From: a virus
Virus record (IMG/VR): IMGVR_UViG_3300047095_000811
Location: 1 to 64,000 of that record
Strand: one strand, 5' to 3'
Length of the DNA: 64,000 nt
The notes under the pieces: generated by a model
Seen by the model: the letters and a program-made list of their open reading frames with translations, nothing else
What the model was told of the DNA's origin: nothing
Databases searched by the model: none
Made by a program: the position numbers and the translations under genes
Part shown: positions 1 to 64,000 of the stretch, piece after piece
Layout of the letters: the number at the start of each line of letters is the position of its first letter
Position numbering within the stretch: the first letter of the stretch is position 1

Positions 1-47
1 GCGTCCTTGATTCTCTTTCCGAACGCGTTGAGTAGGATGGTTGACAT
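1..47 (-). CDS. 5' end of a leftward gene cut by the window edge
   Basis: An ATG at 47 reading leftward opens a frame (MSTILLNAFGKRIKDA) that stays open to the window edge. A GGGA about ten bases upstream could be its ribosome site. It lies beyond the terminator at 104-140, as expected for the first gene of the next leftward unit. Only 15 complete codons are visible, so no function can be proposed. Confidence 0.4.
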   Translation of the reverse strand, partial: MSTILLNAFGKRIKD

Positions 48-103
48 CTCTGGATTCCCAATGGTTAGATGACTAAATAGCTGTTGCACCGGGCGACTCA
101 CGA

Positions 104-140
104 AGAAAAAAGAAAGACCATACCCTGCTTGGGTATGGTC
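104..140 (-). terminator. Intrinsic terminator after the 146-664 gene
   Basis: A 10-bp perfect stem (116-125 with 131-140, GACCATACCC) with a 5-base loop is followed on the minus strand by a T-rich run (TTTCTTTTTT). Confidence 0.9.
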
Positions 141-145
141 TGTCG

Positions 146-664
146 TCAGTACCGCTCTACTACTTCGTAGCGGACTTCCTTCGGTGCGAACCAGCGTTCC
201 TTGAACCGACCGTCGGCGAACGGTCTGTGCTTCATGAACTCCGACTTGTTGGTGTTCGTAATCGTCACCTTCATGGTCCTCTTCATGTACACCGGGTCCA
301 AGATGCAGTACTCCTGAGTCATGTGGGCGTCGTGGACGAACCTCGACTTCCTCAGATCCTCCGGGGTGAGCACCCTCTCCGAGCCCTTCAGCTGCGGCTG
401 GTAGACGTAGAAGTCCATGTGGGGGTAGTTCTCCTTCTCGAAGTACCTGCACACGTTCGGGTAGATCGCTTGGAAGCACTGCTCTATCGTCGGAGCACAG
501 GAAATTCTAGGGAGGTCCGGTTCAGACGTGCTGGACGCATGGCTCTGCTCTGATCCTGCCGGGTTCTGAGGGTACCACGTCTTCTCCAGACTGCCGTCGA
601 AGGAGATGTGGTACAGCTCGGGGATCACCGGCCTGCTCTCAAGGAGCAAAAAGGTGTCTAGCAT
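146..664 (-). CDS. Conserved-looking phage protein, possible ADP-ribosyltransferase-like fold
   Basis: 172 residues, not recognised with certainty. The N-terminal region has ELYHISFDG followed by a polar loop, then LPRISCAPTIEQCFQAIYP, a VHDAHMTQEYCILDPV segment, and a C-terminal WFAPKEVRYEVVERY. An H-[ST] pair on an early strand, a downstream S/P-rich strand and a late acidic strand recall the H-Y-E layout of ADP-ribosyltransferases (PARP, Arr, DarT groups), but this is a resemblance of pattern only. It is the last gene of its unit, 3 bases after the 71-residue gene, and ends just before a strong terminator. Confidence 0.75.
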   Translation of the reverse strand: MLDTFLLLESRPVIPELYHISFDGSLEKTWYPQNPAGSEQSHASSTSEPDLPRISCAPTIEQCFQAIYPNVCRYFEKENYPHMDFYVYQPQLKGSERVLTPEDLRKSRFVHDAHMTQEYCILDPVYMKRTMKVTITNTNKSEFMKHRPFADGRFKERWFAPKEVRYEVVERY

Positions 665-667
665 CGG

Positions 668-883
668 TCACTGGTAGCGCATCTGCCAGAGCTTCAGGTC
701 GCGGAGAGAGTACGCGCCTTCGGCATTAGATGGTACCACCTCGTAGACGAAGCCGTCTTCAGAAGGGTAGAAGGCGGCACAGTCGCTCGGACTGGACTCG
801 ATGAGCGCCGCCGCCTCTTCGACGAGGGCCTTCATCTGAGGGGAATAGAGGTTCTTGATGTTGGTACCGGTTTTTACGGACAT
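668..883 (-). CDS. Small hypothetical protein (71 aa)
   Basis: Starts at ATG 883 after a strong AAAAGGAGAAAGAA ribosome site. It has a short amphipathic helix with two acidic Leu/Ala segments (MKALVEEAAALIES) and a C-terminal LWQMRYQ. There is no signal peptide or membrane segment. It is translated just ahead of the 172-residue gene with a 3-base gap, so the two are probably co-expressed. A GACCGC/GCGGTC hairpin lies in the leader at 907-921. Function unknown. Confidence 0.75.
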   Translation of the reverse strand: MSVKTGTNIKNLYSPQMKALVEEAAALIESSPSDCAAFYPSEDGFVYEVVPSNAEGAYSLRDLKLWQMRYQ

Positions 884-940
884 TTCTTTCTCCTTTTGGG
901 ATGGATGACCGCAATGCGGTCGCTATCTATGAGTTCGGGA

Positions 941-988
941 AGGAAAAAAGAACGAGGGAGGAGCCGGTCTCCCGGCCCCGTCCTCGTC
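941..988 (-). terminator. Intrinsic terminator after the Lys/Ala-rich gene
   Basis: A long GC-rich hairpin (ACGAGGACGGGGCCGG pairing with CCGGCTCCTCCCTCGT around a GAGA loop) is followed on the minus strand by TTCTTTTTTCC. Confidence 0.85.
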
Positions 989-999
989 TCTGTATCGGC

Positions 1000-1713
1000 T
1001 TACTTCTTGGAGCGGTTCAGGAACCAACCCAGAGTAGCGCCAGAGTCCTTCTTGGCGGATGCCTTGGCTGCGACCAGCTCGACCGGGGCCTTGTCGGCTT
1101 CCGGCTTGTCGGCCTTCTTGGATTTCTTGCTCTCAGCCTTCTTCTCGGCCTTCAGGATCTTCTTGGACATCTCGACGTCTTCGGGGGTGAAGACGACCTT
1201 GACGCCGGGGATCTTGGCCAGCTTGGCGGCGTACTTCTCGGCAGCCTCGACGCGGTCCTCGCGGGTCTTGGCAGTCTTGACCTTCTGGCGGGCGGCTTCG
1301 GCCTTGGAAGCCTTGGCCTTAACCTCGTCCTCGGCCTTCAGACGCATCACCTTCTTCTCGGCGGGCTTCTTGGTCTCGGTCGTAACCTCTTCTGCGATAG
1401 GAGCGGTTTCGGCGGCGGGTGCAACGGTCTTCTTGGTGGCGGTGGTCTTCTTCACGGTATTCTCCTTCTTGGGTTCGTTACCCATCATCACTGCGATGAT
1501 GGAGCTGATTTGCTGCTCGGACATCTTGTGGCCGGTGGTCTTGGCGACTTCGTCCATCGTCTTCTTGACCGCCTTGGCGATCACTTCGTTGATGTCGACG
1601 TCCTTGGCGATCTTGCCGCCCTTCTGGGCGTTCTTGAGACCTGCTTGCGCCTTGGCCATGGCGGCTTGCATGGCGTTCATTTCGGCGGCGGCGGTGCTGG
1701 TGGTCTTGTTCAT
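1000..1713 (-). CDS. Lys/Ala-rich protein of unknown function (237 aa)
   Basis: The start is placed at ATG 1713, after GAAAGGAAACGACC; an upstream in-frame extension to 1797 runs through the promoter-like motif and an inverted repeat and is rejected. The protein is dominated by Ala, Lys and Glu. Residues about 10-75 (MQAAMAKAQAGLKNAQKGG, then a helical IAKAVKKTMDEVAKTTGHKM segment) are followed by a long low-complexity charged helix rich in KAEKKAESKKSKKADK. This resembles abundant nucleoid- or capsid-associated basic proteins, but no family is recognised. It has its own promoter candidate (1776-1790) and terminator. Confidence 0.8.
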   Translation of the reverse strand: MNKTTSTAAAEMNAMQAAMAKAQAGLKNAQKGGKIAKDVDINEVIAKAVKKTMDEVAKTTGHKMSEQQISSIIAVMMGNEPKKENTVKKTTATKKTVAPAAETAPIAEEVTTETKKPAEKKVMRLKAEDEVKAKASKAEAARQKVKTAKTREDRVEAAEKYAAKLAKIPGVKVVFTPEDVEMSKKILKAEKKAESKKSKKADKPEADKAPVELVAAKASAKKDSGATLGWFLNRSKK

Positions 1714-1775
1714 GGTCGTTTCCTTTCTTGGAACACAGAAAATTGTCGGGGGTATAGAGGAAGTTTCCTCTGGAT

Positions 1776-1790
1776 CACGAAAATAATATA
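1776..1790 (-). promoter_or_regulatory. Phage promoter motif (TATATTATTTTCGTG)
   Basis: Match to the window-wide 15-base motif, 62 bases upstream of ATG 1713. It sits between the arms of an inverted repeat (1748-1755 GGGGGTAT with 1788-1795 ATACCCCC, the second arm overlapping the motif edge). A second hairpin, AGAGGAA/TTCCTCT (1756-1762 with 1765-1771), lies in the leader. Confidence 0.6.
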
Positions 1791-1816
1791 CCCCCAAACG
1801 TCCTTCAGTTACGGTT

Positions 1817-3004
1817 TCACTGCGGCTTCACCGAATCCCTCGTCTTCCCATCGCTGACGTAGGTCAGCTCGAAGGGCTTGTCTACGAAGTTGCTCGGCTC
1901 CCGGAGCTCCTTGTAGGCGCTCTCTCCCTCCACCGTGGGAGGAGTGACGTTCGCCCAAGTGAGGGCGATCCTCGACTCGGCGACCCTCACCCAGCGGCTC
2001 ATGGACGCTAGGTGGAAGTCCGCGCTGACTGCGTGGTCCAACTGCGCCACAGAGAGACGGTCGAGGCGGAGTCCCTCTTGCCACTCGTTGTACACGTTGG
2101 TCTCGTCTTTGGGGATCCCGTATGCGTCAGCATCGAACGGACTCAAATGCTCGAAACTGTCGTGGTACATAGGGCCAGCCCCGTGTCTCGTCAGGTACGA
2201 CCGGGTGACGTACACAGGATCCACCCGATGCATCTTGTTCTCGGTCACGGCAGGGAAAGCCTCCCCGAGCAGTCGCATCACGTTTGCCAGACCGGTGTTG
2301 GACGGCGTGACGTGGGGGAAGAAGCCGCTGTTCTGGTCCAGCAGGAGTCCCTGAGCTCCCTCGAAGATGCAAGGGCTCTTCATGACGAAGTGGTCTCGTC
2401 GAACGTGGACAAAGTCCATCATGTCCTTGGTGGCAGCGCAGAACGCCTCCACCGCCATCAGCTCTTCGAGAGACATGTCCTTCTCTTTTTTGTTCAGGAC
2501 GAATAGGAAGATCTTCCTTATCTCGGATTTGGAGGACTCGGTCACGTCTTGGACTGTCAGCCTGCGATTCCTGTGGTAAGATCGGACGATCGCCTTGCGG
2601 ACGCCGTGGCCGACCGAGCCGTGCTTGAGACCGCCACGGGCCTTCTCCTCCCATCGGTTGTCCATGACGTCTTGTGGGATGATCAGGCAGACGTCCGGGT
2701 CCATAGAGACTTTCGGGGTGATTCCGTGCGCCTCCAGCGCGGCGACCTCCCTCATGAAGAAGATCGGGTTGACCAGCATGAACCGGGAGATGTGGGTAGG
2801 TAGTCCAGCGAAGGTTCCCGATCCGATCTGGGAGAAGACGTGCCGCTTCCCGTCCGGGGTCTCGACCGTGTGGCCTGCCTGAGAGCCTCCGTTGAACCTG
2901 ATGACCGTCTCGTACTTCCCGGTGGCGGCGAAGTAGTCCGTCATCATCCCCTTGCCCTCGTCCCCGAAGTTGGCCCCGATCACTGCTACGTGGTTGATTG
3001 TCAT
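1817..3004 (-). CDS. purA: PurA-family adenylosuccinate synthetase (possible PurZ0-type enzyme)
   Basis: 395 residues, near the family length. GTP-dependent ligation of aspartate to IMP (or to dGMP in PurZ-type enzymes). Motifs: the GFGDEGKG-type P-loop (NFGDEGKGMMTD, about 13-24), FNGGSQAGHTV (about 37-47), GSVGHGVRKA near 130, FEGAQGLLLDQNSGFFPHVT near 215, and TNVYNEWQEGLRLDRL near 305. The Asp of GDEGKG is kept; classical phage PurZ has GSTGKG there as I recall it. The TNV-NEWQ-LR segment looks like the archaeal branch, which is also the branch named for PurZ0. Start at ATG 3004 after GGAG; an in-frame GTG 6 bases earlier lacks room for a ribosome site. Substrate cannot be decided by eye. 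Confidence 0.9.
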   Translation of the reverse strand: MTINHVAVIGANFGDEGKGMMTDYFAATGKYETVIRFNGGSQAGHTVETPDGKRHVFSQIGSGTFAGLPTHISRFMLVNPIFFMREVAALEAHGITPKVSMDPDVCLIIPQDVMDNRWEEKARGGLKHGSVGHGVRKAIVRSYHRNRRLTVQDVTESSKSEIRKIFLFVLNKKEKDMSLEELMAVEAFCAATKDMMDFVHVRRDHFVMKSPCIFEGAQGLLLDQNSGFFPHVTPSNTGLANVMRLLGEAFPAVTENKMHRVDPVYVTRSYLTRHGAGPMYHDSFEHLSPFDADAYGIPKDETNVYNEWQEGLRLDRLSVAQLDHAVSADFHLASMSRWVRVAESRIALTWANVTPPTVEGESAYKELREPSNFVDKPFELTYVSDGKTRDSVKPQ

Positions 3005-3012
3005 ACTCACTC

Positions 3013-3046
3013 CAAAAAAGAATGGGGAACCGCCGAAGCGGTCCCC
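3013..3046 (-). terminator. Intrinsic terminator after the 3059-3640 gene
   Basis: Stem GGGGACCGC/GCGGTTCCCC with a short TTCG-type loop is followed on the minus strand by ATTCTTTTTTGG. It lies just upstream of the purA-like start. Confidence 0.85.
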
Positions 3047-3058
3047 TGTTGTTTCAGA

Positions 3059-3640
3059 TTAGCCGTTGAACACGACTTCGCCCACTTCGGACGGCACGAC
3101 GAGGGTCACGCCGGAGGCTGCGAGGCTATTGAAGAGAACCTCGTTCTCCTTGTGGATCGCGTTGACCTCAGCCTCGATGGACTCGACGATCTTCGCCTTG
3201 GCGGTGTTCGCGGCGTAGATGCGGTCGATGTTCTTGTAAGCCTTGTAGGCTTGGGTAGCCTGGTCGATGCTCATGTCGGCGACGTGGGTCAGGGTGACCT
3301 CGCCATCCTCGTCGCTCGGATCATAGGCCACCGGGCAGACCTCGCGGCTCGGGCAGGAAGCGCACTTGGATGCTTGCTCCTCGTCCACCTCGACGGCTAC
3401 GTCTGCGGTGTACATCGACACGACACCAGACACGACGCGGCGCTGAACCATGTCGGCTGCGTTCATGGTGCTCAGCAGGCCGCTGTTGAGCAGCTGCTTC
3501 AGACCGCTGGTCCCCTCGAAGATCATGGCGTCTTCGATCTTGTCTGCCAGCCCGAGGCCGAAGCCGCTCTGGGAGAGGAACACGGCCTTGCCGTTCATGT
3601 TGTACTTGATTGCGAAGGCCAGAGTTTGTTGCTTGTTCAT
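3059..3640 (-). CDS. Hypothetical protein with a CxxC-x5-C cluster (193 aa)
   Basis: Starts at ATG 3640 after CAAGGAAACTGAATC. No family recognised. Residues about 1-75 look globular with a Gly-rich SGFGLGLADK stretch. A cysteine cluster (KCASCPSREVCP, about 102-113) could bind metal. The last third is helical (YKAYKNIDRIYAANTAKAKIV), with Val-rich strands at the end. It follows the vWA gene on the same strand with a GC hairpin between, and has its own terminator. Confidence 0.75.
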   Translation of the reverse strand: MNKQQTLAFAIKYNMNGKAVFLSQSGFGLGLADKIEDAMIFEGTSGLKQLLNSGLLSTMNAADMVQRRVVSGVVSMYTADVAVEVDEEQASKCASCPSREVCPVAYDPSDEDGEVTLTHVADMSIDQATQAYKAYKNIDRIYAANTAKAKIVESIEAEVNAIHKENEVLFNSLAASGVTLVVPSEVGEVVFNG

Positions 3641-3676
3641 GATTCAGTTTCCTTGTTTTGTTGCACCGAAATTATT

Positions 3677-3705
3677 CGGGGTAGGAGGCCCATCCCCCTA
3701 CCCCG
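3677..3705 (-). terminator. Probable terminator after the vWA gene
   Basis: A 9-bp stem CGGGGTAGG/CCTACCCCG is followed on the minus strand by AATAATTT, a weak T-tract, so read-through is plausible. Confidence 0.55.
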
Positions 3706-3715
3706 TCTGCTTCTC

Positions 3716-4654
3716 TTAGCGGAAGCGGGTCACCGCGCCGGTTTCGCCCGGACGGGTTGCGAGCGAGTTGAGGCCGCTCACCGCCTTGGCGACCACCAGA
3801 GAGGTGTCGCCGGACCAGCTGCTGATCACGTCGTCGACGCTCTTGCCCTCCACGACCTCGATGGTGGAGATCATGACCTCGGACAGGTTGCCGACGTCGG
3901 CCAGCAGGATGGCGCGTTGGCCCATCAGCTTCGTCCAGCTGTTGATCACGTCGTCGCGGTAGCTGCGCATGTGCGAGCCCTGCTCCACCATGATGTGGAA
4001 GACGTGCCACTGCTTGCTCAGAGCTTCGAGCAGCTGCTCGTTGGAAGGAGCCACCTGGACGTCGTCGCCGAACGCCCGCTTGATCTGCTCTGCGGTCAGG
4101 TTCGGAGGAACTTCCTCGTCGCCCACGGTGAAGAGGTAGCCCTTCTTGCCGCGCTTGACGAAGTGGTCGTGGACCACGCGGGAGTTGGCACCGTACCAGA
4201 CGAGGTTGTCGCTCTCGCTGTCGTTGCCGCCCCCGCCCTGACCGACGCGGTACATCTTCTCGATCTGGGGCGTCAGGGAAGCGGTGTCGCTCTCGAACTG
4301 CGACATCTGGATCCACGCGGTACTGTCCTGCGCCACGTCGCCAAACCCGGCGAACGCGAACTGCGGACCCTTGACGGTGCCGCGCTTGATCAGCTCCTCG
4401 AAGATCTGGCCCAGACCCTTGGTGACGATCTGACGGGACAGGTCGCCCATCGAGCCGGTCAGGTCGATGCCAGCCAGAACCGGGGTGGTGACCGGATTGA
4501 CGGCGCTATCGCGGGCCTCGCGGACCTGGAACTTCTTCGGGTCAAGGCTGTCGTCCATGCCGCTGCGATTGACGAAGATGTCGCGGGTGGACTTGGCGGC
4601 GGTGCGGGTGGAGTAGCTGCTCCAGTCGGAGCTGCTGTAAGAGGTGGAACCCAT
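3716..4654 (-). CDS. von Willebrand factor A (vWA) domain protein
   Basis: 312 residues, start ATG 4654 after GAAAGGAAGAAAGAC. A Ser/Thr-rich N-terminus (about 1-55) precedes a vWA fold. VLAGIDLTGSMGDLS (about 59-73) carries the DxTGS metal-ion-dependent adhesion motif. Further strands include FAFAGFGDVAQ and KKGYLFTVGDEEVPPN, whose Asp/Glu can complete the metal site, and WHVFHIMVEQGSH. No signal peptide, so a cytoplasmic vWA. It directly follows the J-domain/kinase-like gene (13-base gap) and is very likely co-translated with it. vWA proteins paired with kinase-like or chaperone-like partners are known from TerY-type systems; that parallel is inference. Confidence 0.85.
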   Translation of the reverse strand: MGSTSYSSSDWSSYSTRTAAKSTRDIFVNRSGMDDSLDPKKFQVREARDSAVNPVTTPVLAGIDLTGSMGDLSRQIVTKGLGQIFEELIKRGTVKGPQFAFAGFGDVAQDSTAWIQMSQFESDTASLTPQIEKMYRVGQGGGGNDSESDNLVWYGANSRVVHDHFVKRGKKGYLFTVGDEEVPPNLTAEQIKRAFGDDVQVAPSNEQLLEALSKQWHVFHIMVEQGSHMRSYRDDVINSWTKLMGQRAILLADVGNLSEVMISTIEVVEGKSVDDVISSWSGDTSLVVAKAVSGLNSLATRPGETGAVTRFR

Positions 4655-4667
4655 GTCTTTCTTCCTT

Positions 4668-5678
4668 TCAGTTGAAGAGGTTTGACGGCTGATCGAACAC
4701 TACGAATTTCCGCTTGCCGAACGCGGCATCGCGGGCTTTTTCCCACTGGGGATACAGGTCCGTCGCCGTGGGGGCGACGAACGGGTTGACTAAGAAGTCT
4801 GCCAACTTCTGGGGCACGTCTTTCATCATTCGGAGCTCTGTGGCAGACGAGGCTCCTAGTAGCTCGATGGCGACCTGACGGGCGCACTCGAAGTCGATCC
4901 GCTGGTCTCCCATCTTGGCGTAAGATGAGAGTATCATGCTTGAAGGTGCCAGCCTCATCGAGCGCGGAGGGAGAGCGATGAGGTCTCCCCCGATGGAGGC
5001 GGAGTACCACCATCCGCCGTACAGGTGGAGGCTGTGGTTTTCGAGGTTGACGTAGAGGGAGTCCACCGAGATGTCTCCGTGCATCAGCTTCTTCCACTCC
5101 AGCATGCACAGGATGTGCATCAGGCGACCGATCGCCCAAGCAGCGTGTACCGGCTCGAAACGCTTCACCTTGTCCAGCACCGCTCTGAGAGGGACGATCT
5201 TCTCGTCCTTCGTCAGCATCAGCGCCGAGGGTCCAACGTCAGTCTTGACCGGCTCCGGGAGAATCCAGCCGTTGACTTCCGCCAGCTTCTCGTTGGGACC
5301 GGCGATGTTGCGGCAGTAGGCGATGTTCTTCTTCGCCACCTCCAGCAGGTCCTCGTTGCCGGGTTCGATGTGGTAGAGCACCTTGCCCTTCGAGACGTAC
5401 TGCTTGCCGATCTCGAACTGCCTGGACCACAGATAATCCAGCTTCAGCAGCGAGGAACCTCGCCACCAAGAGACGCACTTACCGCTGTCCCAAGGCTTGT
5501 TCTCGGCCACCTTCTTCAGAGCAGCCTCGTACAGCTCCTTGACCTTCTGGAAGTCCTCGGTGTTCCCGCCCTTGTCGGGGTGGTGCTCGGAGGAGAGTCG
5601 GCGGTACTGCGCCTTCAACTCCTCCGGGGTGCCGAGCTCGTAGAGCTCTTCTGGTCGTGTCGCTTCGATGACCGCCAT
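4668..5678 (-). CDS. J-domain protein fused to a kinase-like (probably pseudokinase) domain
   Basis: 336 residues; start ATG 5678 after TTGAAAGGAATTCTGAC. A longer frame to 5765 runs through a terminator-like hairpin and is rejected. Residues about 15-65 are a J domain with the HPDKGG signature (SSEHHPDKGGNTEDFQKVKE), which stimulates Hsp70 ATPase. The rest resembles a protein-kinase C-lobe: LMHGDISVDSLYVNLENHSL (about 212-231) matches the HxD catalytic-loop pattern, but the DFG position reads LYGGWW and no clear P-loop or VAIK is seen, so catalysis is doubtful. It is followed by the vWA gene 13 bases downstream. A terminator-like hairpin between promoter motif and start suggests attenuation. 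Confidence 0.8.
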   Translation of the reverse strand: MAVIEATRPEELYELGTPEELKAQYRRLSSEHHPDKGGNTEDFQKVKELYEAALKKVAENKPWDSGKCVSWWRGSSLLKLDYLWSRQFEIGKQYVSKGKVLYHIEPGNEDLLEVAKKNIAYCRNIAGPNEKLAEVNGWILPEPVKTDVGPSALMLTKDEKIVPLRAVLDKVKRFEPVHAAWAIGRLMHILCMLEWKKLMHGDISVDSLYVNLENHSLHLYGGWWYSASIGGDLIALPPRSMRLAPSSMILSSYAKMGDQRIDFECARQVAIELLGASSATELRMMKDVPQKLADFLVNPFVAPTATDLYPQWEKARDAAFGKRKFVVFDQPSNLFN

Positions 5679-5696
5679 GTCAGAATTCCTTTCAAA

Positions 5697-5730
5697 CAAA
5701 AAGCGAGAACCACGAAGACTCGTGGTTCTC
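5697..5730 (-). terminator. Terminator or attenuator in the leader of the J-domain gene
   Basis: A perfect 11-bp stem (5705-5715 with 5720-5730, GAGAACCACGA) is followed on the minus strand by GCTTTTTG. It sits downstream of the promoter motif at 5763-5777 and upstream of the start at 5678, the order expected for an attenuator. Confidence 0.8.
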
Positions 5731-5762
5731 ATGGATTGCTGGAGGCGACTATCGTTCTCCAT

Positions 5763-5777
5763 CACGGAAATAATATA
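5763..5777 (-). promoter_or_regulatory. Phage promoter motif (TATATTATTTCCGTG)
   Basis: Match to the window-wide 15-base motif, flanked by an 8-bp inverted repeat (5741-5748 GGAGGCGA with 5778-5785 TCGCCTCC) whose arms enclose the whole motif. Confidence 0.65.
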
Positions 5778-5795
5778 TCGCCTCCTTGATCGCAG

Positions 5796-6041
5796 TTACG
5801 ATTCTGCGGTATTCTGAGCAGCTTCCGCCATTTCGAAGATGTTTCTGGCGATCGTGCTAGGAGAATAGCGTTCGAACGGTTGCCACACGGTTACTTCGTA
5901 GCGTTCGAACGCCTCAGCGATCAGCGAATCGTCTCCGTTGGCTTCGGCGATCGCGTCGTAGAGTTCTTCGGGAGTCTCCGAGTCGTACTCAGACAACACT
6001 TGGTCGAGCGCGAAGACTTTCCATTTTGCTTGGATTTCCAT
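5796..6041 (-). CDS. Small acidic hypothetical protein (81 aa)
   Basis: Starts at ATG 6041 after CTGAAAGGAAACAAGT. Acidic and helical, with a repeated Glu/Ala pattern (LYDAIAEANGDDSLIAEAFE) and a hydrophobic WKVFALDQVL near the N-terminus. No membrane segment or known domain. It is 12 bases downstream of rtcB on the same strand, so likely co-transcribed. Confidence 0.75.
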   Translation of the reverse strand: MEIQAKWKVFALDQVLSEYDSETPEELYDAIAEANGDDSLIAEAFERYEVTVWQPFERYSPSTIARNIFEMAEAAQNTAES

Positions 6042-6053
6042 ACTTGTTTCCTT

Positions 6054-7262
6054 TCAGATGCAGGGGATCTCGCCCTTGAATTCCTTCATTGCCTTCTTCT
6101 TGGCCTTCCAGTCCATCGGAGCCTCGTCGGCCTTGACGTTCAAGATGGGCTTGACGTGGGCGACGACGTCCACGAGATCCTTCTGCAGGTCCATGACCTC
6201 GAAGATGTTCTTGTAGACGAACGGACTCTCGTCGAGGGTGCCCTTGTTGACCGTGGCGTAGACGCCAGATTCGGTCATGGTCTTCTCGAACTCCTCCAGA
6301 GAGACGGTCTCAAGCGCCTGCTTGCGGCTCATGACTCGACCGGCACCGTGGGAGCTGGAGCACATGGAGTCCAGGTTGCCCTTACCGCGAACGATGAAGG
6401 ACCCGTCCCGCATGTTTCCGGGGATGACCCCCATCATCCCCTCCTCTGCGTGAGTGGCACCCTTGCGGTGGATCCAGAGACCGTCAGTCAGCTCGGCGTG
6501 GTTGTGGTTCCGGTTGATCAGGAGGTCCCAGTCCACGTTCGCCTCTCCGAGAACGTCGTTCATGGCTTCGGCGATACGGCGCATCATTGCACGGCGGTTG
6601 GCCAGCGCAAACTGAAGCGCGAAGTTGAGGTCCATGATGTAGTCCTCGCCTTCTTGCGAATCGACGTGGAAGCCGAACGCTCCCTCTCGGGCCTTGCCGT
6701 CTCCCGACGCCAGCTTCATGTAGTGCGAGGCGATGTGGTGGCCGAAGTTCCGGCTACCGGAGTGGATCACCGCCCAGACGACTCCGTCCTGATCGGAGCC
6801 GACCTCGATGAAGTGGTTCCCGCCGCCGAGAGTACCGATCTGGCGCAGACCCTTCTTCTTGAACTCGGTCTGAGCCATCGAGGTGCGGTCGTAGTTGTCT
6901 GCCAGACCCCAGTACTGGTCTTCCGGATGGTGCTTCGGCCCGGTGGGGATTCGCTTCAGGATCCCCGCGTGGATCGCAGCCGCCTCGCGCCTGACGTGTT
7001 CCGCATCGACGCCGACGAGCGGCAGAGCGCACATGCCGCAGCCGATGTCGTAGCCAACGAAGGCGGGATAAACCATGTCCTTGACCGCCACGACTCCGCC
7101 GATGGGGAGGCTGTAGCCGGTGTGGGCGTCCGGCATCAGGGCACCCTTCACCACGGAGTCGAGGGACATCACGTCCAAGAACTGCTGCAGGGCAGACTCT
7201 TCGAGCACCTGCGCGTAGATCTTGTACGGCTTGCCGATGGCCTCCAGTTGTTCGATTTTCAT
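6054..7262 (-). CDS. rtcB: RtcB-type 3'-phosphate RNA ligase
   Basis: 402 residues, the length of the short RtcB form. GTP- and Mn-dependent joining of 2',3'-cyclic-phosphate or 3'-phosphate RNA ends to 5'-OH ends. Motifs in order: MPDAHTGYSLPIGGVVA (about 43-59), VGYDIGCGMCALPL (about 69-82), GTLGGGNHFIEV (about 143-154), a HSGSRNFGHHIA metal site, RKGATHAEEGMMGVIPGNM, and SSSHGAGRVMSR carrying the guanylylated His. All expected metal and nucleophile residues appear present. In a tRNA-bearing phage its likely use is repair of tRNAs cut by host anticodon nucleases (inference). Start ATG 7262 after AAAAGGAAACAAATC. Confidence 0.95.
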   Translation of the reverse strand: MKIEQLEAIGKPYKIYAQVLEESALQQFLDVMSLDSVVKGALMPDAHTGYSLPIGGVVAVKDMVYPAFVGYDIGCGMCALPLVGVDAEHVRREAAAIHAGILKRIPTGPKHHPEDQYWGLADNYDRTSMAQTEFKKKGLRQIGTLGGGNHFIEVGSDQDGVVWAVIHSGSRNFGHHIASHYMKLASGDGKAREGAFGFHVDSQEGEDYIMDLNFALQFALANRRAMMRRIAEAMNDVLGEANVDWDLLINRNHNHAELTDGLWIHRKGATHAEEGMMGVIPGNMRDGSFIVRGKGNLDSMCSSSHGAGRVMSRKQALETVSLEEFEKTMTESGVYATVNKGTLDESPFVYKNIFEVMDLQKDLVDVVAHVKPILNVKADEAPMDWKAKKKAMKEFKGEIPCI

Positions 7263-7275
7263 GATTTGTTTCCTT

Positions 7276-7809
7276 TTAACGTTCGTCGTTGACCGTCATT
7301 TCGGTCGAGTTGATGACGTCCCAGAGATTTTCTCCGGGCTTGGCCTTGATGGTGAGCTGGCTGTAGCCGTCGTCGAAGGCTATGACCTCGACGCACTGGA
7401 ACAGGTGTCCGTACCGCGCTTCTGCAACCCTGCGGATCATCTCCGGAAGATTCTCCTCTCCGGGGATGGCGATCGGGTAGAACTGGAGGTAGGCGTGGTC
7501 CTCCCCGTAGTACACGAACTCCGTGTTCTCGAAGCGGATGGGGATGCATGCGTAGTACTCGCCGGTGGACTCTTCGAAGATGAACTTCGTCTCGCCCTCG
7601 GGAGGCTGCGCCACGTTCACGGACTGGATTGTGCAGTTCTCGTCCCCGGTCGCCCCGCAGAAGGCGATGGCGATGTCGCTCCGTACGCCGTTCTCGTCGA
7701 AGCAGTTCGTGTCGGAACCCTTGCGGGCCTCGTAAGCGAGCTGCTGGTCGGTGGTGGCGAAACCTTGGGTCTTGGCTTCGTTCCAGGCCACGTAGAATTT
7801 CTCAGGCAT
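7276..7809 (-). CDS. Hypothetical protein (177 aa)
   Basis: Starts at ATG 7809 after ACAAGGAGAACGAAA; a longer frame reading into the previous gene is rejected. Begins MPEKFYVAWNEAK and contains a beta-rich centre (TKFIFEESTGEYYACIPIRF). No family recognised. It overlaps the upstream 87-residue gene by 8 bases and precedes rtcB by 13, so the three form one operon. Confidence 0.75.
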   Translation of the reverse strand: MPEKFYVAWNEAKTQGFATTDQQLAYEARKGSDTNCFDENGVRSDIAIAFCGATGDENCTIQSVNVAQPPEGETKFIFEESTGEYYACIPIRFENTEFVYYGEDHAYLQFYPIAIPGEENLPEMIRRVAEARYGHLFQCVEVIAFDDGYSQLTIKAKPGENLWDVINSTEMTVNDER

Positions 7810-8065
7810 TTTCGTTCTCCTTGTCAAATTCCTGACGAGCAACCAGCAATCCGGTGCTCTCGAACGCGTCATTGAACTCGATGCGCTGGTACTCGATCCT
7901 CTTGGAGGATTCGATTCGATGTCGCAGCAAGCTGAGAGCGTGGTCGATTCCTTTGAACGCCACGGTCTTGTCCATCATTCGACGGGCGTAAGTCTCTTTT
8001 GCTTCGTCCTCGGTCATGTCGAGGAAGCAGAGGAAGCCGATCTTGGTGATGCTGTGCTTCTTCAT
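7802..8065 (-). CDS. Hypothetical protein (87 aa)
   Basis: Starts at ATG 8065 after GGAAGGAGAAAGA. A helical, basic protein (TYARRMMDKTVAFKGIDHAL). Its 3' end overlaps the next start by 8 bases, which suggests coupled translation. Function unknown. Confidence 0.7.
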   Translation of the reverse strand: MKKHSITKIGFLCFLDMTEDEAKETYARRMMDKTVAFKGIDHALSLLRHRIESSKRIEYQRIEFNDAFESTGLLVARQEFDKENENA

Positions 8066-8080
8066 TCTTTCTCCTTCCAA

Positions 8081-8110
8081 AAAATAAGGCGGGTCCTTTC
8101 GGAGCCCGCC
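8081..8110 (-). terminator. Intrinsic terminator after the 551-residue gene
   Basis: Hairpin GGCGGGCTCC/GGACCCGCC with a GAAA-type loop is followed on the minus strand by TTATTTTTTGG. Confidence 0.85.
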
Positions 8111-8132
8111 TCTGATTACTTCACTTCAACGA

Positions 8133-9788
8133 TCAGTCCCAGCGGTCGATGCGGTAGATCTCGGTGCCGATCTCGGTAGTGACCCGGACGGTGATGTCGG
8201 GATCCTTGCCGTTCGAGGTGATCTTCACGCCGGAAGCCAGCTGCTCTTCCGGTGCCTGCTCCAGCGGGGTGCTGCGGGAGAAGGACTCGATTGTCGCACG
8301 GATCTCGTGGAACTCCTTGCGGAGCGTCTCCGGGAACAGAGCGACGGAGCCACCGTTTTCGTCCTTAGCGCCGCGCAGTACCAGAAGGGCTCCCTCCCCC
8401 TGATGCTTGAAGTTTTCGCCACTCCACATGTTCGGTTGCGGCAGGATGGCCTCCACCGGAACATAGAAGCCGGACGGCAGGTGCCAGCGGGATGCCGGGG
8501 AGCCGCCCACGTAGAGGTACCACGACGCCGGGTTGCGGGCCTCGTCCAGATCCCACTGAAGGATCGGAGGGGCGTCCTTGTCGGAGGCGGTCACGAGAGC
8601 GCAGTAGTTGTCGTTGTGCTTCTTGGTGAGAAGCTCGATGCTCTGGGCCTTCGGCAGCACGACACGGACGAACTTGTCCCATGTGATGTCCTTCTTCGGG
8701 ACGTTCATCTGGGGCGGGACTTCCTGACGCTGGTCCTTGGTCTTCAGGTGGCCGAAGACGGAGTCTCCCGACTGCGCCTTCTGCTTGGGCTGCGGGCGCT
8801 CCCAGATCGCGTGTTGACGGACTTCGGAGAGGGCTGCGAAGCGACGGCGGAGCGACTGGCGCACACCGAGCTTCTCGACGATCTCTTCTGCCCGCTTCAC
8901 GTTACCGGAAGAGGGAAGAGCCTGCGGGCGTTGGTAGACTTCGCCGCGCATCTTGTCGTCGAAGCGGCGCTTGACCTGATCGAACGACATCCCGGCTGCG
9001 ATGTCCTCCAGCAGGGTTCCGATCACGCCGGAGCGCGGGTGGCAGAAGCCAGCCGGTGCCAGTGCGATCTTCTTCCACAGCAGGTTGGCGGTGCGCTTGC
9101 CCTTCTTCGAAGCCTTGATCTTGTGCAGATCTGCCAGGAACTGAGCGCCGCCGATGATCTTCTCGGAGCGGTACAGCTCGTTGCCTTCGAGGAGCTGGAG
9201 GGCGACCTTGACGTGCTCCGCCTTGAACTCGCTCAGGGCGACCATCAGGTTCTTGTAGTCCTCCTTCTTCTCCGCCATCACCTGATAGGGAGTCTTCAGG
9301 CGGTCGCGATTGGCCGGGAGATAAGACGGGGTGACCTTGTAGTGCGTCCAAGCCGCACCGGAGCCCATCGTGTTGCTCCAGGTCTTCTCTTGGTAGGAGA
9401 AGACGCCGGTCACCTTGGCGTCCCGCACCGCCTCGCGGACGGCGGCGATCGGAGCCTCGTAGATGCCGCTGGCGGTGGTGGGCCACACAGCAGGTTCCGT
9501 GTCGCCAGAATCGTTCACGAAAACCAGATTGCCGTAGTTGCGGAAGTACTGCTTGCAACAGTTGCAGTTGTGGATCTGACGCTGGGCGGGATCCTCGAAG
9601 GCGTTCAGGTAGATCTGGAACAGCTCGTCGCCGGAGACGTCCGTCGTGAAGGCGACCGGAGTTGCGTTCTTGGCGCGGTACTCGTCGGTGCGGTTGTTGA
9701 AGTGGTTCTGGGCTTGAGCCACCAGAGAGTCGAATGCGCGGGCGTCGTGCTCGCTGTTGGAACCGTTTGCGTGCAGGGAAGTTTGCAT
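8133..9788 (-). CDS. Large conserved-looking protein of unknown function (551 aa)
   Basis: Starts at ATG 9788 after a CGAAAGGTAACACC site. A HNCNCCKQYFRNYGNLVFVN segment (about 73-92) is cysteine-rich and may bind metal. A helical middle with many Lys/Arg follows (about 200-330), then a Pro/Gln linker (RPQPKQKAQSGD). The C-terminal part is beta-rich (residues about 400-551: ILQWDLDEARNPASWYLYVG, ALLVLRGAKD). No membrane segments. Probably an intracellular protein of some abundance, since it stands as a monocistronic unit with its own terminator. I do not recognise the family. Confidence 0.8.
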   Translation of the reverse strand: MQTSLHANGSNSEHDARAFDSLVAQAQNHFNNRTDEYRAKNATPVAFTTDVSGDELFQIYLNAFEDPAQRQIHNCNCCKQYFRNYGNLVFVNDSGDTEPAVWPTTASGIYEAPIAAVREAVRDAKVTGVFSYQEKTWSNTMGSGAAWTHYKVTPSYLPANRDRLKTPYQVMAEKKEDYKNLMVALSEFKAEHVKVALQLLEGNELYRSEKIIGGAQFLADLHKIKASKKGKRTANLLWKKIALAPAGFCHPRSGVIGTLLEDIAAGMSFDQVKRRFDDKMRGEVYQRPQALPSSGNVKRAEEIVEKLGVRQSLRRRFAALSEVRQHAIWERPQPKQKAQSGDSVFGHLKTKDQRQEVPPQMNVPKKDITWDKFVRVVLPKAQSIELLTKKHNDNYCALVTASDKDAPPILQWDLDEARNPASWYLYVGGSPASRWHLPSGFYVPVEAILPQPNMWSGENFKHQGEGALLVLRGAKDENGGSVALFPETLRKEFHEIRATIESFSRSTPLEQAPEEQLASGVKITSNGKDPDITVRVTTEIGTEIYRIDRWD

Positions 9789-9842
9789 GGTGTTACCTTT
9801 CGGTGTTGTGGCCTCTTGGCCGGATTTGATTAGAGAACGGGA

Positions 9843-10202
9843 TCAGACGGTCCCGAAGTGCTTTTCTTCGTACGCCACGGTGCCGTGGACGTTGCTCATG
9901 ACTGCATTCTCGGTCCGCTCGAAGATCGATCGGCGAACGTCGTACGGGAAGGGAAGCTCGTAACGATTCACCCAGAGTCCGTCGATGTAGACGTAGCTGT
10001 AGATGTCGTTCTCGTACATAACCCTCCCGGTCGGGGAGACTTTGCGGCGGTGGTCGATGGCCTTGAACGGGATATCGCCGCTCTTGAAGTACTCGATCAG
10101 AGGCTCGCAGTCGCCTTGCTTGAATCGCTCGATGAGCTTGTCCTCTTCGGACCCTCCACCGAGACGAGAGAGAAACCTGTTGAAGATTCCCTTGATTGTC
10201 AT
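9843..10202 (-). CDS. Hypothetical protein (119 aa), coupled to a small membrane protein
   Basis: Start at ATG 10202, which overlaps the stop of the upstream 52-residue gene in an ATGA; the longer frame to 10427 is rejected. Begins MTIKGIFNRFLSRLGG, an amphipathic basic helix, followed by a helical and then aromatic segment (DIYSYVYIDGLWVNRYELPF). No clear family. With the 52-residue protein and the SleB-type hydrolase it could belong to a lysis or envelope cluster (inference from position). Confidence 0.75.
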   Translation of the reverse strand: MTIKGIFNRFLSRLGGGSEEDKLIERFKQGDCEPLIEYFKSGDIPFKAIDHRRKVSPTGRVMYENDIYSYVYIDGLWVNRYELPFPYDVRRSIFERTENAVMSNVHGTVAYEEKHFGTV

Positions 10203-10357
10203 TCCTTCTTTCCTTTCTTTGCTTCGAAGATAGCAAAGATTTTCATCACAGCCGCGAAGGCCACGACGATCACGACGGCTACCAGCTCCATGCCGGACGG
10301 TTCGTTCGCTACTGGCACTGCGAGAGCCTTGCCGATGGTTTCTAGTGTTGCTTCCAT
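10199..10357 (-). CDS. Tiny single-span membrane protein (52 aa)
   Basis: ATG at 10357 with a GGAAAGATTG site. After a short N-terminal region, one hydrophobic helix (ELVAVVIVVAFAAVMKIFAI, about 24-43) is followed by a basic tail (EAKKGKKE). Stop TGA overlaps the next ATG. The location directly after the SleB-type hydrolase, and the single span plus charged tail, fit a small holin or an anchor subunit, but many phage micro-proteins look like this. Confidence 0.75.
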   Translation of the reverse strand: MEATLETIGKALAVPVANEPSGMELVAVVIVVAFAAVMKIFAIFEAKKGKKE

Positions 10358-10366
10358 CAATCTTTC

Positions 10367-10957
10367 CTATGCGTTGTAGAATATGTGGCGTCCGATCTGG
10401 ACTGCCACCTTCATGGACGAAGCCCACTTCGGGGCGACGTAGTCGGTGTGGTAGTACACGGACTGGGCGAGTCCGCGCACCCGATGGCCCGACAGGTAAG
10501 CCTTGACGGCTTCGACGGACTCATCCCACAGTTTCCCTTTCGGGACGGAATACTTCTTGGACTTGTAGAGAGTCCAGCTGAACTGGGCTTTCGAGTACAC
10601 GACGTCGCACACCTTCTTGCCCCATTCTCCGCTCTCCACCCGGTTCATCGTGACTTGGGCCACGGCAACCATCCCTACGAAGCCCTCTACTCCCGCCTCG
10701 TGGAAGACGTTTCTGGCGAGGCACTCGAACTCCTGCTTCGACAGCCGCAGCACCTTCTTCACTCGGTACGTGGTTGCCTCCTTCTTAGGTCGAGGAGCTT
10801 CCCGGACGACGGCTTGTTGGACGGGCCGCTGGATGACCCCGGACGATTCCCTCGGAGAAGGATCCTTTGCAGCGTTTCCCATCAGAGAGAAGAAAGTGAC
10901 GAAGAACCCTACTGCTATTGACCCCGCTACGGCCAACATGTTTTTCCCGTGTTGCAT
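10367..10957 (-). CDS. SleB-type cell-wall hydrolase with N-terminal membrane anchor
   Basis: 196 residues, start ATG 10957 after AAAGAAAGGATTACC. Residues about 8-26 are a hydrophobic helix (AVAGSIAVGFFVTFF) acting as signal or anchor, then a Pro/Lys linker. Residues about 77-196 match the Hydrolase_2 (SleB/CwlJ) domain: CLARNVFHEAGVEGFVGM holds the HEA catalytic Glu, followed by VAVAQVTMNRVESGEW and VCDVVYSKAQFSW. Members cleave peptidoglycan glycan strands. Followed 10 bases later by the 52-residue membrane protein. Likely acts in the periplasm during lysis or wall remodelling; other lytic enzymes sit at 54268 and in the hub gene. Confidence 0.85.
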   Translation of the reverse strand: MQHGKNMLAVAGSIAVGFFVTFFSLMGNAAKDPSPRESSGVIQRPVQQAVVREAPRPKKEATTYRVKKVLRLSKQEFECLARNVFHEAGVEGFVGMVAVAQVTMNRVESGEWGKKVCDVVYSKAQFSWTLYKSKKYSVPKGKLWDESVEAVKAYLSGHRVRGLAQSVYYHTDYVAPKWASSMKVAVQIGRHIFYNA

Positions 10958-10985
10958 GGTAATCCTTTCTTTATAAGTCTTTTAT

Positions 10986-11000
10986 CACGATAATGATATA
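10986..11000 (-). promoter_or_regulatory. Phage promoter motif (TATATCATTATCGTG)
   Basis: Match to the 15-base consensus, 28 bases upstream of the SleB-type gene start at 10957. Confidence 0.65.
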
Positions 11001-11043
11001 TCGGTAGTCTTACGACGGATGCGGTTTCCGCCTTCGGATCACA

Positions 11044-11086
11044 AGAAAAGAAAGGTGGGAAGGGAACCTTTCGGCTCCCTTCCCGG
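11044..11086 (-). terminator. Intrinsic terminator after the 377-residue gene
   Basis: Stem GGAAGGGAGCC/GGTTCCCTTCC with a GAAA loop is followed on the minus strand by CACCTTTCTTTTC. Confidence 0.85.
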
Positions 11087-11090
11087 TGGT

Positions 11091-12224
11091 TTACCTCTTA
11101 GTCGCTTTGCGCGACTTCTTCCAGACGGCGTTGATTCCGTCCTTGCCCTCTTCGTTCTGAACTATCTCGAAGCCCTGAGCGCGAAGCCAACGCTTCATCC
11201 AGCTGATCTTGTCCACGTTCTTGCCGCGTTCTTCGCAATACTTGGCATAACGCTTGCGGAACTCTTCGAGCGAGATGAACCCGAACATGTCGCCGTCCAC
11301 GAACTCACGGCAGAAGTTCTTCATCAGAGTCTGACGAGCGCCGGGTCCGTACGAGTTGCCGTCGTCCTCTTCTTCCTCGATCACCCCGGCCTTGGCCGCA
11401 GTGCCGCGAATCAGAGATTCGAGCTCTGCTACCCGTTTCTCCAGCTTGTCGACCTTAGCCTTCGTCTCGCGGAATTCGACGTTGTGTCCGTCGAGTATCT
11501 TGATGCGGACGAGATGCTTGATCTCCAGCACCTGAAGCACGTCGGAAACCACCTCCGGATAGAGCTCTTCCATCCACTTCGGAGGACGGTTGATGTACGC
11601 GTCCGGCTCGAAGTGACGCTTCTCCCAGCTGGTGTGGAGACCAGCGTAGTGGAGAGACTTGTGGAAGTGCCCCTTGATGTCGATCTCTTCCTCGATCTTA
11701 CCTTCTTTCAGGTCGGCGAAGACCATGCGATTCAGGCGGCGAAGGAACTTCGTGTAGAGATCCTTGTGCAGCTCGAAGTGCTCTCGACTCTCGTTCCGGG
11801 TGTTCGGCTCGTCGGAGACGCGCTGCACCCCGGTCTTGCGGGTCACGTTGCTGCGAGAGTAGACCGCCGTCTTGTTGTAGCACTTCGCATGCTCGTCGCA
11901 GTACTTCGACTTCAAGGCGTCGTCGAACTGCTCCACCTGCTCCTGAGTGAGCACCAGCTTCGGGTGGGAGTCGATGAAGTCCCACAGGCGCTTGCGTCCA
12001 TAGAAGCTCCAGGACGACGGGTAGCAGTACGTCTCCCGCTCCGTGGGGAAGGGACTTTTCCCGCTGCCGTTGTCGATCCCGGCGATGATGTCGCGAGTGA
12101 CATCGGTCACCTTCCTCGGTTCCGGCCAGTGGCGGCTCTCCCGATTCACATAGTCTATGAAACGCTGGATGAACTCATCATAGCACTTCGTCGCCCTCAT
12201 TGTTTCTTCGGATACTGCAGACAT
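11091..12224 (-). CDS. Hypothetical protein with coiled coil and C-terminal helical domain (377 aa)
   Basis: Starts at ATG 12224 after AAGGAGAAAGAAGAG. The N-terminal 230 residues are unassigned, with several conserved-looking aromatic and Cys positions (KYCDEHAKCYNK). Residues about 248-275 form a short coiled coil (AKVDKLEKRVAELESLIRG). An acidic linker EEEEDD leads to a C-terminal segment (FGFISLEEFRKRYAKYCEER, then KRWLRAQGFEIV and a final basic stretch), which resembles the winged-helix tail of phage replication or regulatory proteins. That reading is weak. Confidence 0.75.
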   Translation of the reverse strand: MSAVSEETMRATKCYDEFIQRFIDYVNRESRHWPEPRKVTDVTRDIIAGIDNGSGKSPFPTERETYCYPSSWSFYGRKRLWDFIDSHPKLVLTQEQVEQFDDALKSKYCDEHAKCYNKTAVYSRSNVTRKTGVQRVSDEPNTRNESREHFELHKDLYTKFLRRLNRMVFADLKEGKIEEEIDIKGHFHKSLHYAGLHTSWEKRHFEPDAYINRPPKWMEELYPEVVSDVLQVLEIKHLVRIKILDGHNVEFRETKAKVDKLEKRVAELESLIRGTAAKAGVIEEEEDDGNSYGPGARQTLMKNFCREFVDGDMFGFISLEEFRKRYAKYCEERGKNVDKISWMKRWLRAQGFEIVQNEEGKDGINAVWKKSRKATKR

Positions 12225-12296
12225 CTCTTCTTTCTCCTTATGAAATAGACGCAGGAGAACTCGGTCCTCCTACATCATGGTGTTGCAATTTCTCGA

Positions 12297-12938
12297 TTAC
12301 GCTACTTCCTTTTCGTCATCCCACTCCTTGTGTCCGACCTTGGGCTTCATCTGCTGCCAGTAGTGACCGCAGATCTCCCTGCCGAGCATGGTCACGCGGC
12401 TCGGCTCAGCCCAGTCGGCAGAATTCCCGAGCGCGAAGTCAAGGCTTTCTTGCGATAGCCCCAGACGGTTAGCTTCCGCTATCGCGTCCATCATGGTCGG
12501 AAAACTCCTCGTTCCCCAGATGGAGTGCGACCGGATTCCGGGGATCCCGATGCCGACGAGCTCCCAGACGCACTGCTGGACGGGGTTTCCTTCGAGGTCT
12601 TTGGTGATCGCGTGGACTGGACCGTAGCATCCATCGGAGATTTGCCTTTCGGGCATGACCTCGACCAGACCGAGGCGCTCCTTGGCTTCCTCGAACCAAT
12701 CGGAGTTTTCCAAGCAGCCCCCTCCGGTGCAGGACCACTCTCCGAACGGAGTTCCTATCGAGGAAGGACCGCCGTAGTAGTGGATCAGGACGAGACCGTC
12801 CAAGGTTGTCCCGTAGTACGGGTTCGGGCGCTCATTCAGACGCGGAATGAGGCCGGACAAGTTGCAGAGCCATTCGCGGATGGTCTTCGCCTGACGGATC
12901 ATCTCAACGTCAGCTACAATTTCATGCATGGTGCGCAT
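12297..12938 (-). CDS. Hypothetical protein (213 aa)
   Basis: Starts at ATG 12938, 6 bases after AAGGAG. It contains a Gly/Tyr-rich region (LVLIHYYGGPSSIGTPFG, about 49-66), a Cys pair (CTGGGC), and a Trp-rich C-terminal part. Soluble, no recognisable domain. Sits 10 bases after the 71-residue gene on the same strand and ends before a weak AGGAG/CTCCT hairpin at 12253-12271. Confidence 0.75.
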   Translation of the reverse strand: MRTMHEIVADVEMIRQAKTIREWLCNLSGLIPRLNERPNPYYGTTLDGLVLIHYYGGPSSIGTPFGEWSCTGGGCLENSDWFEEAKERLGLVEVMPERQISDGCYGPVHAITKDLEGNPVQQCVWELVGIGIPGIRSHSIWGTRSFPTMMDAIAEANRLGLSQESLDFALGNSADWAEPSRVTMLGREICGHYWQQMKPKVGHKEWDDEKEVA

Positions 12939-12948
12939 TCTACTCTCC

Positions 12949-13164
12949 TTAGATACTCAAGTTGGTGGTTGCGATCCCGAGCCTGTTGCAGATCGACTTT
13001 GCCTCTTTGCGGGCGGCGTAGCGGGTGACGTGCTCCCCATCGACCTTTTTCGATCCGATGACGTCGTACAGGTCAGGACCGACCTGCTCGACCATGATGA
13101 TCGAAGCAGTGAAGACGCCAGCAGCCTGAGCGGTCTCGGAGGTAACGATAAAACCCATTGCCAT
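12949..13164 (-). CDS. Small hypothetical protein (71 aa)
   Basis: First gene of a leftward unit, ATG 13164 after GAAAGGAAAATCGAA. Contains a beta-rich core (GVFTASIIMVEQVGPDLYDV) and a basic helix (YAARKEAKSICNRLG). Promoter motif at 13214-13228 and a GATGCC/GGCATC leader hairpin (13192-13197 with 13204-13209) precede it. Function unknown. Confidence 0.7.
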   Translation of the reverse strand: MAMGFIVTSETAQAAGVFTASIIMVEQVGPDLYDVIGSKKVDGEHVTRYAARKEAKSICNRLGIATTNLSI

Positions 13165-13213
13165 TTCGATTTTCCTTTCGGTTGAAAATATGATGCCTAT
13201 AATGGCATCGGTT

Positions 13214-13228
13214 CATGGAAATTATATA
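13214..13228 (-). promoter_or_regulatory. Phage promoter motif (TATATAATTTCCATG)
   Basis: Variant of the 15-base motif (CATG for CGTG), 50 bases upstream of ATG 13164, in the gap between divergent units. No second copy in the rightward sense is obvious, so the promoter of the porin island is unassigned. Confidence 0.55.
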
Positions 13229-13306
13229 TACGGAGCATCGGCACAAATTCGGTAAAAATCTTCCATCGGGAAAGAACATTACATTAGTTCTCCGATGAGG
13301 TTTAAT

Positions 13307-13744
13307 ATGAGATACGTAGTGATAGCTCTGCTCTCGATGGCGCTGATGGCGTTTGGGGGCAATGTGAGCGCACAAACCATCAGCGTTATCGTGAACTCCA
13401 AGGTCGAAGTGAAAGAGATGACCATACAGGAGCTCCAAGAAGTGTTCACCCTGAAGAGAGGGTATTGGAGGAACGGCTCCAGAGTGAAGATCTTCATCAT
13501 GCCGAGCGACTCCATCACCGCTCGCCGCTTCATCGTCGAGGTCCTGCAGCTCTCCCCTGCAATGTACTTTGATCTGATCGAAAGCGCGTATGCGATGGGG
13601 AAGTCCAATATCCCAACTACCGTCCCTAGGGCGGAGACTGTGATTATCAAAGTGATGATCACGCCGGGGGGCATCGGCTACACTGATATCCCTGAGAGCA
13701 AGTTGAACGTTGACAACGTCACAGTCATCAAGGTGATGCCATGA
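13307..13744 (+). CDS. Exported PstS-like periplasmic protein, half-length
   Basis: 145 residues. Start chosen at ATG 13307 (AGGT 6 bases upstream); ATG 13295 is an alternative adding MRFN. A signal peptide (RYVVIALLSMALMAFGGNVS, cleavage after SA) is followed by a mature domain. The mature part contains VIVNSKVEVKEMTIQELQEV, FTLKRGYWRNGSRVKIFIMP and a late GGIGYTD loop, the pattern of small phosphate-type substrate-binding proteins that keep one lobe of the PstS fold. Its stop overlaps the porin start (ATGA), so the pair is co-translated. In bacteria such small proteins sit beside porins, so this looks like an acquired envelope module. Ligand unknown. Confidence 0.7.
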   Translation: MRYVVIALLSMALMAFGGNVSAQTISVIVNSKVEVKEMTIQELQEVFTLKRGYWRNGSRVKIFIMPSDSITARRFIVEVLQLSPAMYFDLIESAYAMGKSNIPTTVPRAETVIIKVMITPGGIGYTDIPESKLNVDNVTVIKVMP

Positions 13745-14976
13745 GAACGATACTTACATTCATTGCCGCCGTGCTGGCGGTGCCAGCAGCCAATGCAGAG
13801 GAGCCTCCGGCTTACGAGGTTCCCTCATTCACTTACATGGGCTACATCTCGCAGTCTTGGGTCAAGACGAGTGCGAACAACGTCGGTGGGAACTCCTCTT
13901 CAAAGTGGGGTTCCCTCGACAAACGTGAGATTGGAATGCTTGCTTCGTATTCCGTCAATGATAATCTGGATGTCAGAGGAATGGCCTCCTACGAGCGGTA
14001 CGGAGAGCAGATCGACCGCTTCAAGGTGAACTATGCTCTTGCCGATCTACACGACTCCAGCGAGACTGGGAGGGTGACCTACGGGGCCAGAGTCGGGCGC
14101 ATCAAGCTAGGAATGGGCACGATGAACGACACCAGAGAGAACCCGGTCCTCCGAGATCTAGACTTTGCACCGCAGGGACTGTACCGTGACCAGTTCCGCG
14201 ACATGGCGACGATGGGCGACGGGGCGCAACTGTACGTGTCTCATGCCTTCGACAACGGTAAGCTCTTCACCGTCGAGTACGGGCAGGTCAGGCCGATCAT
14301 CAGCAGCGACGACCAAGACGACGTTGTGAACGTCTTGTTCAACATACCGCAAAACAGCGGGAAGATCGACAACTCGGACAGCAAGATCAAGACCCTCAGC
14401 CTGCAGTACGCCGTGCCAGCCAGCGGGTGGATCTTCAGATACGACAGAGTCTCAATGGACTACTCATACGTCGCTAACCCCGCTTCGATCTATTCTCGCT
14501 TTGTTCCCTCTGGACAGATGGAGACGACCGTCAACTACTACTCCGCTCGCAAGTACTTCATGAACGGAGTGGACATAACTGGCGAAGTCATCAAAGTGGA
14601 TCGCAGAAAACCGCTGTGGGACAAGGTTCTGGAAGGACGCGGGTACGGAGACCCGTATGCCTTTAGCGTCTTGGTCAGGTATAAGCCTGACGAACGCTGG
14701 ACGCTCTACGGGAACTACAACGCTTGGTACACTGACATCAACGACAGGAGTGGAGAGAAGCATGGTTCCATACCGGGCAACGCCCCGGCTTCCCGGTACC
14801 GCTATCAAGACTTCAACGTTGGGTTCAAGTACAACTCCAGAGACCATTGGATCTACCGTATGAGCTTCCACGCAATCAGAGGCACCAACACCCTCAGCCT
14901 CGACGATAACCCGTCCATGATCTCCCAGAAGGACAGGTACAACATGGTGACCGCCTCCATCACATACGCCTTCTGA
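13741..14976 (+). CDS. Outer-membrane porin-like beta-barrel protein
   Basis: 411 residues. Signal peptide MRTILTFIAAVLAVPAANA, mature start EEPPAY. The rest alternates polar and aromatic residues in barrel-type strands (SFTYMGYISQSWVKTSA, RVTYGARVGRIKLGMGT, DFNVGFKYNSRDHWIYRMSF), and the protein ends MVTASITYAF, with the terminal Phe used for BAM-dependent insertion. Length and ending fit a general porin of the gamma/beta-proteobacterial type. It is coupled to the upstream periplasmic protein and followed at once by a bidirectional terminator. A porin gene in a phage is rare; roles could include nutrient uptake in the infected cell or masking of receptors (both inference). Confidence 0.8.
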   Translation: MRTILTFIAAVLAVPAANAEEPPAYEVPSFTYMGYISQSWVKTSANNVGGNSSSKWGSLDKREIGMLASYSVNDNLDVRGMASYERYGEQIDRFKVNYALADLHDSSETGRVTYGARVGRIKLGMGTMNDTRENPVLRDLDFAPQGLYRDQFRDMATMGDGAQLYVSHAFDNGKLFTVEYGQVRPIISSDDQDDVVNVLFNIPQNSGKIDNSDSKIKTLSLQYAVPASGWIFRYDRVSMDYSYVANPASIYSRFVPSGQMETTVNYYSARKYFMNGVDITGEVIKVDRRKPLWDKVLEGRGYGDPYAFSVLVRYKPDERWTLYGNYNAWYTDINDRSGEKHGSIPGNAPASRYRYQDFNVGFKYNSRDHWIYRMSFHAIRGTNTLSLDDNPSMISQKDRYNMVTASITYAF

Positions 14977-14979
14977 AAA

Positions 14980-15018
14980 AAAGAAACCCCTATGCCCGCA
15001 AAGGCATAGGGGTTCTTT
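14980..15018. terminator. Bidirectional terminator between porin and nadV
   Basis: A 12-bp perfect stem (14985-14996 with 15003-15014, AACCCCTATGCC) with a CGCAAA loop has T-rich flanks on both strands. It lies between convergent genes. Confidence 0.9.
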
Positions 15019-15026
15019 ACTTGCGC

Positions 15027-16700
15027 TTACAGCAGCTGCGCGGCGTCCTTCTTCAGGTTTTCACGGACCTGCCAGAGAGTCAGAAGGTTGTGGGGCTTGC
15101 CGTCCTCGAAAACGAGGCGCAGCTCGCCGCGATCCTCTTGCTCCCAAGACTGACGGTCGTGCAGGGTGTAGCCGAAGCCGTCCTTCTCGACACGCAGCAG
15201 ACCACGAGCGGACTTCTTGGTGCCAGAGTCGGTCTTGGGATCCTTGAAGATCTCACGGCCTTCCCCATTCACTTCCCCGTAGGTGGCCTTCATTGCGAAG
15301 CCGAGGGTGTCACGAGTGGCGTACTGGTAGGTGAAGGAGCCCACACCCAGCACCGTGTTGCACGATGCGAAGCCCTTCTCGTACAGACGCGTCATGATCT
15401 GATTGGCACGCTCCGGGGTGATGGAGTCGCCGTAGATCAGGCCCACTCGCTGGTTGAGAACCTTGAAGCCCTTTTCGGTCGTGGTACCGCCGAAGATGTC
15501 CCAGAGGCACTGTACTGCGCCGCGCTCGTCCGGGGTGGCTTCAACGTCGGTAACGTAGGAGAACTCCGGAGTGTCCACGCCACGGTCGATGATGCGGACG
15601 TAACCGCCGTTGTGGAAGACGGTGACTGCCTTGCCTTCCCACTTGGAGGTTTCCGGGCCGAACTGCTGCTCGAACACGCGGCATACTTCGGTGTGGTTCA
15701 GCGCCGCGATCGCACGGGCGGTGCCGCACAGGATCTCCACCGGGTCTCCGGAGTCCGGACGGAAGACGACCTTGGCGAAGCCCATCGAGTCCGGCTGGCG
15801 CGACAGGATCTTGTCCTTCAGGGCACTGGCGTAAGTCGTCACGACCTGCCAGAAGTCCCAGGTGTCACTGACGATGGACACGATCCCGGAAGGATACACG
15901 TCCTCGATCAAACGACGGAAGGTCTCGATCTCGTCTTCCTTGCCACCCATGCACATGACGCTGTGCTCGGTGGCCGGGACAGAACCACCAACGAAGGTAG
16001 TGCCACCAGCGTAGTAGCTCTCCAGCCAGTCAACAGCAGGGAGGCTGTCGGTGCCGAGGAACGAGACGAGGTGGCCTGCGCCGCTCTTCGCTGCATCATG
16101 GACGCCGGACATACCGCGCATCGAGAAGTCGTGAGCCTGCCAGTCAACGAACTCCATCGGAGCTCCGGTGCGATCTGCCCACAGTTCGAGGATCTGGCGG
16201 TACGCGAACGCGGTGGTCGCACTAGTCACGCCTTTCCACATCTCGGCGGAGATCCAGGTCTCCAAGAAGTTGGTGATCCAGTAGAACTCCGGTAGCGTGT
16301 TGACCACGGTCATGACCGGAATCTTCACGTTCACCAGCGAACCTTCAGGAAGAGCCTTCACCCGGATCGGCAGGTACCCGAGGTCGTGCAGCGCCTCGAC
16401 CTTGCTCATGTCGAAGCCAGACGGACCGACGAACGGGGCGATGCGATGGGCGAACTTCGCCAGAACCTTTTCCTTCGGCTGCTGGAAGAAGTTGGCGTCC
16501 CACAGGTCCTTCATTTCCTGCAGCAGGCCCTGCAGACCGAACCAGACGATGCGATCGTTCTGGAAGGCATCCGGGACTTTGGAGTGGATCACACTGCGCG
16601 GCGTGAAGTTGGAGTACACCAGAGTCGTACCAGCCGGGTACTGAGCCATGTGGCCAAGTTTGTAGGAGTCGCAGTTGTGCAGGGGATTCTGTTGAAACAT
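15027..16700 (-). CDS. nadV: Nicotinamide phosphoribosyltransferase (NAMPT/NadV)
   Basis: 557 residues, slightly longer than usual NAMPT. Makes nicotinamide mononucleotide from nicotinamide and PRPP. N-terminal NCDSYKLGHMAQYPAGTT (about 9-26) is the family signature. Further motifs: DFSMRGMSGVHDAAKSG, SVPATEHSVMCM carrying the phosphorylated catalytic His, SDTWDFWQVV and KVVFRPDSGDP, which bind the phosphoribosyl part. All look intact. It is followed by a 51-residue membrane protein and PRPP synthetase in the upstream direction, giving substrate supply in one operon. Likely restores NAD during infection; no NMN adenylyltransferase is visible in the window. Confidence 0.95.
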   Translation of the reverse strand: MFQQNPLHNCDSYKLGHMAQYPAGTTLVYSNFTPRSVIHSKVPDAFQNDRIVWFGLQGLLQEMKDLWDANFFQQPKEKVLAKFAHRIAPFVGPSGFDMSKVEALHDLGYLPIRVKALPEGSLVNVKIPVMTVVNTLPEFYWITNFLETWISAEMWKGVTSATTAFAYRQILELWADRTGAPMEFVDWQAHDFSMRGMSGVHDAAKSGAGHLVSFLGTDSLPAVDWLESYYAGGTTFVGGSVPATEHSVMCMGGKEDEIETFRRLIEDVYPSGIVSIVSDTWDFWQVVTTYASALKDKILSRQPDSMGFAKVVFRPDSGDPVEILCGTARAIAALNHTEVCRVFEQQFGPETSKWEGKAVTVFHNGGYVRIIDRGVDTPEFSYVTDVEATPDERGAVQCLWDIFGGTTTEKGFKVLNQRVGLIYGDSITPERANQIMTRLYEKGFASCNTVLGVGSFTYQYATRDTLGFAMKATYGEVNGEGREIFKDPKTDSGTKKSARGLLRVEKDGFGYTLHDRQSWEQEDRGELRLVFEDGKPHNLLTLWQVRENLKKDAAQLL

Positions 16701-16746
16701 GGTTTGTTACCTTTCTAAGTTGCTAACCGCCAATGGATTTTTGTTA

Positions 16747-16902
16747 TTACGCCAGCGCGGCGTATACGAGACCTGCAATGACCAAGTGGACGATGATCAC
16801 GGCGTACACCTTCATCGAACCACCGAATGCGTTCACGATCGGCTTCGTCAGGAAGACGAAGGAGAGAATGAACACCAACACCGAAATTGCGATTGCTTTC
16901 AT
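16747..16902 (-). CDS. Tiny two-span membrane protein (51 aa)
   Basis: ATG 16902 after AAGTAAGGAAGCAAG. Two hydrophobic segments (IAISVLVFILSFVFLT and VYAVIIVHLVIAGLVYAALA) are joined by a short loop with NAFGGSMK. It lies between nadV and the PRPP synthetase gene with short gaps, so co-expressed. It could be an unrelated micro-protein or a membrane component linked to precursor uptake; neither can be shown. Confidence 0.75.
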   Translation of the reverse strand: MKAIAISVLVFILSFVFLTKPIVNAFGGSMKVYAVIIVHLVIAGLVYAALA

Positions 16903-16911
16903 CTTGCTTCC

Positions 16912-17805
16912 TTACTTGAGGATGACCCGGTTGTTCAGGTCCTGGAACTGTTGCTTCAGGCTGTCGTTCATCACGTTGGGGCACATGATGCCGTCGTAGA
17001 AGCCTTCGAACACGTTGATGCCCTTGCTGAAGATGCCGTGGGTCACGTACAGCAGGAGCTTGTTGTCCCAATCCGCCTTGATGACGGTCGCGAGATCGAT
17101 GAACGTGCGGCCTCCGTCGCAGATGTCATCGATGACGAGCAGGATCGAATCCTTCTGGATCACAGAAGGATTCACCAGACGAGTACCGTTGATCTGACCC
17201 GTCACGGTGTCCCGGCTCTTCTCTGCATAGAGGATCGGCAGCCCCCCGAGAGCCTTAGAGCACTTCGAGATCTTCTTCGTGGCTCCGGCGTCCGGCGGCA
17301 CCAGAACGACTCGCTTCATGTCGTCTTCGAGAATCATCCCGCTAACGATGTCCGCAAGGATCTCGTGTTGCTCCGCCACCTGAAGTACACCGGCAGGGAA
17401 CAGTGCGCGGCTTACGTCCGAGTGGGGGTCCATGACGGTCACTCGGTTGAAATTGCACAGACCGATGATCTGGGACAGGACCTGCAGAGAGTGCGCCTCG
17501 CCGGGGTTGGCGACGCGGTCTTGACGAGCGTAGGGCAGGTACGGGATGGAGCACAGGTATTCCATGCCGTCGTTCCCGTACACGTTGCGCAGGGCGTTCA
17601 CGACCAGCAGCATGTCGATGAGGTCGTTCGAGCCACGGAAGTCCACGGTGATGCGGACGGAGTCACGTCCTGCTACGACGATGGCGAAGTCCTCTTCGAT
17701 CACGCCTTCGGCATTTGCCAGCTGGACATGGCGCTCACCTCCGGGGAAGGTGATGATCTTCGGCTCGACGCCGGGGAAAGAGTCGCGGGTTTGAATCCGA
17801 ATCAT
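16912..17805 (-). CDS. prs: Ribose-phosphate pyrophosphokinase (PRPP synthetase)
   Basis: 297 residues, close to the usual length of about 310. Transfers pyrophosphate from ATP to ribose-5-phosphate. Motifs: DFRGSNDLIDMLLVVNALR (about 69-87), SIPYLPYARQDRV with the catalytic-loop Arg, VTVMDPHSDVSRALFP, PPDAGATKKI, and the PRPP-binding loop LLVIDDICDGGRTF. Start ATG 17805 after GAAAGGAAGATGCAAC; the longer frame to 17850 reads into the promoter motif. Provides PRPP for the adjacent NAMPT and for nucleotide synthesis. Confidence 0.93.
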   Translation of the reverse strand: MIRIQTRDSFPGVEPKIITFPGGERHVQLANAEGVIEEDFAIVVAGRDSVRITVDFRGSNDLIDMLLVVNALRNVYGNDGMEYLCSIPYLPYARQDRVANPGEAHSLQVLSQIIGLCNFNRVTVMDPHSDVSRALFPAGVLQVAEQHEILADIVSGMILEDDMKRVVLVPPDAGATKKISKCSKALGGLPILYAEKSRDTVTGQINGTRLVNPSVIQKDSILLVIDDICDGGRTFIDLATVIKADWDNKLLLYVTHGIFSKGINVFEGFYDGIMCPNVMNDSLKQQFQDLNNRVILK

Positions 17806-17839
17806 GTTGCATCTTCCTTTCAGTTGCAGTTGATAGACA

Positions 17840-17875
17840 AGGTACACCAAAATTATATATAACTGAGGTGTACCT
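17840..17875 (-). promoter_or_regulatory. Promoter motif nested in a 9-bp inverted repeat upstream of prs
   Basis: The motif TATATAATTTTGGTG (17845-17859 on the minus strand) is overlapped and enclosed by AGGTACACC (17840-17848) and GGTGTACCT (17867-17875). Either an operator flanking the promoter or a hairpin made only by read-through RNA. Confidence 0.6.
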
Positions 17876-17883
17876 CGTTGCGA

Positions 17884-18207
17884 TTACATCTCGCCGAGGG
17901 AGGACTCGATCTCGAACTCTTCAGGCTTGTACTGTTCGATCCAGTCGTTCTCGCACTGCTCGATCTCCCAGTTGTAGAGGAACTCAACCGTCTGGCCCTC
18001 GGCACCAGCCGTGAAGTAGCTGGCGCGGTGGTGCTCGTTCACTAGTCCTTCTCGGCCTACGTACATCCCGCTCTCTTTGTGCTTCAAGCGGAGGTCGAAC
18101 TGGAGGTCGTCGAAGTGCTTGGCGATTAGCGGAGTCATCGCAGGTTCTTTCTTCTTGCAGCCGCCGCAGCACTTGCCAGTGGTTTCTTTCTTGCATTCGT
18201 GAGTCAT
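17884..18207 (-). CDS. Hypothetical protein with Cys-rich N-terminus (107 aa)
   Basis: Starts at ATG 18207 directly after the upstream gene (1-base gap). The N-terminus ECKKETTGKCCGGCKKKEP has four Cys in 12 residues (positions about 5-16) and may bind metal. The remainder looks globular, with an acidic C-terminal helix (EIEQCENDWIEQYKPEEFEI). No family recognised. Confidence 0.75.
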   Translation of the reverse strand: MTHECKKETTGKCCGGCKKKEPAMTPLIAKHFDDLQFDLRLKHKESGMYVGREGLVNEHHRASYFTAGAEGQTVEFLYNWEIEQCENDWIEQYKPEEFEIESSLGEM

Positions 18208-18208
18208 G

Positions 18209-18919
18209 CTAGTCTTCCTTGTGTTCTAAAAGATTTCCGATGTTTCCGGCCTGGAGCTGCTTGAGCCCGAGGTCTTGCGCCACTCGCTTGAAGTGGTTTT
18301 CTACTTCGATCTTGGCGGCAGATGTCGCCTCTTCCAGAGCCTCTTCAGCCTGCTCCACTGCGAAGAGCATGTTGCTCGGAAGGTTCCCAACCACGATCTG
18401 GAGGTTGCGGTGGATCTCCTTCAGCGCAGCCTTCGAGGTCTTTCCGGACTCGATGAGCCTCCCGAGTTCCTCTATCTGCTTCTTGATGCCCTCAAGACCT
18501 TCGTCGGCGCTTTCGACGATTTCTCGTTTGATCAGCTCTGCTTTGGTCTCGATCGGCAGGATCTCCGGCATCTGTATGCACATGGAGTCCGCGTCCGGCG
18601 CGTACCGGAGTGTCACGGGAGTGCCGGTCCCGCACCCGGTCGAGGTGATGAACTGAGCCAACTGGGCGTGACTCATCTCGAATTCGACGATCGGATGGTT
18701 GTCGGAATGGATCCAGTCGCTGTTCAGGTTCCGAACGACGTCGGCCCTCTGGACGCTGATCCTGACCCGACGAGAGTGCTTGATGGAGGAGCCAAAGAGA
18801 TTGACGTCTCCTCCCTGCGTGATCGACATCTGGACTGTGGCGAAGGCAGGGTGCTCGTATCGAACCTTCCCGCCTTCTTCCTCGATGGCGATCGGTCGCT
18901 GGCGCAACCGTTTGCTCAT
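18209..18919 (-). CDS. Hypothetical protein with C-terminal helical bundle (236 aa)
   Basis: ATG 18919 preceded by GAGGTGACCC. Residues about 1-125 are beta-rich (HPAFATVQMSITQGGDVNLF; SRRVRISVQRADVV). Residues about 125-236 are strongly helical and probably coiled (EGLEGIKKQIEELGRLIESG). This two-part layout recurs in phage proteins of unknown role. Part of the leftward operon from 21238 to 17884. Confidence 0.8.
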   Translation of the reverse strand: MSKRLRQRPIAIEEEGGKVRYEHPAFATVQMSITQGGDVNLFGSSIKHSRRVRISVQRADVVRNLNSDWIHSDNHPIVEFEMSHAQLAQFITSTGCGTGTPVTLRYAPDADSMCIQMPEILPIETKAELIKREIVESADEGLEGIKKQIEELGRLIESGKTSKAALKEIHRNLQIVVGNLPSNMLFAVEQAEEALEEATSAAKIEVENHFKRVAQDLGLKQLQAGNIGNLLEHKED

Positions 18920-18927
18920 GGGTCACC

Positions 18928-19341
18928 TCACTTCGAATAGTAGATCCAAGATGCCGTGACGCGCATGACCTCGTAGAAGTCGCTGTCGCAGACCTCGACG
19001 ATCCAGCCTTTGTTGGACGAGCCATCTCCGTCGGACATCGGATCTTCTCCGTGGTCGGCTTGGGCCAGCCATGACTGGACGAAGTTGAAGACCTTCTCAT
19101 CGGTGTCGAGAGGGGTGAAGGGAACCTTCTGGACGTCCCGCTCGATGGCCTTGAAGGTTTTCGGGTCACGGTCTTCCGACTTGTCAGTCCAGTAAAGATG
19201 AAGGACGTCCGCACCTCGCTCGTCCTTGGATACGGCGTAGTGGGAGACCTTGCGGTTCCACTCCAGAGGGATGGCGAGGGCCAGCTTCAGATTGCGGGCG
19301 GTGTCGGATGATACTTTCATGGTTTCGATCAGGCCAGACAT
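18928..19341 (-). CDS. Hypothetical protein (137 aa)
   Basis: Start chosen at ATG 19341 after GTGAAAGGAAAAGCA rather than the in-frame ATG at 19356, which lies inside that ribosome site. Soluble, mixed alpha/beta (ADVLHLYWTDKSEDRDPKTF). No recognised motif. Confidence 0.75.
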   Translation of the reverse strand: MSGLIETMKVSSDTARNLKLALAIPLEWNRKVSHYAVSKDERGADVLHLYWTDKSEDRDPKTFKAIERDVQKVPFTPLDTDEKVFNFVQSWLAQADHGEDPMSDGDGSSNKGWIVEVCDSDFYEVMRVTASWIYYSK

Positions 19342-19352
19342 TGCTTTTCCTT

Positions 19353-19952
19353 TCACAGTTTGGTCGATTGCTCGACGTGGTATTTGAATGAAGCTTCCTC
19401 ATTCGGAAGGGTGAAGTCGAGGTCTCCGAGAGCGACTTCCTTCGGGACGGGCTTGACGTAGGCGACCGAGTCGTTGAGGCCGAGCCGCTGGATGCGCTCG
19501 ATGAGCTGCCAGTCTTGCTCGTCCTCGGAGCAAACCCAGAGGGTAGAAGGCAGGCCGGAGACCGTGTAGTCCTCGTGCTTGCCCTCTACCATCCCCACCT
19601 CGTAGAAATAGACGGGTTTGTCGTCTTGGCGGTGGGCCATCATTGAGATGACCGAGTCGGCGTATTTGGTCAAAACTTCCCGACCGTACTCCGAATCTTT
19701 GCAGGGATGGATCGACCACACCTCCATCCCGAAGTGCCGGTAGTCCGGGTCGGCGGTCGTGTGCTCGCCGAAGCCAGCGGTGCCGAGGACGCGGATCCGG
19801 TCGCTGGCGAGGAGCGCGTTCCAGCGAGCAGCTGCCTCCTCGGCTTTCTGCAGTCGGTCGAGTAGGGTCTTGTTGTCTACCGGCTTCCACTCACCGTCCG
19901 GCGAGGTGCGGCACATGAGCACGCCCTCGATTACTTTCTCTTCGTAGAACAT
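19353..19952 (-). CDS. Hypothetical protein (199 aa)
   Basis: Start at ATG 19952 after GAGAAAGGAAGTCGA; the upstream ATG at 19973 lies in the preceding gene and is rejected. A short helix (LLDRLQKAEEAAARWNALLA) precedes a domain with RIRVLGTAGFGEHT and MEVWSIHPC. Coil-plus-domain proteins with a WNALL..RIRVLG stretch occur in other large phages as I recall, without known function. Confidence 0.75.
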   Translation of the reverse strand: MFYEEKVIEGVLMCRTSPDGEWKPVDNKTLLDRLQKAEEAAARWNALLASDRIRVLGTAGFGEHTTADPDYRHFGMEVWSIHPCKDSEYGREVLTKYADSVISMMAHRQDDKPVYFYEVGMVEGKHEDYTVSGLPSTLWVCSEDEQDWQLIERIQRLGLNDSVAYVKPVPKEVALGDLDFTLPNEEASFKYHVEQSTKL

Positions 19953-19965
19953 TCGACTTCCTTTC

Positions 19966-20265
19966 TCAGGCAAAAGTGTAACCTTTGTGGTCGTCCCAAG
20001 GCTCCAAATGGGCTTGGGACATCTCGATCTCGTTCAGGATGCTGCGGTTCTTGGCTTGGAGGTCCACCGCAGCCTCGTAGTTGACGATCCGTGGATTGTT
20101 GTAGTGAAGCTTCGACAGAGCCGCCTTGGCGGTCTCGTAGTTCCGGAAGTTCTTGACGTCGTCCAGACGGTCACTCCAGAAAGAAGCTCTTTGCTTGGCG
20201 CGGTCTACCATGAAGAGCGTCACGCCCCTGATGTCGCGCTTGTTGCTGATGATGACGAATCCCAT
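19966..20265 (-). CDS. Hypothetical protein (99 aa)
   Basis: ATG 20265 after CACGGAAGGAAATGAA. Beta-strand start (MGFVIISNKRDIRGVTLFMV), then a basic helical region (YETAKAALSKLHYNNPRIV). Lies between two hypothetical genes with 1- and 13-base spacing, hence one operon. Function unknown. Confidence 0.7.
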   Translation of the reverse strand: MGFVIISNKRDIRGVTLFMVDRAKQRASFWSDRLDDVKNFRNYETAKAALSKLHYNNPRIVNYEAAVDLQAKNRSILNEIEMSQAHLEPWDDHKGYTFA

Positions 20266-20266
20266 T

Positions 20267-21238
20267 TCATTTCCTTCCGTGAGGCTTTCCCTCAGAAATA
20301 AGAACTTCCGGGGATTTCTTGATCCATCCCGGAACCTTGACCATTCTCTTCTCCTCCCAATCTTCCTCGGTGAATCCGAGCATCTTGAGGTCGGACTTCC
20401 GCTTCGGCGTCAGCTCGTTCTCGGTCATGCAGGTTATGTTGAAGCCCGAGAGAGTCGTGAAGAGAGACGATGCCGCCGACACGCTCTCGACGAGAGCAGG
20501 TCTGCCGTAGCCGAAGAAATACACCATAGGCATCCCTTCGACCTTGAAAGCTTCGACCATAGTATTGGTCTCCTCGTGTACCGCGTAGGCATACTCTCTC
20601 TGCTTACCCCAGTACTTCGGGCCGCAAGTGAGGAATTCTGCAAGCGCAGCTTCCTTCTCGCTATAACGAGTGAAGTACTCCGTTGGGAGAACCCGCTCGA
20701 CGAAGCGATCCACAAAGTGATCCATTACGATCATGCTTCTGGTCATCAAATGAACGTATCTCGACACCCCGTACGCCGCGAAGCTCTCAAGGTGCAGGTG
20801 GACGTTCTTCCCAAAGATTGCCTTCAGCTCGCTGAACCTGTTGACGTCGGCAACGAACAGCAAGTGGCCATGCAAGTAGATGCTGCTCCCGGTGAGGTCG
20901 GCGAGGTAGCCCGGAAGACGCGCCCGGATGGCCCTGAAATAAAGACGCGAGTTCCCCTCTAGACCATCCTTCAGATGGACTTTGCTCATAGCAACGCGAG
21001 CGGCCTTCTCACTGTGCGGGTTGTTGGGATGGCAAGTCTTGTAGATGTTGTCGAAGATGTTCTCGCTCGGGTCGTACTTGATCTCAGTATCAAGCTCCGA
21101 ACGAAGACCAGCCGATCGCAGGATGTGGACCAATCGATCTCCCGTGGAGCTGGAGAGCTCTTCTGAGTACCGCTCCCACATCTCGGCGTACTTGGGATTC
21201 TCTTTCTCGAATAACGTTCTTGGCAGTATATCGCCCAT
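20267..21238 (-). CDS. Hypothetical protein (323 aa)
   Basis: ATG 21238 after GCGAGGAGAAATC. Largely helical and soluble, with HLHLESFAAYGVSRYVHLMT and MIVMDHFVDRFVERVLP in the centre and a basic C-terminus (VPGWIKKSPEVLI). No family recognised. First gene of the leftward operon that ends at 17884; the terminator of the tRNA-Glu unit overlaps its leader. Confidence 0.75.
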   Translation of the reverse strand: MGDILPRTLFEKENPKYAEMWERYSEELSSSTGDRLVHILRSAGLRSELDTEIKYDPSENIFDNIYKTCHPNNPHSEKAARVAMSKVHLKDGLEGNSRLYFRAIRARLPGYLADLTGSSIYLHGHLLFVADVNRFSELKAIFGKNVHLHLESFAAYGVSRYVHLMTRSMIVMDHFVDRFVERVLPTEYFTRYSEKEAALAEFLTCGPKYWGKQREYAYAVHEETNTMVEAFKVEGMPMVYFFGYGRPALVESVSAASSLFTTLSGFNITCMTENELTPKRKSDLKMLGFTEEDWEEKRMVKVPGWIKKSPEVLISEGKPHGRK

Positions 21239-21250
21239 GATTTCTCCTCG

Positions 21251-21285
21251 CAAAAAAGAGACCCCTTAGCGGGTGCTAAGGGGTC
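21251..21285 (-). terminator. Intrinsic terminator after tRNA-Glu
   Basis: Stem GACCCCTTAGC/GCTAAGGGGTC (21260-21270 with 21275-21285) is followed on the minus strand by TCTTTTTTGC. A run of ten C (minus strand, 21290-21299) precedes it. Confidence 0.9.
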
Positions 21286-21313
21286 CACAGGGGGGGGGGT
21301 GCAACGAAAACAA

Positions 21314-21388
21314 TGGTACAGCCACAGGGAGTCGAACCCTGCTTCTCAGGTTGAAAACCTGATGTCCTAACCGATAGACGATGGCTGC
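21314..21388 (-). tRNA. tRNA-Glu (UUC)
   Basis: Full cloverleaf with encoded CCA. Acceptor GCAGCCA pairs with TGGCTGT (one G-U), anticodon stem TCAGG/CCTGA with loop TTTTCAA, anticodon TTC, T-loop TTCGACT. Confidence 0.95.
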
Positions 21389-21389
21389 A

Positions 21390-21404
21390 CATAAAAATGA
21401 TATC
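21390..21404 (-). promoter_or_regulatory. Weak promoter motif before tRNA-Glu (GATATCATTTTTATG)
   Basis: Partial match to the 15-base motif starting two bases upstream of the tRNA 5' end. Weak, but located between the HNH gene and the tRNA. Confidence 0.35.
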
Positions 21405-21444
21405 TGCGCAAATGCGCTGCAAAAACGATGAGAATAAACGTTGG

Positions 21445-21963
21445 TTAAAGTAAACCTAGCTTTTTATTAGTGAGAGCCTTTCCACCAAATACTTTTTCGC
21501 ATTCGATGTCATAGATTAAAGCAAGCTCTCGCGGGTCATCTCCCGCAGCTATGGTTCTTCCTTGAAAACGAGCCCGGAATTTAGCGCGACCTTTGCGTCG
21601 ATCACCGTTTACTTCGACTCCCTTATATCCGGATCCTCCGATTTTTGAGTTCGGGTTTTCGTTAAGATGAGTCTTTCTCGTTGCTGAACTATTACACTTG
21701 TGATGACTAAATGCAACGTTGCCGAGATCGAAGAAAAGTTCTTTAGCATTTGGCTCGTGCAGCCAAGGTTTCATATGCTCTACCGACAGATTGTCGGCAT
21801 CTTCAATTTCGGTCTTACACCTGTAACAGGTAGTCAATTCGAGAGCCTGCGCCATTTGAAACACAAGAAGCTTGTTCAGCTTATTTCTTGCAGTTCCGTA
21901 TGGCATTCCAAGCTGTATAGCTCGTTCTTGCATCGCTCTACGTTCATCTTTACATCCACTCAT
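21445..21963 (-). CDS. HNH endonuclease with C-terminal AP2-like DNA-binding domain
   Basis: 172 residues; start at ATG 21963. Residues about 45-95 are an HNH domain: CYRCKTEIEDADNLSVEHMK supplies a CxxC pair and the catalytic His, and NVAFSHHKCNSSA the second His and Cys. Residues about 110-150 (GSGYKGVEVNGDRRKGRAKF, RARFQGRTIAAG) match an AP2 strand pattern. HNH-AP2 proteins are free-standing homing endonucleases. It sits between tRNA-Glu and tRNA-Ser, a typical landing site, and next to a tRNA fragment. Its DNA looks more AT-rich than its neighbours, which fits recent arrival. Confidence 0.9.
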   Translation of the reverse strand: MSGCKDERRAMQERAIQLGMPYGTARNKLNKLLVFQMAQALELTTCYRCKTEIEDADNLSVEHMKPWLHEPNAKELFFDLGNVAFSHHKCNSSATRKTHLNENPNSKIGGSGYKGVEVNGDRRKGRAKFRARFQGRTIAAGDDPRELALIYDIECEKVFGGKALTNKKLGLL

Positions 21964-21999
21964 TTTTGAACCCTCGTTCGTATGAGAAAAAAAAAACAT

Positions 22000-22089
22000 T
22001 GGCGGAAGTTACAGGATTTGAACCTGTGAAGGAGATTAATCCTTGCTCGCTTTCCAAGCGAGTGCCTTAAGCCGCTCAGCCAAACTTCC
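22000..22089 (-). tRNA. tRNA-Ser (GGA)
   Basis: Class II tRNA with long variable arm and encoded CCA. Acceptor GGAAGTT/AACTTCC, anticodon stem CTCGC/GCGAG with loop TTGGAAA, T-loop TTCAAAT. Confidence 0.95.
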
Positions 22090-22090
22090 A

Positions 22091-22131
22091 TTGAGAACTG
22101 CCTTAAACCAACTCAGCCATCTCACTTCAAT
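22091..22131 (-). pseudogene. Truncated 5' half of a second tRNA-Ser
   Basis: Reading leftward, GTGAGATGGCTGAGTTGG followed by TTTAAGGCA matches the acceptor and D-arm of a bacterial tRNA-Ser, then stops near the anticodon stem. It abuts the intact tRNA-Ser. No 3' half was found. Confidence 0.55.
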
Positions 22132-22217
22132 CGGGTGAGAACAGCGTCTTTACGCTTGCAACGGCCAGTCGCCGAAGGTTTGCAACCTCATGGGTAGACG
22201 CCATTCTCTGAACTAAT

Positions 22218-22310
22218 TGGTGGGTGTCCACGGAGTCGAACCGCGAATGTTTACCACGAGGGACCAGATTTACAGTCTGGTGATGCACACGCCATAGCAT
22301 CAAGACACCC
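22218..22310 (-). tRNA. tRNA-Tyr (GUA)
   Basis: Class II tRNA with encoded CCA. Acceptor GGGTGTC/GACACCC, D-stem GATGC/GCATC, anticodon stem CCAGA/TCTGG with loop CTGTAAA, long variable arm, T-loop TTCGACT. Confidence 0.95.
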
Positions 22311-22312
22311 AT

Positions 22313-22388
22313 TGGTGGAGGTAGTCAGGATCGAACTGACGACATCCAGCTTGCAAAGCTGGCGCTCTCCCATCTGAGCTATACCCCC
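22313..22388 (-). tRNA. tRNA-Ala (UGC)
   Basis: Acceptor GGGGGTA/TACCTCC (one G-U), anticodon stem CCAGC/GCTGG with loop TTTGCAA, T-loop TTCGATC, encoded CCA. Two bases from tRNA-Tyr. Confidence 0.95.
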
Positions 22389-22406
22389 ATCAAACTACTT
22401 TAAACT

Positions 22407-22482
22407 TGGCTCCCCAGCCTCGGCTCGAACGAGGGACCTAGCGATTAACAGTCGCTTGCTCTACCAACTGAGCTACTGAGGA
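22407..22482 (-). tRNA. tRNA-Asn (GUU)
   Basis: Acceptor TCCTCAG/CTGGGGA (one U-G), anticodon stem AGCGA/TCGCT with loop CTGTTAA, T-loop TTCGAGC, encoded CCA. Confidence 0.95.
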
Positions 22483-22484
22483 AT

Positions 22485-23000
22485 TTGGGAGGCATTACCT
22501 CCTCGACGGAAGATTTTTCAATCCCCGGAAATGGTGGCAGGGGCCGAAGCCCCGCCGAAGGGCGGATTCTCCCGGCATGGCCTTATCAGGGCGCATGCGG
22601 GGGGAGCAAGGAGCGACCTCGGGTAACGAACTTGTGGTCCGACGTCATCGCTCAATCCTATTTGCATCGTGTTAAAGAGCAAAAGCCCACCTCATAAGAT
22701 AGACGCCACCCCTATCCGACCGAAGTTCCCGAAAGAGCGGATAGATTCGGTCGTGCCTCGCGCTTATGTCTTGGCCAAAGGTGTTCGCATCGAAGTCCGC
22801 GAGTCTTCGCCCCACCGGCTGAGACCAGTATAGAGAGGAGAGTCGCGACAAGACTCATGGACGGCGGAGCGCGTCGGAGGAAAGGATTCTCAGGTCCAAT
22901 CCTCACGAGGGCTGCGGCAACGTGCAAGAGCTACAGGTAGCGCCTAACTTATGAGGCGGGCTAGACTGATGTTAGGAGACCGATGCGGCAGAAGGAGGCC
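22485..23000 (-). ncRNA. Large structured non-coding RNA upstream of the tRNA cluster
   Basis: About 500 bases with no credible gene, between a terminator (23001-23042) and tRNA-Asn. 22684-22711 pairs with 22935-22962 into a helix of about 28 positions closing a 280-base domain. On the minus strand 22 of the first 23 positions pair, including two G-U, and the helix runs on with more G-U pairs; on the plus strand those become A-C mismatches. So selection appears to act on minus-strand RNA, the strand of the tRNAs. Other elements: overlapping CTATCCG/CGGATAG and CGACCGAA/TTCGGTCG (22712-22753), GGGGC-TTCG-GCCCC near 22540, GAGTC/GACTC near 22840, and a GGAGG/CCTCC hairpin at 22488-22503. The ends are approximate. 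GOLLD and ROOL RNAs occupy such positions in phages, but I cannot match either by eye. Confidence 0.75.
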
Positions 23001-23042
23001 AAAAAAATAAACTTCCAGATGGCTTTGCGGGCCATCTGGAAA
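23001..23042 (-). terminator. Intrinsic terminator after the 23048-23329 gene
   Basis: An 11-bp perfect stem TTCCAGATGGC/GCCATCTGGAA (23013-23023 with 23031-23041) is followed on the minus strand by GTTTATTTTTTT. Confidence 0.92.
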
Positions 23043-23047
23043 CTGCA

Positions 23048-23329
23048 TCACACTTCTCGGTAAACTTCCTTGAAGGTATTTTGATACGAGCGTAGACACT
23101 CGATCGGAGAAAGAAGGAAAAGCATGGTCTTCTCTACTGCCTCTCCGAATTTGGAATGGATGTCGCATTCCTGCTCGAAGTTCTTGAAAAACACTTCGGC
23201 ACTTTCCACAGGCAGATTAACGACTCGACGAACCGAGTCTGCCAGACGGTTGACGCGGATCTGATGCGTCATGGGGAAGGCTTGGCGGAGAAATTCCGTG
23301 TTCGCCTTCCTGATTGCTTCGACTGCCAT
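23048..23329 (-). CDS. Hypothetical protein (93 aa)
   Basis: ATG 23329 after ACGAAGGAGCATCAA. Helical and basic (IRKANTEFLRQAF; IRVNRLADSVRRVV), with a hydrophobic LFLLSPIECL near the C-terminus too short for a clear membrane span. Last gene of the unit that starts at 23801. Function unknown. Confidence 0.7.
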   Translation of the reverse strand: MAVEAIRKANTEFLRQAFPMTHQIRVNRLADSVRRVVNLPVESAEVFFKNFEQECDIHSKFGEAVEKTMLFLLSPIECLRSYQNTFKEVYREV

Positions 23330-23353
23330 TTGATGCTCCTTCGTATTGAGAAA

Positions 23354-23575
23354 CTAGGCTACGTCGCCGCCTCCTTCGGAGGGGCGTTCGATTCCCACAG
23401 CGTCGTAGAACCCCTGCGGGTTGCTGCGGAAGAACTCGACGTCGGACTGAACCAGAGGCTCGCTGGCGTCGATGATGTGCGTGTCGGTCTTACCGACGAA
23501 GCGGGTGTAACGGAGGTTGTCCTTCGCCTTGATGTCCACCAGAACGAGGGCGGGTTTCTTGTGCTTTTTGTTCAC
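23354..23575 (-). CDS. Small hypothetical protein (73 aa)
   Basis: ATG 23575 after AAAGAAAGGAAGATGCA. Basic N-terminus and a strand (KKPALVLVDIKAKDNLRYTR). C-terminus Gly-rich (PSEGGGDVA). No family recognised. Confidence 0.7.
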   Translation of the reverse strand: MNKKHKKPALVLVDIKAKDNLRYTRFVGKTDTHIIDASEPLVQSDVEFFRSNPQGFYDAVGIERPSEGGGDVA

Positions 23576-23594
23576 TGCATCTTCCTTTCTTTGC

Positions 23595-23801
23595 TTACGT
23601 CGTCATCGCGCTGGAGACTCCTGAGAATCCCCACTGCGATGACGAGTAAAAAACCTCCGTCCTGCGGCTGTCACGACTCATCTTCCTTACGGAACGAACG
23701 TGGACCTGATGACCCTTTTGGACGAGGAACTGGTTGGCCTCGAAGTTACGGGGCTTGGCGTTCACCTTGACAGTGATGGTTTGCTTTTTCTTCTTGCTCA
23801 T
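23595..23801 (-). CDS. Small basic hypothetical protein (68 aa)
   Basis: Start at ATG 23801 after GGAGATTCAA; a longer frame to 23861 crosses the terminator of the GGDEF-EAL gene and is rejected. Begins MSKKKKQTITVKVNAKPRNF and ends with an aromatic Ser-rich tail. Function unknown. Confidence 0.65.
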   Translation of the reverse strand: MSKKKKQTITVKVNAKPRNFEANQFLVQKGHQVHVRSVRKMSRDSRRTEVFYSSSQWGFSGVSSAMTT

Positions 23802-23810
23802 TTGAATCTC

Positions 23811-23840
23811 CAAAAAGTAGCGGAGGCATTCCGCCTCCGC
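23811..23840 (-). terminator. Intrinsic terminator after the GGDEF-EAL gene
   Basis: A perfect stem GCGGAGG/CCTCCGC within 23820-23840 is followed on the minus strand by TACTTTTTGG. Confidence 0.88.
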
Positions 23841-23844
23841 AATT

Positions 23845-25311
23845 TCATGCAAGAACTGCAATCAGCTCTTGCTCGCTCATCGGCTTGTAGAAATAGAATC
23901 CTTGGCAAACGGTGCATCCCTTTTCACGGAGATACGATACTTGCTGTTGATCTTCTACTCCTTCTGCGATTAGATCCTTGCCAAGGCTCTCGCCCATAGC
24001 TATGATCGTGTTAAGTAGTATCGTATCTTTGGAGCCGATGGAAGATACGAACGCTCGATCAATCTTGATCGTGTCGATCGGGAACTTCTGAAGGTATGAC
24101 AGCGAAGAGTACCCCGTCCCGAAATCGTCGAGCGCAAGCTTGACACCCATCCCGCTGAGCGTCTTGAGCTTTTGCTCGACCTCTTCGGTGTAGTGGATGA
24201 GCACTCCCTCGGTGAACTCAAGCTCGATCAGCGACGGGTCCACATTGTAGGTGGTGGTCACGTCGTGTATGAGTTTCACCAAGTCGTTGTCTCGTCGCTT
24301 GAGATGCGCCGCCGAGACGTTGACGCTGATCGGAACGTGCAAGTCATTCGCTCGGATGATTCTTGCTGCCGTCCTGATTAGCTGCTCCGTCAGATGTACG
24401 ATCTCTCCGCTTTCCTCCAGCACCGGGATAAACTGCGACGGAGGAATCTGCCCCTTCTGTGGATGGTACCATCTTGAAAGGACTTCGACACCAACGATGG
24501 CGTTGGTCTCAGAGTCCACCTGCGGCTGGAACACAGGAAAGAGGTTACCATTCCTTAGTGATTCTCTGAAGGTGTTCTGGATGTCGGAGATTTGGTTCAC
24601 CTTGTCCTGCAGGGGAGAGTCGAAGTACGAGTAAGTATTCTTACCGCTCTCTTTCGAGTCGTACATCGCCATGTCTGCTTTCTTCAGGAGGTCAGTTACG
24701 TTGTCGCCGTCGTCCGGATAGCTGCTTATTCCAATGCTGCAGGAGAGCGTGATCTCGACGCCGTCGATGAATATCGGTTGGTTGATCTTCTTCAGGATTC
24801 GGTTGGCAATCTCCGAGATAGATTTCCTGTTTGAGACCTTCTTGATGATGACGACAAACTCGTCTCCGCCTATGCGGTATATGTCGGTACCGTCTCGTAC
24901 GCTTCCGATCAGGGCTTCGGCCATTTTTGTCAGCACTTTGTCGCCGAATCCGTGCCCGTAAGTGTCGTTGTAAATCTTGAACCTGTCGAGGTCTATGTAC
25001 ATGACCGAGAACTCACAGCACCCTCTTCCAGAGAGACTTTCCATTGCGTTCATGAACATGAGTCGGTTCGGCAGGCCGGTTAGGATGTCGTAGTGCGCCA
25101 TCTTGAAGAAATTCTCTTTCTTCTGGCGGATCTCCTTCAGAAGTTTGAAGTTCCAGGCAGTGACCAAGCCGAATGCGACTGATATCGGGATGAAATACAT
25201 GAAGAAACTGCTTGGGTCTTTTGTATTTTGAGAGCTGACGAGGTAGAGCAGAAGAAAGATCGGCATGTACAAAGATCCACCGAACGCCAGCCTGTTCGAG
25301 ACAGAATGCAC
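23845..25311 (-). CDS. Membrane GGDEF-EAL protein (c-di-GMP synthesis and breakdown)
   Basis: 488 residues. GTG start at 25311, 7 bases after AGGGG. Two membrane helices (about 12-26 and 38-55), then GGDEF (about 75-230): DILTGLPNR, YIDLDRFKIYNDTYGHGFGD and an intact RIGGDEFVVI. The inhibitory RxxD site reads RDGT, so product inhibition may be lost. The EAL domain (about 245-485) has FQPQVDS, EVLSRW in place of EALLRW, ISVNVSA, LEFTEG, DDFGTGYSS, IKID, AEGVED and QGFYFYKP, so metal ligands and catalytic residues look present. The protein could make or degrade cyclic di-GMP and thus alter motility, biofilm or envelope state. Monocistronic with its own terminator. Confidence 0.93.
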   Translation of the reverse strand: MHSVSNRLAFGGSLYMPIFLLLYLVSSQNTKDPSSFFMYFIPISVAFGLVTAWNFKLLKEIRQKKENFFKMAHYDILTGLPNRLMFMNAMESLSGRGCCEFSVMYIDLDRFKIYNDTYGHGFGDKVLTKMAEALIGSVRDGTDIYRIGGDEFVVIIKKVSNRKSISEIANRILKKINQPIFIDGVEITLSCSIGISSYPDDGDNVTDLLKKADMAMYDSKESGKNTYSYFDSPLQDKVNQISDIQNTFRESLRNGNLFPVFQPQVDSETNAIVGVEVLSRWYHPQKGQIPPSQFIPVLEESGEIVHLTEQLIRTAARIIRANDLHVPISVNVSAAHLKRRDNDLVKLIHDVTTTYNVDPSLIELEFTEGVLIHYTEEVEQKLKTLSGMGVKLALDDFGTGYSSLSYLQKFPIDTIKIDRAFVSSIGSKDTILLNTIIAMGESLGKDLIAEGVEDQQQVSYLREKGCTVCQGFYFYKPMSEQELIAVLA

Positions 25312-25350
25312 TTGATACCCCTAGTTGTTGACTATCTATATGTACTGCGT

Positions 25351-25393
25351 TCAATAAAATAGACGGTAAGATGCTGCTTTGCACCTTACCGTC
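25351..25393 (-). terminator. Intrinsic terminator after nrdJb
   Basis: Stem GACGGTAAG/CTTACCGTC (25362-25370 with 25385-25393) is followed on the minus strand by TATTTTATTG. Confidence 0.85.
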
Positions 25394-25408
25394 CGTTAGA
25401 TTACTCCA

Positions 25409-26077
25409 TCAACCGCATTTCGAATCGCCACAAGAGAGACACGTCATGCAGTTATCCATCGGGATCATTGCCTTGACGCTGCACTTGGGGCAGACGATGG
25501 CGTTACGGGGGTAGCCCGTGTGGCTGTCGTCCTTGTCGCCGGTCTTGGCAACGTACTCTTGCTTCTTGCCCGCCAGATACTCCTTGGTGAACTCGTCGTG
25601 CTCCGGGTTCTCGATCAGGCCCAGAGACATGAAGTGCTTGCGGATGGCGAACAGGGAGATCTCGGCGACGAGCGACGGGATCTGACGACCGCCCTTGGCG
25701 ATGTAGCCGGTCGAGCCGGGGGTGATGATGCACTCCAGCTCTTCCAGAATGAAGGACAGGTCGCCGCCGCGACGGAAGCAGGCGGAGATCATGCGGGTCA
25801 GCGCGGTGATCCACTCGTAGTGGGTGCTGTCCTTCGAGTAGACGAAGATCTCGAACGGCTGGCGAGCGCCATCTTCGTTCACGATGTCGTTGATCGTGAC
25901 GTACATGGCGCTCTTGGCCAGCGGAGACTTCAGCTTGTAGGTGGTTCCCTGCAGCATGTCAGGACGCTTCACTTCTTTGATGGTCGGCTTGACTTGCTCG
26001 ACCTTGGGATTCTCGAACTTGGTGTCCACCACCTTGAAGCCGGTGATGCGAGAGCTGATTTCGACAGGCTGTGTCAT
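25409..26077 (-). CDS. nrdJb: Class II ribonucleotide reductase, C-terminal subunit (NrdJb)
   Basis: 222 residues. Start at ATG 26077, overlapping the upstream stop; a longer frame is rejected. Residues about 48-150 match the C-terminal NrdJ domain (YVTINDIVNEDGARQPFEIF; RMISACFRRGGDLSFILEEL; GGRQIPSLVAEISLF). The end has two CxxC pairs (CPKCS, CLSCGDSKCG), a zinc ribbon plus the redox cysteines that re-reduce the active site. In pseudomonads the class II enzyme is likewise split into NrdJa and NrdJb. Works with the 708-residue subunit, whose gene is separated here by two small genes. Confidence 0.9.
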   Translation of the reverse strand: MTQPVEISSRITGFKVVDTKFENPKVEQVKPTIKEVKRPDMLQGTTYKLKSPLAKSAMYVTINDIVNEDGARQPFEIFVYSKDSTHYEWITALTRMISACFRRGGDLSFILEELECIITPGSTGYIAKGGRQIPSLVAEISLFAIRKHFMSLGLIENPEHDEFTKEYLAGKKQEYVAKTGDKDDSHTGYPRNAIVCPKCSVKAMIPMDNCMTCLSCGDSKCG

Positions 26078-26454
26078 GCAGTTTCCTTTTGATTGATCTT
26101 GTAGTCGCGGAAGGGGGATACCTTCTCGGCGTCCGGAGCAGAGTCGTAAGCTTTTTTGAGGCGCATGGTCTCCATGACCCACGTCCCGAAGAGTTCTTCG
26201 ACCTCCCACTCGACTCCCTTGTACTCCACCTTCTGGTGGGCGTAGATGAGGAAGCGGTCGTACTTTGTGTAGATGCAGATCTTGTACCCGTTGCGGGAAC
26301 CGATCAGCTTTGGCTGGAAGGTGTGTTCCTCCGTCCGGATCATCTCCATGCTGGTGATGTCAGAGTCGATCCGGCGGAGGGACTGGACGAAGCCTTTCGG
26401 CCCCGCCGCTTTACCGATTCCTCTGACCGATTGGTCAGAACTTGCCATAATCAT
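26074..26454 (-). CDS. Hypothetical protein between the nrdJ subunits (126 aa)
   Basis: Start at ATG 26454, which overlaps the stop of the HNH gene (ATGA); a TTG at 26475 is an unlikely alternative. Its own stop overlaps the nrdJb start. Beta-rich centre (YKICIYTKYDRFLIYAHQKV; VEWEVEELFGTWVMETMRL). No family recognised. Tight coupling on both sides suggests it was in the operon before, or moved with, the HNH insertion. Confidence 0.75.
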   Translation of the reverse strand: MIMASSDQSVRGIGKAAGPKGFVQSLRRIDSDITSMEMIRTEEHTFQPKLIGSRNGYKICIYTKYDRFLIYAHQKVEYKGVEWEVEELFGTWVMETMRLKKAYDSAPDAEKVSPFRDYKINQKETA

Positions 26455-26957
26455 TTTCCATTCTTGATTCTCCAAACGGTTTTCTGATTCACGCCGTATT
26501 CATCAGCGATCACGCGTTGAGTGCGTTTATCTTTCTTGATCGCCTCAGTTTCCTCGTCGGTCAGCTTTCGACCATGATGAACGTATCCGTTGGCGAATTT
26601 GTCCTTCATGTTTTGACTCTGAGTACCCCATTCAAGATTATCAAGACGGAAGTCCATCGGATCATCATTGAGATGGCGAGCAACATGCTCATCCGATGGC
26701 TTTTTCCCCTTGAAGAGCTCAAGAAGCAGAAGATGTATCTTGAACTTCTGCTTCTTGCCATCTTTTTGAATTGTGACGGTCGGATACTTGGTACTATCGC
26801 CAGACAGATGAGGCACGATAACACGTTCTTTCAGATTCCGAGTCTTCACCGAGCTGGTGGTGCTGTACACGGTTCTTTCAAGACTTTTGACAGTTCCGAG
26901 ATTCGAGATTTGATAGAACCCTTCGTACCCCGGAATGTCTTTCCATGCCTCTTTCAT
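26451..26957 (-). CDS. NUMOD4/HNH homing endonuclease
   Basis: 168 residues. Residues about 4-22 are a NUMOD4 motif (WKDIPGYEGFYQISNLGTVK). Residues about 75-120 hold the HNH core: IHLLLLELFKG, VARHLNDDPMDFRLDNLEWG and QSQNMKD. The C-terminus (IADEYGVNQKTVWRIKNGK) is a helix-turn-helix for target recognition. It lies 1 base after nrdJa, within the split nrdJ operon; nrd genes are classic targets for phage homing nucleases. Confidence 0.93.
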   Translation of the reverse strand: MKEAWKDIPGYEGFYQISNLGTVKSLERTVYSTTSSVKTRNLKERVIVPHLSGDSTKYPTVTIQKDGKKQKFKIHLLLLELFKGKKPSDEHVARHLNDDPMDFRLDNLEWGTQSQNMKDKFANGYVHHGRKLTDEETEAIKKDKRTQRVIADEYGVNQKTVWRIKNGK

Positions 26958-26958
26958 G

Positions 26959-29085
26959 TCAGAACTTTCCGTAATAGCCTTCCTTCAAAGCGTCGAACAG
27001 ATTGGCGGCGGAAGATTCGTGACCGTCGTAGATCACGGTGTCGCTGCCACGGACGCGGATGGTCTGGCCGTCTTCGGTCGTGAACTCATACTGGGTTGCA
27101 TCGAGGTCTTCCTTCTTAACCAGAACGCCTTGGAAAGCTTCAGGATTAAAACGGAAGGTTGTCGCACCTTTGAGGCCGCTGTCGTAGGCGGAGATGTAGA
27201 TGTCTTGGAACTTCTCGAACGGGTAGTCGGTCGGTACGTTGATCGTCTTGCTGATCGAAGAGTCAATCCACTTCTGAGCCGCCGCTTGGACCTTGACGTG
27301 ATCGAACGGATCGATGTCGTCGGCAGCACCCCACTCGGGACGCAGCTTCAGTTCAGCGATCAGCTTGTCATCGTCGATCGGACCTTTGACGATCTTGCCG
27401 CCAGTCAGTGCGCCGGACGCGTACAGCTGGCGGTACAGCATGTACTCGAAGGAGTACACCGGCTTCTGAACTTTCGTCGCCTTGCCGACTTCGATCACGT
27501 TGCGGAGATAGAAGTGAGAGAACGAAGGTTCGATGCCGTTGGACGCGTTGTTGCCGAACGACAGAGCCAGAGTCCCGGTCGGAGCGATGGAGGTCCCATG
27601 AGTGAAGCGGGAGCCGTGTTCGAGCATCTGAAGGATGATCGCACGAGCTTCTTCGTCATCGTGCCAAGCTTGGAAGTAGCCGGACATGACGTAGAGCTGC
27701 TTCGCAGAAATCGTCTGGCCGATCTGAATGTCACCGTTGACGATGTGCTCGCGCAGGTTCGGGTTCTTGTTGGCCAGCTCCTGAGTGACGGTGAACGACT
27801 CACTGAAGATCGGGGCGGCACCGCGAGTCTTCGCCATTGCCACGCCAGTCTTGAAGTTGTTCAGGGCCAGGGAGCGAGTGATCTTCTCAGTGAAAGTCAC
27901 GGACTCATCGGAGCCGTAACGGATGCCCATCATGATCAGGGCGGAGCCGAGGCCGAGGTAGCCCATACCGTGACGACGCTTGCGAAGGATCTCGTCGCGC
28001 TGTTCCGGCAGAGGCAGACCGTTGATCTCGACCACGTTGTCCAGCATGCGGGCGAAGAGCTGAACGTTCTTGGCGAACTCGTCGAAGTCGAAGTATGCTT
28101 CTTCGGTGAACGGGTTGCGCACGTAGCGGGTCAGGTTCACGGATCCGAGCAGGCAGGAACCGTTCGGAGGAAGAGGTTGCTCGCCGCAGGGGTTCGTGGC
28201 GCGGATGTTCTCGCAGAACCACAGGTTGTTGCGACGGTTGACTTCGTCGATCAGGATGAAGCCGGGTTCGGCGAAGTCGTAGGTGGACTTCATGATGATG
28301 CCCCACAGTTCACGGGCAGGCATCTTGCGGTCTTCGAACGGCTTGCCATTCCACATGAACACCCACTCGCGATCGTTCTTGACCGCTTCCATGAATTCGT
28401 CGGTGATCAGGATGGAGATGTTGAAGTGGCGCAGACGACCGTCTTCACGCTTGGCCTTGATGACGTCGATAACGTCGGGGTGGCTCACGTCGAAGGTCAG
28501 CATCTGTGCGCCGCGACGGCCACCGGCAGACGAGACCGTGAAACAAGCCTTGTCGTAGGTGTCGGCGAAAGCCAGAGGGCCGTTGGTGGAAGCGCCAGCG
28601 CCGTTCACGAAAGCGCCTTTCGGACGCAGCGTGGAGAACTCGTAGCCGATGCCGCAGCCGAACTTCAGGGTGATCGCAGCCTTGTACAGCGATTGGAAGA
28701 TGCCGTCCATCGAATCCTCGATGGTCTGGCTCACGGTGCAGTTGATCGTCGAGGTCTTGGGCTTGTGCTCGCCAGCACCTGCGTTCGACATGATCCGACC
28801 GGCAGGCCAGCAGCCGCCGATCTTCATCGCGTTGTAGTATTCGGTAGCGATGCGACCGATCCAACCTTCGCGGTCTTCGGTGTATTCGCCGTGTTGGATG
28901 CCGGTCTCGTACTCGACCGCTGCCAGTTCCTTGGCGACCCGCCAGAAGCTGGCGTCGAGGTCTTGGTCGATGGGTTCATGCGTCTTGCCGTCCTTCAGGC
29001 AATACTTACTCTGCCAGATCTCTTGCGAGGTTTCCTGCAGAGGCAGGACGTTGTTCAACGTTTCTTGTTGTACTTGCTGTGTCAT
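26959..29085 (-). CDS. nrdJa: Class II (B12-dependent) ribonucleotide reductase, catalytic subunit (NrdJa)
   Basis: 708 residues. Reduces ribonucleotides with an adenosylcobalamin radical. Motifs: GGCWPAGRIMSNAGAG (about 91-106), TINCTVSQTIEDSMDGIF with the first redox Cys, FGCGIGYEFSTLRPKGA, SSAGGRRGAQMLTFDVSHPD, ATNPCGEQPLPPNGSCLLGS with the catalytic N-C-E triad, and HGTSIAPTGTLALSFGNNAS near 525. Its C-terminal cysteines are in NrdJb. Start ATG 29085; tRNA-Arg and a hairpin (29107-29130) lie just upstream. No cobalamin riboswitch fits in that gap. Confidence 0.95.
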   Translation of the reverse strand: MTQQVQQETLNNVLPLQETSQEIWQSKYCLKDGKTHEPIDQDLDASFWRVAKELAAVEYETGIQHGEYTEDREGWIGRIATEYYNAMKIGGCWPAGRIMSNAGAGEHKPKTSTINCTVSQTIEDSMDGIFQSLYKAAITLKFGCGIGYEFSTLRPKGAFVNGAGASTNGPLAFADTYDKACFTVSSAGGRRGAQMLTFDVSHPDVIDVIKAKREDGRLRHFNISILITDEFMEAVKNDREWVFMWNGKPFEDRKMPARELWGIIMKSTYDFAEPGFILIDEVNRRNNLWFCENIRATNPCGEQPLPPNGSCLLGSVNLTRYVRNPFTEEAYFDFDEFAKNVQLFARMLDNVVEINGLPLPEQRDEILRKRRHGMGYLGLGSALIMMGIRYGSDESVTFTEKITRSLALNNFKTGVAMAKTRGAAPIFSESFTVTQELANKNPNLREHIVNGDIQIGQTISAKQLYVMSGYFQAWHDDEEARAIILQMLEHGSRFTHGTSIAPTGTLALSFGNNASNGIEPSFSHFYLRNVIEVGKATKVQKPVYSFEYMLYRQLYASGALTGGKIVKGPIDDDKLIAELKLRPEWGAADDIDPFDHVKVQAAAQKWIDSSISKTINVPTDYPFEKFQDIYISAYDSGLKGATTFRFNPEAFQGVLVKKEDLDATQYEFTTEDGQTIRVRGSDTVIYDGHESSAANLFDALKEGYYGKF

Positions 29086-29106
29086 TAACGAACTCCGGTT
29101 GATGAT

Positions 29107-29130
29107 GCTCGATGAGGGGTCTCATCGAGC
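29107..29130 (-). other. 10-bp hairpin between tRNA-Arg and nrdJa
   Basis: Perfect stem GCTCGATGAG/CTCATCGAGC with a 4-base loop and no T-tract. Possibly an RNA processing or stabilising element 3' of the tRNA. Confidence 0.6.
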
Positions 29131-29145
29131 TACGAACGATTTAAA

Positions 29146-29222
29146 TGGCACCGCCAGAGGGATTCGAACCCCCGACAACCTGCTTAGAAGGCAGGTGCTC
29201 TATCCGACTGAGCTATGGCGGC
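29146..29222 (-). tRNA. tRNA-Arg (UCU)
   Basis: Acceptor GCCGCCA/TGGCGGT, anticodon stem CCTGC/GCAGG with loop CTTCTAA, T-loop TTCGAAT, encoded CCA. Confidence 0.95.
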
Positions 29223-29230
29223 ACTGGAGG

Positions 29231-29578
29231 CTACTCTCCTGTTATCCCATACAAATCATGCACAAATTTGTACACGTCCAAAGTACATCCGGGGCGCATC
29301 ATCACCTTGACGGAGGATGCAGATGCATTGCTGGAGGAGGTCACGTCGAGCCAATTAGTCCCGATGCCATCTTGGATCGTCTTGACTGCTTCTGCGACCA
29401 TCTGGACTTCCTCGGAGTCAATAGACCCACCGTTAGCCAAGACGATTCGATCCACGTTCTCGGAGATGCTCTGGAAGACATCGACTTCGGTCGATTCCAC
29501 CATAATCCGGAACGTCTTGCTGAAGTTATTGAGCCTGCTGATGCAGAACGTTAGCTCTATCACGCTCTTTTCACTCAT
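29231..29578 (-). CDS. Hypothetical protein (115 aa)
   Basis: ATG 29578 after AGAAAAGGAAAAGC. Soluble alpha/beta (VIELTFCISRLNNFSKTFRI; VQMVAEAVKTIQDGIGTNWL). No family recognised. Sits 9 bases upstream of tRNA-Arg on the same strand and is driven by the motif at 29661-29675, so mRNA, tRNA and nrdJ may share a transcript. Confidence 0.7.
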   Translation of the reverse strand: MSEKSVIELTFCISRLNNFSKTFRIMVESTEVDVFQSISENVDRIVLANGGSIDSEEVQMVAEAVKTIQDGIGTNWLDVTSSSNASASSVKVMMRPGCTLDVYKFVHDLYGITGE

Positions 29579-29660
29579 GCTTTTCCTTTTCTGTTTGAAG
29601 ATTCATGCACCGTACCCAGCCTTTTGTTTTCTTCTTACCTTTCTGTGGAAGTTTTCGAAG

Positions 29661-29675
29661 CACGGTCATAATATA
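29661..29675 (-). promoter_or_regulatory. Phage promoter motif (TATATTATGACCGTG)
   Basis: Match to the 15-base consensus, 82 bases upstream of ATG 29578. An exact TATAAATA lies at 29685-29692 on the plus strand with no rightward gene downstream. Confidence 0.65.
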
Positions 29676-29691
29676 TACTAATAATATAAAT

Positions 29692-29725
29692 AGAAAAGGG
29701 GGTTACGGCGTGTACCGTAACCTCC
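29692..29725 (-). terminator. Intrinsic terminator after the 334-residue gene
   Basis: Stem GGAGGTTACGG/CCGTAACCCCC is followed on the minus strand by CTTTTCTATTT. Confidence 0.88.
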
Positions 29726-29733
29726 GTTTTCTG

Positions 29734-30738
29734 TCACTTCACAAGCTTACGACGCTTGTCGATGCATTCCTGGATGATCTGCTCTTTAGAGCGACCGAGA
29801 AGTTCGATCGCATTCAGGGTTTCCAGAACCGTGTATTGGGCGATGGATTCACCGAGGATCTGATCCTGAGTGAAGCCTTCCATCGATGCCTTGGCATGGA
29901 CGGTCTTGTAGACTTCTTTGAACACAGAGGGAGACTTCGCACTGCGGATGAGCTGCGCGTTGGACTTGTTGGAGTACTTGTCTTCCTTGTAGGACTCTTC
30001 GAGGAACTCCAGCATCTCTGCCTTCTCGGACTCTACCTTCAGCGCGGAGATGACCTTCGATTCCACGTCCTCGGTGAGTTTACCGACGAAGTCTTCGTAG
30101 ACCTGCTCTGCGATCGTGATGTTGCCCTTCTGCTTGGACTCGCCATTGTCGATGTCGCCGAAGGTCAGAAGGTTGTCCATGTAGTTCTGGACGGTGTAGG
30201 TCTGAGCGTTCGGATTGTCGGACAGCTGCTCCCGGACTGCACTGATGGTGCCTGCGATGGAGATCGCCATCTGGGATGCCTTGATCTCGGTTGCAGCGCC
30301 GAGGTCGATCGAGGAGGAGCGAGCGTACTGGTCACCGACCATCATGGAGGTGGTGGAGTCCTTCGTCACGAAGTCAGAAACGACTTCGTACATCTTCTGG
30401 AATGCCTGCGGCTGCTCGGAGATGGGAGCATCCTCACGGAGTGCTTCCTTGCCATCGACGGGCATCGCGTTGTAGGCGGCTACGGCGATCATGGAGGTCA
30501 GAGCCTCGTTGAATGCCTTGCGTTTCGCTTGGTTGGCTTCACGGCGGAGCACAGCCTTGGTCTTGATGCTGCGGAAGGTGGAGCCGTTCATCTGCTCCAT
30601 CAGAGCCTTGGTCTTGCCAGCCTGCACGGACTGGAACTGAGACTGCTGCTCGTGGAGTTCCTTCGCACAAGCCTGCAGGCGGCTGGCCTGACGGGCGTTG
30701 TAGAAGGGCTTGATGACTTTCTTCGGAGGAACGTTCAT
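29734..30738 (-). CDS. Probable virion-associated protein, unknown role (334 aa)
   Basis: Start at ATG 30738 after CAAGGATACACC; the longer frame to 30891 reads through a terminator and is rejected. Mostly helical: a basic N-terminal third (SRLQACAKELHEQQSQFQSV; RREANQAKRKAFNEALTSM), a central part with AATEIKASQMAISIAGTISA, and a C-terminal helical region. No membrane span or enzyme motif. It starts a block of structural genes and is monocistronic. Confidence 0.75.
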   Translation of the reverse strand: MNVPPKKVIKPFYNARQASRLQACAKELHEQQSQFQSVQAGKTKALMEQMNGSTFRSIKTKAVLRREANQAKRKAFNEALTSMIAVAAYNAMPVDGKEALREDAPISEQPQAFQKMYEVVSDFVTKDSTTSMMVGDQYARSSSIDLGAATEIKASQMAISIAGTISAVREQLSDNPNAQTYTVQNYMDNLLTFGDIDNGESKQKGNITIAEQVYEDFVGKLTEDVESKVISALKVESEKAEMLEFLEESYKEDKYSNKSNAQLIRSAKSPSVFKEVYKTVHAKASMEGFTQDQILGESIAQYTVLETLNAIELLGRSKEQIIQECIDKRRKLVK

Positions 30739-30798
30739 GGTGTATCCTTGGCGTTTTAGTGGATAGGAAAGACTATCTAGGTGTTCTCGATTGCAATG

Positions 30799-30829
30799 AA
30801 AAACCCCCATGAGAGATCTCTCATGGGGG
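30799..30829 (-). terminator. Intrinsic terminator after the baseplate wedge gene
   Basis: A perfect palindrome (30804-30829, CCCCCATGAGAGA and its complement) is followed on the minus strand by TTTTTCATT. Confidence 0.92.
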
Positions 30830-30835
30830 AATTCA

Positions 30836-33427
30836 TTACAGGTAGTCGATCGTGAGGGACGGCAGGAAGTCGTTGCCGTACTCGTCGGCACCAGTCAACT
30901 TCTTCACGGTCAGGAACTCGGGGACGTAGTCCGCAAGCTTCTTCTCCTCGTTCCCCTCGATCGCGGAGATCGTCTGGATGTTGGAGTTGTTCACAGTGTA
31001 GATCTGGATGAACGCGATGTCCGTGAACTTGCGTTCGAGCGCCGTGATTAGGTTCGAGATCGAGAAGCGTTTCTCCATCGTGTAGTTCGACGCTTCCACG
31101 ATCTTGACGATTTCGTCCCGGATGCTCTTGTCGAGCTCCTTGGAGTAGACTGTACGGAGCTTGATCTGGAGGTGGATCTTGATGTCCACGGTGTCGATCG
31201 AGTAGTTCCGGCTCACGCCAGAGGTGTTGTAGTACTTCAGATCGAGCTGCGTGTTGTTCTCCAGCTCGACGTCGGTCTCGTCAACGACCTTGAACAACTG
31301 GGCGATCGTCGCCATGATGTCTCGGTTGTACTTCTCGTTGAAAAAGAAGTTTGCGCCGATCAGGGGGACCCTCTTCAGGACCACTTCACCAGTGGTCTCG
31401 TTGAGGTGGATCGGGCAGTGGACGTACGGAGAGATGTCCTCCGCGATCCCGATCGTCTCGCTCGAATTGAACTCGATGACGGGAGTAACGAGCGAGTAAT
31501 CCGTGATGGAAGAACCATCCGAATTTCTCGGGTCGTAAACCGCGATGTCTATCCTGTACTTGCCGACGAGATGCACCTCCGGGATCACAGAAGTGATGTC
31601 CGTGGGACTGTAGAACGTGTTCTCGATGATGTACTCGCCCTTGTCAGTGAACGAGTCATTCGTGAGGATGTCTAGATAGAACTGTCCTGTCTCTCCTACC
31701 TGAGTCATCGGGGCCATGCCGATCAGGACATTCTCGTCATAGAGCATCGCCATGATCTTCCGAGTCTCGCCCGTCTTCGGGTTCTTCAGTGCGTTCTTGT
31801 CGCCAAGAATGTCGCATGAGAGGATGAAACGGTCCAGATGGACTAGACTATTCCGCTGGATGCTGTAGTGGTTCAGCGAGATCGCGTCGATCACGCCGGA
31901 CTGGATCTTCTTCGGGTTGTACACTACCGGAACGGTGTACGAGTAGTCCGTCTGGTACACGTTTAGCTTGGGAAAGCTCTGGAAGTCCATGTTCAGCAGG
32001 TAGGGCACGACGAATACGTACGCGTCTGTGTTGTACATGTAAGGATCGGGAATCTCCCCGAGGCTCAGCAGCCGGTAGGACGAGGTTGCCCGATCGTAGA
32101 TGACGACAGTTCCGGCCTTGATCGAGAAGTTCCGCTCGGAGATCTCTTGGAAGTCCAGCTTCAGATCGACCGTGTTCGTCGGAACCACGGTGCCGTCGGC
32201 GAGGCGGAGGAGCAGGTACACCGAGTAGATTCGCCGGAAGAAATCGTCCCGGACCTTGATGACTTTGGTGTCGATGCTCTTCTTGATGCGCTCGCTCTTG
32301 ATCAGATCGAACAAATTCTCCAAGTCCTTCTCGGTGATGTAAGAATCTCTCGTGCGCAGACGGTTGATCAGCGCGATCTTGGACTCCTTGAAGTTACCTT
32401 GGTCCTGACCACCAGTGGGATCGGTCAGGCTGATCATGTTGTAACTTGCCTGATCCAGCCAAGAGTCCTTGGCGGTGATCGAGCCGGAGTAGGAGAAGTT
32501 GCCCTCCGTGCCCTCGGTGGTCATCAGGCTAACCCGGAGACGAGAGTTGAACGCAGGGTTGAAGTCCCCAACCTTCGGAGAGAAGTACACGCGCAGGGTG
32601 GAATCGCCAGTCATCGTGTAGTAGCCGAAGAAGTTGCTGTCAGACGAGATGACTTCCCCGAAGTACATCGGGACCTCCGTCCAGACGTCCTTATTGGCAA
32701 AGCGGTCGTCCGGGGTCTGATAGAAGGTGTTGAACGACACCAGATTGGAGCCGAAGTTGATGTCGTAGATGGAACGTTCGAGGATGTCGTTGTTCATGAC
32801 GTCGAACGTCATGGACTTCTTCGAGAACTGGTAGAGGTTGAAGAAAATCGTGAGCGTGTCGCCCTCGACCAATACCTTCAAGTGCTCGGTGGTGATCAGC
32901 GGGTCGCGGTAGTTTGCGTCCTCGGTGCCGGTCTTGTAACGGGCGTAGGCCGAGACTGAGGTCGTCCCGGTGTACCAGACCTTGAGCTCGATCGTGTAAG
33001 GAAGCATGAACTTCTTGGTGCCGACGATGAACTCTTGGTCGCGGCTGATCTCGAACAGCTTCGTGCCGTCCTGAGTGTACGTGTTGAACGTAGACTGGGA
33101 GGGAAGCTTCATCAGCTTCGTGGTGTTCAGCTTCAGCGCCACTTGCAGCGATGCGGGTTTTGCGAACTCGATGTTGTAGTCGAGCAAGCGAGCCCAGTTG
33201 AAGATGGAGTTCTTCATCGTCGCGGTATTCAGGAAGAACTCTTTGTAGAGCATGTTCCGGTGGAAAGCCGCGTCCTTTGCGATGTGAGAAGCGATGCCAG
33301 TGACGTATCCGAACATGCCGGTCTTCGCAGTCGAGATGTCCTCGATCTTGAAGTAGTCTCTGGCCATTTCGAGGAACAGTTCGTCGTAATTGTAACTGAC
33401 CTCGGAGATGGATGGAGTAATTGCCAT
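30836..33427 (-). CDS. Baseplate wedge protein (gp6-like)
   Basis: 863 residues. The N-terminus (YDELFLEMARDYFKIEDIST) is followed by MFGYVTGIASHIAKDAAFHR and MLYKEFFLNTATMKNSIFNW, the helical start of T4 gp6-type wedge proteins of large myoviruses. The middle is beta-rich. The C-terminal 250 residues have NRDIMATIAQLFKVVDETDV and VDIKIHLQIKLRTVYSKELD, with a last part FSISNLITALERKFTDIAF typical of the baseplate J-like dimerisation region. Followed upstream by another structural gene with a 9-base gap. Identification rests on overall pattern, so medium certainty for the exact subunit. Confidence 0.75.
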   Translation of the reverse strand: MAITPSISEVSYNYDELFLEMARDYFKIEDISTAKTGMFGYVTGIASHIAKDAAFHRNMLYKEFFLNTATMKNSIFNWARLLDYNIEFAKPASLQVALKLNTTKLMKLPSQSTFNTYTQDGTKLFEISRDQEFIVGTKKFMLPYTIELKVWYTGTTSVSAYARYKTGTEDANYRDPLITTEHLKVLVEGDTLTIFFNLYQFSKKSMTFDVMNNDILERSIYDINFGSNLVSFNTFYQTPDDRFANKDVWTEVPMYFGEVISSDSNFFGYYTMTGDSTLRVYFSPKVGDFNPAFNSRLRVSLMTTEGTEGNFSYSGSITAKDSWLDQASYNMISLTDPTGGQDQGNFKESKIALINRLRTRDSYITEKDLENLFDLIKSERIKKSIDTKVIKVRDDFFRRIYSVYLLLRLADGTVVPTNTVDLKLDFQEISERNFSIKAGTVVIYDRATSSYRLLSLGEIPDPYMYNTDAYVFVVPYLLNMDFQSFPKLNVYQTDYSYTVPVVYNPKKIQSGVIDAISLNHYSIQRNSLVHLDRFILSCDILGDKNALKNPKTGETRKIMAMLYDENVLIGMAPMTQVGETGQFYLDILTNDSFTDKGEYIIENTFYSPTDITSVIPEVHLVGKYRIDIAVYDPRNSDGSSITDYSLVTPVIEFNSSETIGIAEDISPYVHCPIHLNETTGEVVLKRVPLIGANFFFNEKYNRDIMATIAQLFKVVDETDVELENNTQLDLKYYNTSGVSRNYSIDTVDIKIHLQIKLRTVYSKELDKSIRDEIVKIVEASNYTMEKRFSISNLITALERKFTDIAFIQIYTVNNSNIQTISAIEGNEEKKLADYVPEFLTVKKLTGADEYGNDFLPSLTIDYL

Positions 33428-33436
33428 GACCTATCC

Positions 33437-34507
33437 TTAAGATTGCTCCGGGTTCGGGAGCACCAATTTGAAAACCGGCATCCCGGTGTACAAGTCCTTG
33501 CCGCCATAGACGACGCCAGGGTATTTGCTGCTGGATGCTCCGCGAAGCGAGTCCACGGCGCTGCCGGTGTAGTAGCTCCCGGTAGGGTTGCTGAGTGCGT
33601 CGCCGGTAGAGAGAAGGTTGAAGTCCCGGAGGATGTAGAGATTCATGTCCTCCTTGTAGGAGAACTGGTACTCCACGGGGATCGTCTTCTTGATGTCGAT
33701 CCCACCGTCCTCGCTGGTGAGCTCACCCCAAGGCACCTTGGTCGGGAAGCACCCCGTATAGCGGCACCAGTGGGTGATGGTCTCACCGTCCGGCTGGACG
33801 GTGAACACGTAGATGCTGCACATGTAGTCGATCGTTCTCGACAGATGGCTCAGCATGTCCGCACCGGCGAGGTACCTGCCGGTCAGAGTGTCGCCCATGA
33901 AAGCTTTCTCGATGTACTCCAGCCAGAGCCGATGCAGCTTCATGATGGTCAGGTGGCCGTCTTCGAGGTAGTTGACGGTCATTTGGCCGCTGATCCGAGA
34001 GTCCTTTGCCGTGGTGCCTAGGACGATCTTGTAGCGGTTCCAGGTTTCGCTGTAGTCAACGGTAGCAAGAGCCTCGTCGGACGTCATGTACGAAGCGGCT
34101 CGGTTGGACAGGACCGGGATCATAGACATCGTGGAGCCGGATAGCGCCTCGATAATCTCTCTTGAGTAGATGCTGATCCTGCTGTCGCCTCCCTCAGAAG
34201 GAAGTCCGAGAACTCGCTGGTTGTTACTCAGGATCAGTTCGGTGTTGTTTCCGCCAGTCATCGAAGGGCTCTTGCTGTGGATGGGCAGCTCCGGGGCGGT
34301 GATGAATAGGTAGTTGTACCCGGTGACGAGAGGATCGTCCTTGACCTTCCGGTTCCTCCAGAAAGTCCAGTTCTCATCTCTTCCGGAGGGAGACTCGCTA
34401 GCGTAGTAATCTACGTCTTCGCGGTCCACCTTGGTTTTATCGAGGGACTGCTGGGGCAGACCGAGGATGTACGATTTGTATTCAGACGAAATTGAATCAT
34501 CAGGCAT
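33437..34507 (-). CDS. Virion structural protein, probably baseplate/tail (356 aa)
   Basis: ATG 34507 after CGAGGAATCACC. Contains YNYLFITAPELPIHSK, LEYIEKAFMGDTLTGRYLAG, IDYMCSIYVFTVQPDGETIT and a CFPTKVPWGELTSEDGG loop ahead of VEYQFSYKEDM. This arrangement of a short beta domain with an early FIT.PEL segment occurs in tail-tube-adjacent proteins of large myoviruses as I recall them. Co-transcribed with the wedge gene. First gene of the leftward structural unit. Confidence 0.7.
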   Translation of the reverse strand: MPDDSISSEYKSYILGLPQQSLDKTKVDREDVDYYASESPSGRDENWTFWRNRKVKDDPLVTGYNYLFITAPELPIHSKSPSMTGGNNTELILSNNQRVLGLPSEGGDSRISIYSREIIEALSGSTMSMIPVLSNRAASYMTSDEALATVDYSETWNRYKIVLGTTAKDSRISGQMTVNYLEDGHLTIMKLHRLWLEYIEKAFMGDTLTGRYLAGADMLSHLSRTIDYMCSIYVFTVQPDGETITHWCRYTGCFPTKVPWGELTSEDGGIDIKKTIPVEYQFSYKEDMNLYILRDFNLLSTGDALSNPTGSYYTGSAVDSLRGASSSKYPGVVYGGKDLYTGMPVFKLVLPNPEQS

Positions 34508-34557
34508 GGTGATTCCTCGTGGAAAGCCGTTGGTTGATTTATTATGATGTTTTCCAT

Positions 34558-34565
34558 TATAAATA
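34558..34565 (+). promoter_or_regulatory. T4-type late promoter octamer (TATAAATA)
   Basis: Exact TATAAATA, 94 bases upstream of the rightward structural gene at 34652. In the leftward sense the same stretch reads TATATTTATAATGG, a loose relative of the 15-base motif. Confidence 0.4.
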
Positions 34566-34651
34566 TAGGGAAAGCATCGTCAATATGAACATCCTCTTAG
34601 AAAATCCTAGATGTCTAGGCTGATTTACTTCCAATCTAGAGGGCCAAAACT

Positions 34652-35767
34652 ATGCCTTTCTCAACTCTCATCGATCGGGCATCTGACAAGGTGCAGGATC
34701 TCGCCGCGAACCTGTTCAGCAAGACCAGATTCAAGAAGATCACCGATATCAACAAAGAATCCAAGAAGCTCTCTCTGGAGCTGTACGGCGTCTACTCCAC
34801 CAACATCTCCCCGCAGACCATGATGGCGGTGCAGAAGCTGATGGCAGCAAAGTACACCAGCTCGGTTGCATCCGTGCTGAAGCTTCTGGTTCACCAGATC
34901 AACGAGGCTCGCCAGAACGGTCAGAAGGTGGATACCGTCGGTACCGTTCATCGAGTTCTTGCCAACTCCGGTGAGACCAACAACAACGCAATTCAGTCCA
35001 TCGCTGACCGCGTCAACTTCGCCGAGAACGTCGTTTTCAACAAGAACACCCTCTCCTCCACCACCAAGGTTCTGAGCGAGGCTGGAAACAACAACGCCGG
35101 ACTGGGCGACGCCATCGCCGGGACAAGGATGGACTTCGACATCAACATCGACGTCCCGGTGCGCGACAAGTCCGGTAACATCGTCTGGGACGACAAGGGT
35201 TACGCCGAGACCAAGTCGGACAGCATCCGCTTCGACGTGCTGACCACTGTCAACATGGTTCCCATCGACGCTCCGAAGCTCGTCGAGACGGTTGGTACCA
35301 CGAAGGACCGTAGCATTCTCTTCAACTACATCAAGCTCCGTGCTGGCAACTCCTCGCCGCTGCAGGGGTTCTTGATGAACCTGAAGGAAATCGATAAGGA
35401 GGTCCAGCGCAACGTCTCCGACTCGATGGAGGACCGAATCCTCGCTTCCATGATGAAGAAGGGCGGCTTCCTGATTCCCGAGTACTTCTCCGAGCTGACC
35501 GAGTCCCGCCACTACGTCATGTGCATCGAGAAGTCTGATGCAGATATGCTCCGTTCGAACTACGGCTTCGACCTTAGAAAGCCGAACGCCCTGCGCACCC
35601 TGTTCGACCGCTACAAGATCCTCTCTCTGGTCATCGTTGACTCCGTCAGCAAGAACCTGATCATCCACGACAGCGACAACCCGCTGACCGGCGTGACGAT
35701 CAACTACGACAAGAGCATGGACAACAACGAAGCTCTCGACACCTTCATGAAGCTCGTTCGCAACTAA
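34652..35767 (+). CDS. Virion structural protein (371 aa)
   Basis: ATG 34652 in a rightward unit of three. N-terminal helical part (TDINKESKKLSLELYGVYST), then LMAAKYTSSVASVLKLLVHQ. A central beta section has MDFDINIDVPVRDKSGNIVW and DVLTTVNMVPIDAPKLVETV. The end is acidic and helical. Gene neighbourhood and codon bias toward C-ending codons (as in the capsid gene) suggest a high-copy virion protein. Family not recognised. Confidence 0.75.
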   Translation: MPFSTLIDRASDKVQDLAANLFSKTRFKKITDINKESKKLSLELYGVYSTNISPQTMMAVQKLMAAKYTSSVASVLKLLVHQINEARQNGQKVDTVGTVHRVLANSGETNNNAIQSIADRVNFAENVVFNKNTLSSTTKVLSEAGNNNAGLGDAIAGTRMDFDINIDVPVRDKSGNIVWDDKGYAETKSDSIRFDVLTTVNMVPIDAPKLVETVGTTKDRSILFNYIKLRAGNSSPLQGFLMNLKEIDKEVQRNVSDSMEDRILASMMKKGGFLIPEYFSELTESRHYVMCIEKSDADMLRSNYGFDLRKPNALRTLFDRYKILSLVIVDSVSKNLIIHDSDNPLTGVTINYDKSMDNNEALDTFMKLVRN

Positions 35768-35777
35768 GGAGCCAGAA

Positions 35778-36908
35778 ATGGAAAAAATGAAAACGTGCGA
35801 GGAGTTTCTCAACGAAACCGCGTACCAATTCTTCACCAATGAGGACGTGAACAAGTTCGCGTTCCACGCTCTGCCCAAGGCCGAGAAGCATCAAGTTGCG
35901 GCACACGCTTCCCTGATCGGCCTGAGCGAGTTCGTCAACAACCCGCTGACCGTCAAGGATGCTGTCAAGGTTGCTGACAACCACGACACCGCCAACGGCG
36001 AGAAGTATCAGGCTTCCACTTCCCTGAGCGCCGGGTACTTCAGCAAGATCGTGTCCTCCAACGGCGACGTTCGCAAGACTGCGAACTACGTCAGCAACCG
36101 CTCGCTGATCGCGTACGCCAAGTCCGTCTGCGGTTCCAACGGCGCTGGCAACACCGGTCACTTCATGAAGAAGCTTACCGAGCTGGAGCTGGCCCTGAAC
36201 AATCTGGAGAAGTACGCTCCCGAATTCGCCAAGGTGATGGACTACGAGGCCCGCACCTACAAAGAAGAGAGCAAGCGCGTGATGACTCAGTTCTACACGA
36301 ACGTAGTCGTCGCGGTGGACGTCGGCGTGGACGTGCTGTATTCCTACAGCATCAACGCGGACATCGACTACTCTCGTCGCCCTGCATTCGTGAAGACCGT
36401 TCACTTCGAGTGCCCGGCAGAGTTCATGGCGGAGCACTTCACCCTGATCCATTACTTCAACTCACTGGCGATCTCCGGCAAGCTCCGTAACGTGCTCGAC
36501 AAGGGCACTCTGGACTCGCTGCTGACCGCCCGTGACAAGGTACTGCGCGAAGAGAACGTTCTGGACGCCGTCTTCGCGATGGTGGCTTCGAACAAGTACA
36601 CCGATCTGCTGCTGCTTCCCCTGTACGTCATCCGCATGGTGGTGTACACTGTGAAGTACCTGTCGGCTTCCTACCAGAAGCTGACCTTCAGCATCGGCCA
36701 AAGCATTGCGATGGTCCGCAAGACCACCGTGACTGAGGACGAATTCAAGTCCTACAAGAAGGAAGCTAACTTCAAGGCTGCTCAATTTGATCAGGCCAGC
36801 AAGAAGGCTGCGATGGACACCTCCGCGACGGTCAAGGCCGACACCGAAGGAGTTGTTGACCTCGCGAAACAACGTTCTGACGGCGTTTCTAACTCGACGC
36901 TCATCTGA
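35778..36908 (+). CDS. Virion protein with possible capsid-targeting N-terminus (376 aa)
   Basis: ATG 35778 after AAGGAGCCAGAA. The N-terminus MEKMKTCEEFLNET resembles the T4 capsid-targeting signal MKTYQEFIxE, which T4 protease gp21 cuts after the Glu. The body is helical, with MTQFYTNVVVAVDVGVDVLY near 190 and LLLLPLYVIRMVVYTVKYLS near 278, neither a certain membrane span. A charged C-terminal helix follows. An internal or prohead protein is a reasonable guess. Confidence 0.75.
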   Translation: MEKMKTCEEFLNETAYQFFTNEDVNKFAFHALPKAEKHQVAAHASLIGLSEFVNNPLTVKDAVKVADNHDTANGEKYQASTSLSAGYFSKIVSSNGDVRKTANYVSNRSLIAYAKSVCGSNGAGNTGHFMKKLTELELALNNLEKYAPEFAKVMDYEARTYKEESKRVMTQFYTNVVVAVDVGVDVLYSYSINADIDYSRRPAFVKTVHFECPAEFMAEHFTLIHYFNSLAISGKLRNVLDKGTLDSLLTARDKVLREENVLDAVFAMVASNKYTDLLLLPLYVIRMVVYTVKYLSASYQKLTFSIGQSIAMVRKTTVTEDEFKSYKKEANFKAAQFDQASKKAAMDTSATVKADTEGVVDLAKQRSDGVSNSTLI

Positions 36909-36928
36909 CAGAACATTAAAGTAGATCT

Positions 36929-36987
36929 GGCTCACGATTCTAAGACGCCGTAAGAACATTACGGTAGCTTAGCACACTGTGAGCCAA
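36929..36987 (+). promoter_or_regulatory. Three-tier nested hairpin upstream of the 282-residue gene
   Basis: Three concentric stems: TGGCTCAC/GTGAGCCA (36929-36936 with 36980-36987), CTAAG/CTTAG (36941-36945 with 36969-36973) and CCGTAA/TTACGG (36949-36954 with 36960-36965). No T-tract follows on the plus strand. It sits 39 bases upstream of the next start and 21 bases after the preceding stop. Could be a processing or stabilising element. Confidence 0.65.
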
Positions 36988-37025
36988 AACTCCCATTTGA
37001 CTTACCCTTACAAAGGATACAAAAC

Positions 37026-37874
37026 ATGGCACTGTTTCTCTCCGAATCCGTGGAAATCATCCGCGAAGTGAGCCTGCAAGAAGCGATGGAATCCATCGTC
37101 GAGATGGTTCAAGAAGACGCCAACCTGACCGAAGCGATGCTGAAGGCCGACTTCGCCATCCACGAGAAGACCCGCGTTCTGCGCGAGTCCGGCGACGAAG
37201 CTGGCGCTGGTTCCCAAGAGAAGGGCTTCCTGGCCCGCGTCTGGGACGCCATCGTTGCTTTCTGCAAGAAGGTCTATGACGTGATCGTGAAGGTCGCTGC
37301 ATGGGTCAAGGACCATCTGGTCAAGTTCTGGAACTGGGTCTCCGGCAAGTTCGGCGATGCCAAGGAATTCGTCATCGACAAGTACAAGTCCGTGACCGGC
37401 GAGAAGGAAGACCAGATCCGCGCCGAGCTGGCCGCTGAAGCCGACAAGGCCGAAGCTGCTTCCGCTGCCAAGGTCGCCGAACTGGAAAAGCAGCTGGCTG
37501 AAGTCTCTGCCCGCGCCGACAAGGCCGAGTCCGTGACCATCAACGCCGCTTCCCTGAAGAAGATGCAAGACGCTGCCGCCGCCGACCTGGCCAAGGCACA
37601 GAAGGCTCTGAAGAAGACCGAAGCTGCTGCCGAGAAGGCCAAGGGCGAAGTCTCCAAGCTGGAAGATGGCAAGAAGGCATTCAAGGCCAACCAGAAAGAA
37701 GCTGGCAAGATGGGCATCAAGGCTTCCTTCGATGAAGAAGGTCTGTCCGGCGCCAAGGAAAAGGCTGCCAATGCCAAGGCTGCTGTCAAGGCTGCTCAGG
37801 CTGTGGTGAAGTCCGCTCAGAAGCGCGTGGCTCAACTGACCACCGGCATCAAGGTCTCCGCACCGAAGAAGTAA
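37026..37874 (+). CDS. Ala/Lys-rich, coiled-coil virion or internal protein (282 aa)
   Basis: ATG 37026 after ACAAAGGATACAAAAC. The N-terminus MALFLSESVEIIREVSLQEA shares an F-L-x-E-S pattern with other proteins here. Residues about 68-115 are amphipathic (VWDAIVAFCKKVYDVIVKVA, WVKDHLVKFWNWVSGKFG) and could interact with membranes. Residues about 130-275 form a long Ala/Lys/Glu coiled coil. Very biased codon use (AAG, GCC, GCT) points to high expression. It may be an injected or internal head protein; no family recognised. Confidence 0.75.
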   Translation: MALFLSESVEIIREVSLQEAMESIVEMVQEDANLTEAMLKADFAIHEKTRVLRESGDEAGAGSQEKGFLARVWDAIVAFCKKVYDVIVKVAAWVKDHLVKFWNWVSGKFGDAKEFVIDKYKSVTGEKEDQIRAELAAEADKAEAASAAKVAELEKQLAEVSARADKAESVTINAASLKKMQDAAAADLAKAQKALKKTEAAAEKAKGEVSKLEDGKKAFKANQKEAGKMGIKASFDEEGLSGAKEKAANAKAAVKAAQAVVKSAQKRVAQLTTGIKVSAPKK

Positions 37875-37893
37875 TCCGTTTCCACGGATAAAG

Positions 37894-37924
37894 AATCCCC
37901 ATACCCGCGAGGGTATGGGGATTT
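37894..37924. terminator. Bidirectional terminator between convergent structural genes
   Basis: Stem AATCCCCATACCC/GGGTATGGGGATT with loop GCGA. T-tract TTTCTTT on the plus strand and AT-rich flank on the other. Nearly the same hairpin occurs after the capsid gene at 57124. Confidence 0.9.
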
Positions 37925-37931
37925 CTTTGCT

Positions 37932-40640
37932 CTAGTAGCCGCCTCTCAACTTGCTGGCCTTGGCGAATGCCAGCTGGCTTGGAGAGGTCAGAGAAGCTCG
38001 GTCGATCTTTGGATAGCTGGATGACATGCTGTTCATCGCCAGCCTGATCTCGCCTCGCTGCTGACCGTTGTAGTGCATGCCGATGTGAATCCAACGCCAC
38101 TCGGATCCGTTGCCCTCCAGAATTATCTGGTCGAAAGGGATGCCACTCTGGGTCGCCAGCCAGAAGAATGGTTCGCACAGCAGGTCGCCGGTGCCCGGAG
38201 ATGGAACGATGTCCGCAGCCATAGCCCAGATGTGCATCGAAGACTTGCTGCCCCCGGAAGGGATGTGGTAACGATAGAACGAGTTCATCCTCCCGCCTCC
38301 GCCGACGAACTTCCCGTACTTGGCGATGATCGGGTCAAGAGCAACCTTAGCGAACTTCTGAGCGAAACAGAACAGGTTGAAATCCTGACACAGCGCAGAT
38401 CCACGGTCCGGGTATGCCCCGTCCTTCGTGGTGTAGCAGTCCTCCAGTTTCAGGTTGGCCGACATCGGGTATGACGCCGGGATCTGCTGAGGTATGGAGC
38501 GACCGTTATAGTCGTTTTTCCCTGAGAACGAGCACGAGAACGGGCCAGTGTCGCCGGTCCTCCTGATGATTGGAGGGGTGCGGACGCTGCCGGTGCGGGC
38601 TGACCCGACGCCGAGAGACTGCTGGCGGAAGTAGGCGTACTCCTGCTTCATGCGCTTCACCTTGTCCACGTAGGACTCCCTCTGGATCACTGCGCCGTTG
38701 ACGGTGATCTTCGGGATGTTCGTAAAGTACATGTTGGCGTTCATCGGGACGCCGGTCTTGCCCTCCGACTGCGGGGAAGTGAAGTAGAACTTCACCGCCT
38801 TGAGACGGTACTCGCCGGAGTGGAGCTCGTCGTCCTTGTTGTAGAACTTCAGCACGTACTGCATGTTCTCCGTGAAGGCAAAGATGTCCACGTTGCACAG
38901 CTGGATGACCACGTTCAGCTGCTTCTCCCTGATGCTGTCCTGCAGCTGCGTCAGGTTGTACGGATTGTCGTTGCTCCCCCAGTAAGTCCTCTGGGTGGCC
39001 TCGTCGTCCATATTGATGTCGCACTCGGAGAAGACCGTGTCGTCCTGACTGGTCTGGATGATCCGCACGTTGTCTCCGTCGAGGATCTTCCCGGCGTTCT
39101 TCTTGTCGATCTGGTAGGGCTGCATGGTCCGGGCGATCAAGATATTCGACTTCTGGTCGATGTTCGAACCTTCCTCGAATTCCGGAATAGTCGTCTTCGA
39201 CACCTTGTCTAGGATCTCGATGAGCACCTGCTCCACCGTGTTCTTGCCGGGGGCGGTGCCGCCCTTGTCGGTGACCGTGACGAGAGTCTTGTTGCTGAAT
39301 CTGCCCGTTTCCTCGTCCTTCTCGGATACCACCGTGTCGAACATCACCCGGATGCCGGTGCGGTAGACGCCGTACTTCTCCTGAAGTTGCTTGATGTTCT
39401 GGGCGATCGTTCCGGGGTCAAGGATCACCTGCTCGTAGGTAGTGACGTTATCCGGAGGAGTGATCGCAAACTTCACGATGTCCTTCTCTGCGGAGTTGAT
39501 CTTCTTCTGGTCGTTGTACGCCTCGTTGAGGAGCGCGGTGATCACGTCCAACATGGTGACATTGTTGTAGACCTTGCTCTTCACCTTGCCGTTGATTTCT
39601 ACGTTCCGCTTGCTCACCAGATCCAGCTTGACCTTGTGGCGTGGGATGCCGGACGTTGGGTTCTCCTCCACCACCGAATCGGTCGGCAGCGACGGATTGA
39701 TCGGTATGAGGGGATGGTTGTCGAGGACTACGGTCTTCATGATGTAGTCCTCTTTGCCCTTGAGCTTGTTCCGCTCCCACTTCTTAACGTTGATGAAGAA
39801 GCGAAGCTGCTCGAAGTCGCTCTTGAAGTCCTTGAAGTTCAAGTCAGTCAGGGTCAGCAGTACAGAGAAGACCGGCATGACGAGCAGGTCGTACTCCATC
39901 GTGTAGATGAACTCGTTGATGAACGGGTCCAGCTTCACGACCTCGTTGTCCGGGCGGATGTAGTAGAGCTCGATGTCGTACACCCACTGGTCTAGGACTC
40001 TCTCCGGGATCTTTGGGTTCTTGTCCGGGTTCTCGGAGGAGTTCAGCCTTGTCGGCTTGTCCGACAGCTGCTCGGTCCTCGATTCCTCCAGGATTTTCTT
40101 CTTGATCTTCTCGACCTCGGCGACCAGAGGAGCGACGTCGTTGATGAACGAGACTAGCACCTGCTTCTGCTCGGAGACTAGATCGTCGGACTTGACTTTC
40201 TCCTCCAAATCCTTGATGCTGTACTCGGTTAGCTGCGCCGGGTCAAAAACTTTGTCCTTCAGCTTGTCTTGGAGCAGGTTGAAGTCGCTGAACGCCAAGC
40301 GCATCTTCGGAAACTTCTCGTGCGCCATGACTTCGTCGTCGGTCGGAGTCCCGGTAGCCGACGTGGCTTTCACCTCGTCGTATATGGTCTGCCCGATGTA
40401 GACTGCAGCGTTGTTGTAGTCCAGTTCGTACTTCTTGAGGATGTCTGAATACTTTAGCTTGATAGCATTCAGATCCATGAATTCTTTTTGGTACTTGCGG
40501 ACCTCGTCCTGTTTCTTGCCGCTGGTCGGCTTCAGGCGAGATTTTCTCGGGTCAAGGCGAACCGTGATGTCGTTCACGGCGCTCGATACCTTGTTTACCT
40601 CAGAGAAAGTCTTTGCGAGGTCGAAGAGGGTTCCGGCCAT
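37932..40640 (-). CDS. Baseplate hub/tail protein with C-terminal M15 peptidase
   Basis: 902 residues; ATG 40640 chosen over the GTG two codons earlier. Residues about 1-230 are helical (LNAIKLKYSDILKKYELDYN). The centre is a beta-rich hub-like region (KVKLDLVSKRNVEINGKVKS). Residues about 800-870 match peptidase M15: GGRMNSFYRYHIPSGGSKSS, then SMHIWAMAADIVP supplying zinc-binding His and Asp, and EWRWIHIGMHYN the last His. Such domains cut peptidoglycan stem peptides, so this is likely the tail lysin that opens the wall during DNA entry. A 70-residue Ser-rich tail follows the peptidase. Confidence 0.82.
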   Translation of the reverse strand: MAGTLFDLAKTFSEVNKVSSAVNDITVRLDPRKSRLKPTSGKKQDEVRKYQKEFMDLNAIKLKYSDILKKYELDYNNAAVYIGQTIYDEVKATSATGTPTDDEVMAHEKFPKMRLAFSDFNLLQDKLKDKVFDPAQLTEYSIKDLEEKVKSDDLVSEQKQVLVSFINDVAPLVAEVEKIKKKILEESRTEQLSDKPTRLNSSENPDKNPKIPERVLDQWVYDIELYYIRPDNEVVKLDPFINEFIYTMEYDLLVMPVFSVLLTLTDLNFKDFKSDFEQLRFFINVKKWERNKLKGKEDYIMKTVVLDNHPLIPINPSLPTDSVVEENPTSGIPRHKVKLDLVSKRNVEINGKVKSKVYNNVTMLDVITALLNEAYNDQKKINSAEKDIVKFAITPPDNVTTYEQVILDPGTIAQNIKQLQEKYGVYRTGIRVMFDTVVSEKDEETGRFSNKTLVTVTDKGGTAPGKNTVEQVLIEILDKVSKTTIPEFEEGSNIDQKSNILIARTMQPYQIDKKNAGKILDGDNVRIIQTSQDDTVFSECDINMDDEATQRTYWGSNDNPYNLTQLQDSIREKQLNVVIQLCNVDIFAFTENMQYVLKFYNKDDELHSGEYRLKAVKFYFTSPQSEGKTGVPMNANMYFTNIPKITVNGAVIQRESYVDKVKRMKQEYAYFRQQSLGVGSARTGSVRTPPIIRRTGDTGPFSCSFSGKNDYNGRSIPQQIPASYPMSANLKLEDCYTTKDGAYPDRGSALCQDFNLFCFAQKFAKVALDPIIAKYGKFVGGGGRMNSFYRYHIPSGGSKSSMHIWAMAADIVPSPGTGDLLCEPFFWLATQSGIPFDQIILEGNGSEWRWIHIGMHYNGQQRGEIRLAMNSMSSSYPKIDRASLTSPSQLAFAKASKLRGGY

Positions 40641-40650
40641 TTCCACTCCG

Positions 40651-40723
40651 AAAAAAAAAGATAGCTATGAAGAAGTTCCATACCGCCAAAGCATATTCTG
40701 CCGGAGCGGTATGGAACTCTTCT
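40651..40723 (-). terminator. Intrinsic terminator after the FEN-like gene
   Basis: Long hairpin (GAGTTCCATACCGC pairing with GCGGTATGGAACTTC) is followed on the minus strand, after an AT-rich spacer, by CTTTTTTTTTC. Confidence 0.8.
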
Positions 40724-40725
40724 TG

Positions 40726-41793
40726 CTACACCATGAACAGGGTGGTCTCGTCTACCACATTGCCGAAGTACTCTCGGTTGTAGTACGAGAACTCGTCTCT
40801 TGAGGGTCGGTTCGAGTCGGAGTACTGGTTTACGATGTGCATGGAGTCTGCCTCCTTGATCATCGCCGCATGGATGTGTGGGTTGTAGCACACGTCTCGC
40901 GCCTTCAGCTCTTCGATCAAGTCATCCCGGCCCTTAAACTCCGGGTGCTCGGCGAGAGCGTCGTAGCCCATGAACTTGATGTCAGATTCTTTGAGTTTAT
41001 TGATGATCTTGACCGCTTTCTTGTTCTTGATGTCGGCGATGGGGCATCCGTCATCCCAGCCGGTCAAGTTCAGGAAGAGCCGGATGTAAGAGTCATCGAT
41101 CTTCATCTCGGAATCGTCGGAGATGACCCACTTGTTCTTCTCGTACAGGTGTCGGAAGTACCCGTTCTTCCCGACTGACTTCGAGTGGACGCCGTTCGGG
41201 CGAATGCTGAAGCAGTTGGGAAGAGTCGATGACAGCATCTGCAGCAGCGGATCGTCACTGAGGAAGATGTTGTACTTTGACTTGAGCGTGTCTGTCAGCA
41301 CGTACGGGATGCAGGTCAGCTCGTTAGTGTCAGAGTCCACCACCTTCATGCCCGGAAGACACGGCGCGATGCGCTGGATCTTCTTGCCGATGAACTGGAG
41401 GAAGGCTGGCTTCACAGTCTTCTCCATCTTTTTCGTGCCGTAAGCTGCGTTAGCCTCAAGCTTGATGGGGTCAACCTTCCCGTCGTCAAACATCAGCAGG
41501 AACGTCACTTTACAGTTGCGTTTCTCCACGAGGTAGCGCCGGTAGTGGACCACCAGATTCATGAACTCGGCGATCACCCTGTTCGAGTTGGGGATCAGCT
41601 CGTTCGTCACCGCCTGCTTGTAGTAGTCGATGCGCATGATGTCGAGCATGTACTTCATGTCAATGAAGAAGGTGACCGTGGTGTCGAGCATGCTCTCCGG
41701 CAACACCTCGTCAAGCACGGAGTACTTGACCTTCTTTCTTGTGAACGCGAATCCAACGATGTCGGACGTACTAGCTTCGTCTCTTTCTGTCAT
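40726..41793 (-). CDS. Putative PIN/FEN-type 5' nuclease
   Basis: 355 residues; start ATG 41793, four bases overlapping the DUF4326 gene upstream. The pattern resembles FEN/PIN nucleases: VTFFIDMKYMLDIMR near the N-terminus, VTFLLMFDDGKVD, VVDSDTNELTCIPYVLTDTL followed by KYNIFLSDDPLLQMLSS (matching ivSsDkDllQLl), and LTGWDDGCPIADIKNKKAVK as the helix-hairpin-helix-like segment. Acidic residues needed for metals are present at these places. A 5'-3' exonuclease for primer removal would suit its place beside replication genes. The match is by pattern only. Confidence 0.6.
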   Translation of the reverse strand: MTERDEASTSDIVGFAFTRKKVKYSVLDEVLPESMLDTTVTFFIDMKYMLDIMRIDYYKQAVTNELIPNSNRVIAEFMNLVVHYRRYLVEKRNCKVTFLLMFDDGKVDPIKLEANAAYGTKKMEKTVKPAFLQFIGKKIQRIAPCLPGMKVVDSDTNELTCIPYVLTDTLKSKYNIFLSDDPLLQMLSSTLPNCFSIRPNGVHSKSVGKNGYFRHLYEKNKWVISDDSEMKIDDSYIRLFLNLTGWDDGCPIADIKNKKAVKIINKLKESDIKFMGYDALAEHPEFKGRDDLIEELKARDVCYNPHIHAAMIKEADSMHIVNQYSDSNRPSRDEFSYYNREYFGNVVDETTLFMV

Positions 41794-42092
41794 AATTCTT
41801 CCTCTTCTATGTCCTTCATTGCTAGAGGTTTTCGGTTGGCGTACTTGAGAATGATATCTCCGTGACACGGGAGTGGTGCGCAGAAGCAGACGACGTCTCT
41901 GCCCGCTAGCTTCTCCCTCATCTCAGCTATGATCTCCGGGTGCCTCAGCAGCCAGAGCTCGTACTTTCGGATGACTTCTTCTCTGGTGCCGTCTCGGCCA
42001 ATGACGTATCTGTTCCCCCACTTGCTGGGGCGGCCCACGAACACTGCGCCTTGGGGAACGCGGTCTCTCTTTCGGTTGTACACTTTCGGCAC
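41790..42092 (-). CDS. DUF4326 protein (100 aa)
   Basis: ATG 42092 after AAGGAGATCAACGTG. VFVGRPSKWGNRYVIGRDGT (about 18-37) and VVCFCAPLPCHGDIILKYAN (about 67-86) are the two conserved blocks of DUF4326, whose Cys/His set suggests metal binding. Function of the family is unknown. ATGA overlap with the nuclease-like gene. Confidence 0.88.
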   Translation of the reverse strand: MPKVYNRKRDRVPQGAVFVGRPSKWGNRYVIGRDGTREEVIRKYELWLLRHPEIIAEMREKLAGRDVVCFCAPLPCHGDIILKYANRKPLAMKDIEEEEL

Positions 42093-42107
42093 GTTGATCT
42101 CCTTATT

Positions 42108-42139
42108 GTGGGCAAAGAGGATTAGACCCCTTTGCCCAC
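42108..42139 (-). terminator. Hairpin after the RNA polymerase beta-like gene
   Basis: A 10-bp perfect stem GTGGGCAAAG/CTTTGCCCAC with a 12-base loop. The T-tract is missing, so it may be a weak terminator or a processing site. Confidence 0.6.
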
Positions 42140-42146
42140 CTAAAGA

Positions 42147-43631
42147 TCAGCCGAACTCGGGGATCTCGTGTTTCTTCTCGAAGAACATGTCATCCACGCT
42201 GTCACAGAACGGAACGATGGTTCCGCTCATGCCGGGGTCGCCAGCCGAAGATGCATTGAGCGACAGGTTCCCGATGAACGACGGATGGATGCTGCGGTAC
42301 TTCACCAGCACGTTGCCGCCGCCTGCGCCGAGAGACTGAGGGCCGCGAGCGGAAAACTTCAGAGCGACGCTGAACAGGTTCAACGCGTTCGTGATGTTGG
42401 AGTAGCGGAGCAGCTCGTTGGTGATGAGGCGCTTCACGAGGAACATCGCGCCGATGTTGGAGAACACCGTTTCGAGGCGCTTCATGTCCACGTTCCGGCT
42501 GTTCAGAATGCGAACGGCGATCTCGGACCACTTGATCAGCAGCGGGAAGATCAGGTACTCGTAGAGACGGATGCGGCGGGTGTAGAGGTCGAGACCGTCC
42601 ATCTTGTGGATCTCTTCGTAGTTCCACATCATGTGCTGCACCACGTCAAACGTGTTGCGTTTCTCGTCGTCATCGAGCTCACGCAAGTTCTTCTTGGTGC
42701 GCTCGTCGAGGATCCGCTCCAGAGACGCGATGGACTTGTCTGCCTTGTCGAGCTTGGCGGTGGGAGAAGTCAGGATGCGGCGCTTCCAGAAGTCCTTGTT
42801 CTCCAGATTCCCCAGCTTCTTGATGTTCTCCAGCGCGTTGTGGAGCGAGATGATGATGTTACGGAAGTCTTCGCTGCTCTCCAGCCACTCTTTGCTGACG
42901 AACATCTGGTTGCGGTGAATGTTGAACACCTCCCAGTCCTTCTCCGTGTCGAACGCGTCGAGGTCAAGCTCTTCGCCGGACGGGTTCTTTCCGCTGTCGT
43001 CGACAAGGTAGACCATCTCGTCGAGGCCCATCATCTGCATCGTCTCGGAGTAGCCGTACTTGATGAAGAAGTAGATGAATGCGTTCTTGAAGCTGTTGAT
43101 GCTGTTCGACTTGGTCTTGAAGAAGTCCAGCAGGAACACCTTGCCGCGATAGGTGGTGCCGGAGTTCAGGGACTCGATCGAAGCCGCCTTGTGGCGGATG
43201 CCGAGAGGCATCAGCAGTGTCTTTAGGTAGATACCGTTGCGGATGGCGTACCAGTTCTTGTCAGCAATCTGGAGGATGGCGTAGTAGCGGTTCCCGTTCA
43301 GCACGAAGAAGAAGTCATCGACCAGCTTCGGGATGAACAGGTGGAGCTTGACTTCTTTCTTCTCTCCTTCCCACTCGATCTTGAAGCGAGCTTCGATCAG
43401 GTCAAGACGGGACTCCTCGATGCTGATGTTCCGCTTGGTGATGTACGCAGCACACTCTTCCTCGTTGACTCGCTGCATGTCGAGGAACGTGATGCCGGGG
43501 ATGCTGTTCAGGGTGGTGAACAGATCTCGGAAGTACGAGTCTACGTCGTCTTTGTGACGAATGTAGATCAGGTCCTCATTGAATTTCTCCGGATTACCGT
43601 CTTGGTATTCCTTGTACATTGCAAGCTGCAT
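42147..43631 (-). CDS. Multisubunit RNA polymerase beta-subunit fragment (N-terminal part)
   Basis: 494 residues. The last 70 residues carry the clearest signal: FSARGPQSLGAGGGNVLVKY, then RSIHPSFIGNLSLNASSAGD and PGMSGTI, aligning with the bacterial beta segment [29 protein letters not shown]. Upstream text (LVDDFFFVLNGNRYYAILQI) fits beta N-terminal domains. The protein ends where the second half of beta would begin, as in phages with split RNA polymerase subunits. Its partner half is not in the window. Followed upstream by a 99-residue gene and then the beta-prime piece. Confidence 0.8.
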   Translation of the reverse strand: MQLAMYKEYQDGNPEKFNEDLIYIRHKDDVDSYFRDLFTTLNSIPGITFLDMQRVNEEECAAYITKRNISIEESRLDLIEARFKIEWEGEKKEVKLHLFIPKLVDDFFFVLNGNRYYAILQIADKNWYAIRNGIYLKTLLMPLGIRHKAASIESLNSGTTYRGKVFLLDFFKTKSNSINSFKNAFIYFFIKYGYSETMQMMGLDEMVYLVDDSGKNPSGEELDLDAFDTEKDWEVFNIHRNQMFVSKEWLESSEDFRNIIISLHNALENIKKLGNLENKDFWKRRILTSPTAKLDKADKSIASLERILDERTKKNLRELDDDEKRNTFDVVQHMMWNYEEIHKMDGLDLYTRRIRLYEYLIFPLLIKWSEIAVRILNSRNVDMKRLETVFSNIGAMFLVKRLITNELLRYSNITNALNLFSVALKFSARGPQSLGAGGGNVLVKYRSIHPSFIGNLSLNASSAGDPGMSGTIVPFCDSVDDMFFEKKHEIPEFG

Positions 43632-43738
43632 TGTTCTTTCTTCCTTTCAGCAGTTCATGATACGCGATCATCAGGAGTGATCGCAACTCCTTATTTTAAC
43701 CCGTTTTGGATATTCCGGGTAATCTTCTGTTCGCCCTT

Positions 43739-43780
43739 TAGCCGACATGGCTTTACGGCGAATCGAGATTCTGTCGGCTA
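43739..43780 (-). other. 9-bp inverted repeat overlapping the stop of the 99-residue gene
   Basis: TAGCCGACA (43739-43747) pairs with TGTCGGCTA (43772-43780) across a 24-base loop; no T-tract follows. A second repeat, GCGATCA/TGATCGC, lies at 43673-43692 in the leader of the beta gene. Nothing coding was seen between 43632 and 43777. Confidence 0.5.
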
Positions 43781-44077
43781 GCTGCGGAGCAGCACCAGTT
43801 TCTTCAAGATGTCTTCGTACTGCTCAGAGAGCTCGGAATACCAGAAGTTGAGCACCAGCTCTTCGCCTTGGATCGTCATGAACGTGACCTTGTTGTGGAT
43901 CTCGTCCAGGCTGTAGGCTCCGGGAACCCGATCGTGTTTGGCATATACCGGCTTGAATAACACCGGACCCTTGAGGTGGAAGTTGGCGATATTCATCAGG
44001 ATGACCGGCTTGCCCTCTCGCATGAATCGTTCGACATCCTCCAAAGTCATACTCTGAAAAGTCAGGTTCAGGTCCAT
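43778..44077 (-). CDS. Hypothetical protein (99 aa)
   Basis: Start at ATG 44077 after GTGAAAGGAGAAAAT; an upstream frame to 44134 crosses the promoter motif and is rejected. Alpha/beta, soluble (KPVILMNIANFHLKGPVLFK; LVLNFWYSELSEQYEDILKK). Lies between the two RNA polymerase genes on the same strand. Function unknown. Confidence 0.75.
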   Translation of the reverse strand: MDLNLTFQSMTLEDVERFMREGKPVILMNIANFHLKGPVLFKPVYAKHDRVPGAYSLDEIHNKVTFMTIQGEELVLNFWYSELSEQYEDILKKLVLLRS

Positions 44078-44089
44078 ATTTTCTCCTTT

Positions 44090-44104
44090 CACGATCATTA
44101 TATA
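44090..44104 (-). promoter_or_regulatory. Phage promoter motif (TATATAATGATCGTG)
   Basis: Match to the 15-base consensus only 13 bases before ATG 44077, with the ribosome site in between and the terminator of the beta-prime gene just upstream. Confidence 0.65.
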
Positions 44105-44107
44105 TAA

Positions 44108-44140
44108 ACAAAACGCCCTATGGAGGCTATCCATAGGGCG
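44108..44140 (-). terminator. Intrinsic terminator after the beta-prime-like gene
   Basis: A 10-bp stem CGCCCTATGG/CCATAGGGCG (44114-44123 with 44131-44140) is followed on the minus strand by TTTTGTTTAT. Confidence 0.88.
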
Positions 44141-44145
44141 AATTA

Positions 44146-45711
44146 TCAGTCTTTTGTCAGCATGTACAGCGCTAGCCCACCTTCGCGGTGGATGCCACGG
44201 ATGAACCCGCCCTTGGCGTCAACGTAGTTGAGCGGGGAGTTCATCATCTTTGCGGCCTCCATGTTCGCCTCAGAGGAGAACAGGCCGATCACGCGCATCG
44301 TGTCACCGTCGAAGTCGCCGCCGAGACCCTTAAGGAAGGAAACGTTCGGGACGTAGGTGTCGATCCACTTGATCTTGTCATGGAGGATATTCCCCTTTCC
44401 GTCGGTCGGGAAGTAGGGGTAGTGGGTGAACCGCTTGTCGTTCATCCCGCCCTCTTCGGCAGGTCCGGTCATGTTGATCGTGTCTTCGGTGGTGAGCAGC
44501 TTGATCCGACACGCGATCACCGACTCAGGGCCGGTCACAGGGTAGCGAGTCGCGATGACGTGCTTGTTCTGAGTGACGTCCATGCACGCCTCGTAGAACA
44601 GGTCAGTCAGCGTGAACGGGCGATCTGGAAAGCGAACGTGCTTGAACTCTTTGACCAGCTTGGAATCGTTCCCGAGACCGTCGAGCCAGAAGTGCTGGCT
44701 TCGGATCATACGAGTCTTGTCCTTGATGTAGCCGTCAACCAACTTGGAGAGGCTAGTCGATGTCAGCTTACCGTAAGTGGTCTGCGGTAGGTCGTACCGC
44801 TTGTCGCCGTCAACGACGATGGAGGCAGCGTGTTCGTAGCCGTGGAAGAAGTCTTCCAGCCACTTGATCACGAACGGATAGAAGAGCGACAGCGCGAAGT
44901 GCAGCGGGACGCCGAATTCGTTGTACTTGACCTGCTGCAGGCCAGGATCGTCTGCCGAGAGCTTCGGGCAAGACAGAACGCCGATCGTGGAGTAGTCGAT
45001 GGATTTGCCCATAACCGCCTGACGGATGACGCCCTTCTTACCAGCAATCTTCTTGGTCAGCTCCGAGTAGATCTCAACTAGGATGCGCTGCACTGAGGAC
45101 TGCGTCAGGTACGAGTTGGTGAAGGTGATCGACTCGGACGTTGCAGCGTTGATCAGCTTGATGTAGTTGGCGTTGACGCCCTCGACCGAGATCTTCTTGG
45201 AGCCGGAGGCAGTGGAGAAGTTGATGTCCCGGTAGTACGCCGGGATGATCAGCCACTTGTCGATGAAGACCTCTTTCATGTCCAGCATGGAGAGTAGGTT
45301 CTCCTTCTTGGAGCGGGAGGCGTTCTCCTCGCCGATCTTGGTCCACTTGATCTTCTTCCAGTTCTTGATGAAGAACTCGATGCCGGTCTCTCCGTCTTCC
45401 GGCTTGTCTCCGGTGACGATCTTGCCGGAGACGTCTAGGCGGCAGAACTTCTCTCCGGAAATGACCTGCGGCAGGGCACGGAACATGCCGTACACGGTCA
45501 TGTAGACCAGCGGGTGGAAGAACTTACGACGGAGATCCACGAACCCGAAGTTGTACTTGCGAGCGTCGGAGCCGAACTTACCGAAGATCTTGGTCGAGAA
45601 GAGACCGTCATCGGAAGGGCCACCGTTGCTGTCCAGATAGAACCGGCTGGTCACTTGCTGACAGCCGTTCTTCTGGATGAATTGGTCGATGTCAAAAAGA
45701 TCGAGTTTCAT
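44146..45711 (-). CDS. Multisubunit RNA polymerase beta-prime fragment (N-terminal part)
   Basis: 521 residues. GLFSTKIFGKFGSDARKYNF and GFVDLRRKFFHPLVYMTVYG match the start of beta-prime, though the N-terminal zinc finger is missing. GKKGVIRQAVMGKSIDYSTI matches the region ahead of the active site, and LKGLGGDFDGDTMRVIGLFS holds the catalytic Mg-binding motif (NADFDGD in bacteria, GGDFDGD here with all three Asp). Ends soon after, at ALYMLTKD, so the C-terminal part must be encoded elsewhere. Together with the 494-residue beta piece this supports a phage-encoded RNA polymerase. Confidence 0.88.
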   Translation of the reverse strand: MKLDLFDIDQFIQKNGCQQVTSRFYLDSNGGPSDDGLFSTKIFGKFGSDARKYNFGFVDLRRKFFHPLVYMTVYGMFRALPQVISGEKFCRLDVSGKIVTGDKPEDGETGIEFFIKNWKKIKWTKIGEENASRSKKENLLSMLDMKEVFIDKWLIIPAYYRDINFSTASGSKKISVEGVNANYIKLINAATSESITFTNSYLTQSSVQRILVEIYSELTKKIAGKKGVIRQAVMGKSIDYSTIGVLSCPKLSADDPGLQQVKYNEFGVPLHFALSLFYPFVIKWLEDFFHGYEHAASIVVDGDKRYDLPQTTYGKLTSTSLSKLVDGYIKDKTRMIRSQHFWLDGLGNDSKLVKEFKHVRFPDRPFTLTDLFYEACMDVTQNKHVIATRYPVTGPESVIACRIKLLTTEDTINMTGPAEEGGMNDKRFTHYPYFPTDGKGNILHDKIKWIDTYVPNVSFLKGLGGDFDGDTMRVIGLFSSEANMEAAKMMNSPLNYVDAKGGFIRGIHREGGLALYMLTKD

Positions 45712-45855
45712 CTCTTATTCCTGAGAGGTATGCGAATTATTAAGGTGTTGCATAAAGCTTTTATCCGAGACTTTCCATTTTAGGTTGTCACAAATCGTGC
45801 CGAACAACAGGTTAGTCATGAATATTCTCTTCATTTTCCACAAGGAATTCTAGCA

Positions 45856-46326
45856 ATGGAACTCCAGATTGCAAAGATAGCGTTCGTCCTGCTGCAGTTT
45901 ACGAACATCGTGATCTCCAGCATGCTGATCATATCTGGCATCATTCTCTTCTCATACATCAAAAGAGTGATTCACCACGTCGATGTGTACATCCACACGA
46001 TGATCGTGCTTCACATTCTAGCGAGTGTCTTGATTCTGAGTTATTACGAGCTCAAGAGTCTCGACACTTTCAACATCTTGAACCAGTTTCTCATTCAGCT
46101 AACGATCTTGACGCTAGTCGTGATCAACGGCATGTTCCAGATCGGGATCTATCGGTTCTTCCACAATGCCACATGTAAGGTGTGCGTGATTAACGACTTC
46201 TTGAAGTTCTTGAGGAGTCTCCAAGTTGATGAGAGTGGTGCCGACACCACCGGATGCAACAGCTGCTCCGCTCAAGAGCGAGTAGCAGTCTTCAGAAGGA
46301 TGAATACAGATGCTGAACACGAATAG
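45856..46326 (+). CDS. Three-span membrane protein (156 aa)
   Basis: ATG 45856 after CACAAGGAATTCTAGCA. Three hydrophobic segments (about 10-35, 48-66 and 76-98) with a short loop between the first two (KRVIHHVDV), then a soluble tail with two cysteine pairs (CKVC and CNSC). It overlaps the next gene by 17 bases. The pair, alone on the plus strand between leftward units, could be a holin-like or envelope module; no family is recognised. Confidence 0.75.
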   Translation: MELQIAKIAFVLLQFTNIVISSMLIISGIILFSYIKRVIHHVDVYIHTMIVLHILASVLILSYYELKSLDTFNILNQFLIQLTILTLVVINGMFQIGIYRFFHNATCKVCVINDFLKFLRSLQVDESGADTTGCNSCSAQERVAVFRRMNTDAEHE

Positions 46327-46846
46327 AGGGTTCATCACCCCTGACGGAAGATACTACGAGGCTCCCTTCCCACTCTCTCCCGACCATCGAGAGGCAGTTG
46401 CAAGAAACACTCCAGAGCCTTCGTGTCCTCCGCACGGTGACGTTGCTCCCTCGCAACACTCCGAACAAAGGACCAGCCGAATGGACGGGAACCATCAATA
46501 CCCTCAGCCAGCGCCACAGCAACAGCCTCAACCGTACACGCCTCCTCCCCAGCAGATACCGGGGGTGAACGCGCCGTACACCATCAACCAAGACTCTCAG
46601 TTCAACTTCAAGCTCAAGGATGTCCTAATCATCGCTGGAGCAATTGCAAGTGCTGCAGTTTCCTGGAACAATGCTGACGGGCGTCTCTCTCGGCTTGAAG
46701 AACGAGTCTCCACCGACATCGTCAAGAAGATCGAATCGATCGAGCGCAAGCAGGATGAGAACATCAAAGCCCAAGCAGATTCGATCAAAGCGTTGTCTTC
46801 GCAGATCGCAGATCTCGAACGCGCCATTGCATCAGGTCGTAAATGA
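46310..46846 (+). CDS. Pro-rich membrane-anchored coiled-coil protein (178 aa)
   Basis: ATG 46310 after AGAAGGATGAATACAG. Residues 1-95 are Pro/Gln-rich (PQPAPQQQPQPYTPPPQQIP). A weak membrane segment (VLIIAGAIASAAVSW, about 106-120) is followed by a coiled coil (RLSRLEERVSTDIVKKIESI) to the end. This is the layout of some phage spanin or holin-associated proteins, but the topology is not certain. Coupled to the upstream three-span protein. Confidence 0.7.
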   Translation: MLNTNRGFITPDGRYYEAPFPLSPDHREAVARNTPEPSCPPHGDVAPSQHSEQRTSRMDGNHQYPQPAPQQQPQPYTPPPQQIPGVNAPYTINQDSQFNFKLKDVLIIAGAIASAAVSWNNADGRLSRLEERVSTDIVKKIESIERKQDENIKAQADSIKALSSQIADLERAIASGRK

Positions 46847-46850
46847 CCAA

Positions 46851-46896
46851 GAAAAAAGAAAGAGCCATAGACCCGAGAGGGCCTATGGCTTCTTCT
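46851..46896. terminator. Bidirectional terminator between convergent genes
   Basis: Stem GCCATAGaCCC/GGGcCTATGGC with a GAGA loop, T-tract TTCTTCTT on the plus strand and TTTCTTTTTTC on the minus strand. Confidence 0.85.
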
Positions 46897-47654
46897 TAGT
46901 TCCAAGCCAGCTGGAACTTCTTGAATTCAGAGTGGTCGTAAAGCTTGTCGCAGAGCATGTTGGAGGCGGAATCGAGGATCATGTCGTTGTCAAACCAAAC
47001 GATGTTCGCGCCGTGTTTCTCGGTCAGCTCGGCGGCGTCTGGGAGCTCCACGTTGTAGCGGTATCGCGGGATCAGGAATTCCTTGTCCTTTGAGTCGGTG
47101 TTGACGATGACATCGCGGATGTTGGCGACGTGGTCGTCCACGAACGAGCTGTACTTGATTTCTCGCTCGTTGATGGCGTGGGACTTGGTCTCGCCGCTCT
47201 CGGTGAAGACGTAGTGGATCGGGACTTCCAGCTTCAGCTCGCCGAAGACGCGTTCGAGGAACCGGACCTTGCTTCCGGTCACGGGGTACTTGAGGTCGAT
47301 GCAGCTCGTGACGATCCAGATGCTGTCGATGACGCCCATGCGCACCATCTGCTTAAGCGCGATGGTGTACGCGCTCGGGTTGAGGTCGTCGTAGAACTTC
47401 GAGTCCATGAAGTACTTGTCCAGCATCTTCTTCTTCAGTCCGGCGTCGAGCCAGTCGCCCGACTTGAAGTGGGACGAGATGTCAAAGTCCTCCCGATTCA
47501 TGGGATGGGAGGAGATCGCATATCGCACTGATTCTTCCGGGATTTGCTTCAGCAAGGCGTCGTCGGAGAGGATGTGTTGGATCCACTTCCCTGCTGTGTT
47601 GACGAGCACGTCGTCGCAGTCGGTGGCGATGACAAATTTTGGGGCTTGGATCAT
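46896..47654 (-). CDS. HAD-superfamily phosphatase, 5'-nucleotidase-like
   Basis: 252 residues; start ATG 47654 after TTTAAAGGACACAAA. Motif I VIATDCDDVLVNTAGKW (about 10-26) holds the two catalytic Asp. SIWIVTSCIDLKY is motif II (T/S), a Lys in VTGSKVRFLE may be motif III, and YSSFVDDHVANIRDV carries the motif IV Asp pair. The size and the DCDDVL start fit deoxyribonucleotidase-like enzymes. Likely role in nucleotide turnover; substrate unknown. Confidence 0.82.
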   Translation of the reverse strand: MIQAPKFVIATDCDDVLVNTAGKWIQHILSDDALLKQIPEESVRYAISSHPMNREDFDISSHFKSGDWLDAGLKKKMLDKYFMDSKFYDDLNPSAYTIALKQMVRMGVIDSIWIVTSCIDLKYPVTGSKVRFLERVFGELKLEVPIHYVFTESGETKSHAINEREIKYSSFVDDHVANIRDVIVNTDSKDKEFLIPRYRYNVELPDAAELTEKHGANIVWFDNDMILDSASNMLCDKLYDHSEFKKFQLAWN

Positions 47655-47670
47655 TTTGTGTCCTTTAAAG

Positions 47671-47702
47671 AAAAAAGAGAGACCGGTCATCCCGGTCTCT
47701 CT
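47671..47702 (-). terminator. Intrinsic terminator after the SSB-candidate gene
   Basis: Stem GAGAGACCGG/CCGGTCTCTC with a short loop is followed on the minus strand by TTTTTTCTTT. Confidence 0.9.
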
Positions 47703-47726
47703 CATTATTCTGACTTCAGGTCAGGA

Positions 47727-48458
47727 TCAGTCAGCGAACTCGTCGTCCAGCTTGGCTTTCTTCTTCGGCGGAGTCTTCTTGCTACCGCTGTCGTCGTCGC
47801 CGGAATCGCTGTCGCTATCGCCGCCATCTTCTTCCTCGACGCTGCGACGGCTACCGCCGCGACGAGCACCGCCACCGGAAGCAGGGCTACCACCGGCGCG
47901 TTTCGCACCGTGGTAGGCGACGTTGAAGGAGTTGTTGATCAGCTGAGAGCAGAACTCCAGCAGCAGCAGCATGTCGATGTCGAGGGTCTCTGCGCTTTCC
48001 TCGTTGTCGGTGGTCTTGTAGTTCACGTCGCCGTGCTGCATGACGTGGTACATCTTTTCTTCCTCGTCGTCCTTCTTGGTGGTCAGACGCAGGATGTAGT
48101 TGTCGTAGTGCTTGCCGGACAGCTTCAGCGTGTTCGGCTTGAAGATGGCGATGGTGCGGGAGTTCTTACCGCCGCCGAAGGTGATGGTTGCCATCTTCAG
48201 TTCTTCGTTTTCCATCAGGTTGGTGATGGCGGAACGGAGCTGGATGGCACCTTGGGCGTCCATCGCGAAGTTCAGCTTCGAGTCATAGTCGAAGACGTTG
48301 TCCCCCTTCTTCGGCTCCTTGCCGACGAATTCGTCGAAGATCGGAGCCAGCGAGATCATGCCGCGACCTTCGACCCAGACGAAGCTCATCGCGGTGAAGT
48401 GACGCTCATAGGAGCTCAGGTCGGCATTGGTGAAGGTGGATTTGCGTTGCTCAGCCAT
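47727..48458 (-). CDS. Candidate single-stranded DNA-binding protein (243 aa)
   Basis: Start at ATG 48458 after GAAAGGCTAAAACC; a longer frame is rejected. Residues about 1-150 are beta-rich (FTAMSFVWVEGRGMISLAPI; KMATITFGGGKNSRTIAIF). They are followed by a Gly/Arg-rich flexible linker (AGGSPASGGGARRGGSRRS), an acidic Asp/Ser stretch and a tail ending KKKAKLDDEFAD. An OB-like body, glycine linker and acidic tip is the plan of phage SSBs. Neighbouring replication genes support this. Not proven by any diagnostic motif. Confidence 0.6.
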   Translation of the reverse strand: MAEQRKSTFTNADLSSYERHFTAMSFVWVEGRGMISLAPIFDEFVGKEPKKGDNVFDYDSKLNFAMDAQGAIQLRSAITNLMENEELKMATITFGGGKNSRTIAIFKPNTLKLSGKHYDNYILRLTTKKDDEEEKMYHVMQHGDVNYKTTDNEESAETLDIDMLLLLEFCSQLINNSFNVAYHGAKRAGGSPASGGGARRGGSRRSVEEEDGGDSDSDSGDDDSGSKKTPPKKKAKLDDEFAD

Positions 48459-48462
48459 GGTT

Positions 48463-49191
48463 TTAGCCTTTCTTGGTGGTGTACTTGTGGAGATCGAAGA
48501 GATGGAATTGATAGCAGACATCGTACTCTGCGTTTCCGTAGTGTACGTACAGCCGATTTCCTCCGCTGTGGAGCATAAGAAACTCGGTTGTGTCTTTCTT
48601 CTTCGTCTTGAGTTTGACGAAGTTGTTGAGGCAGATCAGAGTCTTATTCCGGAGACTCAACCCCAATTTGCTGTTGAAGAGATGCACCTCGTCGCCCTTG
48701 ATCTCAAGGAAGACGAACTCGTTCTGGACGAGCGACTTCTTGTGGTCGAGGATGTCGATGATGTCGCCGATCAGGATCTTCTCCTCCTTCAGCATTTCGC
48801 CTTCGTACCACAGCGACATGGTAGAGCAGTCGTGCTCCTCCAGCTGCGAGATCGGAACGTCGGTGAGTCTCTGAGGGGGGAAACTGTCGGTGTAAGACAC
48901 CGGAAAGCTATGGCCTGCAAGGGTGATGTCCTTGGAGGAAATCATGCTCTCCTTTTCTTCTTTGCCCTTCTTGTGCTCTGCAATGAATGCGTAGAGCTCC
49001 TTCCCGTTGGGGATCGACAAGAATCTCTTCCCGGAAGGATTATCGATTTTGAACCCTTTGGGTTCGATGTAGACGTCTGACTGCTCGTCCGCGCCAATGA
49101 AATGGCCGTCCTTGAAGTCATACCAGTACGGGTCGTTCTTGAGCCACTGATTTACGTCGTACAGCCTCTTGTAGTCTAATGGATGCGCCAT
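48463..49191 (-). CDS. Replication-region protein of unknown function (242 aa)
   Basis: Start at ATG 49191 after TTGAGGGACCATTCG; the longer frame crosses a leader inverted repeat. Mixed alpha/beta (DYKRLYDVNQWLKNDPYWYD; LIGDIIDILDHKKSLVQNEF; NEFVFLEIKGDEVHLFNSKL). Four bases upstream of the SSB candidate. Size and strand pattern would allow a sliding clamp or loader-like factor, but no motif supports that. Confidence 0.7.
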   Translation of the reverse strand: MAHPLDYKRLYDVNQWLKNDPYWYDFKDGHFIGADEQSDVYIEPKGFKIDNPSGKRFLSIPNGKELYAFIAEHKKGKEEKESMISSKDITLAGHSFPVSYTDSFPPQRLTDVPISQLEEHDCSTMSLWYEGEMLKEEKILIGDIIDILDHKKSLVQNEFVFLEIKGDEVHLFNSKLGLSLRNKTLICLNNFVKLKTKKKDTTEFLMLHSGGNRLYVHYGNAEYDVCYQFHLFDLHKYTTKKG

Positions 49192-49239
49192 CGAATGGTC
49201 CCTCAACGCTAGTAAATTTGTGTTGTCACGTATCACTAG

Positions 49240-49254
49240 CACGGAAATGATATA
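49240..49254 (-). promoter_or_regulatory. Phage promoter motif (TATATCATTTCCGTG)
   Basis: Match to the 15-base consensus, 48 bases upstream of ATG 49191. A GCTAGT/ACTAGC repeat with a 21-base loop lies in the leader. Confidence 0.65.
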
Positions 49255-49275
49255 TCGATGAACCTGCCTTTGGGG

Positions 49276-49833
49276 TTAGTCGTCGTCCGATTCGTCAGAA
49301 GGCTCGACACCCATGAGCTCGGAGAAGATCTTCCTTGCGTCTTCTTTTGCCTTCTCGTGGACCAGACGTTCCAGCTCCCACTCAAGGTGGTTGCGGTAAG
49401 AGGAGACAATCTTGTCTTTCGACTTCTGAGTCAGCTTGAGATCCTGCATCCGGTCGGAGAAGTGCTCCAAGAAGAACTGTTTTGCCGTTGCCTCCATCTT
49501 GTCTTGGAAGAAGCGGTACATCGCAGTCTTGTTGAAGTCGTGGCTCTTGGGTTGGAGCCCGGAGTGCCAGCTGTCTTCGAACCCGATGAAGCCGAGGATC
49601 ATCGACTTCATGTGTTCTTCGAAGAAGTTCTCTACGTAAACCTTGACGCTGTTTTCATTGAAGAGTTTGTCAAACTCCTCCTTGGCAACAGGCTGAGCCT
49701 CCGCCAGACCTTTCTTAGCTGCCGCCGAGATTAGCCCTTTTCGTTGCATGGCTTCTCGCAGCTGGACTACTACATCAGGGGGAAGCATCCCGCCTGCGAT
49801 TTTCTTTAACTCGGTGTCGTTTTCGAGCGCCAT
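49276..49833 (-). CDS. Hypothetical helical protein (185 aa)
   Basis: ATG 49833 in a TGATG overlap with the upstream gene. Mostly helical and charged (NSVKVYVENFFEEHMKSMIL; HLEWELERLVHEKAKEDARK), with an acidic end DESDDD. No family recognised. Co-transcribed with the polymerase half. Confidence 0.72.
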   Translation of the reverse strand: MALENDTELKKIAGGMLPPDVVVQLREAMQRKGLISAAAKKGLAEAQPVAKEEFDKLFNENSVKVYVENFFEEHMKSMILGFIGFEDSWHSGLQPKSHDFNKTAMYRFFQDKMEATAKQFFLEHFSDRMQDLKLTQKSKDKIVSSYRNHLEWELERLVHEKAKEDARKIFSELMGVEPSDESDDD

Positions 49834-50147
49834 CAGTTACTCCACTTGACCCCTTCGGTCATTGCTTCTTTGATGAATTTCAGCATCAAAGCTTTGTCAG
49901 ACTCGCGGTGAATGAAGGGAACGTCGGAGATTCCGATACTCCCGTTCTTGGTTCCAGACTGGTAGCTCTTCACGACCCGGTATGGAACCCCGGAGGTCTT
50001 GTCGAACTCGAAGTAGGTGTCGAGTTCTATCGTTCCGTCCTGAAAGATTCGGAACTTGTAGAAGTGCTTCTCTTTGGCGTCTTCTTTCGGAGTGACGAGG
50101 ACAATTGCTGCGTCATACTTGTTCTTGGGGTTTTCAAAAGTGAACAT
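49833..50147 (-). CDS. Hypothetical protein (104 aa)
   Basis: ATG 50147 following AGCCGGAGAATCG. Beta-rich N-terminal half (KYDAAIVLVTPKEDAKEKHF; YKFRIFQDGTIELDTYFEF) and a helical C-terminus. Located between the polymerase half and the 185-residue gene. Function unknown. Confidence 0.7.
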   Translation of the reverse strand: MFTFENPKNKYDAAIVLVTPKEDAKEKHFYKFRIFQDGTIELDTYFEFDKTSGVPYRVVKSYQSGTKNGSIGISDVPFIHRESDKALMLKFIKEAMTEGVKWSN

Positions 50148-50166
50148 TCGATTCTCCGGCTGAAGA

Positions 50167-50184
50167 GGGCGGGTTTCCCCACCC
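50167..50184 (-). terminator. Weak terminator after the polymerase N-half
   Basis: A 7-bp stem GGGTGGG/CCCGCCC (one U-G on the minus strand) with a GAAA loop is followed by TCTTCAG, a poor T-tract. Confidence 0.45.
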
Positions 50185-50189
50185 TGCTG

Positions 50190-51896
50190 TCAAGTTACAT
50201 AGTGCTCAAGGTCCGAGAGGATGTCGGAGACGTTGGGCAAGCCAAGAAGCTCTTTCCCGATCTTCACCGGGTCGGCTTCGGCCAGCATCGTCGGGATCTC
50301 GTCGTCCAGCTCCGGTCTCTCCTTGCACATGATCTTCCCGATCATGGTGTCTGCGTCGATGTTGAACGCCAAGATGATGGACGGATACAGGGACGCCAAG
50401 TCTTCGTCGATGACGTTCTCGTAAACTTTCGTGGATCTCTGCCCGTTGAGTTTGATCCCGACCGGGACCATCTTGCTCGGAAGGGCTACGAAAGCTCCAC
50501 GGAATTTCTTCTTTTCTCCGTGGTCCTTCTGCTTGTTGTGGTTGTTGGAGAGGATGTACCCTTCTTTCTCCAACAGCATGGCTGCGAAGTTCCGGATCGA
50601 CGTGGTCTTCGTCATCACCTTGGAGAAGCGAGTGGCGGTCATCAGCCCCATGTTGTACAGGAGGTCGATGTCCTTGTTCTTCTCCTCCAGCTGGTACAGG
50701 CGGAAGGAGTCGTAGAGCGAGTACTTCAGGAACCCCTCGAAGTCGATGTACATGGCATCTTGGATGTCTCCCTCGTACTCGAACTTGCTCTCGCCAATCT
50801 CCTCGAACAGGATCGCGTCAAGAGCATAGGACTCCCGCTTGCCCATCGTAGCCCGGATCGAGGCGAAGTTCTCCAGAAGACAGATGAATTGCGTGTACCC
50901 GGTGACGTCGAACACCGACTTGCGCTTCGACCAGTCCGTATTGAAGGTATCCGGGCGAATGTCCACCTGACGGTAAGGAAAGTCTTGATGACACATGATC
51001 CGAGTAACGTTCTCCTTTTCCTTCAGGAGACGGTTCATGAGCGTCGGCATATCGAACGAGGCGTTCCACGCACCGCAGAAGTCCGGCTTGTCTCGCTTCA
51101 CCAGCGCGAAGAACTTGGCGATCAGGGTCGCCTCGTCGTCGTAGATGTGGAAGCGGATGTCTTTCAGCTTCTTGTAGTTTGCTTTCCCGTTGTTCGTGTT
51201 GAACTCTTCGAGAAGTATCTGGACGTACTCTTCCTTGTGCTCTTCGAACGCTTCTAGGAACTCCGTCTGGCTATGGTTATTCGGGTTGCGGAGGATGAAC
51301 GAGTGCAGCGTCATCGTCGGCTCGTACATGTACGAGATCAGAGACACTGCGCATGGCGCAGCTTCTGGCTCCGGGAAGCCTTCGAATCCGTAGATGTCCA
51401 CCTCGATGTCAAAGAAAGCTTTGGCCAGAGGTATGTGCATCATCTGGCTTTTGTTCTTGTCTAGCCACTCCCGGATCTTGTAGTCTGCGAGGTGGATGTC
51501 TGTCAGATGAAGGTCGATGTCCTTCTCAAGCGTCCAGAGTTCTCTGTACTTGCCGTTCGAGACGCAGTCCTTGAAGAACTTCATCTGGTTGGAGACTTCA
51601 GCCATCTTGCGGTAGATGTCCTCGTAACGGACCGTGTACGCCTTGCAATCCTCCTTCTTGACGTAGTTGACCTCGCTACGGTCTTTCTTCTCTTGAGGCG
51701 TCTCACCTTGATGGAGGTGGTGAGTGCTGTAGAAGGTGTACTCCGGGTTTTCCTCGACAACAACCTCCTTGCGAATCGTGCCGTCGTCCATCGCGTGATT
51801 CTCGACGTACATGATCTTCGGAATGCTACGGTAGCCCCGGTCGTTCTCCGCCCGTAGGTAGATCACGTTGGACAGTGCTTTTCCTATTGTCTTCAT
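50190..51896 (-). CDS. B-family DNA polymerase, N-terminal half (exonuclease and palm motif A)
   Basis: 568 residues, ATG 51896 after AAGTGAGGAAAA. The 3'-5' exonuclease is complete: AKAFFDIEVD (Exo I, about 164-173), FCGAWNASFDMPTL (Exo II, about 283-296) and LKYSLYDSFRLYQ (Exo III). Palm motif A, NVIDEDLASLYPSIILAFN (about 486-504), ends this half, after which the protein stops 60 residues later at LSDLEHYVT. Motifs B and C are missing; they are in the gene at 61801. No split-intein sequence is seen, so the halves probably bind each other. Confidence 0.93.
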   Translation of the reverse strand: MKTIGKALSNVIYLRAENDRGYRSIPKIMYVENHAMDDGTIRKEVVVEENPEYTFYSTHHLHQGETPQEKKDRSEVNYVKKEDCKAYTVRYEDIYRKMAEVSNQMKFFKDCVSNGKYRELWTLEKDIDLHLTDIHLADYKIREWLDKNKSQMMHIPLAKAFFDIEVDIYGFEGFPEPEAAPCAVSLISYMYEPTMTLHSFILRNPNNHSQTEFLEAFEEHKEEYVQILLEEFNTNNGKANYKKLKDIRFHIYDDEATLIAKFFALVKRDKPDFCGAWNASFDMPTLMNRLLKEKENVTRIMCHQDFPYRQVDIRPDTFNTDWSKRKSVFDVTGYTQFICLLENFASIRATMGKRESYALDAILFEEIGESKFEYEGDIQDAMYIDFEGFLKYSLYDSFRLYQLEEKNKDIDLLYNMGLMTATRFSKVMTKTTSIRNFAAMLLEKEGYILSNNHNKQKDHGEKKKFRGAFVALPSKMVPVGIKLNGQRSTKVYENVIDEDLASLYPSIILAFNIDADTMIGKIMCKERPELDDEIPTMLAEADPVKIGKELLGLPNVSDILSDLEHYVT

Positions 51897-51902
51897 TTTT
51901 CC

Positions 51903-52586
51903 TCACTTAAACATCATGGAGTATTTCTCCAGTTGGTCTTTCATCTCGGCTTCCTGATCTGGCTTCAGATCGCAAGAGCCGCTCGGGGCGACGATCTTGT
52001 TCACTCTCGAATCTGCCGAGAAGCCTATTGTTTGCTGTATCTTTACCCCACTTCCGATCATCTTCTCAGCAATGGCACCGGTTTTCCCGGCGAAGTTGAC
52101 TGGCACGAGAACTCGCATCTTCGGGTTAGTGACCGGCCTCTCGATTGAGATGTGATCGGTGACAATGCGCTCCAGAACTCCTTTTCGTATCACAGGAAAA
52201 GCAAGGAGCATTATCCAGCATCCGTAGTAGACGAGCTTGTAGTGCTTCTCGTCCACTCGGTACAGAATCGTAGTCTCTTCTTCTTCGCACCTGGCTTCGT
52301 GGAAGGATACGGTCAGGTTCGCGTTTTCGACAAAGAAGGACGGGTCCACAACGAGCTCGTCTTTGTACTCGTCGAGCTCGTTCATTCTGACAAACTTCCC
52401 ATTTCTCGAAATCCCCAACGTGCCGTCTTCCATGACGACCATCGTGTTGTCTGGGAGAGAGTCCTGAGACAGTTTCCCTCGAATGACGCTACTGGAGCAA
52501 GATGCGTCTATGGACATCAGGTTCGCGTTGGAGAGACCGACGCTGAGAGACTGGTTTGAGAGGATTGGCGGTGTTAGAGTACTCAT
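51903..52586 (-). CDS. Hypothetical protein (227 aa)
   Basis: ATG 52586 in an ATGA-type overlap with the upstream gene. Beta-rich, with a hydrophobic patch (KLVYYGCWIMLLAFPVIRKG) and a Ser/Asn-rich N-terminus. No recognised motif. Located 6 bases before the polymerase half. Confidence 0.72.
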   Translation of the reverse strand: MSTLTPPILSNQSLSVGLSNANLMSIDASCSSSVIRGKLSQDSLPDNTMVVMEDGTLGISRNGKFVRMNELDEYKDELVVDPSFFVENANLTVSFHEARCEEEETTILYRVDEKHYKLVYYGCWIMLLAFPVIRKGVLERIVTDHISIERPVTNPKMRVLVPVNFAGKTGAIAEKMIGSGVKIQQTIGFSADSRVNKIVAPSGSCDLKPDQEAEMKDQLEKYSMMFK

Positions 52587-53395
52587 AAGAGAAGAATCAT
52601 CTTTCGCTTTTCATCATCGCTGACGAACTTGTTGTTGGAGTAAGCTTGCTTGAGCTTCTCGATGGCCTCCTGTGCGACGTTGCCAGTTTTTGACCTGTGA
52701 TACATGAACCTACGGCTTGCTGGCTGAGTCGAAGTCTTGACACTGACGAAGTGCTCGTAGATCCCGAAGAATTCTTCTGCGTCGAGGATCATGTACTGCA
52801 TGCACTTCAGGAGGGCATCGCTAGAGCTAAGTTGGCACTTCTCCAGAAGGTTCATCTCCAGAATCTTCTCGAAGACCTCGGTGTTCCGCTTTGCCTCTTT
52901 CCGGTCGGCGGTCTTGAACGCCAGAAAGAATCCCCGAATCGGGTTGGAGTCGAATGACCCTTCGTTCGGCTCCGGGTATTTGAACACGAGCTCTATTAAC
53001 CCTGCGTCGTAGATGAGCGCCGGACTGCCGATGGCGTCAACGATTCCACGTACAAAGCATCGTCTGTGGCTCATGTTTGGTAGCGTTTCTGACACTTCAT
53101 CGAACTCGCTCGTGTCAGATTCCGATATCAGCTTTGGGATCAGCACGTCTCGAACCTCTTTCAACGCAGCAGCTCTTGCGCTTGAGAAGTGGAACCCCTC
53201 TTTATTCTTACTCCAATCATAAATGCCAAGTCGCTTGGTTTCGCGATCAGCATACGACAGTGTGGTTTCTCTCACCTTCGGGGCCTTCTTGGTGCGCCCA
53301 GCGTGGTACTTCTCCAAAGACGTCATCTCGTTGGCAAAAGTGTGTCGATCGACGAGACGCTCAATGGTCTCCTTGGTTCTTGCGGATAGGCTCAT
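52583..53395 (-). CDS. Hypothetical protein (270 aa)
   Basis: Start at ATG 53395 after CCAGAGGAAACGCAA; the in-frame ATG at 53416 overlaps the promoter motif. Helical and basic, with SHRRCFVRGIVDAIGSPALI in the middle and an aromatic segment YMILDAEEFFGIYEHFVSVK. First gene of the polymerase operon. Function unknown. Confidence 0.75.
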   Translation of the reverse strand: MSLSARTKETIERLVDRHTFANEMTSLEKYHAGRTKKAPKVRETTLSYADRETKRLGIYDWSKNKEGFHFSSARAAALKEVRDVLIPKLISESDTSEFDEVSETLPNMSHRRCFVRGIVDAIGSPALIYDAGLIELVFKYPEPNEGSFDSNPIRGFFLAFKTADRKEAKRNTEVFEKILEMNLLEKCQLSSSDALLKCMQYMILDAEEFFGIYEHFVSVKTSTQPASRRFMYHRSKTGNVAQEAIEKLKQAYSNNKFVSDDEKRKMILLL

Positions 53396-53416
53396 TTGCG
53401 TTTCCTCTGGTTTCAA

Positions 53417-53431
53417 CAGACCAATAATATA
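53417..53431 (-). promoter_or_regulatory. Variant phage promoter motif (TATATTATTGGTCTG)
   Basis: Weaker match to the 15-base motif, 22 bases upstream of ATG 53395 in the divergent gap before the rightward capsid operon. Confidence 0.45.
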
Positions 53432-53466
53432 TTTTCAAAATCCGTTATAGGATTGAAAGGGCTCAC

Positions 53467-54264
53467 ATGAGTAGCACGGACGTAGTTAGATCCGACGAGC
53501 CAGTAAACGATCCGACCGAAATCACCCTGCGCGACATCCTCCAGCGAAACCAATTCAAGGAGAACGACGGCCTTCTCGACAGTGAAATCACTGAGCTTGA
53601 GAGTCTGTACTCGATGTCGAAGCAGATCCTCATGGACGAGGCTAACGGCGGCGCAAGCAGCAGTGCGCCAAAGAGGCTCGGCACGATCGACGCTGGTAAG
53701 AAGAAGAACTTCATGTTCATCGCAAACCAGACCGCTAACCTCATCAGCATCCGTAAGCTGAAGATGGAGCTGGTCCGGCAGAAGGCTGACCTGAAGCGAG
53801 ACGAGTTGGACCGCTCCATAAAGGCGCTAGTTCAGATCGCCAAAGAGGCGAAGTCTGGAGACGACGAGGGAAATCCGAAGCGCGTTCTCGACTTCCTCAT
53901 CAACAACCTCAACATCAACATTCCGATCGGACCTTCTCCAGTGCTCCGCAACGAGGCGGATGTGGATGCTCTTCTGGAGAGAGCCTTGGAGGACGCCGGT
54001 TTCGGATCCCCCAAAGAGAAGGTGGTCGATGCCGAGATCTTGGAGACGATCGAGACCGCCGGGGGAGACTCTCAGTACGTGCGGGAGTACAACGGCACCG
54101 ACGACATTCTGGTGTACAACCCGGATGGCGAGAAGGTGTACGTCGTCACCAAGGACTACGAGATCGTCCGAGAGCTGGCCGAAGACGAGTACGACGCCGA
54201 GATCCTCGACGACGGCACATTCGTAGACACTTTGACCAACACCATCATCGAAATACTGGAGTAA
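53467..54264 (+). CDS. Hypothetical protein at the start of the capsid operon (265 aa)
   Basis: ATG 53467 after TTGAAAGGGCTCAC. A helical body (ISIRKLKMELVRQKADLKRD; LDRSIKALVQIAKEAKSGDD) and an acidic, Asp/Glu-rich C-terminal third. Its place ahead of lysozyme and capsid would fit a small terminase or a prohead component, but no motif decides this. Three bases before the lysozyme start. Confidence 0.72.
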   Translation: MSSTDVVRSDEPVNDPTEITLRDILQRNQFKENDGLLDSEITELESLYSMSKQILMDEANGGASSSAPKRLGTIDAGKKKNFMFIANQTANLISIRKLKMELVRQKADLKRDELDRSIKALVQIAKEAKSGDDEGNPKRVLDFLINNLNINIPIGPSPVLRNEADVDALLERALEDAGFGSPKEKVVDAEILETIETAGGDSQYVREYNGTDDILVYNPDGEKVYVVTKDYEIVRELAEDEYDAEILDDGTFVDTLTNTIIEILE

Positions 54265-54267
54265 AAG

Positions 54268-54777
54268 ATGGCAAACGAAGAAATGAGAACTGGCGTTGGC
54301 GGCAAGTCCGTCATCACGCACTACGAACAAGGGCCGGAAGGCGGCTTTGCCAAGAAGCGGTACTACTGCTCCTCCGGCAAGCCGACCATCGGCTGGGGTC
54401 ACGTCATCCTCCCGGAAGAGAAAGCAGAGCTCTGGGACGCCACGATCGACGCAGCCAAGGCAGACTCGATCCTCGCCAAGGACCTCGTCAAATACGAGTC
54501 CTCGGTCAAGAAGCTGGTGAAGGTCAAGCTGACTCAGAACCAGTTCGACGCGCTGGTGAGCTTCTGCCTGAACGCAGGCGAAGGTTCTCTCGCTGCATCG
54601 ACCCTACTGAAGAAGGTTAACGCCGGTCTGCATGCGGAAGTCCCTGCTGAATTCCTCAAGTGGAAGTACGGCACCGACCCGAAGACCAAGCAGAAGATTG
54701 AGCTCAAGGGTCTCCTGTACCGCCGCCAGACCGAAGCCCTTCTGTACGACAAGGGTGAAGTGAAATTCTTCAACTAA
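54268..54777 (+). CDS. T4-type lysozyme / GH24 endolysin
   Basis: 169 residues. VITHYEQGPEGGFAKKRYYC followed by SSGKPTIGWGHV gives the GH24 catalytic Glu, then a Cys where T4 has Asp20, then Thr. Cys at that position is known in E-D/C-T lysozymes. LTQNQFDALVSFCLNAGEG is the conserved helix, and LLYRRQTEALLY the C-terminal one. No signal peptide, so it needs a holin or acts within the virion. Lies in the capsid operon. Confidence 0.92.
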   Translation: MANEEMRTGVGGKSVITHYEQGPEGGFAKKRYYCSSGKPTIGWGHVILPEEKAELWDATIDAAKADSILAKDLVKYESSVKKLVKVKLTQNQFDALVSFCLNAGEGSLAASTLLKKVNAGLHAEVPAEFLKWKYGTDPKTKQKIELKGLLYRRQTEALLYDKGEVKFFN

Positions 54778-54786
54778 GGACACGGC

Positions 54787-55434
54787 ATGGCAAACCCTCT
54801 CTTTCTAGACGAGTCTGCCCTGTACCAGTTCTTCCTCAGTGAAGACGCGGTATTGATGGAAGCAGACGACGAAGACACCGAGGATCCGCAGGGATCCGAC
54901 AAAGAAAAAGACGCTCCGGACGCCGGAGCAGACGGTAAAGACACCGAGGCAGACGCGAGCGATGCTTCTGAGACCGACGATGCTCCCGCTGAGAGCGACG
55001 ACGAGTCCGAAGAATCTAGCGACGACTCCTCTGACGACGAGAGCGAACCCCCGGCTCCTAAGAAGAAGCCCTCTCGGTTTGCAATCAAGGTAGACGATAC
55101 GCCGCAGAATAGAGCGTTCATGTTCGAGAAGTTTGAAGCTCTCAACACGATGCACCAGAATCTGCGCCAGTTCATCGAGAACATCAGAGATCGGGCGAAC
55201 CTCTCTCCGGCGCAAGAAAAGATCTTCAGCCAGCTGGAGGTCAAGATCGGCTCGAACATCGACCTCCTGAAGGAAATGGTCGATGGTGAGATGCTTCTTG
55301 AGATGGAAATGTCCGACATCTTCGGCCTGTATAAAATTTACTTCAACGACGCTAGCAGCGTCAACAAAGTGATCAGGTCAATCATGAACACTGGACAAAA
55401 GGACGGTAAGAAGCGCCAGCCCAAACGTGGCTGA
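54787..55434 (+). CDS. Acidic prohead or scaffold-like protein (215 aa)
   Basis: ATG 54787 after AAGGACACGGC. The N-terminus MANPLFLDESALYQFFLSED repeats the F-L-x-E pattern. Residues about 25-88 are nearly all Asp/Glu/Ser/Ala. The C-terminal half is helical (NTMHQNLRQFIENIRDRANL), with a basic end (GKKRQPKRG). A short, acidic then helical protein just before the capsid gene fits a scaffold, or an internal protein trimmed by a prohead protease. Confidence 0.75.
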   Translation: MANPLFLDESALYQFFLSEDAVLMEADDEDTEDPQGSDKEKDAPDAGADGKDTEADASDASETDDAPAESDDESEESSDDSSDDESEPPAPKKKPSRFAIKVDDTPQNRAFMFEKFEALNTMHQNLRQFIENIRDRANLSPAQEKIFSQLEVKIGSNIDLLKEMVDGEMLLEMEMSDIFGLYKIYFNDASSVNKVIRSIMNTGQKDGKKRQPKRG

Positions 55435-55467
55435 AACCTACTGTCATGAAGTAACATCCGATTAGAG

Positions 55468-55488
55468 AGCTCCCTTCGGAGGGGAGCT
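55468..55488 (+). promoter_or_regulatory. Leader hairpin before the capsid gene
   Basis: AGCTCCC/GGGAGCT stem with a TTCGGAG loop, 40 bases upstream of the capsid start, no T-tract. A stability or attenuation element for a high-level mRNA is possible. Confidence 0.5.
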
Positions 55489-55527
55489 AAAGTCAATCAT
55501 TCGACTCTTTTCAAAGGAACCATAACT

Positions 55528-57111
55528 ATGGCTATCTCCTACGATACCATTCATCAGAGCTCGGTCGGCGTTCGCATTTCCGGCGCTCTGGAAGGTCTGC
55601 AGTCCATCAACGAGGCTTTCCAACAAGAAGGCATCAATGTTCTGAACGAAGGCTTCAGCGAAGTCGCCACCAACTCTCACTTCTTCTCCGACTACGTCGC
55701 GAAGCTGTCCGAGGGCATGGATCCCGAAATCGCTGGTCAGTTCCAGGCCATCGCCAACAACACCCGCACCCAGATCCTGCAAGAAAGCTCGATCTCCGGC
55801 ATCAACCCGATCACCGCTCTGTCCCTGCCGATGCTGCGCGTGGCGTTCCCGAAGACCGCCATCCGTGAAGGCTTCCCGACCGAGCCGGTTCTGCAGCCGA
55901 AGTTCAAGGTGACTTGGCTGAAGCCGTACGTGATCGACTCCGCCAACAACCAGAAGGTCTACATGCCCCTCGGCATCAAGACCAAGAAGTCCCTGTTCAA
56001 GCTGAAGTCCCTGTCCGAGTCCGCAATCGCCGTTGGCGCTTCCGGCGCTGCTGGCGTTGACCTGCTGACCCCGGCTGGCGGCAACTCCGCTCTGGGCGAC
56101 GAGATCGACCCGAACTTCCGCATCGTGGCTGTGACCTTCAAGGCTCTGGACGCTGCTGGTGCCAACGCCGAGAACGTGACTGTCGAGTGCGACCTGCCGC
56201 TGGACACCAACATCGACGTCGTCGAAGGCTCCGTCAAAGGCGCTCACAGCGACAATACCGTCAACACCGTCCGCGTGTTCGCCAAGCTGAACCGCCGCGA
56301 AGGCGAGATGGACGTCGTTGGCCTGGGCCGCGAAGTGGTTTCCATCAAGATCCAGGGCTACATCAGCTCTGAATCCAACAACCGCTCCACCCAAGTCGGC
56401 TTCGACATCACCAGCGACGAGACCGTCATCGGTACCGGCGCTCCGATCGAGTCCCCGATCAACATCCAGCAGATGACCGACACGATGGCGATGTACAACA
56501 TCGACTCCACCGTTCGCACTCTGGAGATCATGTCCACCGCTCTGGCTCAATCCACTGACCTCGAAGGCATCGACTTCTTGGCCAAGAAGTGGTCCCTCGG
56601 CCTGAAGCTGGAGACCTCGTTCGACGTCAACCCGCCGTCCAACTTCACCCTCGGCAACACCGCATGGCGTGAAGAGATGAAGATCAAGATCGACAATCTG
56701 GTGACCCGTCTGATGCAGTCGACGAACATCACCGCTGGTCAGGCCGTGATCTTCGGCAACCCGCTCGACACCCAAGTGCTGCACAACGTTCGTTGGATGT
56801 ACTCCGGCGAAGAGCAGGTGAACGGCGTGAACGTGGAATACCGCGTCGGCTCCTACACCTCCGGTGTGACCACCTACAAGGTGCTGTCCAGCTTCAACTT
56901 CGACCAAGGCGACATGTACGTGTGCTTCCTGCCGTCCGCTCCGGATCAGGCAACCCTGAAGTACTACCCGTACAGCTTCAACGTCGTTCGTGGTACCGCT
57001 TCCCCGAACCATCCCTACACTCCGGCTGTCATGATGCTCAAGCGTCATGTCTTCAAGGAGTACAGCCCGATGATCGGCAAGCTGAAGATCCTGAACAACA
57101 ACGGCCAGTAA
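55528..57111 (+). CDS. Major capsid protein
   Basis: 527 residues. ATG 55528 after TTCAAAGGAACCATAACT. Strongly biased codons (CTG, GGC, AAG, CGC) as expected for the most abundant virion protein. Helical N-terminus with possible processing sites, then LSLPMLRVAFPKTAIREGFP and FKVTWLKPYVIDSANNQKVY, and a long beta-rich part with LPLDTNIDVVEGSV. The end has YYPYSFNVVRGTASPNHPYT. It resembles the HK97-fold capsids of large myoviruses. Followed by two strong terminators in a row. Confidence 0.88.
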   Translation: MAISYDTIHQSSVGVRISGALEGLQSINEAFQQEGINVLNEGFSEVATNSHFFSDYVAKLSEGMDPEIAGQFQAIANNTRTQILQESSISGINPITALSLPMLRVAFPKTAIREGFPTEPVLQPKFKVTWLKPYVIDSANNQKVYMPLGIKTKKSLFKLKSLSESAIAVGASGAAGVDLLTPAGGNSALGDEIDPNFRIVAVTFKALDAAGANAENVTVECDLPLDTNIDVVEGSVKGAHSDNTVNTVRVFAKLNRREGEMDVVGLGREVVSIKIQGYISSESNNRSTQVGFDITSDETVIGTGAPIESPINIQQMTDTMAMYNIDSTVRTLEIMSTALAQSTDLEGIDFLAKKWSLGLKLETSFDVNPPSNFTLGNTAWREEMKIKIDNLVTRLMQSTNITAGQAVIFGNPLDTQVLHNVRWMYSGEEQVNGVNVEYRVGSYTSGVTTYKVLSSFNFDQGDMYVCFLPSAPDQATLKYYPYSFNVVRGTASPNHPYTPAVMMLKRHVFKEYSPMIGKLKILNNNGQ

Positions 57112-57123
57112 GACGTTGTGAGA

Positions 57124-57160
57124 ACTCCCCATACCTGCAAGGGTATGGGGGTTTTCTTTG
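57124..57160 (+). terminator. Intrinsic terminator after the capsid gene
   Basis: Stem CTCCCCATACC/GGTATGGGGG with loop TGCAAG is followed by GTTTTCTTTG. Almost the same as the hairpin at 37894. Confidence 0.92.
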
Positions 57161-57180
57161 TTCCGAGAAGAAAAATAGAG

Positions 57181-57210
57181 CGCCACTAGGGAATTCCCTA
57201 GTGGCGTCTT
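57181..57210 (+). terminator. Second hairpin (perfect palindrome) after the capsid gene
   Basis: A 26-base perfect palindrome, CGCCACTAGGGAA and its complement (57181-57206), is followed by TCTTTGG. A backup terminator, or a target for a symmetric DNA-binding protein. Confidence 0.75.
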
Positions 57211-57411
57211 TGGCGATTCAGTTTGCATATTGGTGCGATCTACTGGAGGAGACCGTTTCCTTGCCCCGGAGGTACGAGAGCAAGGCGAAAGGAGACACGA
57301 TTAAACTTCCCGACCCTGATATGCAAGCATAAGGTCTCGGTCTTGCTCGCGGAAACTATCAAACGCGAGCAACACATCGGCATATGAACCCACACAAGCT
57401 TCCCAGCCGTG
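57211..57411. other. Gap with hairpin and a short non-convincing frame
   Basis: From 57112 to 57411 no gene is accepted. A 43-codon rightward frame (GTG 57201 to stop 57330) lacks a ribosome site. A 9-bp stem TTGCTCGCG/CGCGAGCAA (57343-57351 with 57364-57372) has no T-tract on either side. Confidence 0.45.
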
Positions 57412-57840
57412 CTACTCAGTTGTTCGCAGCAGCTCTGCTCTTGCCTTCATCCGCTTCATGAACTCTCTAGCAAACTTGTCCGATTTTGCCGGAGCCGAAC
57501 AACCGACCGCCTCGGAGAAGAGTGGTAGAGATCGGTTGATTTTTTGGGTTTTAGCCTCGGCCACGTCTCTCCCGTAGACTTTGGCCTTACCAGCGAAATG
57601 GTACCCATATGCCAGCCGATTTCTGCCGAGCTTGACCGAGCTGAACTCCCCGTCGGTGAGAAACCGGCTCATGTACTCGTTGAAGGTCATCGGATTGTAA
57701 TTCGGCTCGATGTCGTCTCGGACAGCGTAGAAGATTTCTCTCAGGTCGTCCACGGTGAAAAACACCCCCATGTTGTGACCTAGGAATTTCTTGATCTCTC
57801 TGGTCAAGACAAAGAACCCAGACAATCGATCATTGCTCAT
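57412..57840 (-). CDS. Hypothetical protein (142 aa)
   Basis: ATG 57840 after ATGGGAGAAGCAC. Begins MSNDRLSGFFVLTREIKKFL, then a possible winged-helix stretch (FFTVDDLREIFYAVRDDIEP; YMSRFLTDGEFSSVKLGRNR). A basic C-terminus follows (FAREFMKRMKARAELLR). Could bind DNA, on pattern alone. Lies just downstream of the vWA gene and its terminator. Confidence 0.72.
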   Translation of the reverse strand: MSNDRLSGFFVLTREIKKFLGHNMGVFFTVDDLREIFYAVRDDIEPNYNPMTFNEYMSRFLTDGEFSSVKLGRNRLAYGYHFAGKAKVYGRDVAEAKTQKINRSLPLFSEAVGCSAPAKSDKFAREFMKRMKARAELLRTTE

Positions 57841-57853
57841 GTGCTTCTCCCAT

Positions 57854-57887
57854 AAAAAAAGATCGGAGGGCTAACGCTCTCCGATCT
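57854..57887 (-). terminator. Intrinsic terminator after the large vWA gene
   Basis: A 9-bp stem AGATCGGAG/CTCCGATCT is followed on the minus strand by TTTTTTATG. Confidence 0.9.
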
Positions 57888-57902
57888 TGTCATGCAGCTT
57901 CT

Positions 57903-60236
57903 TTACACCTTGACGATTTCCTCGCCGAGGTTGAAGGTGGCGAGAACATCCTCGCCGTCAGCTTGGATGGTCACGGTGTTCTCATCCAGAGAAGAGAACT
58001 CCTTGAACCATGTCTGACCGACGACGATGGTGTACGACACGCGGGCCATCAGACCCTGCAGTGCGCGGACGCCGTTGATGAACTCCTTGCGCTTCGCATC
58101 CAGCCACTCGCGCAGCTTCGCCTCGTCCTTGGCTTCTTCCGTCGCCATGAACTCGGTGTACTCCTTGTAAGGAGCTACGAAGCCCTTCTCGCGACCAGTC
58201 AGAGCCTTACCGGCGTCGATCTTGGCGATCACGTCGGCGGTCTTCGGCAGGGACTTCAGACCCTTCAGCTCGACCGACAGCTCCTTGGTGGTGTACTGGT
58301 CGGTGGACGGAGACACGGCACGCTTCGGATTGAACCCGGCGTCGGTCACGCCCATCTCGATCAGGTAAGCCACCTGCTCGGCGCTGTACTTCTCGACCAG
58401 ACCGGCAGACTTCGCACGGGCGAACTTCTGATCGTAGAAGTAGTTGAACACGGCCTGACCGCACTTCTTCAGGTACAGGTCGTACTGCGAGCGAGCGGTG
58501 TCCACGGCGGAGACTTCGCCGACCATCTTGCGGTTGATCAGCGGGATATCCATCAGGTTCAGCTCGAAGACCTTACCGGCTTCCCAGTCGATGGACTCGT
58601 CCAGAATCTTCTCGGCTACCAGCTTGTCGAAGGTTGCCTTGGAGAAGGACACCGGCAGAGTCTTGGTGTTGATGATCCCGTCCCGGATAATGTTGTAGTT
58701 GCGATAGACTTTGGACTCGACTTCGGTCAGGCCCAGGTCGTTCTTCGGCAGCTTCACGGTACCCTTGCGCTCGACCCGGATCGACACGTTGGGACGGGTC
58801 GAGTTCAGCACGATCGCGTGGAACGGAACGTCACCGGCATCGCCTTCGACGAACTTGGCAGCTTGCTTGGTCTCCAGCAGTCCATCGATGTAGTCGTTCA
58901 CTGCCTTGATGTCTTTCGCATTGCGAGCCTTGGCGCTGCGGGCAGCGACTTCGGCCTTCTCTTCTTCGCTCAGAAGCTCCATCGCGTCTTCCGTTGCGCG
59001 GGAGATGCGGCTGTAGTTCTCGAAGAACTTCTCGCTGAGGATCAGCTTGGCATCTTCGTCCTTGATCAGGTCGTCGAGCAGCTGCACCACAGTGTAGGCA
59101 TCTTCCGCCGGGACCATCGTCGGATCATAGCCTTCCTTCATGCGCTCGGAGTTGTTGAAGACGCACTTCAGCACTTCGGCTTGGAAGGAGGTGTAGTGCT
59201 GCTTGCCGAAGCAGTTCGCGAACATCTTGATCAGACGGACGTCGCCAATGGCGCGGAGGAAGCCGTAGCCCTCGTTGCTCATCATGCGCTGCGCCAGCAC
59301 GAACATGCCAGCGTACAGACCGGGGATCACTGCGCTGGTAGTGCGCTTGCCTTCTTCGAACTTCTTGGCGAAGATGTCTGCTGCAGACTCCTTCTTGCGA
59401 CCGCTTTGGACGGTGGAGAGGAACCAGACGGTCTTCGTGGTGGAGGGAACCGCCACCTTGCCGTCAACCACAGCGTACGCCACGACTGCGTCGTCGGTGA
59501 TGGTATAAGCCACCTTACCGATGCTCTCGGTCGGGATTTCCACCTCGATGCGCTTTGCCATAGCGGCGCTTGGCTGGTTGGTGAACTCGGCCTCGATGAT
59601 CGGGACGTAGTCCTGGAACTTCTCGGCGAAGATCAAGTTACCGCCAGCGGCTTCGGCCATCTTGGTGAGGAGCGGACGGTTGCAGTACCAGCCGTACTCG
59701 ACGATGGTGAAGGTTGCCATCTTCATTGCGGCTTCTTCAGTTGCTTTCAGGATCTGGTCGACGGCCCATTCGTTGTCGCCACCGTCAGTCATGAAGCTCA
59801 GAGAGAAGACGTTGTCGGAGCCGAGCGTGGAGATGATGCGGTCCACGAGACGGCTGGCTTCTTCCATCGGCTCCTTGAAGCCGGTCAGACCGACGGTCGT
59901 CAGGTAGCGATCGATGGCAGCGTTGACCTGCTGGAGGCTGGTCGCGCTCTTCATCGAGTACGCTTCGACGACGGTGCCGAACTGGCCGCGACCGCTGAAC
60001 CAGATGATCGACAGAGTGTCGTTCTCGGCGATGGAGGTAGCGATCTTGTTCTTCAGCTCTTGACGCAGGCGGTCCAGACTGCCGTACATGGAGCCGGAGC
60101 AGTCGATGGCGAAGATGTGGTTGACCTTGGGAGGAGCGACCACTACCGGCTCCTTACCTTCCTTCTCCTTGGGGATGGTGACGGAGATCAGGTTCAGTTC
60201 TTCGGAGACGGGGTAGGAAACAACAGTGTTTGCCAT
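57903..60236 (-). CDS. Large vWA-domain protein (777 aa)
   Basis: ATG 60236 after GTAAAGGAAGAATACTC. Residues about 35-225 are a vWA fold: VNHIFAIDCSGSMYGSLDRL gives DxSGS, LTGFKEPM the Thr, and LSFMTDGGDNEW the late Asp, so the metal site is complete. The next 550 residues are of unknown type, with mixed strands and helices (EEKAEVAARSAKARNAKDIK; VSIRVERKGTVKLPKNDLGL). No signal peptide. Distinct from the smaller vWA protein at 3716. A phage-encoded scaffold or remodelling factor is possible; no MoxR ATPase is seen nearby. Confidence 0.88.
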   Translation of the reverse strand: MANTVVSYPVSEELNLISVTIPKEKEGKEPVVVAPPKVNHIFAIDCSGSMYGSLDRLRQELKNKIATSIAENDTLSIIWFSGRGQFGTVVEAYSMKSATSLQQVNAAIDRYLTTVGLTGFKEPMEEASRLVDRIISTLGSDNVFSLSFMTDGGDNEWAVDQILKATEEAAMKMATFTIVEYGWYCNRPLLTKMAEAAGGNLIFAEKFQDYVPIIEAEFTNQPSAAMAKRIEVEIPTESIGKVAYTITDDAVVAYAVVDGKVAVPSTTKTVWFLSTVQSGRKKESAADIFAKKFEEGKRTTSAVIPGLYAGMFVLAQRMMSNEGYGFLRAIGDVRLIKMFANCFGKQHYTSFQAEVLKCVFNNSERMKEGYDPTMVPAEDAYTVVQLLDDLIKDEDAKLILSEKFFENYSRISRATEDAMELLSEEEKAEVAARSAKARNAKDIKAVNDYIDGLLETKQAAKFVEGDAGDVPFHAIVLNSTRPNVSIRVERKGTVKLPKNDLGLTEVESKVYRNYNIIRDGIINTKTLPVSFSKATFDKLVAEKILDESIDWEAGKVFELNLMDIPLINRKMVGEVSAVDTARSQYDLYLKKCGQAVFNYFYDQKFARAKSAGLVEKYSAEQVAYLIEMGVTDAGFNPKRAVSPSTDQYTTKELSVELKGLKSLPKTADVIAKIDAGKALTGREKGFVAPYKEYTEFMATEEAKDEAKLREWLDAKRKEFINGVRALQGLMARVSYTIVVGQTWFKEFSSLDENTVTIQADGEDVLATFNLGEEIVKV

Positions 60237-60280
60237 GAGTATTCTTCCTTTACGGTGAGTTACGGTTCTTCCACTAGAAC

Positions 60281-60295
60281 CACTCGAATTATATA
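60281..60295 (-). promoter_or_regulatory. Phage promoter motif (TATATAATTCGAGTG)
   Basis: Match to the 15-base motif, 45 bases before ATG 60236, with a GGTTCT/AGAACC leader hairpin (60264-60269 with 60276-60281). Confidence 0.6.
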
Positions 60296-60326
60296 TCAGC
60301 CATGGCTACTTTGCAGTTGGAGCATA

Positions 60327-60360
60327 GAAAACCCTCCATCCCTTTTGAGGATGGAGGGTC
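60327..60360 (-). terminator. Intrinsic terminator after the 130-residue gene
   Basis: An 11-bp stem ACCCTCCATCC/GGATGGAGGGT with loop CTTTTGA region is followed on the minus strand by TTTTCTATG. Confidence 0.9.
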
Positions 60361-60395
60361 AATGCCGTAGGAACGGCGGTCCCTAAGGTAGGGGA

Positions 60396-60788
60396 TTACT
60401 TCTTCGGCGCGGCACCGATGCCAGCCATGAGCTGACGAGCGCGAGCGATGGCCTTGGAGCCATACTTGCGGTAGATCACCTCGCGGATTTGCAGGCGGAT
60501 GCCGTTGAACTTCGCGTACTTGGTGTACAGCGGGTCCAGCTTGGCCTTTGCCAGCAGCAGGGCTTGGCGGTGAGCCAGATTGTTGGTCTTGGCCTGACGG
60601 TTCAGACGAACGATGTTCTGCTGCTCTTGCAGGACTTCTTCGGAAGCTTCCGGATCCAGAGCGTTCATGGCAGCAGCCATGCGACGCATCGCCAGCTCTT
60701 CGTCGAGCTGGAGAGCCTCGCTCTCGGAACCGACTTCGGCTTCATGGGATTCCTGCTCTTCGCCCAACAGTTGATTGATGAGAGACAT
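60396..60788 (-). CDS. Small helical protein, probably virion-associated (130 aa)
   Basis: ATG 60788 after TTAAAGGAAACCATC. Begins with an acidic helical half (MSLINQLLGEEQESHEAEVG) and ends in a basic half (YRKYGSKAIARARQLMAGIG). Likely helical hairpin. Preceded by a GAAGAGC-rich leader and followed by its own terminator. Family not recognised. Confidence 0.72.
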   Translation of the reverse strand: MSLINQLLGEEQESHEAEVGSESEALQLDEELAMRRMAAAMNALDPEASEEVLQEQQNIVRLNRQAKTNNLAHRQALLLAKAKLDPLYTKYAKFNGIRLQIREVIYRKYGSKAIARARQLMAGIGAAPKK

Positions 60789-60892
60789 GATGGTTTCCTT
60801 TAACAGAATGATTGGTGGCTCGTGTCGAGCTCCGAAAAACTCGATACGATTGAGCGTAAAGCTCTTCTAATCAGTTGTTACGGTGGATAAAA

Positions 60893-60900
60893 TATAAATA
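60893..60900 (+). promoter_or_regulatory. T4-type late promoter octamer (TATAAATA)
   Basis: Exact TATAAATA, 95 bases upstream of the gene at 60988, close to the distance seen for the copy at 34558. Confidence 0.4.
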
Positions 60901-60932
60901 GACGAATGGACCCTCAAAGAATTTGTCAATGA

Positions 60933-60947
60933 TATATAATGATAGTG
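60933..60947 (+). promoter_or_regulatory. Phage promoter motif on the plus strand (TATATAATGATAGTG)
   Basis: The only clear rightward copy of the 15-base motif, 41 bases before ATG 60988. A leader hairpin TGTAGT/ACTACA (60946-60951 with 60956-60961) overlaps its end. Confidence 0.65.
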
Positions 60948-60987
60948 TAGTAGAAACTACATTCTCTCTTACCACCAAGGAAGAACC

Positions 60988-61749
60988 ATGCAGAAAAAGG
61001 TACTGAGCATCAACGATCTTCTGGCGGCTAAGCGCCTCAAGACCCAGCAGCAACAACAGCAAAAGGAAGCTCAGGAAAAGCAGACTTCCGAAGCACCCAA
61101 GCCGCGAATCCGCCGCCTCGTCGAAGCTCTCGACGAGAGCGAAGCGAACACGCCGAAGTTCGACGTGACCAACGTGAAGCACTTCCGCTTCCGAGAGCAC
61201 AATGAGAACGGGTCTGCGATCAGCAACCGTTTCGCAATCACGGTCTCCTACACCAACCCTCAAATCGACATCATCGAAGGGACTACCTACGTCGATGTCG
61301 GGGTAGCAATTTGCTTCGGCGACAATTTCGACCGCCGCGTCGGTGCCGCGATCGCCAACGAACGTGCGCTGAACCGCTGCAGCCCCGAACTCCGGACTCG
61401 CATCTATCTCCGGGAGGTTGACCCCGAGAGTCAGTATGCGAACTACACCTTACTCAACTGGCGCGAGCTCCTGCTGGATCCGGACGGTCGCCGCCGCATC
61501 AACGTCGCCATCCGGGAAATTCTCTGGAAATACGTTGAAAAGAGGTTCCTGTCTGAAAGCATGCGCGACATGATCGACCAAGGATTCCTCGAACTGATCG
61601 GCGACAACCCTTCGGAAGCGAAGGCTGCGCGAAACGATAGCGAAAGCGAGCAATCTCCCCGCCAGCCGAAAGTCCGTGTACACCGCATCAACTCGCTGGA
61701 GGACTTCGCGAAGTTCATGACCTCCGTGATTGGCCGCGAGATCAAGTAA
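60988..61749 (+). CDS. Hypothetical protein upstream of the polymerase C-half (253 aa)
   Basis: ATG 60988 after ACCAAGGAAGAACC. Poly-Gln near the N-terminus (LKTQQQQQQKEAQEKQTSEA), then a beta-rich domain (FAITVSYTNPQIDIIEGTTY; VDVGVAICFGDNFDRRVGAA) and a helical C-terminus (RINVAIREILWKYVEKRFL). No family recognised. Ends at a strong terminator placed just before the polymerase gene. Confidence 0.75.
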   Translation: MQKKVLSINDLLAAKRLKTQQQQQQKEAQEKQTSEAPKPRIRRLVEALDESEANTPKFDVTNVKHFRFREHNENGSAISNRFAITVSYTNPQIDIIEGTTYVDVGVAICFGDNFDRRVGAAIANERALNRCSPELRTRIYLREVDPESQYANYTLLNWRELLLDPDGRRRINVAIREILWKYVEKRFLSESMRDMIDQGFLELIGDNPSEAKAARNDSESEQSPRQPKVRVHRINSLEDFAKFMTSVIGREIK

Positions 61750-61752
61750 AAC

Positions 61753-61789
61753 GTGTGGGTTGCATCCGTGCAACCCACCTTTCTTTTTT
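61753..61789 (+). terminator. Intrinsic terminator before the polymerase C-half
   Basis: Perfect 10-bp stem GTGGGTTGCA/TGCAACCCAC with a TCCG loop is followed by CTTTCTTTTTTC. Only 12 bases separate it from the next start, so the downstream gene depends on read-through or on a promoter in this gap. Confidence 0.92.
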
Positions 61790-61800
61790 CAGGAGACGAT

Positions 61801-63756
61801 ATGTCATACTCACAGCTCGGCGAATTCTACGTTCGATACTTCACGGCGCTCTTCAGCCGCCTCGGAAAGATCGTGGACCTCGACGAAGATGCAATGCAGA
61901 AGATCGTCGAGAAGGTCATGGCGAAAGTCAAACCGATCGACCTGCGCATCGAGAATAACTACAAGAACAGCGAGATCGACGTAGACTCCGAGAAGCTTCT
62001 TAACCTGTACTACTCCAAGAAGCCGTCGATCTCCGGGTACGGCGTCCTCTTCAAGCAGAACGCAGTCAACGCGCCGGGTAAAATTCTTGAGTACTTGATC
62101 AAACAGCGGAAAGTTGTGAAGAAGGAGATGTTTGCTCACGAGAAAGATGCAGACCGATCCGTCTACAACCAGCTTGACGTCGAGCAGAAGGTGATCAAGG
62201 TTCTAGCAAACGCATTCTACGGCGCGTTCGGCCAGAGCAGCTTCCACTTCTACAACCCGGTGCTTGGCCCCTCGGTGACGTATTCCGGTCAGAATATCAC
62301 ATTGAGTGCGATCCTCGGATTCGAAGCCTTCATGACCGGCAATTTCGAGCTGTTCAGCTTCGACGAGCTAATGATCTACATCGAGAATATCGAGAGCGAG
62401 GAGTTGCATGAGATCTCGATCATGGACTCCCCGGTGCAGACCACCACCGTGTTCCAGTGGCTCAAGGAACACTGCAAGTTCGACTTCACCGAGGAACACG
62501 AGATGTACCTCGAACAGATCCTCGAACGGATGAACGAGTACCAGCTCGAAAGGCTGTACCTGAAGAACAACCTCGAACAGCTCCTAGCGACCTCGACGAT
62601 CACAGAGATCTTCGGACAGTGCTTTGACCAGGACTTCCTCGACTCAGCCCACCCGACCGATCGCAACAAGGAAGCTATCGAGACTCTCGATGAGTACTTC
62701 CGCTATTTCTTGTCTTACCCCTACCAGTGGAACGACAAGTTCGAACGCATCGACAACATGCAGCGCAGGTGCGTCATCATTTCCGACACCGACTCGACGT
62801 TCCTCAACATCAATCCTGTGGTGGAATGGTACGAAGACAAGATCAACGGAGGTGAGCGCCTCGACAAGATCGGTCGCATGGTGATCTGCAACGTCATGGT
62901 CTACTCCATCACCAAGTACATCGAGCAGGTGTTCTGGGAGCTGACGAAGAACATGAACGTTCCGGAAGAGCGCCGGAAGCTGATCAACATGAAGTCAGAG
63001 TTCAACTACTCCCGGATCATCCTGACGAAGAACAAGAAGCAGTACGCTGGCATAATCGTTCTTCAAGAGGGCAACCTGCTGGAGAAGCCGAAGTTCGATA
63101 TCAAGGGCCTCGACATCAAGAAGGTAAAGACCCCGAAGATCGCCCGGAAGTACTTCGGAGACGTTCTGGAGAAGGACATGCTGCTGTGCCCGGAGATCGA
63201 TCCGATGAAGGTGTTCATGCGCTTCATGGACTTCGAGCGTCAAATTCACGACTCCCTGATGAACGGAGAGACGAACTTCGCCAAACCCGGAAAGTTCTCC
63301 AACGCAGCCGGTTACAAGAATCCGGGAACGATCCAAGCTTACCGTGGTGTCAAGCTCTGGAACGTGATGTACCCGAAGAAGACTATCCCTGACTTCTCCA
63401 ACGTGAACCTGCTGAAGCTCCGCAAGATCACCAGAGAGAACTACAAGGAGATCTTCTCCGAGGAATGGCACGAGAAGATCGAAGAGTACTTCGACATGCC
63501 GATCGAGATCAGCGACAAGGAAGCCAAGAAGAAGGCCGAAGCCGCTGGCAAGACGACGTTCGGAGACTACGGCATCGACGTGGTCGCTGTTCCGAAGGGA
63601 GAAGAGTCGATCCCCGAAATCTTCCGGGAGCTGATCGACGTCACAAGCATTACTGACGCCAACATGAAGAACGGCAACATTCTCCTTGAGAGCATCGGCT
63701 TCAAGGTGATCAAGTCGCTCAGTCAGAACACAATCACCAACATAGTGGAGATATAG
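61801..63756 (+). CDS. B-family DNA polymerase, C-terminal half (palm motifs B and C, thumb)
   Basis: 651 residues; start ATG 61801 after TTTCAGGAGACGAT, and the frame to 61753 lies inside the terminator. Motif B KVIKVLANAFYGAFGQSSFH (about 128-147) holds K-x3-N-x2-YG. Motif C RRCVIISDTDSTFLNINPVV (about 322-341) holds the DTDS catalytic Asp pair. A thumb-like helical region follows (AAGYKNPGTIQAYRGVKLWN). The exonuclease and motif A are in the gene at 50190 on the other strand. The first 60 residues have no polymerase motif and may help the halves join. Confidence 0.92.
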   Translation: MSYSQLGEFYVRYFTALFSRLGKIVDLDEDAMQKIVEKVMAKVKPIDLRIENNYKNSEIDVDSEKLLNLYYSKKPSISGYGVLFKQNAVNAPGKILEYLIKQRKVVKKEMFAHEKDADRSVYNQLDVEQKVIKVLANAFYGAFGQSSFHFYNPVLGPSVTYSGQNITLSAILGFEAFMTGNFELFSFDELMIYIENIESEELHEISIMDSPVQTTTVFQWLKEHCKFDFTEEHEMYLEQILERMNEYQLERLYLKNNLEQLLATSTITEIFGQCFDQDFLDSAHPTDRNKEAIETLDEYFRYFLSYPYQWNDKFERIDNMQRRCVIISDTDSTFLNINPVVEWYEDKINGGERLDKIGRMVICNVMVYSITKYIEQVFWELTKNMNVPEERRKLINMKSEFNYSRIILTKNKKQYAGIIVLQEGNLLEKPKFDIKGLDIKKVKTPKIARKYFGDVLEKDMLLCPEIDPMKVFMRFMDFERQIHDSLMNGETNFAKPGKFSNAAGYKNPGTIQAYRGVKLWNVMYPKKTIPDFSNVNLLKLRKITRENYKEIFSEEWHEKIEEYFDMPIEISDKEAKKKAEAAGKTTFGDYGIDVVAVPKGEESIPEIFRELIDVTSITDANMKNGNILLESIGFKVIKSLSQNTITNIVEI

Positions 63757-63759
63757 CCT

Positions 63760-64000
63760 ATGGCGTATTTTGCAGTACTGGCGGTGACCGACAATAGCCG
63801 GGAGAACAACGTCGTCACTGACGTTGTCTTCAACTCCGTCGGTTCCTACAAGAGTGCGCTGGACTTCCACGCACAGCTCTACGAGAAGATGAACGGGATG
63901 TCCAGTAACCCGTTTTCCAAGAAGCATCTTGACATGATTCGAAGGGGCGGAGTCGACATCCACGCCCTTCTCATCGACCCCGACATCTTCCACATCTGCC
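63760..64000 (+). CDS. Start of a hypothetical gene cut by the window edge
   Basis: ATG 63760 three bases after the polymerase stop, with GGAG 12 bases upstream. It encodes at least 80 residues (MAYFAVLAVTDNSRENNVVT, later VDIHALLIDPDIFHIC) and stays open at the edge. No family recognised. Confidence 0.7.
   Translation, partial: MAYFAVLAVTDNSRENNVVTDVVFNSVGSYKSALDFHAQLYEKMNGMSSNPFSKKHLDMIRRGGVDIHALLIDPDIFHIC

What the first reader, a model, noticed from the sequence alone, without database searches (positions are those of the whole stretch)
22485..23000. Large structured RNA on the minus strand beside the tRNA cluster
Seen: about 500 bases without a gene, and a long-range helix 22684-22711 with 22935-22962. 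Of the first 23 positions, 20 are Watson-Crick. On the minus strand two of the three remaining pairs become U-G and further G-U pairs extend the helix; on the plus strand those same positions are A-C mismatches. This asymmetry means RNA of the minus strand, the tRNA strand, is what has been conserved. UUCG-capped hairpins on that strand add support. Known: GOLLD and ROOL RNAs lie near tRNAs in phages. I cannot match either, so it may be a new class.
Basis: partly seen in the sequence, partly recalled or inferred. Interest (0 to 1): 0.88.

Follow-up and report, generated by a model that had tools for sequence, protein, structure and literature searches.

The report
Hairpin-closed RNA before phage tRNAs
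A jumbo phage appears to make, from one of its own late promoters, a noncoding RNA whose very first bases lock into a 27-pair helix with a stretch about 250 bases downstream, just ahead of a cluster of tRNA genes; the RNA matches no known family and has no sequence relative in anything searched.

Summary
The helix is real. On the minus strand 22962-22936 pairs with 22710-22684: 23 Watson-Crick, 3 G-U, one U-U. It is the best long-range helix of the 64 kb on either strand, and 0 of 500 shuffles of the region reach it. The 520 nt look noncoding and match no Rfam family.

The window comes from a jumbo phage of the phiR1-37/AR9 group. The experimentally defined AR9 late-promoter motif, AACA-N6-TA/G (last base = start site), is strongly enriched in front of this phage's genes. 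One copy (22973-22962, minus) puts the start at A22962, exactly the first base of the helix. This is independent evidence for a minus-strand transcript, better than the G-U asymmetry.

'Large, ornate, new class' is only partly supported. The 225 nt inside the helix fold no better than shuffled sequence. The one relative covering the place has unrelated noncoding sequence there, so covariation cannot be tested. phiR1-37 has an analogous 23-pair helix before its tRNA-Asn, without sequence similarity.

Best reading: a late phage RNA whose helix-closed 5' domain leads the tRNA-Asn-Ala-Tyr-Ser transcript and may persist as a free RNA. A perfect boxA follows the helix; its function is doubtful. No expression data were available.

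The parts
23010..23044 (-). intrinsic terminator (stem-loop followed by TATTTTTTTG) of the upstream gene 23048-23329; isolates the RNA unit from upstream transcription
22962..22973 (-). late-promoter match AACATCAGTCTA (AACA-N6-TA); last base A22962 = predicted transcription start
   Evidence: AR9 consensus AACA-(6N)-TA/G, last base = TSS (PMC5312081); motif enriched upstream of genes of this phage, 25 observed vs 2.7 expected; TA form 30 noncoding vs 12 coding sites, 24-fold by density
22936..22962 (-). 5' arm of the closing helix P1, beginning at the predicted +1
22711..22935 (-). interior of the domain; noncoding, no excess folding stability
22684..22710 (-). 3' arm of the closing helix P1
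22670..22681 (-). UGCUCUUUAACA: perfect match to the gammaproteobacterial boxA consensus GYTCTTTAANA; also part of the U-rich tract right after P1. Function uncertain.
   Evidence: only exact copy in the window; consensus from PMC5725501
22483..22683 (-). rest of the leader up to tRNA-Asn, with local hairpins
   Evidence: z -2.1
22540..22553 (-). UUCG-capped hairpin GGGGC-UUCG-GCCCC
   Evidence: sequence
22407..22482 (-). tRNA-Asn (GUU), first tRNA after the leader
22000..22388 (-). tRNA-Ala (UGC), tRNA-Tyr (GUA), tRNA-Ser (GGA), likely the same transcript
   Evidence: no other AACA-N6-T[AG] site on the minus strand between 22962 and 21990

Best explanation
The stretch makes a late phage noncoding RNA. 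The phage's own non-virion RNA polymerase starts at A22962 (minus strand) from an AR9-type late promoter that lies just behind the terminator of the upstream gene. The first 27 nt of the RNA pair with nt 253-279, so the RNA opens with a closed 279-nt domain whose 5' end is buried in a helix. Transcription then runs on, at least in part, through a further 200-nt leader into tRNA-Asn, Ala, Tyr and Ser. The 5' domain most likely protects the 5' end, insulates the tRNAs from the leader and is cut away (a 27-bp helix is the kind of substrate RNase III cuts), so that a helix-closed RNA of about 280 nt may persist. Shown by computation: the helix, the noncoding character, the promoter match at its first base and the motif's enrichment in this phage. 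Inferred: transcription, co-transcription with the tRNAs, processing and role.
For: Helix far beyond chance, pair probability about 1 in every context. Promoter motif defined by experiment in AR9 (94 of 118 non-early start sites, PMC5312081) and independently enriched upstream of genes here. Of the 30 noncoding TA-type sites this alone starts a long helix, with +1 at exactly the first helix base (score 60.5; next 22.9; random points max 37.8 of 600). By the density of such sites in noncoding DNA (30 per 26,142 strand-nt), a chance hit at that one base is about 0.1%, or 0.5% allowing for four helix ends. Terminator directly upstream; no sigma-70 promoter upstream. AR9's single tRNA is a late gene (PMC5312081) with a late-promoter match just in front of it. 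phiR1-37 has a 23-bp long-range helix in the leader of its tRNA-Asn (0 of 200 shuffles).
Against: No RNA data. No homologue, hence no covariation test. The nearest relative covering the place (L118, 72% identity in the baseplate protein) has unrelated noncoding sequence, without a TA-type late promoter and without a significant long-range helix. The helix interior has no excess folding. The phiR1-37 helix is analogous, not alignable, and has no AACA-N6-T[AG] site at its foot.
Confidence: 0.68

Rival explanations
1. A free-standing phage RNA of a new class, about 280-300 nt, that ends in the U-rich tract after the helix (UUUUGCUCUUU) and acts in trans, in the manner supposed for other RNAs found beside phage tRNA islands (GOLLD, ROOL). 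The tRNAs are then made by read-through.
For: 5' and 3' ends pair exactly at the predicted start; the helix is followed at once by a U-rich tract; no Rfam family fits; GOLLD and ROOL lie near tRNA islands (PMC12286853).
Against: Interior shows no excess folding, no homologue anywhere searched, no second late-type promoter for the tRNAs. A 27-bp stem closing 225 nt is not a usual terminator.
Confidence: 0.17
2. A DNA-level inverted repeat: remnant of a small mobile element (terminal inverted repeats of 27 bp around 225 bp) or a site for replication or packaging; no RNA function.
For: The repeat is nearly as good on the plus strand (23 Watson-Crick of 27; z -4.3).
Against: Single copy in the 136,853-bp record; no target-site duplication at the flanks (read); all three transition differences are G-U on the strand that carries the promoter; promoter +1 falls at the repeat's first base.
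Confidence: 0.09
3. An rrn-like antitermination leader: boxA binds host NusB-S10 and keeps polymerase going through the untranslated tRNA operon.
For: Perfect boxA (GCTCTTTAACA) on the right strand, 188 nt before the first tRNA, the only exact copy in the window; boxA recruits Nus factors outside rRNA (PMC4807359, PMC5725501).
Against: The promoter is of the phage-polymerase type and no host promoter was found; 80 IMG/VR loci with TTTGCTCTTTAACA show no link with downstream tRNAs; L118, phiR1-37 and AR9 have no boxA in their tRNA leaders. The motif was noticed after the fact.
Confidence: 0.06

Closest known systems
GOLLD and ROOL RNAs (phage and prophage ornate RNAs near tRNA islands)
   Same: noncoding, beside phage tRNA genes, no protein product, function unknown
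   Different: no match to either covariance model at E <= 10; the helix-closed domain is much smaller; no evidence of an elaborate interior fold
tRNA-Asn leader of Yersinia phage phiR1-37 (L251 6272-6536)
   Same: terminator, then a 23-bp long-range helix, then tRNA-Asn(GUU), in a related phage; 0 of 200 shuffles reach it
   Different: loop of 74 nt instead of 225, no sequence similarity, no AACA-N6-T[AG] site at the helix foot
Late promoters of phage AR9 (non-virion RNA polymerase)
   Same: AACA-N6-TA with the last base as start; motif enriched upstream of genes in both
   Different: here the start lies on a long RNA helix; the uracil requirement of the template is untested
Bacterial rrn leader (boxA, leader-trailer helix)
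   Same: long closing helix and perfect boxA in an untranslated precursor with tRNAs
   Different: boxA follows the helix instead of preceding it; no rRNA inside; phage promoter

Membership tests
GOLLD / ROOL / OLE (Rfam) | match to the family covariance model | tested here: not met
   no match at gathering score, none at E <= 10 other than a 9.9-bit chance hit to sR39
GOLLD / ROOL / OLE (Rfam) | location near tRNA genes of a phage (GOLLD, ROOL) | tested here: met
GOLLD / ROOL / OLE (Rfam) | elaborate conserved secondary structure, homo-oligomer | tested here: inconclusive
   interior z -0.45; no homologues for covariation; oligomers not testable here
tmRNA, RNase P, 6S, group I/II introns (Rfam) | match to the covariance model | tested here: not met
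   ARAGORN gives no tmRNA
AR9-type late promoter | AACA-N6-TA/G in noncoding DNA of a phage in which the motif is enriched before genes | tested here: met
AR9-type late promoter | transcription start at the last base, use by the phage non-virion polymerase | not testable with these tools
   needs 5'-end mapping or in vitro transcription
boxA (Nus factor site) | GYTCTTTAANA | tested here: met
   22681-22670 minus, consensus from PMC5725501
boxA (Nus factor site) | NusB-S10 binding and antitermination by host polymerase | not testable with these tools
   no assay; phage-type promoter argues against
Small inverted-repeat mobile element | terminal inverted repeats, target-site duplication, several copies | tested here: not met
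   repeats present, but single copy and no duplication at the flanks

The most novel reading that the evidence does not exclude
A new class of phage-encoded free RNA, about 280-300 nt, made late by the phage's own RNA polymerase, with its 5' end at the first base of a 27-bp closing helix, processed from the head of a tRNA operon and acting on host ribosomes or tRNAs; the helix-closed leader at tRNA-Asn in phiR1-37 would be a distant or convergent member.
Probability: 0.15. Interest if true: 0.78.

Novelty: new variant of a known kind. Interest (0 to 1): 0.47.

Why it matters
RNAs beside phage tRNA islands (GOLLD, ROOL) have no known function, and a further candidate with a predicted start site and a single strong, testable helix would widen that puzzle. 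It also shows the AR9 late-promoter motif in a phage related to phiR1-37, for which PMC5312081 reports only the early motif. Promoter positions can thus be used to find noncoding transcripts in this group of phages.

Tried and rejected
Rfam, gathering and E <= 10: nothing in the stretch, nothing but tRNAs above cut-off in the relatives' tRNA regions. blastn to phages and plasmids: none. Exact helix-arm 16-mer in IMG/VR: six hits with nothing else shared, taken as chance. Gapped helix pattern in GTDB genomes: 11 hits without further similarity, taken as chance. Relatives through the ribonucleotide reductase, RNA polymerase, baseplate and neighbouring small proteins: only L118 covers the place with synteny, and it has no similar sequence. 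Protein-coding reading: negative codon scores, no Pfam family. boxA as a general phage tRNA-leader signal: no association in 80 loci. A late-promoter match in L118's noncoding stretch is of the TG form, which is not enriched in noncoding DNA (5 noncoding against 49 coding, by subtraction), so it was not counted.

Full report
OBSERVATION. The minus strand between the terminator of gene 23048-23329 and tRNA-Asn (22482) is about 520 nt long and noncoding by codon usage on both strands. Minus 22962-22936 pairs with 22710-22684: 23 Watson-Crick, 3 G-U and 1 U-U in 27 positions, 34 positions with the weaker extension. It is the highest-scoring long-range helix in the 64-kb window on either strand (60.5; next 51.3). 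The best of 12 shuffles of the whole window scored 56.7, and none of 500 shuffles of the region passed 49.7. The partition function gives the pairs probability near 1 in transcripts of 279 to 973 nt.

WHAT PHAGE. The 136,853-bp record encodes multisubunit RNA polymerase pieces and structural proteins closest to Yersinia phage phiR1-37, then to Bacillus phages AR9/PBS1 and Staphylococcus/Listeria jumbo phages. It is thus probably part of a genome near 260 kb (inference from the sizes of those relatives).

PROMOTER. In AR9, 94 of 118 non-early start sites carry AACA-(6N)-TA/G, the last base being the start (PMC5312081). In this phage the motif occurs 25 times in 63 upstream regions against 2.7 expected. 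Its TA form has 30 sites in the 10% noncoding DNA and 12 in coding DNA, a 24-fold excess by density. One of the 30 is AACATCAGTCTA at 22973-22962 (minus), and its start base A22962 is the first base of the helix. None of the other 29 sites starts a helix above score 22.9; random points reach at most 37.8 in 600 trials. The motif was defined elsewhere by experiment and not fitted to this helix, so the coincidence (about 0.1% for the exact base, 0.5% for any of the four helix ends) is the strongest evidence for a minus-strand RNA that opens with the helix. No sigma-70-like promoter lies upstream. No further late-type site lies between the helix and the tRNAs on that strand, so the tRNAs are likely read from the same start; AR9's single tRNA is late too (PMC5312081).

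HOW LARGE AND HOW STRUCTURED. The 279-nt domain has z -5.1 (minus) and -4.3 (plus); random windows of the phage average -1.15 (sd 1.46, minimum -4.8). Without the arms the interior has z -0.45. So the data show a closing helix, not an ornate interior. The 200 nt after it contain local hairpins (z -2.1), one truly UUCG-capped.

COMPARISON. No Rfam family matches. No similar DNA was found in phage or plasmid records, in related IMG/VR contigs or, by helix pattern, in GTDB genomes. One relative, L118, is syntenic from the baseplate genes to the tRNA cluster. At the place of the RNA it has about 800 nt of other noncoding sequence, with local repeated hairpins and overall z -3.7 but no significant long-range helix, followed by tRNA-Ser, Glu, Ile. 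Its tRNA set lacks a recognisable tRNA-Asn. In phiR1-37, whose tRNA-Asn(GUU) follows a terminator and a 270-nt noncoding leader, a 23-bp helix (L251 6272-6294 with 6369-6391, two G-U, no mismatch) closes 74 nt; 0 of 200 shuffles reach it. In AR9 a 24-position helix, acceptor stem included, encloses the tRNA itself. PALS_2 and LPJP1 show nothing clear. The architecture 'long helix at the tRNA-Asn leader' thus recurs in the group, but the sequences cannot be aligned and homology is not shown.

BOXA. Directly after the helix stands UGCUCUUUAACA, a perfect match to GYTCTTTAANA, unique in the window. It was noticed after the fact, 80 IMG/VR loci carrying the motif show no association with downstream tRNAs, and the promoter points to the phage polymerase. 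It may simply be part of a U-rich tract after the helix. I give Nus-type antitermination little weight.

MECHANISM. Most likely the domain is the 5' head of the tRNA precursor: the helix buries the triphosphate end, keeps the leader from misfolding with the tRNAs and offers a site for RNase III-type processing. The released, end-paired RNA may persist. Shown: sequence, helix, promoter statistics. Inferred: every biochemical step. The alternative, a free RNA that ends in the U-rich tract and acts in trans, cannot be excluded.

Noticed in passing
whole record, e.g. upstream of window genes 33437 (-), 34652 (+), 44146 (-), 45856 (+), 53467 (+): The AR9 late-promoter motif AACA-N6-TA/G is strongly enriched before genes of this phiR1-37-related phage (and stands before phiR1-37 g208); PMC5312081 reports no late consensus for phiR1-37.
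   Followed up: partly
record positions 60930, 91609, 128626 (+), 60298, 99357 (-): TGATATAT stands 50-80 nt before several genes: candidate early (virion polymerase) promoter motif. None lies at the RNA.
   Followed up: no
window 23598-23640 (-) and L118 13930-13980: Hairpin at the 3' end of small gene 23595-23861 kept in the relative with a compensatory C-G to G-C change while the reading frame shifts.
   Followed up: partly
L118 13977-14783: 800-nt noncoding stretch before the tRNAs of the syntenic relative, with repeated alternating hairpins (loops CCCAAUA/CCCAAUG) and a cloverleaf-like fold with anticodon-like loop UUAUUAA that was not called as a tRNA.
   Followed up: partly
L118 9849-11385: The ribonucleotide reductase gene is interrupted; a weak group I intron match (36 bits, below cut-off) lies in the gap.
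   Followed up: no
window 23845-25311 (-): The phage encodes a GGDEF-EAL-like protein (cyclic-di-GMP type, by reading its motifs) between the reductase pieces and the RNA; absent from the relative L118.
   Followed up: no
L251 (phiR1-37), about 6328-6336: TTATCCACA, a perfect DnaA box, inside the loop closed by the 23-bp helix in the phiR1-37 tRNA-Asn leader.
   Followed up: no
window 22090-22217 (-): Spacer between tRNA-Tyr and tRNA-Ser holds a partial tRNA-like duplicate (GAUGGCUGAGUUGGUUUAAGGCAGUUCUCA).
   Followed up: no

Follow-up and report, generated by a model that had tools for sequence, protein, structure and literature searches.

Cyclic di-GMP (c-di-GMP) is the signal by which bacteria choose between swimming and sticking. 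In membrane-anchored GGDEF-EAL regulators a sensor domain is usual but optional, and the RxxD product-inhibition site (I-site), which normally halts the cyclase, is likewise common but optional in GGDEF domains. Hybrids with good motifs may still have one activity only, or be c-di-GMP receptors. The closest structures to the protein described here are those of MorA and PA0575 from Pseudomonas aeruginosa. Both are sensor-equipped host proteins, MorA being a large regulator whose sensor domains are N-terminal. MorA (4rnh) shares both domains and their order, with the catalytic residues aligned and about 36% identity in the structure match, whereas the phage protein has a short predicted membrane anchor only. 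The hybrid PA0575 (5m3c), with GTP bound to its GGDEF domain, was the second-best match.

Phage-carried c-di-GMP genes are already known. A viral diguanylate cyclase (DGC) is reported for Bacillus phage SP-15 (PMC5977210), and another for a Mu-like phage from the Cariaco Basin, with a discussion of its benefits (PMC7785012). N4 infection of E. coli reportedly needs the cyclase DgcJ, while the phosphodiesterase PdeL protects against N4 (PMC8669472). In phage JBD44 the proteins Eht1 and Eht2 are reported to increase the signal of a c-di-GMP reporter and to help replication (PMC11898732). A jumbo-phage survey contains HD-GYP and other phosphodiesterases as predicted counter-signal enzymes; the words GGDEF and EAL occur in that main text once each, both in the reference list (PMC7824862). 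In the open-licence literature, no publication describing such a tandem GGDEF-EAL enzyme from a lytic jumbo phage was found. The products of two phage c-di-GMP genes, gp350 of Bacillus phage G and a protein of SP-15, are single-domain matches (243 and 190 columns, respectively) to the protein described here. The compact tandem form is unusual.

The gene under study lies in a window of 64,000 nucleotides, the left part of an IMG/VR record of 136,853 bp (IMGVR_UViG_3300047095_000811). The reading that we favour, with a probability of about 0.55, is that a jumbo phage acquired a bacterial GGDEF-EAL gene as cargo, and that its product would be a minimal membrane enzyme resetting host c-di-GMP.

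The GGDEF-EAL gene and its product

The features of the gene are as follows.

23845..25311, minus strand: GGDEF-EAL protein gene, open reading frame of 488 aa, GTG start, no internal stops
25318..25322, minus strand: Shine-Dalgarno-like AGGGG, 6 nt ahead of the GTG
25234..25290, minus strand: predicted membrane helix 1, residues 8-26 (hydropathy)
25156..25212, minus strand: predicted membrane helix 2, residues 34-52 (hydropathy and model)
24637..25098, minus strand: GGDEF domain, residues 72-225 (Pfam)
24886..24897, minus strand: I-site position (residues 139-142), reading R-D-G-T without the final D (sequence and relatives)
24856..24870, minus strand: GGDEF motif, residues 148-152, within RIGGDEF (sequence and alignment)
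23881..24576, minus strand: EAL domain, residues 246-477 (Pfam)
24484..24486, minus strand: E276 of the EAL motif, which reads EVL (sequence and alignment)
24112..24129, minus strand: DDFGTG loop 6, residues 395-400 (sequence and alignment)

Both domains were matched over their full length. The GGDEF family (PF00990) scored 154 bits against a cut-off of 23.8 (E = 3.7e-45, residues 72-225) and the EAL family (PF00563) 214 bits against 31.3 (E = 2.8e-63, residues 246-477), which rules out a chance motif match. The protein was aligned with 17 bacterial relatives of 35-42% identity (18 rows). The invariant columns include D107, N115, D116, G148-F152 and K220 in the GGDEF domain and E276, N331, E365, D395, D396, K416, E450 and Q470 in the EAL domain, which we take, by PleD/WspR and RocR, to be catalytic and metal-binding residues. 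The phage protein keeps 62 of the 65 columns that are invariant across the other 17 sequences, and the three changes (A to S, A to L and C to A) each fall outside this presumed catalytic set. The initial annotation had described an apparently intact GGDEF site and a full EAL set (E-V-L, N, E, the DDFGTG of loop 6, K, E and Q). The former is borne out by RIGGDEF, the Pfam score and the invariant columns, the latter by Pfam and the alignment. Its reading of the inhibitory site as RDGT instead of RxxD also holds; RxxD is present in 64 of the 80 best bacterial relatives, with another sequence in 15 and one without a match.

Two hydrophobic segments of 19 residues, starting at residues 8 and 34, gave mean Kyte-Doolittle values of 1.80 and 1.66. 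They are separated by a loop of a few residues and both precede the GGDEF-EAL core. An AlphaFold model of the 488-aa protein reached a mean pLDDT of 85.1 and a pTM of 0.62. Confidence was low over the N-terminus (pLDDT below 50 for residues 1-14, and 53-69 in blocks over residues 11-50), and the modelled helix ran unbroken from residue 33 to 73, linking the second hydrophobic segment to the GGDEF domain. For the proposed membrane GGDEF-EAL enzyme, the class, the two intact sites and the loss of the inhibitory site agree with the sequence, the alignment and the confident model of both catalytic domains; the anchor, with the inner-membrane position that it would confer, is a hydropathy prediction.

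The protein lacks, as judged from its sequence, the sensor region usual in its relatives, and its N-terminal residues form two predicted helices. There are 57 residues ahead of the core, compared with a median of 406 in the 80 best bacterial relatives; fewer than 100 were found in two of these 80, one of which (L007) starts 14 bases from a contig end. A Foldseek search of the PDB gave, best first, the tandem proteins MorA (4rnh, E = 1.8e-45) and PA0575 (5m3c, E = 5.5e-44), followed by DosP and PA0861, and EAL-only entries matched with TM-scores near 0.9 to the target. The result for MorA was in agreement with phmmer (4rnh, E = 1.4e-87).

Carrier phage, locus and origin

The record is classed as linear and end repeats are absent, so it is probably a fragment. 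It carries multisubunit RNA polymerases (phrog_2986, phrog_2943, phrog_14872 and phrog_3015), a split DNA polymerase, a terminase, a portal, a tail sheath and a major capsid protein. The polymerase beta' protein (44146-45711) is 42.6% identical to that of Yersinia phage phiR1-37 and 31-34% identical to those of Bacillus, Listeria and Staphylococcus jumbo phages. By these genes the carrier is a jumbo phage of the phiKZ/phiR1-37 type, and, as the contig also carries genes for virion structure and replication, the description of the enzyme as phage-encoded was confirmed. One relative in IMG/VR is a 45-kb contig (83% for polymerase beta', 88% for capsid), another is 263 kb long (66% and 76%), and two further contigs were recognised by capsid (53% and 50%). 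The same phage was found in a second metagenome as a 78-kb contig, 99.98-99.995% identical over the 31,971 bases compared and 100% identical over an 882-base piece. That contig ends before the GGDEF-EAL locus, which is known from one assembly.

Other genes of the contig were also inspected. An adenylosuccinate-synthetase-like gene (1817-3010, minus strand) has a Pfam match and belongs to phrog_1211, which is named for the 2-aminoadenine-DNA enzyme. It may be PurA-like instead, since it keeps the GDEGKG aspartate, which is presumably absent from PurZ proteins. A nicotinamide phosphoribosyltransferase gene adjoins a PRPP-synthetase-like gene (15027-17805, minus strand), and the two are likely an NAD-rebuilding pair. 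A 551-aa protein (8133-9788, minus strand) was considered as a nuclear-shell candidate and dropped as a widespread phage protein: tblastn matched it in 498 phage records, and it is annotated as hypothetical in the 15 listed. Two unnamed large proteins of the contig had no PDB match.

On the minus strand the locus begins with a ribonucleotide reductase (26959-29085), a NUMOD4-HNH endonuclease (26451-26957), a short open reading frame and a TSCPD reductase tail (25409-26209). The tail is followed by a 14-pair hairpin, the GGDEF-EAL gene, a 9-pair hairpin and small open reading frames, then by five tRNAs and an HNH gene.

25361..25394, minus strand: terminator-like hairpin upstream of the GGDEF-EAL gene, 14 pairs
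23820..23840, minus strand: terminator-like hairpin downstream of the GGDEF-EAL gene, 9 pairs

The gene is a unit of its own between these two hairpins. Thirteen terminator-like hairpins were counted in 10 kb compared with 11.0 (sd 3.4) in shuffled sequences; because the count is so close to the shuffles, only the two long stems are persuasive as terminators. No convincing sigma-70-like promoter was detected on the correct strand upstream of the gene, nor an exact copy of the ATATAT-type motif enriched in this phage. Of 80 upstream regions across the contig, 17 contain that motif (2.1 expected) and 10 contain a GAAAGGAA ribosome site; these are the probable promoter and start signals of the phage. 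The AGGGG ahead of the GGDEF-EAL gene differs from the usual GAAAGGAA.

The reductase itself (25409-29085, minus strand) is split. Its first reading frame corresponds to positions 203-785 of phrog_84 and its second to positions 791-973, with the NUMOD4-HNH gene and a 133-aa reading frame between them. It looks split by a homing endonuclease, since Rfam gave no intron: in a scan of the contig only tRNAs passed the gathering score, with neither an intron nor a c-di-GMP riboswitch. At laxer limits, the region 21000-29500 yielded only tRNAs and one sub-threshold match overlying a tRNA. No PilZ domain was found in the contig either. Without PilZ or a catalogued c-di-GMP riboswitch, any effect of c-di-GMP would be exerted via host receptors or unknown phage ones, a host receptor being the presumed target.

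Codon usage points to an outside origin of the gene. When each gene of at least 150 codons (n = 88) was scored against all others of the contig, the GGDEF-EAL gene was the second least phage-like (0.035, mean 0.258, sd 0.094, z = -2.4), and its GC3 was 0.684 compared with a median of 0.797. This atypical usage points to a probable acquisition from a bacterium. By score, the nearest bacterial loci were mostly from Burkholderiales and other Pseudomonadota. The phylogeny that the initial annotation had proposed as a check of origin gave no donor. In a tree of 110 rows (quick LG+G4) the phage protein stood on a long branch (0.98) without a strongly supported neighbour, no starred set included it, and its best grouping, with five viral-contig rows, had a support of 81.

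It could be argued that bacterial DNA was joined onto the phage contig during assembly, as a single assembly covers the locus and the codon usage differs. This is highly improbable, however, because only the GGDEF-EAL gene is unusual. Within 4 kb on one side are HNH genes and a ribonucleotide reductase of phage type; the other side has five tRNAs, an HNH gene and genes of phage families. The same phage was also assembled from a second metagenome, the locus being outside the bases compared.

The gene was then looked for in the same lineage. The EAL family was absent from five related contigs (G001, G002, G032, G033 and G034), all but G002 being fragments of 30-78 kb, and G000 and the control genomes were positive. 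A query with the GGDEF-EAL protein, run without a positive control, gave no hit at E ≤ 10 in either G001 or G002. Gene order is common with G002, the 263-kb relative, from 29734 to about 70 kb, in a comparison that covered 88,413 of its 263,413 bases. The same order at the GGDEF-EAL locus was ruled out: the neighbouring reductase of G002 differs in kind (24% identity), and there is no EAL gene. As G002 has another reductase and other genes to the left of the shared block, the gene lies in a variable region.

These observations would also fit a recent passenger, that is, a host gene without benefit that is heading for decay, or a non-catalytic c-di-GMP receptor. Its codon usage is still foreign, EAL is missing in all five of the tested same-lineage contigs (mostly fragments), and the many HNH endonucleases and tRNAs make the region changeable. 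On the other hand, the frame is full-length and the catalytic columns are kept on the long branch (0.98), although that branch length may date from the donor. A decayed copy, which the initial annotation had named as a refuting outcome, was not seen: the 62 invariant columns persist although the terminal branch measures about one change per site. A passenger role is rather unlikely, and acquisition as working cargo is preferred.

Occurrence among viruses

A tblastn search of 50,697 phage records returned 189 with a match, and in 34 of them one place covered at least 80% of the protein, always below 60% identity. The 40 matches listed included contigs with host-style annotation, Salmonella drafts, short unannotated faecal contigs and fragments; judged by name and length, no complete isolate genome was among these 40. 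Close viral relatives were found neither by peptide patterns nor by a 34-base exact pattern, and no viral relative above about 40% identity was found. In BFVD eight structures matched at E ≤ 0.001, with alignments of 152 to 243 columns, so none of them spans both domains. The family phrog_11823 covers residues 59-486 (E = 6e-132). Since it matches both domains, tandem GGDEF-EAL proteins of phages or prophages are already on record. The profiles of phrog_11823 and phrog_22021, both unnamed families, have 693 and 782 positions. The claim that such proteins are rare in phages is upheld for the tandem protein in isolates but not in its general form, as single-domain GGDEF genes, present in isolates such as Bacillus phage G, and other viral GGDEF-EAL genes exist.

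A profile scan of IMG/VR yielded 138 relatives, and the best 80 of them were retained. For 13 of the 80 the locus had at least 8.4 kb of contig on each side of the gene, and among those 13 loci L110 was the only compact tandem with a predicted membrane helix, intact motifs and no RxxD. None of 29 viral contigs with GGDEF-EAL or EAL genes, picked from the best 80 loci mainly for length, carried the phiKZ-type polymerase family. The L110 protein has 471 aa, both domains on one chain, as in the phage protein, and a single predicted membrane helix. It differs in sequence (36% identity) and in tree position, and the phiKZ-type RNA polymerase family tested is missing from its contig. That contig (G007, 543,035 bases) has DNA polymerase and RNA ligase families near the gene and a terminase elsewhere.

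The L110 contig has two GGDEF genes, one of them the compact membrane GGDEF-EAL. Two other viral contigs, those of L148 (G024, 224,467 bases) and L132 (G018, 249,797 bases), have four and three GGDEF matches, respectively; the phrog_2 terminase had no match in either, so each may be of phage or of bacterial nature.

A broader scheme may be drawn from the two compact cases, which lie apart in the tree and both lack RxxD. Large lytic phages would repeatedly have taken GGDEF-EAL genes from bacteria and lost the sensor and the feedback site. What is left would be a fixed membrane clamp that consumes GTP by way of c-di-GMP to give pGpG, and the phage would thereby dictate the c-di-GMP level of the infected cell. 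If true, receptors would be closed to rival phages or c-di-GMP alarms erased. This generalisation is speculative and unlikely.

Expected effect on host c-di-GMP

According to the favoured reading, a single cargo enzyme resetting host c-di-GMP, the two predicted helices would anchor the protein at the inner membrane, and the continuous helix into the GGDEF domain could support dimers. No sensor part appears to be left. The GGDEF domain probably binds GTP and makes c-di-GMP without the I-site brake, while the EAL domain probably cuts c-di-GMP to pGpG. Both steps could take place on one chain, with their relative rates setting the net effect, and host c-di-GMP would be reset in infection independently of host regulation. 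We infer the activity, its direction and its benefit to the phage. Net hydrolysis is weakly favoured over net synthesis.

The opposite direction deserves attention. As a net diguanylate cyclase the protein would raise c-di-GMP and promote matrix and surface attachment, with phage spread in aggregates or a reshaped metabolism. Its RIGGDEF is canonical and its I-site is lost; the reported viral c-di-GMP genes are DGCs (PMC7785012, PMC5977210), and Eht1/Eht2 of JBD44 reportedly raise the reporter signal and aid replication (PMC11898732). A complete EAL domain with all expected catalytic residues would nevertheless be superfluous in a pure cyclase, and net synthesis is regarded as possible, though on the unlikely side.

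A role in counter-defence can also be considered, in which the EAL domain removes the c-di-GMP alarm of CBASS-type cyclases with STING effectors. Bacterial STING is reported to sense c-di-GMP from the CD-NTase of the same operon (PMC8748872), and other jumbo-phage phosphodiesterases are predicted to act against nucleotide signals (PMC7824862). The nicotinamide phosphoribosyltransferase and PRPP-synthetase-like gene, if linked to such a function, could rebuild NAD. However, with its intact and uninhibited GGDEF domain the protein would also make the alarm molecule, and removing that molecule needs no membrane anchor. Because the GGDEF domain is intact, this role is disfavoured and very unlikely.

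For the preferred resetting of host c-di-GMP, any of the targets suggested in the initial annotation (host motility, adhesion or envelope, or a defence signal that depends on c-di-GMP) may apply. Possible benefits, by analogy, are receptor shut-off, as suggested by the roles of DgcJ and PdeL in N4 infection, metabolic resetting, as with Eht1 and Eht2, and removal of c-di-GMP in STING-type defences. As a guess, a fall in c-di-GMP could alter pili, adhesins or glycan receptors and, for example, block the adsorption of competing phages.

If the enzyme is active, a jumbo phage would directly set a central bacterial signal rather than disturb it indirectly. A constitutive, sensor-free tandem enzyme would then offer a simple system for studying the balance of the opposed GGDEF and EAL activities. 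It would also allow a test of whether control of receptors and superinfection by phages runs through c-di-GMP.

What the first reader, a model, noticed from the sequence alone, without database searches (positions are those of the whole stretch)
50190..63756. DNA polymerase split between palm motifs A and B, on opposite strands 10 kb apart
Seen: exonuclease and motif A end in the leftward gene at 50190; motifs B (NAFYGAFG) and C (DTDS) start in the rightward gene at 61801. No intein-like ends. Known: split gp43 exists in some T4-like phages as adjacent genes. Inference: the halves were separated by rearrangement and must assemble in trans, and their different orientation gives separate timing.
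Basis: partly seen in the sequence, partly recalled or inferred. Interest (0 to 1): 0.75.

Follow-up and report, generated by a model that had tools for sequence, protein, structure and literature searches.

The report
Two-gene split phage DNA polymerase
A giant phage carries its DNA-copying enzyme as two separate genes far apart on opposite strands, which is real but already the rule in its whole group of giant phages, so this is a new example of a known oddity rather than a new discovery.

Summary
A 568-aa gene (50190-51896, minus) holds the exonuclease and palm motif A of a T4-type B-family DNA polymerase; a 651-aa gene (61801-63756, plus) holds motifs B and C, KxY and thumb. Each is a good match to a known half-polymerase family (phrog_3011, phrog_2927). 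The nearest named relative, Yersinia phage phiR1-37, has the same two genes, also divergent, with two of the same neighbours between them. Among 60 records with matches to both families, 54 carry them in separate frames, on the same or opposite strands in about equal number; the other six are single-frame enzymes, T4-type by score. Orientation changed about ten times on the tree. Published papers already call this a "split subunit DNA polymerase" (phiKZ, OBP, SPN3US), and knock-down of either half hurts phiKZ. So the split is inherited, not a local rearrangement; the 10 kb gap here holds a head-protein gene block. Assembly in trans is very likely, because the catalytic aspartates lie on different chains. 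"Separate timing" is not supported: in AR9 both halves belong to one expression class. New member of a known kind. Less appreciated in print: the conserved split puts motif A on the "exonuclease" subunit.

The parts
50190..51896 (-). N-half of the split B-family DNA polymerase: N-terminal domain, 3'-5' exonuclease, palm motif A (aa 499), conserved C-terminal tail (about aa 533-567); 66.3 kDa
61801..63756 (+). C-half: extra head (about aa 1-66), fingers with motif B (aa 133), helical insert (about aa 187-304), motif C DTDS (aa 329-332), KKxY (aa 412-415), thumb; 76.0 kDa
53467..54264 (+). conserved neighbour between the halves; similar to phiR1-37 sequence lying in g169 (39% over 119 aa), function unknown
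   Evidence: for the gene positions
55528..57111 (+). major head protein (phrog_20655), part of the gene block that widens the gap between the halves here
60396..60788 (-). small virion protein on the C-half side; similar to phiR1-37 g168 (58% over 71 aa) and to the AR9 gene beside its C-half (36% over 72 aa)
44146..45711 (-). subunit of a phage multisubunit RNA polymerase (phrog_2986), marker of the phage group

Best explanation
The two genes encode the two obligate subunits of the phage's replicative B-family DNA polymerase, an inherited two-subunit replicase of the phiKZ/AR9/phiR1-37 group of jumbo phages. Shown by sequence: the cut lies in the palm, after motif A and before the fingers, at RB69 gp43 residues of roughly 434-452, so one catalytic aspartate is on the exonuclease subunit and the aspartates of motif C are on the fingers/thumb subunit. 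Inferred: the proteins find each other after translation, the N-half tail and the C-half head (both extra relative to fused T4-type enzymes) help hold them together, and the heterodimer works like a T4-type polymerase with proofreading. Orientation and distance are incidental, as in the relatives.
For: Both halves match dedicated half-length families: phrog_3011 (576 positions) 35-564 and phrog_2927 (710 positions). Catalytic residues intact: exonuclease D163, E165, D282, D396 and Y392 invariant in 16 of 16 N-halves; K133, N137, Y140, G141, D329, D331, K412, K413, Y415 invariant in 36 of 36 C-halves. Models: N-half aligns to RB69 gp43 1-386 (4khs_A Z 27.4, rmsd 2.9, 357 aligned), with its piece of palm (aa 455-533) mostly at pLDDT under 50 when folded alone; C-half (mean pLDDT 89.5) aligns to RB69 452-898 (4khn_B Z 15.5, rmsd 4.4, 376 aligned). 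Neither half repeats the other's palm motif: motif A in 20 of 23 distinct N-halves (the other three open frames end before it), motif C in 40 of 40 C-halves and no convincing motif A there. Separate frames in 20 of 21 named phages and 34 of 39 IMG/VR records with matches to both. In phiKZ, antisense knock-down of gene 050 (C-half) and 082 (N-half) both score as hits (PMC12571901, passage with table seen; gene identities).
Against: No complex was predicted or purified; contact between the halves is inference. AlphaFold gives low confidence for the N-half's palm piece and only moderate confidence for its tail, so the interface is a guess. PMC7824862 (passage seen) describes the group-1 polymerase as one protein lacking a fused exonuclease, with an exonuclease encoded elsewhere that may associate, i.e. 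it does not speak of a shared active site. PMC12571901 offers another idea for phiKZ082 (holding down prophage Pf4). The record is incomplete, so another polymerase elsewhere is not excluded.
Confidence: 0.9

Rival explanations
1. Recent local break: a once single gp43 gene was cut and one half inverted in this lineage, with the two orientations now serving separate timing.
For: The genes are on opposite strands with about 10 kb, including virion genes, between them. Fused enzymes exist in T4-type phages such as Aeh1 (single 924-aa frame).
Against: All close relatives are already split and divergent (window, G011, G012, phiR1-37, G013 form one starred set); the block N, 53467-type gene, 60396-type gene, C is the mirror of phiR1-37 and G013. 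AR9 expresses both halves in one class.
Confidence: 0.04
2. The two genes are joined by trans-splicing (split intron or split intein) into one polypeptide.
For: A split PolB with a split intein is published for phage MIJ3 (PMC6892783, passages seen), and introns do sit inside polymerase halves of relatives: group I in the phiR1-37 C-half, group II in the LPJP1 N-half.
Against: No intron family in window 49000-64000 even at E <= 1, no intein family; the N-half ends in a tail conserved among relatives, with a stop.
Confidence: 0.03
3. The N-half is mainly a stand-alone proofreading exonuclease and the C-half a polymerase that works without it.
For: PMC7824862 words it so for group-1 phages.
Against: The C-half lacks motif A, which supplies a metal-binding aspartate in B-family enzymes (established knowledge); that motif is kept in the N-half, also in phiKZ-type phages (DIVSTYP in SL2, DLTSSYP in JM-2012).
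Confidence: 0.05

Closest known systems
Split polymerase of Yersinia phage phiR1-37 (g170 = N-half; g167 and g164 = C-half)
   Same: 39% identity in both halves; opposite strands, divergent; two shared neighbour genes between the halves
   Different: Gap 1.8 kb instead of 10 kb; its C-half is interrupted by a group I intron
Split polymerase of Bacillus phages AR9/PBS1 (AR9 gp131 and gp151 in the record)
   Same: Same cut point, 33-35% identity; annotated as exonuclease plus 'partial catalytic domain' and catalytic domain
   Different: Both on one strand, 15 kb apart
Split-subunit polymerase of phiKZ (PHIKZ050, PHIKZ082), OBP and SPN3US (gp18, gp44)
   Same: Same two families and same cut; the split is in print
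   Different: Much more diverged; 27-35 kb apart in these three
T4-type gp43, fused (RB69, Aeh1) or split as adjacent genes 43A/43B (the latter recalled, not seen in a call)
   Same: Same fold and motifs
   Different: One chain, or adjacent genes; lacks the C-half head and the long helical insert between motifs B and C

Membership tests
Split-subunit PolB of phiKZ-related jumbo phages | Two open frames, cut between palm motif A and the fingers | tested here: met
Split-subunit PolB of phiKZ-related jumbo phages | Match to the two half families phrog_3011 and phrog_2927 | tested here: met
   E 6.1e-68 and 9e-95
Split-subunit PolB of phiKZ-related jumbo phages | Same genome encodes split multisubunit RNA polymerase | tested here: met
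   phrog_2986 at 44146-45711, E 6.6e-99; phrog_2943 'polymerase' at 42147-43631, E 5.9e-56. Other subunits not looked for
Split-subunit PolB of phiKZ-related jumbo phages | The halves form one active enzyme | not testable with these tools
   No complex prediction or assay available
B-family DNA polymerase (PolB) | Exonuclease residues, motifs A, B, C and KxY | tested here: met
   over the two chains together
B-family DNA polymerase (PolB) | RB69 gp43-like fold | tested here: met
   Z 27.4 and 15.5
T4-type split gp43 (43A/43B) | Halves in adjacent genes on one strand | tested here: not met
   Opposite strands, 9.9 kb apart
Split-intein PolB (as in MIJ3) | Intein domains at the break | tested here: not met
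   No intein family at E <= 0.01
Trans-spliced gene | Group I or II intron halves at the break | tested here: not met
   No Rfam match at E <= 1 in 49000-64000

The most novel reading that the evidence does not exclude
The B-family replicase of this whole branch of jumbo phages was cut once, before the phiKZ and AR9/phiR1-37 lines parted, and has stayed an obligate heterodimer ever since, with the catalytic metal site built from two chains (motif A on the exonuclease subunit), while the genes were shuffled freely around the genome. It would be the DNA-polymerase counterpart of the split RNA polymerase subunits of the same phages.
Probability: 0.6. Interest if true: 0.45.

Novelty: new member of a known kind. 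Interest (0 to 1): 0.2.

Why it matters
It adds an environmental phage to a known group and gives a clean map of the cut: nearly all sampled members break at the same place, so the two chains must rebuild the palm active site. That makes a simple biochemical test possible (does either chain polymerise alone?) and corrects the tendency to call the N-half merely an exonuclease. As a single finding it is ordinary for its phage group.

Tried and rejected
Recent local rearrangement: rejected. Assembly error: rejected because G011 shows the same order independently. Intein or intron joining: no sign. A second complete polymerase: none in the 136,853-base record for PF00136, PF00476, PF07733; the record is probably incomplete. 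Idea that the co-oriented pairs always run C before N (as in G029, where the N-half start follows the C-half stop after 11 bases): rejected as a rule, since among the IMG/VR records 11 are N-first and 7 C-first. The search for related loci with single window proteins found nothing; with the N-half alignment A3 it mostly returned T4-type fused enzymes. Promoter-like sites in 45-64 kb were no more than chance (7 against 7.6 expected), so timing could not be read from the window. Papers not held: PMC3201878, PMC4889955, PMC13189113. A literature search for a purified PBS2-induced polymerase found nothing in the library; I recall, without having seen it, a 1978 report (Hitzeman and Price) of a PBS2-induced polymerase with chains of about 78, 69 and 27 kDa, which would fit the AR9 halves of 75.1 and 65.2 kDa.

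Full report
What was checked. The minus-strand gene 50190-51896 (568 aa) matches PF03104 (exonuclease) and only the first part of PF00136 (positions 3-91). The plus-strand gene (ORF 61753-63756; likely start ATG 61801) matches PF00136 from position 121 on and PF20286 'Divergent Family B DNA polymerase'. Both also match PHROG families that are themselves half-length: phrog_3011, 576 positions, E 6.1e-68, and phrog_2927, 710 positions, E 9e-95. That alone says that the split is a standing feature of known phages.

Where the cut lies. The N-half model (16 sequences, mean pLDDT 79.0) aligns to RB69 gp43 residues 1-386 (4khs_A Z 27.4, rmsd 2.9, 357 aligned); its piece of palm, aa 455-533, is mostly under pLDDT 50. 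The C-half model (36 sequences, mean pLDDT 89.5) aligns to RB69 from model residue about 63-74 (RB69 435-453) to RB69 about 898 (4khn_B Z 15.5, rmsd 4.4, 376 aligned). Against Aeh1, a fused T4-type enzyme of one 924-aa frame, the profile of N-halves ends at residue 428 and that of C-halves starts at 513; by eye the fingers helix of the C-half begins near Aeh1 466. The N-half carries a tail after motif A whose pattern (about G.LP...DIL) recurs, with changes, in AR9, S6, SL2 and JM-2012. The C-half carries a head of about 66 residues without a counterpart in the RB69 alignments and about 120 residues of helices between motifs B and C; PMC7824862 already describes a long helical insert in group-1 polymerases (passage seen).

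Active site on two chains. Motif A was found in 20 of 23 distinct N-halves; in the three others (L184, L037, L039) the open frame ends before it. Motif C (D-T/S-D) was found in 40 of 40 C-halves. A loose motif A pattern also hit five of the 40 C-halves (Fnp1, PBS1, G041, G025, G024); these hits lie far from any palm position or look unlike the motif by eye, and I take them as chance. The strict motif B pattern was met in 27 of 40 and missed the 11 phiKZ-type C-halves, G028 and G030 (all). Since B-family enzymes need the aspartates of both motifs (established knowledge), neither chain should polymerise alone.

How common. phrog_3011 was sought in 10, 22 and 39 records and phrog_2927 in 32 and 39; together 71 distinct records. 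60 had usable matches to both families: 54 in separate frames and six in one frame (Aeh1, G007, G008, G009, G010, G048), which look T4-type by score and were not placed on a tree. Not counted: G001 and G006 (N-half only), eight records with C-half only (G017, G020, G021, G026, G034, G035, G037, G038), and G039 (only a fragment of the N-half). The records were chosen because they hold one of the halves, so this is not a random sample; many IMG/VR records are fragments and several are near-copies (for example G002/G049, G022/G023, G015/G016). Of 20 named jumbo phages, 11 have the halves on opposite strands and 9 on the same; of 34 IMG/VR records including the window, 16 opposite and 18 same. 'Convergent' and 'divergent' depend on the arc taken in a circular map. 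The only directly adjacent pair is G029, C-half first, N-half ATG 11 bases after the C-half stop codon.

History. A quick C-half tree of 40 rows puts the window in starred sets with G011, then G012, then phiR1-37 and G013, all five divergent. The three-way arrangement label needs 11 changes on the tree (same versus opposite: 9; starred branches force at least 7 for 'same'); shuffled labels need more, so arrangement is inherited in part but flips repeatedly. Fnp1 and G029 have long branches and unsure places. Local order supports inheritance: phiR1-37 reads C(-), g168(+), g169(-), N(+), and the window is its mirror, N(-), 53467(+), 60396(-), C(+), with lysozyme, major head protein (phrog_20655) and a VWA protein (phrog_2426) lying in between.

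What is in print. PMC5105663 speaks of the phiKZ 'split subunit DNA polymerase'; [quoted passage not shown] 2012 (the 2012 paper itself not seen). AR9's two parts are named in PMC5312081 and placed among continuously expressed genes. PMC12571901 lists phiKZ 050 and 082, both 'DNA polymerase', as hits of an antisense screen; 050 is the C-half and 082 the N-half. PMC7824862 instead describes a polymerase without fused exonuclease plus a separate exonuclease protein. For each of these papers I saw only the passages returned by 'find'. I found no report of a purified two-chain enzyme in the searches, which cover open-licence papers only.

Verdict. The part worth a test is the shared active site: motif A sits on the subunit that is often labelled as exonuclease.

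Noticed in passing
L003:10611-11010 (phiR1-37); L008:3971-6446 (LPJP1): Polymerase halves of relatives are interrupted by self-splicing introns: group I in the phiR1-37 C-half (annotated as several small genes), group II in the LPJP1 N-half.
   Followed up: partly
L216:9947-13794: In G029 the two halves are adjacent in the order C then N, with a ribosome-binding site between, the reverse of the order in a fused enzyme.
   Followed up: partly
G042 (IMGVR_UViG_3300025000_000053), 14083-15918 and 241941-244165: Two different C-half copies in one 250-kb record, the second in two frames; could be a second polymerase, an intron or a mixed assembly.
   Followed up: no
G003:50818-54165, G004:43541-46604, G043, G047: C-half seems further divided just before motif B, with the head and first fingers helix in a separate small frame; intron or third gene not settled.
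   Followed up: no
window 46896-47705 (-): Protein weakly similar (22% over 214 aa) to AR9 gp150, annotated 5'(3')-deoxyribonucleotidase, and to phiR1-37 sequence (33%); might point to uracil-containing DNA as in these phages.
   Followed up: partly
window 61755-61778: Terminator-like hairpin directly in front of the C-half start, so its transcript must read through it or start inside it.
   Followed up: no
window 15027-16700 (-): Nicotinamide phosphoribosyl transferase (phrog_448, E 2.5e-191): phage NAD metabolism gene.
   Followed up: no
window 57903-60236 (-): 777-aa protein with a weak von Willebrand A match, strong match to phrog_2426 of unknown function.
   Followed up: no
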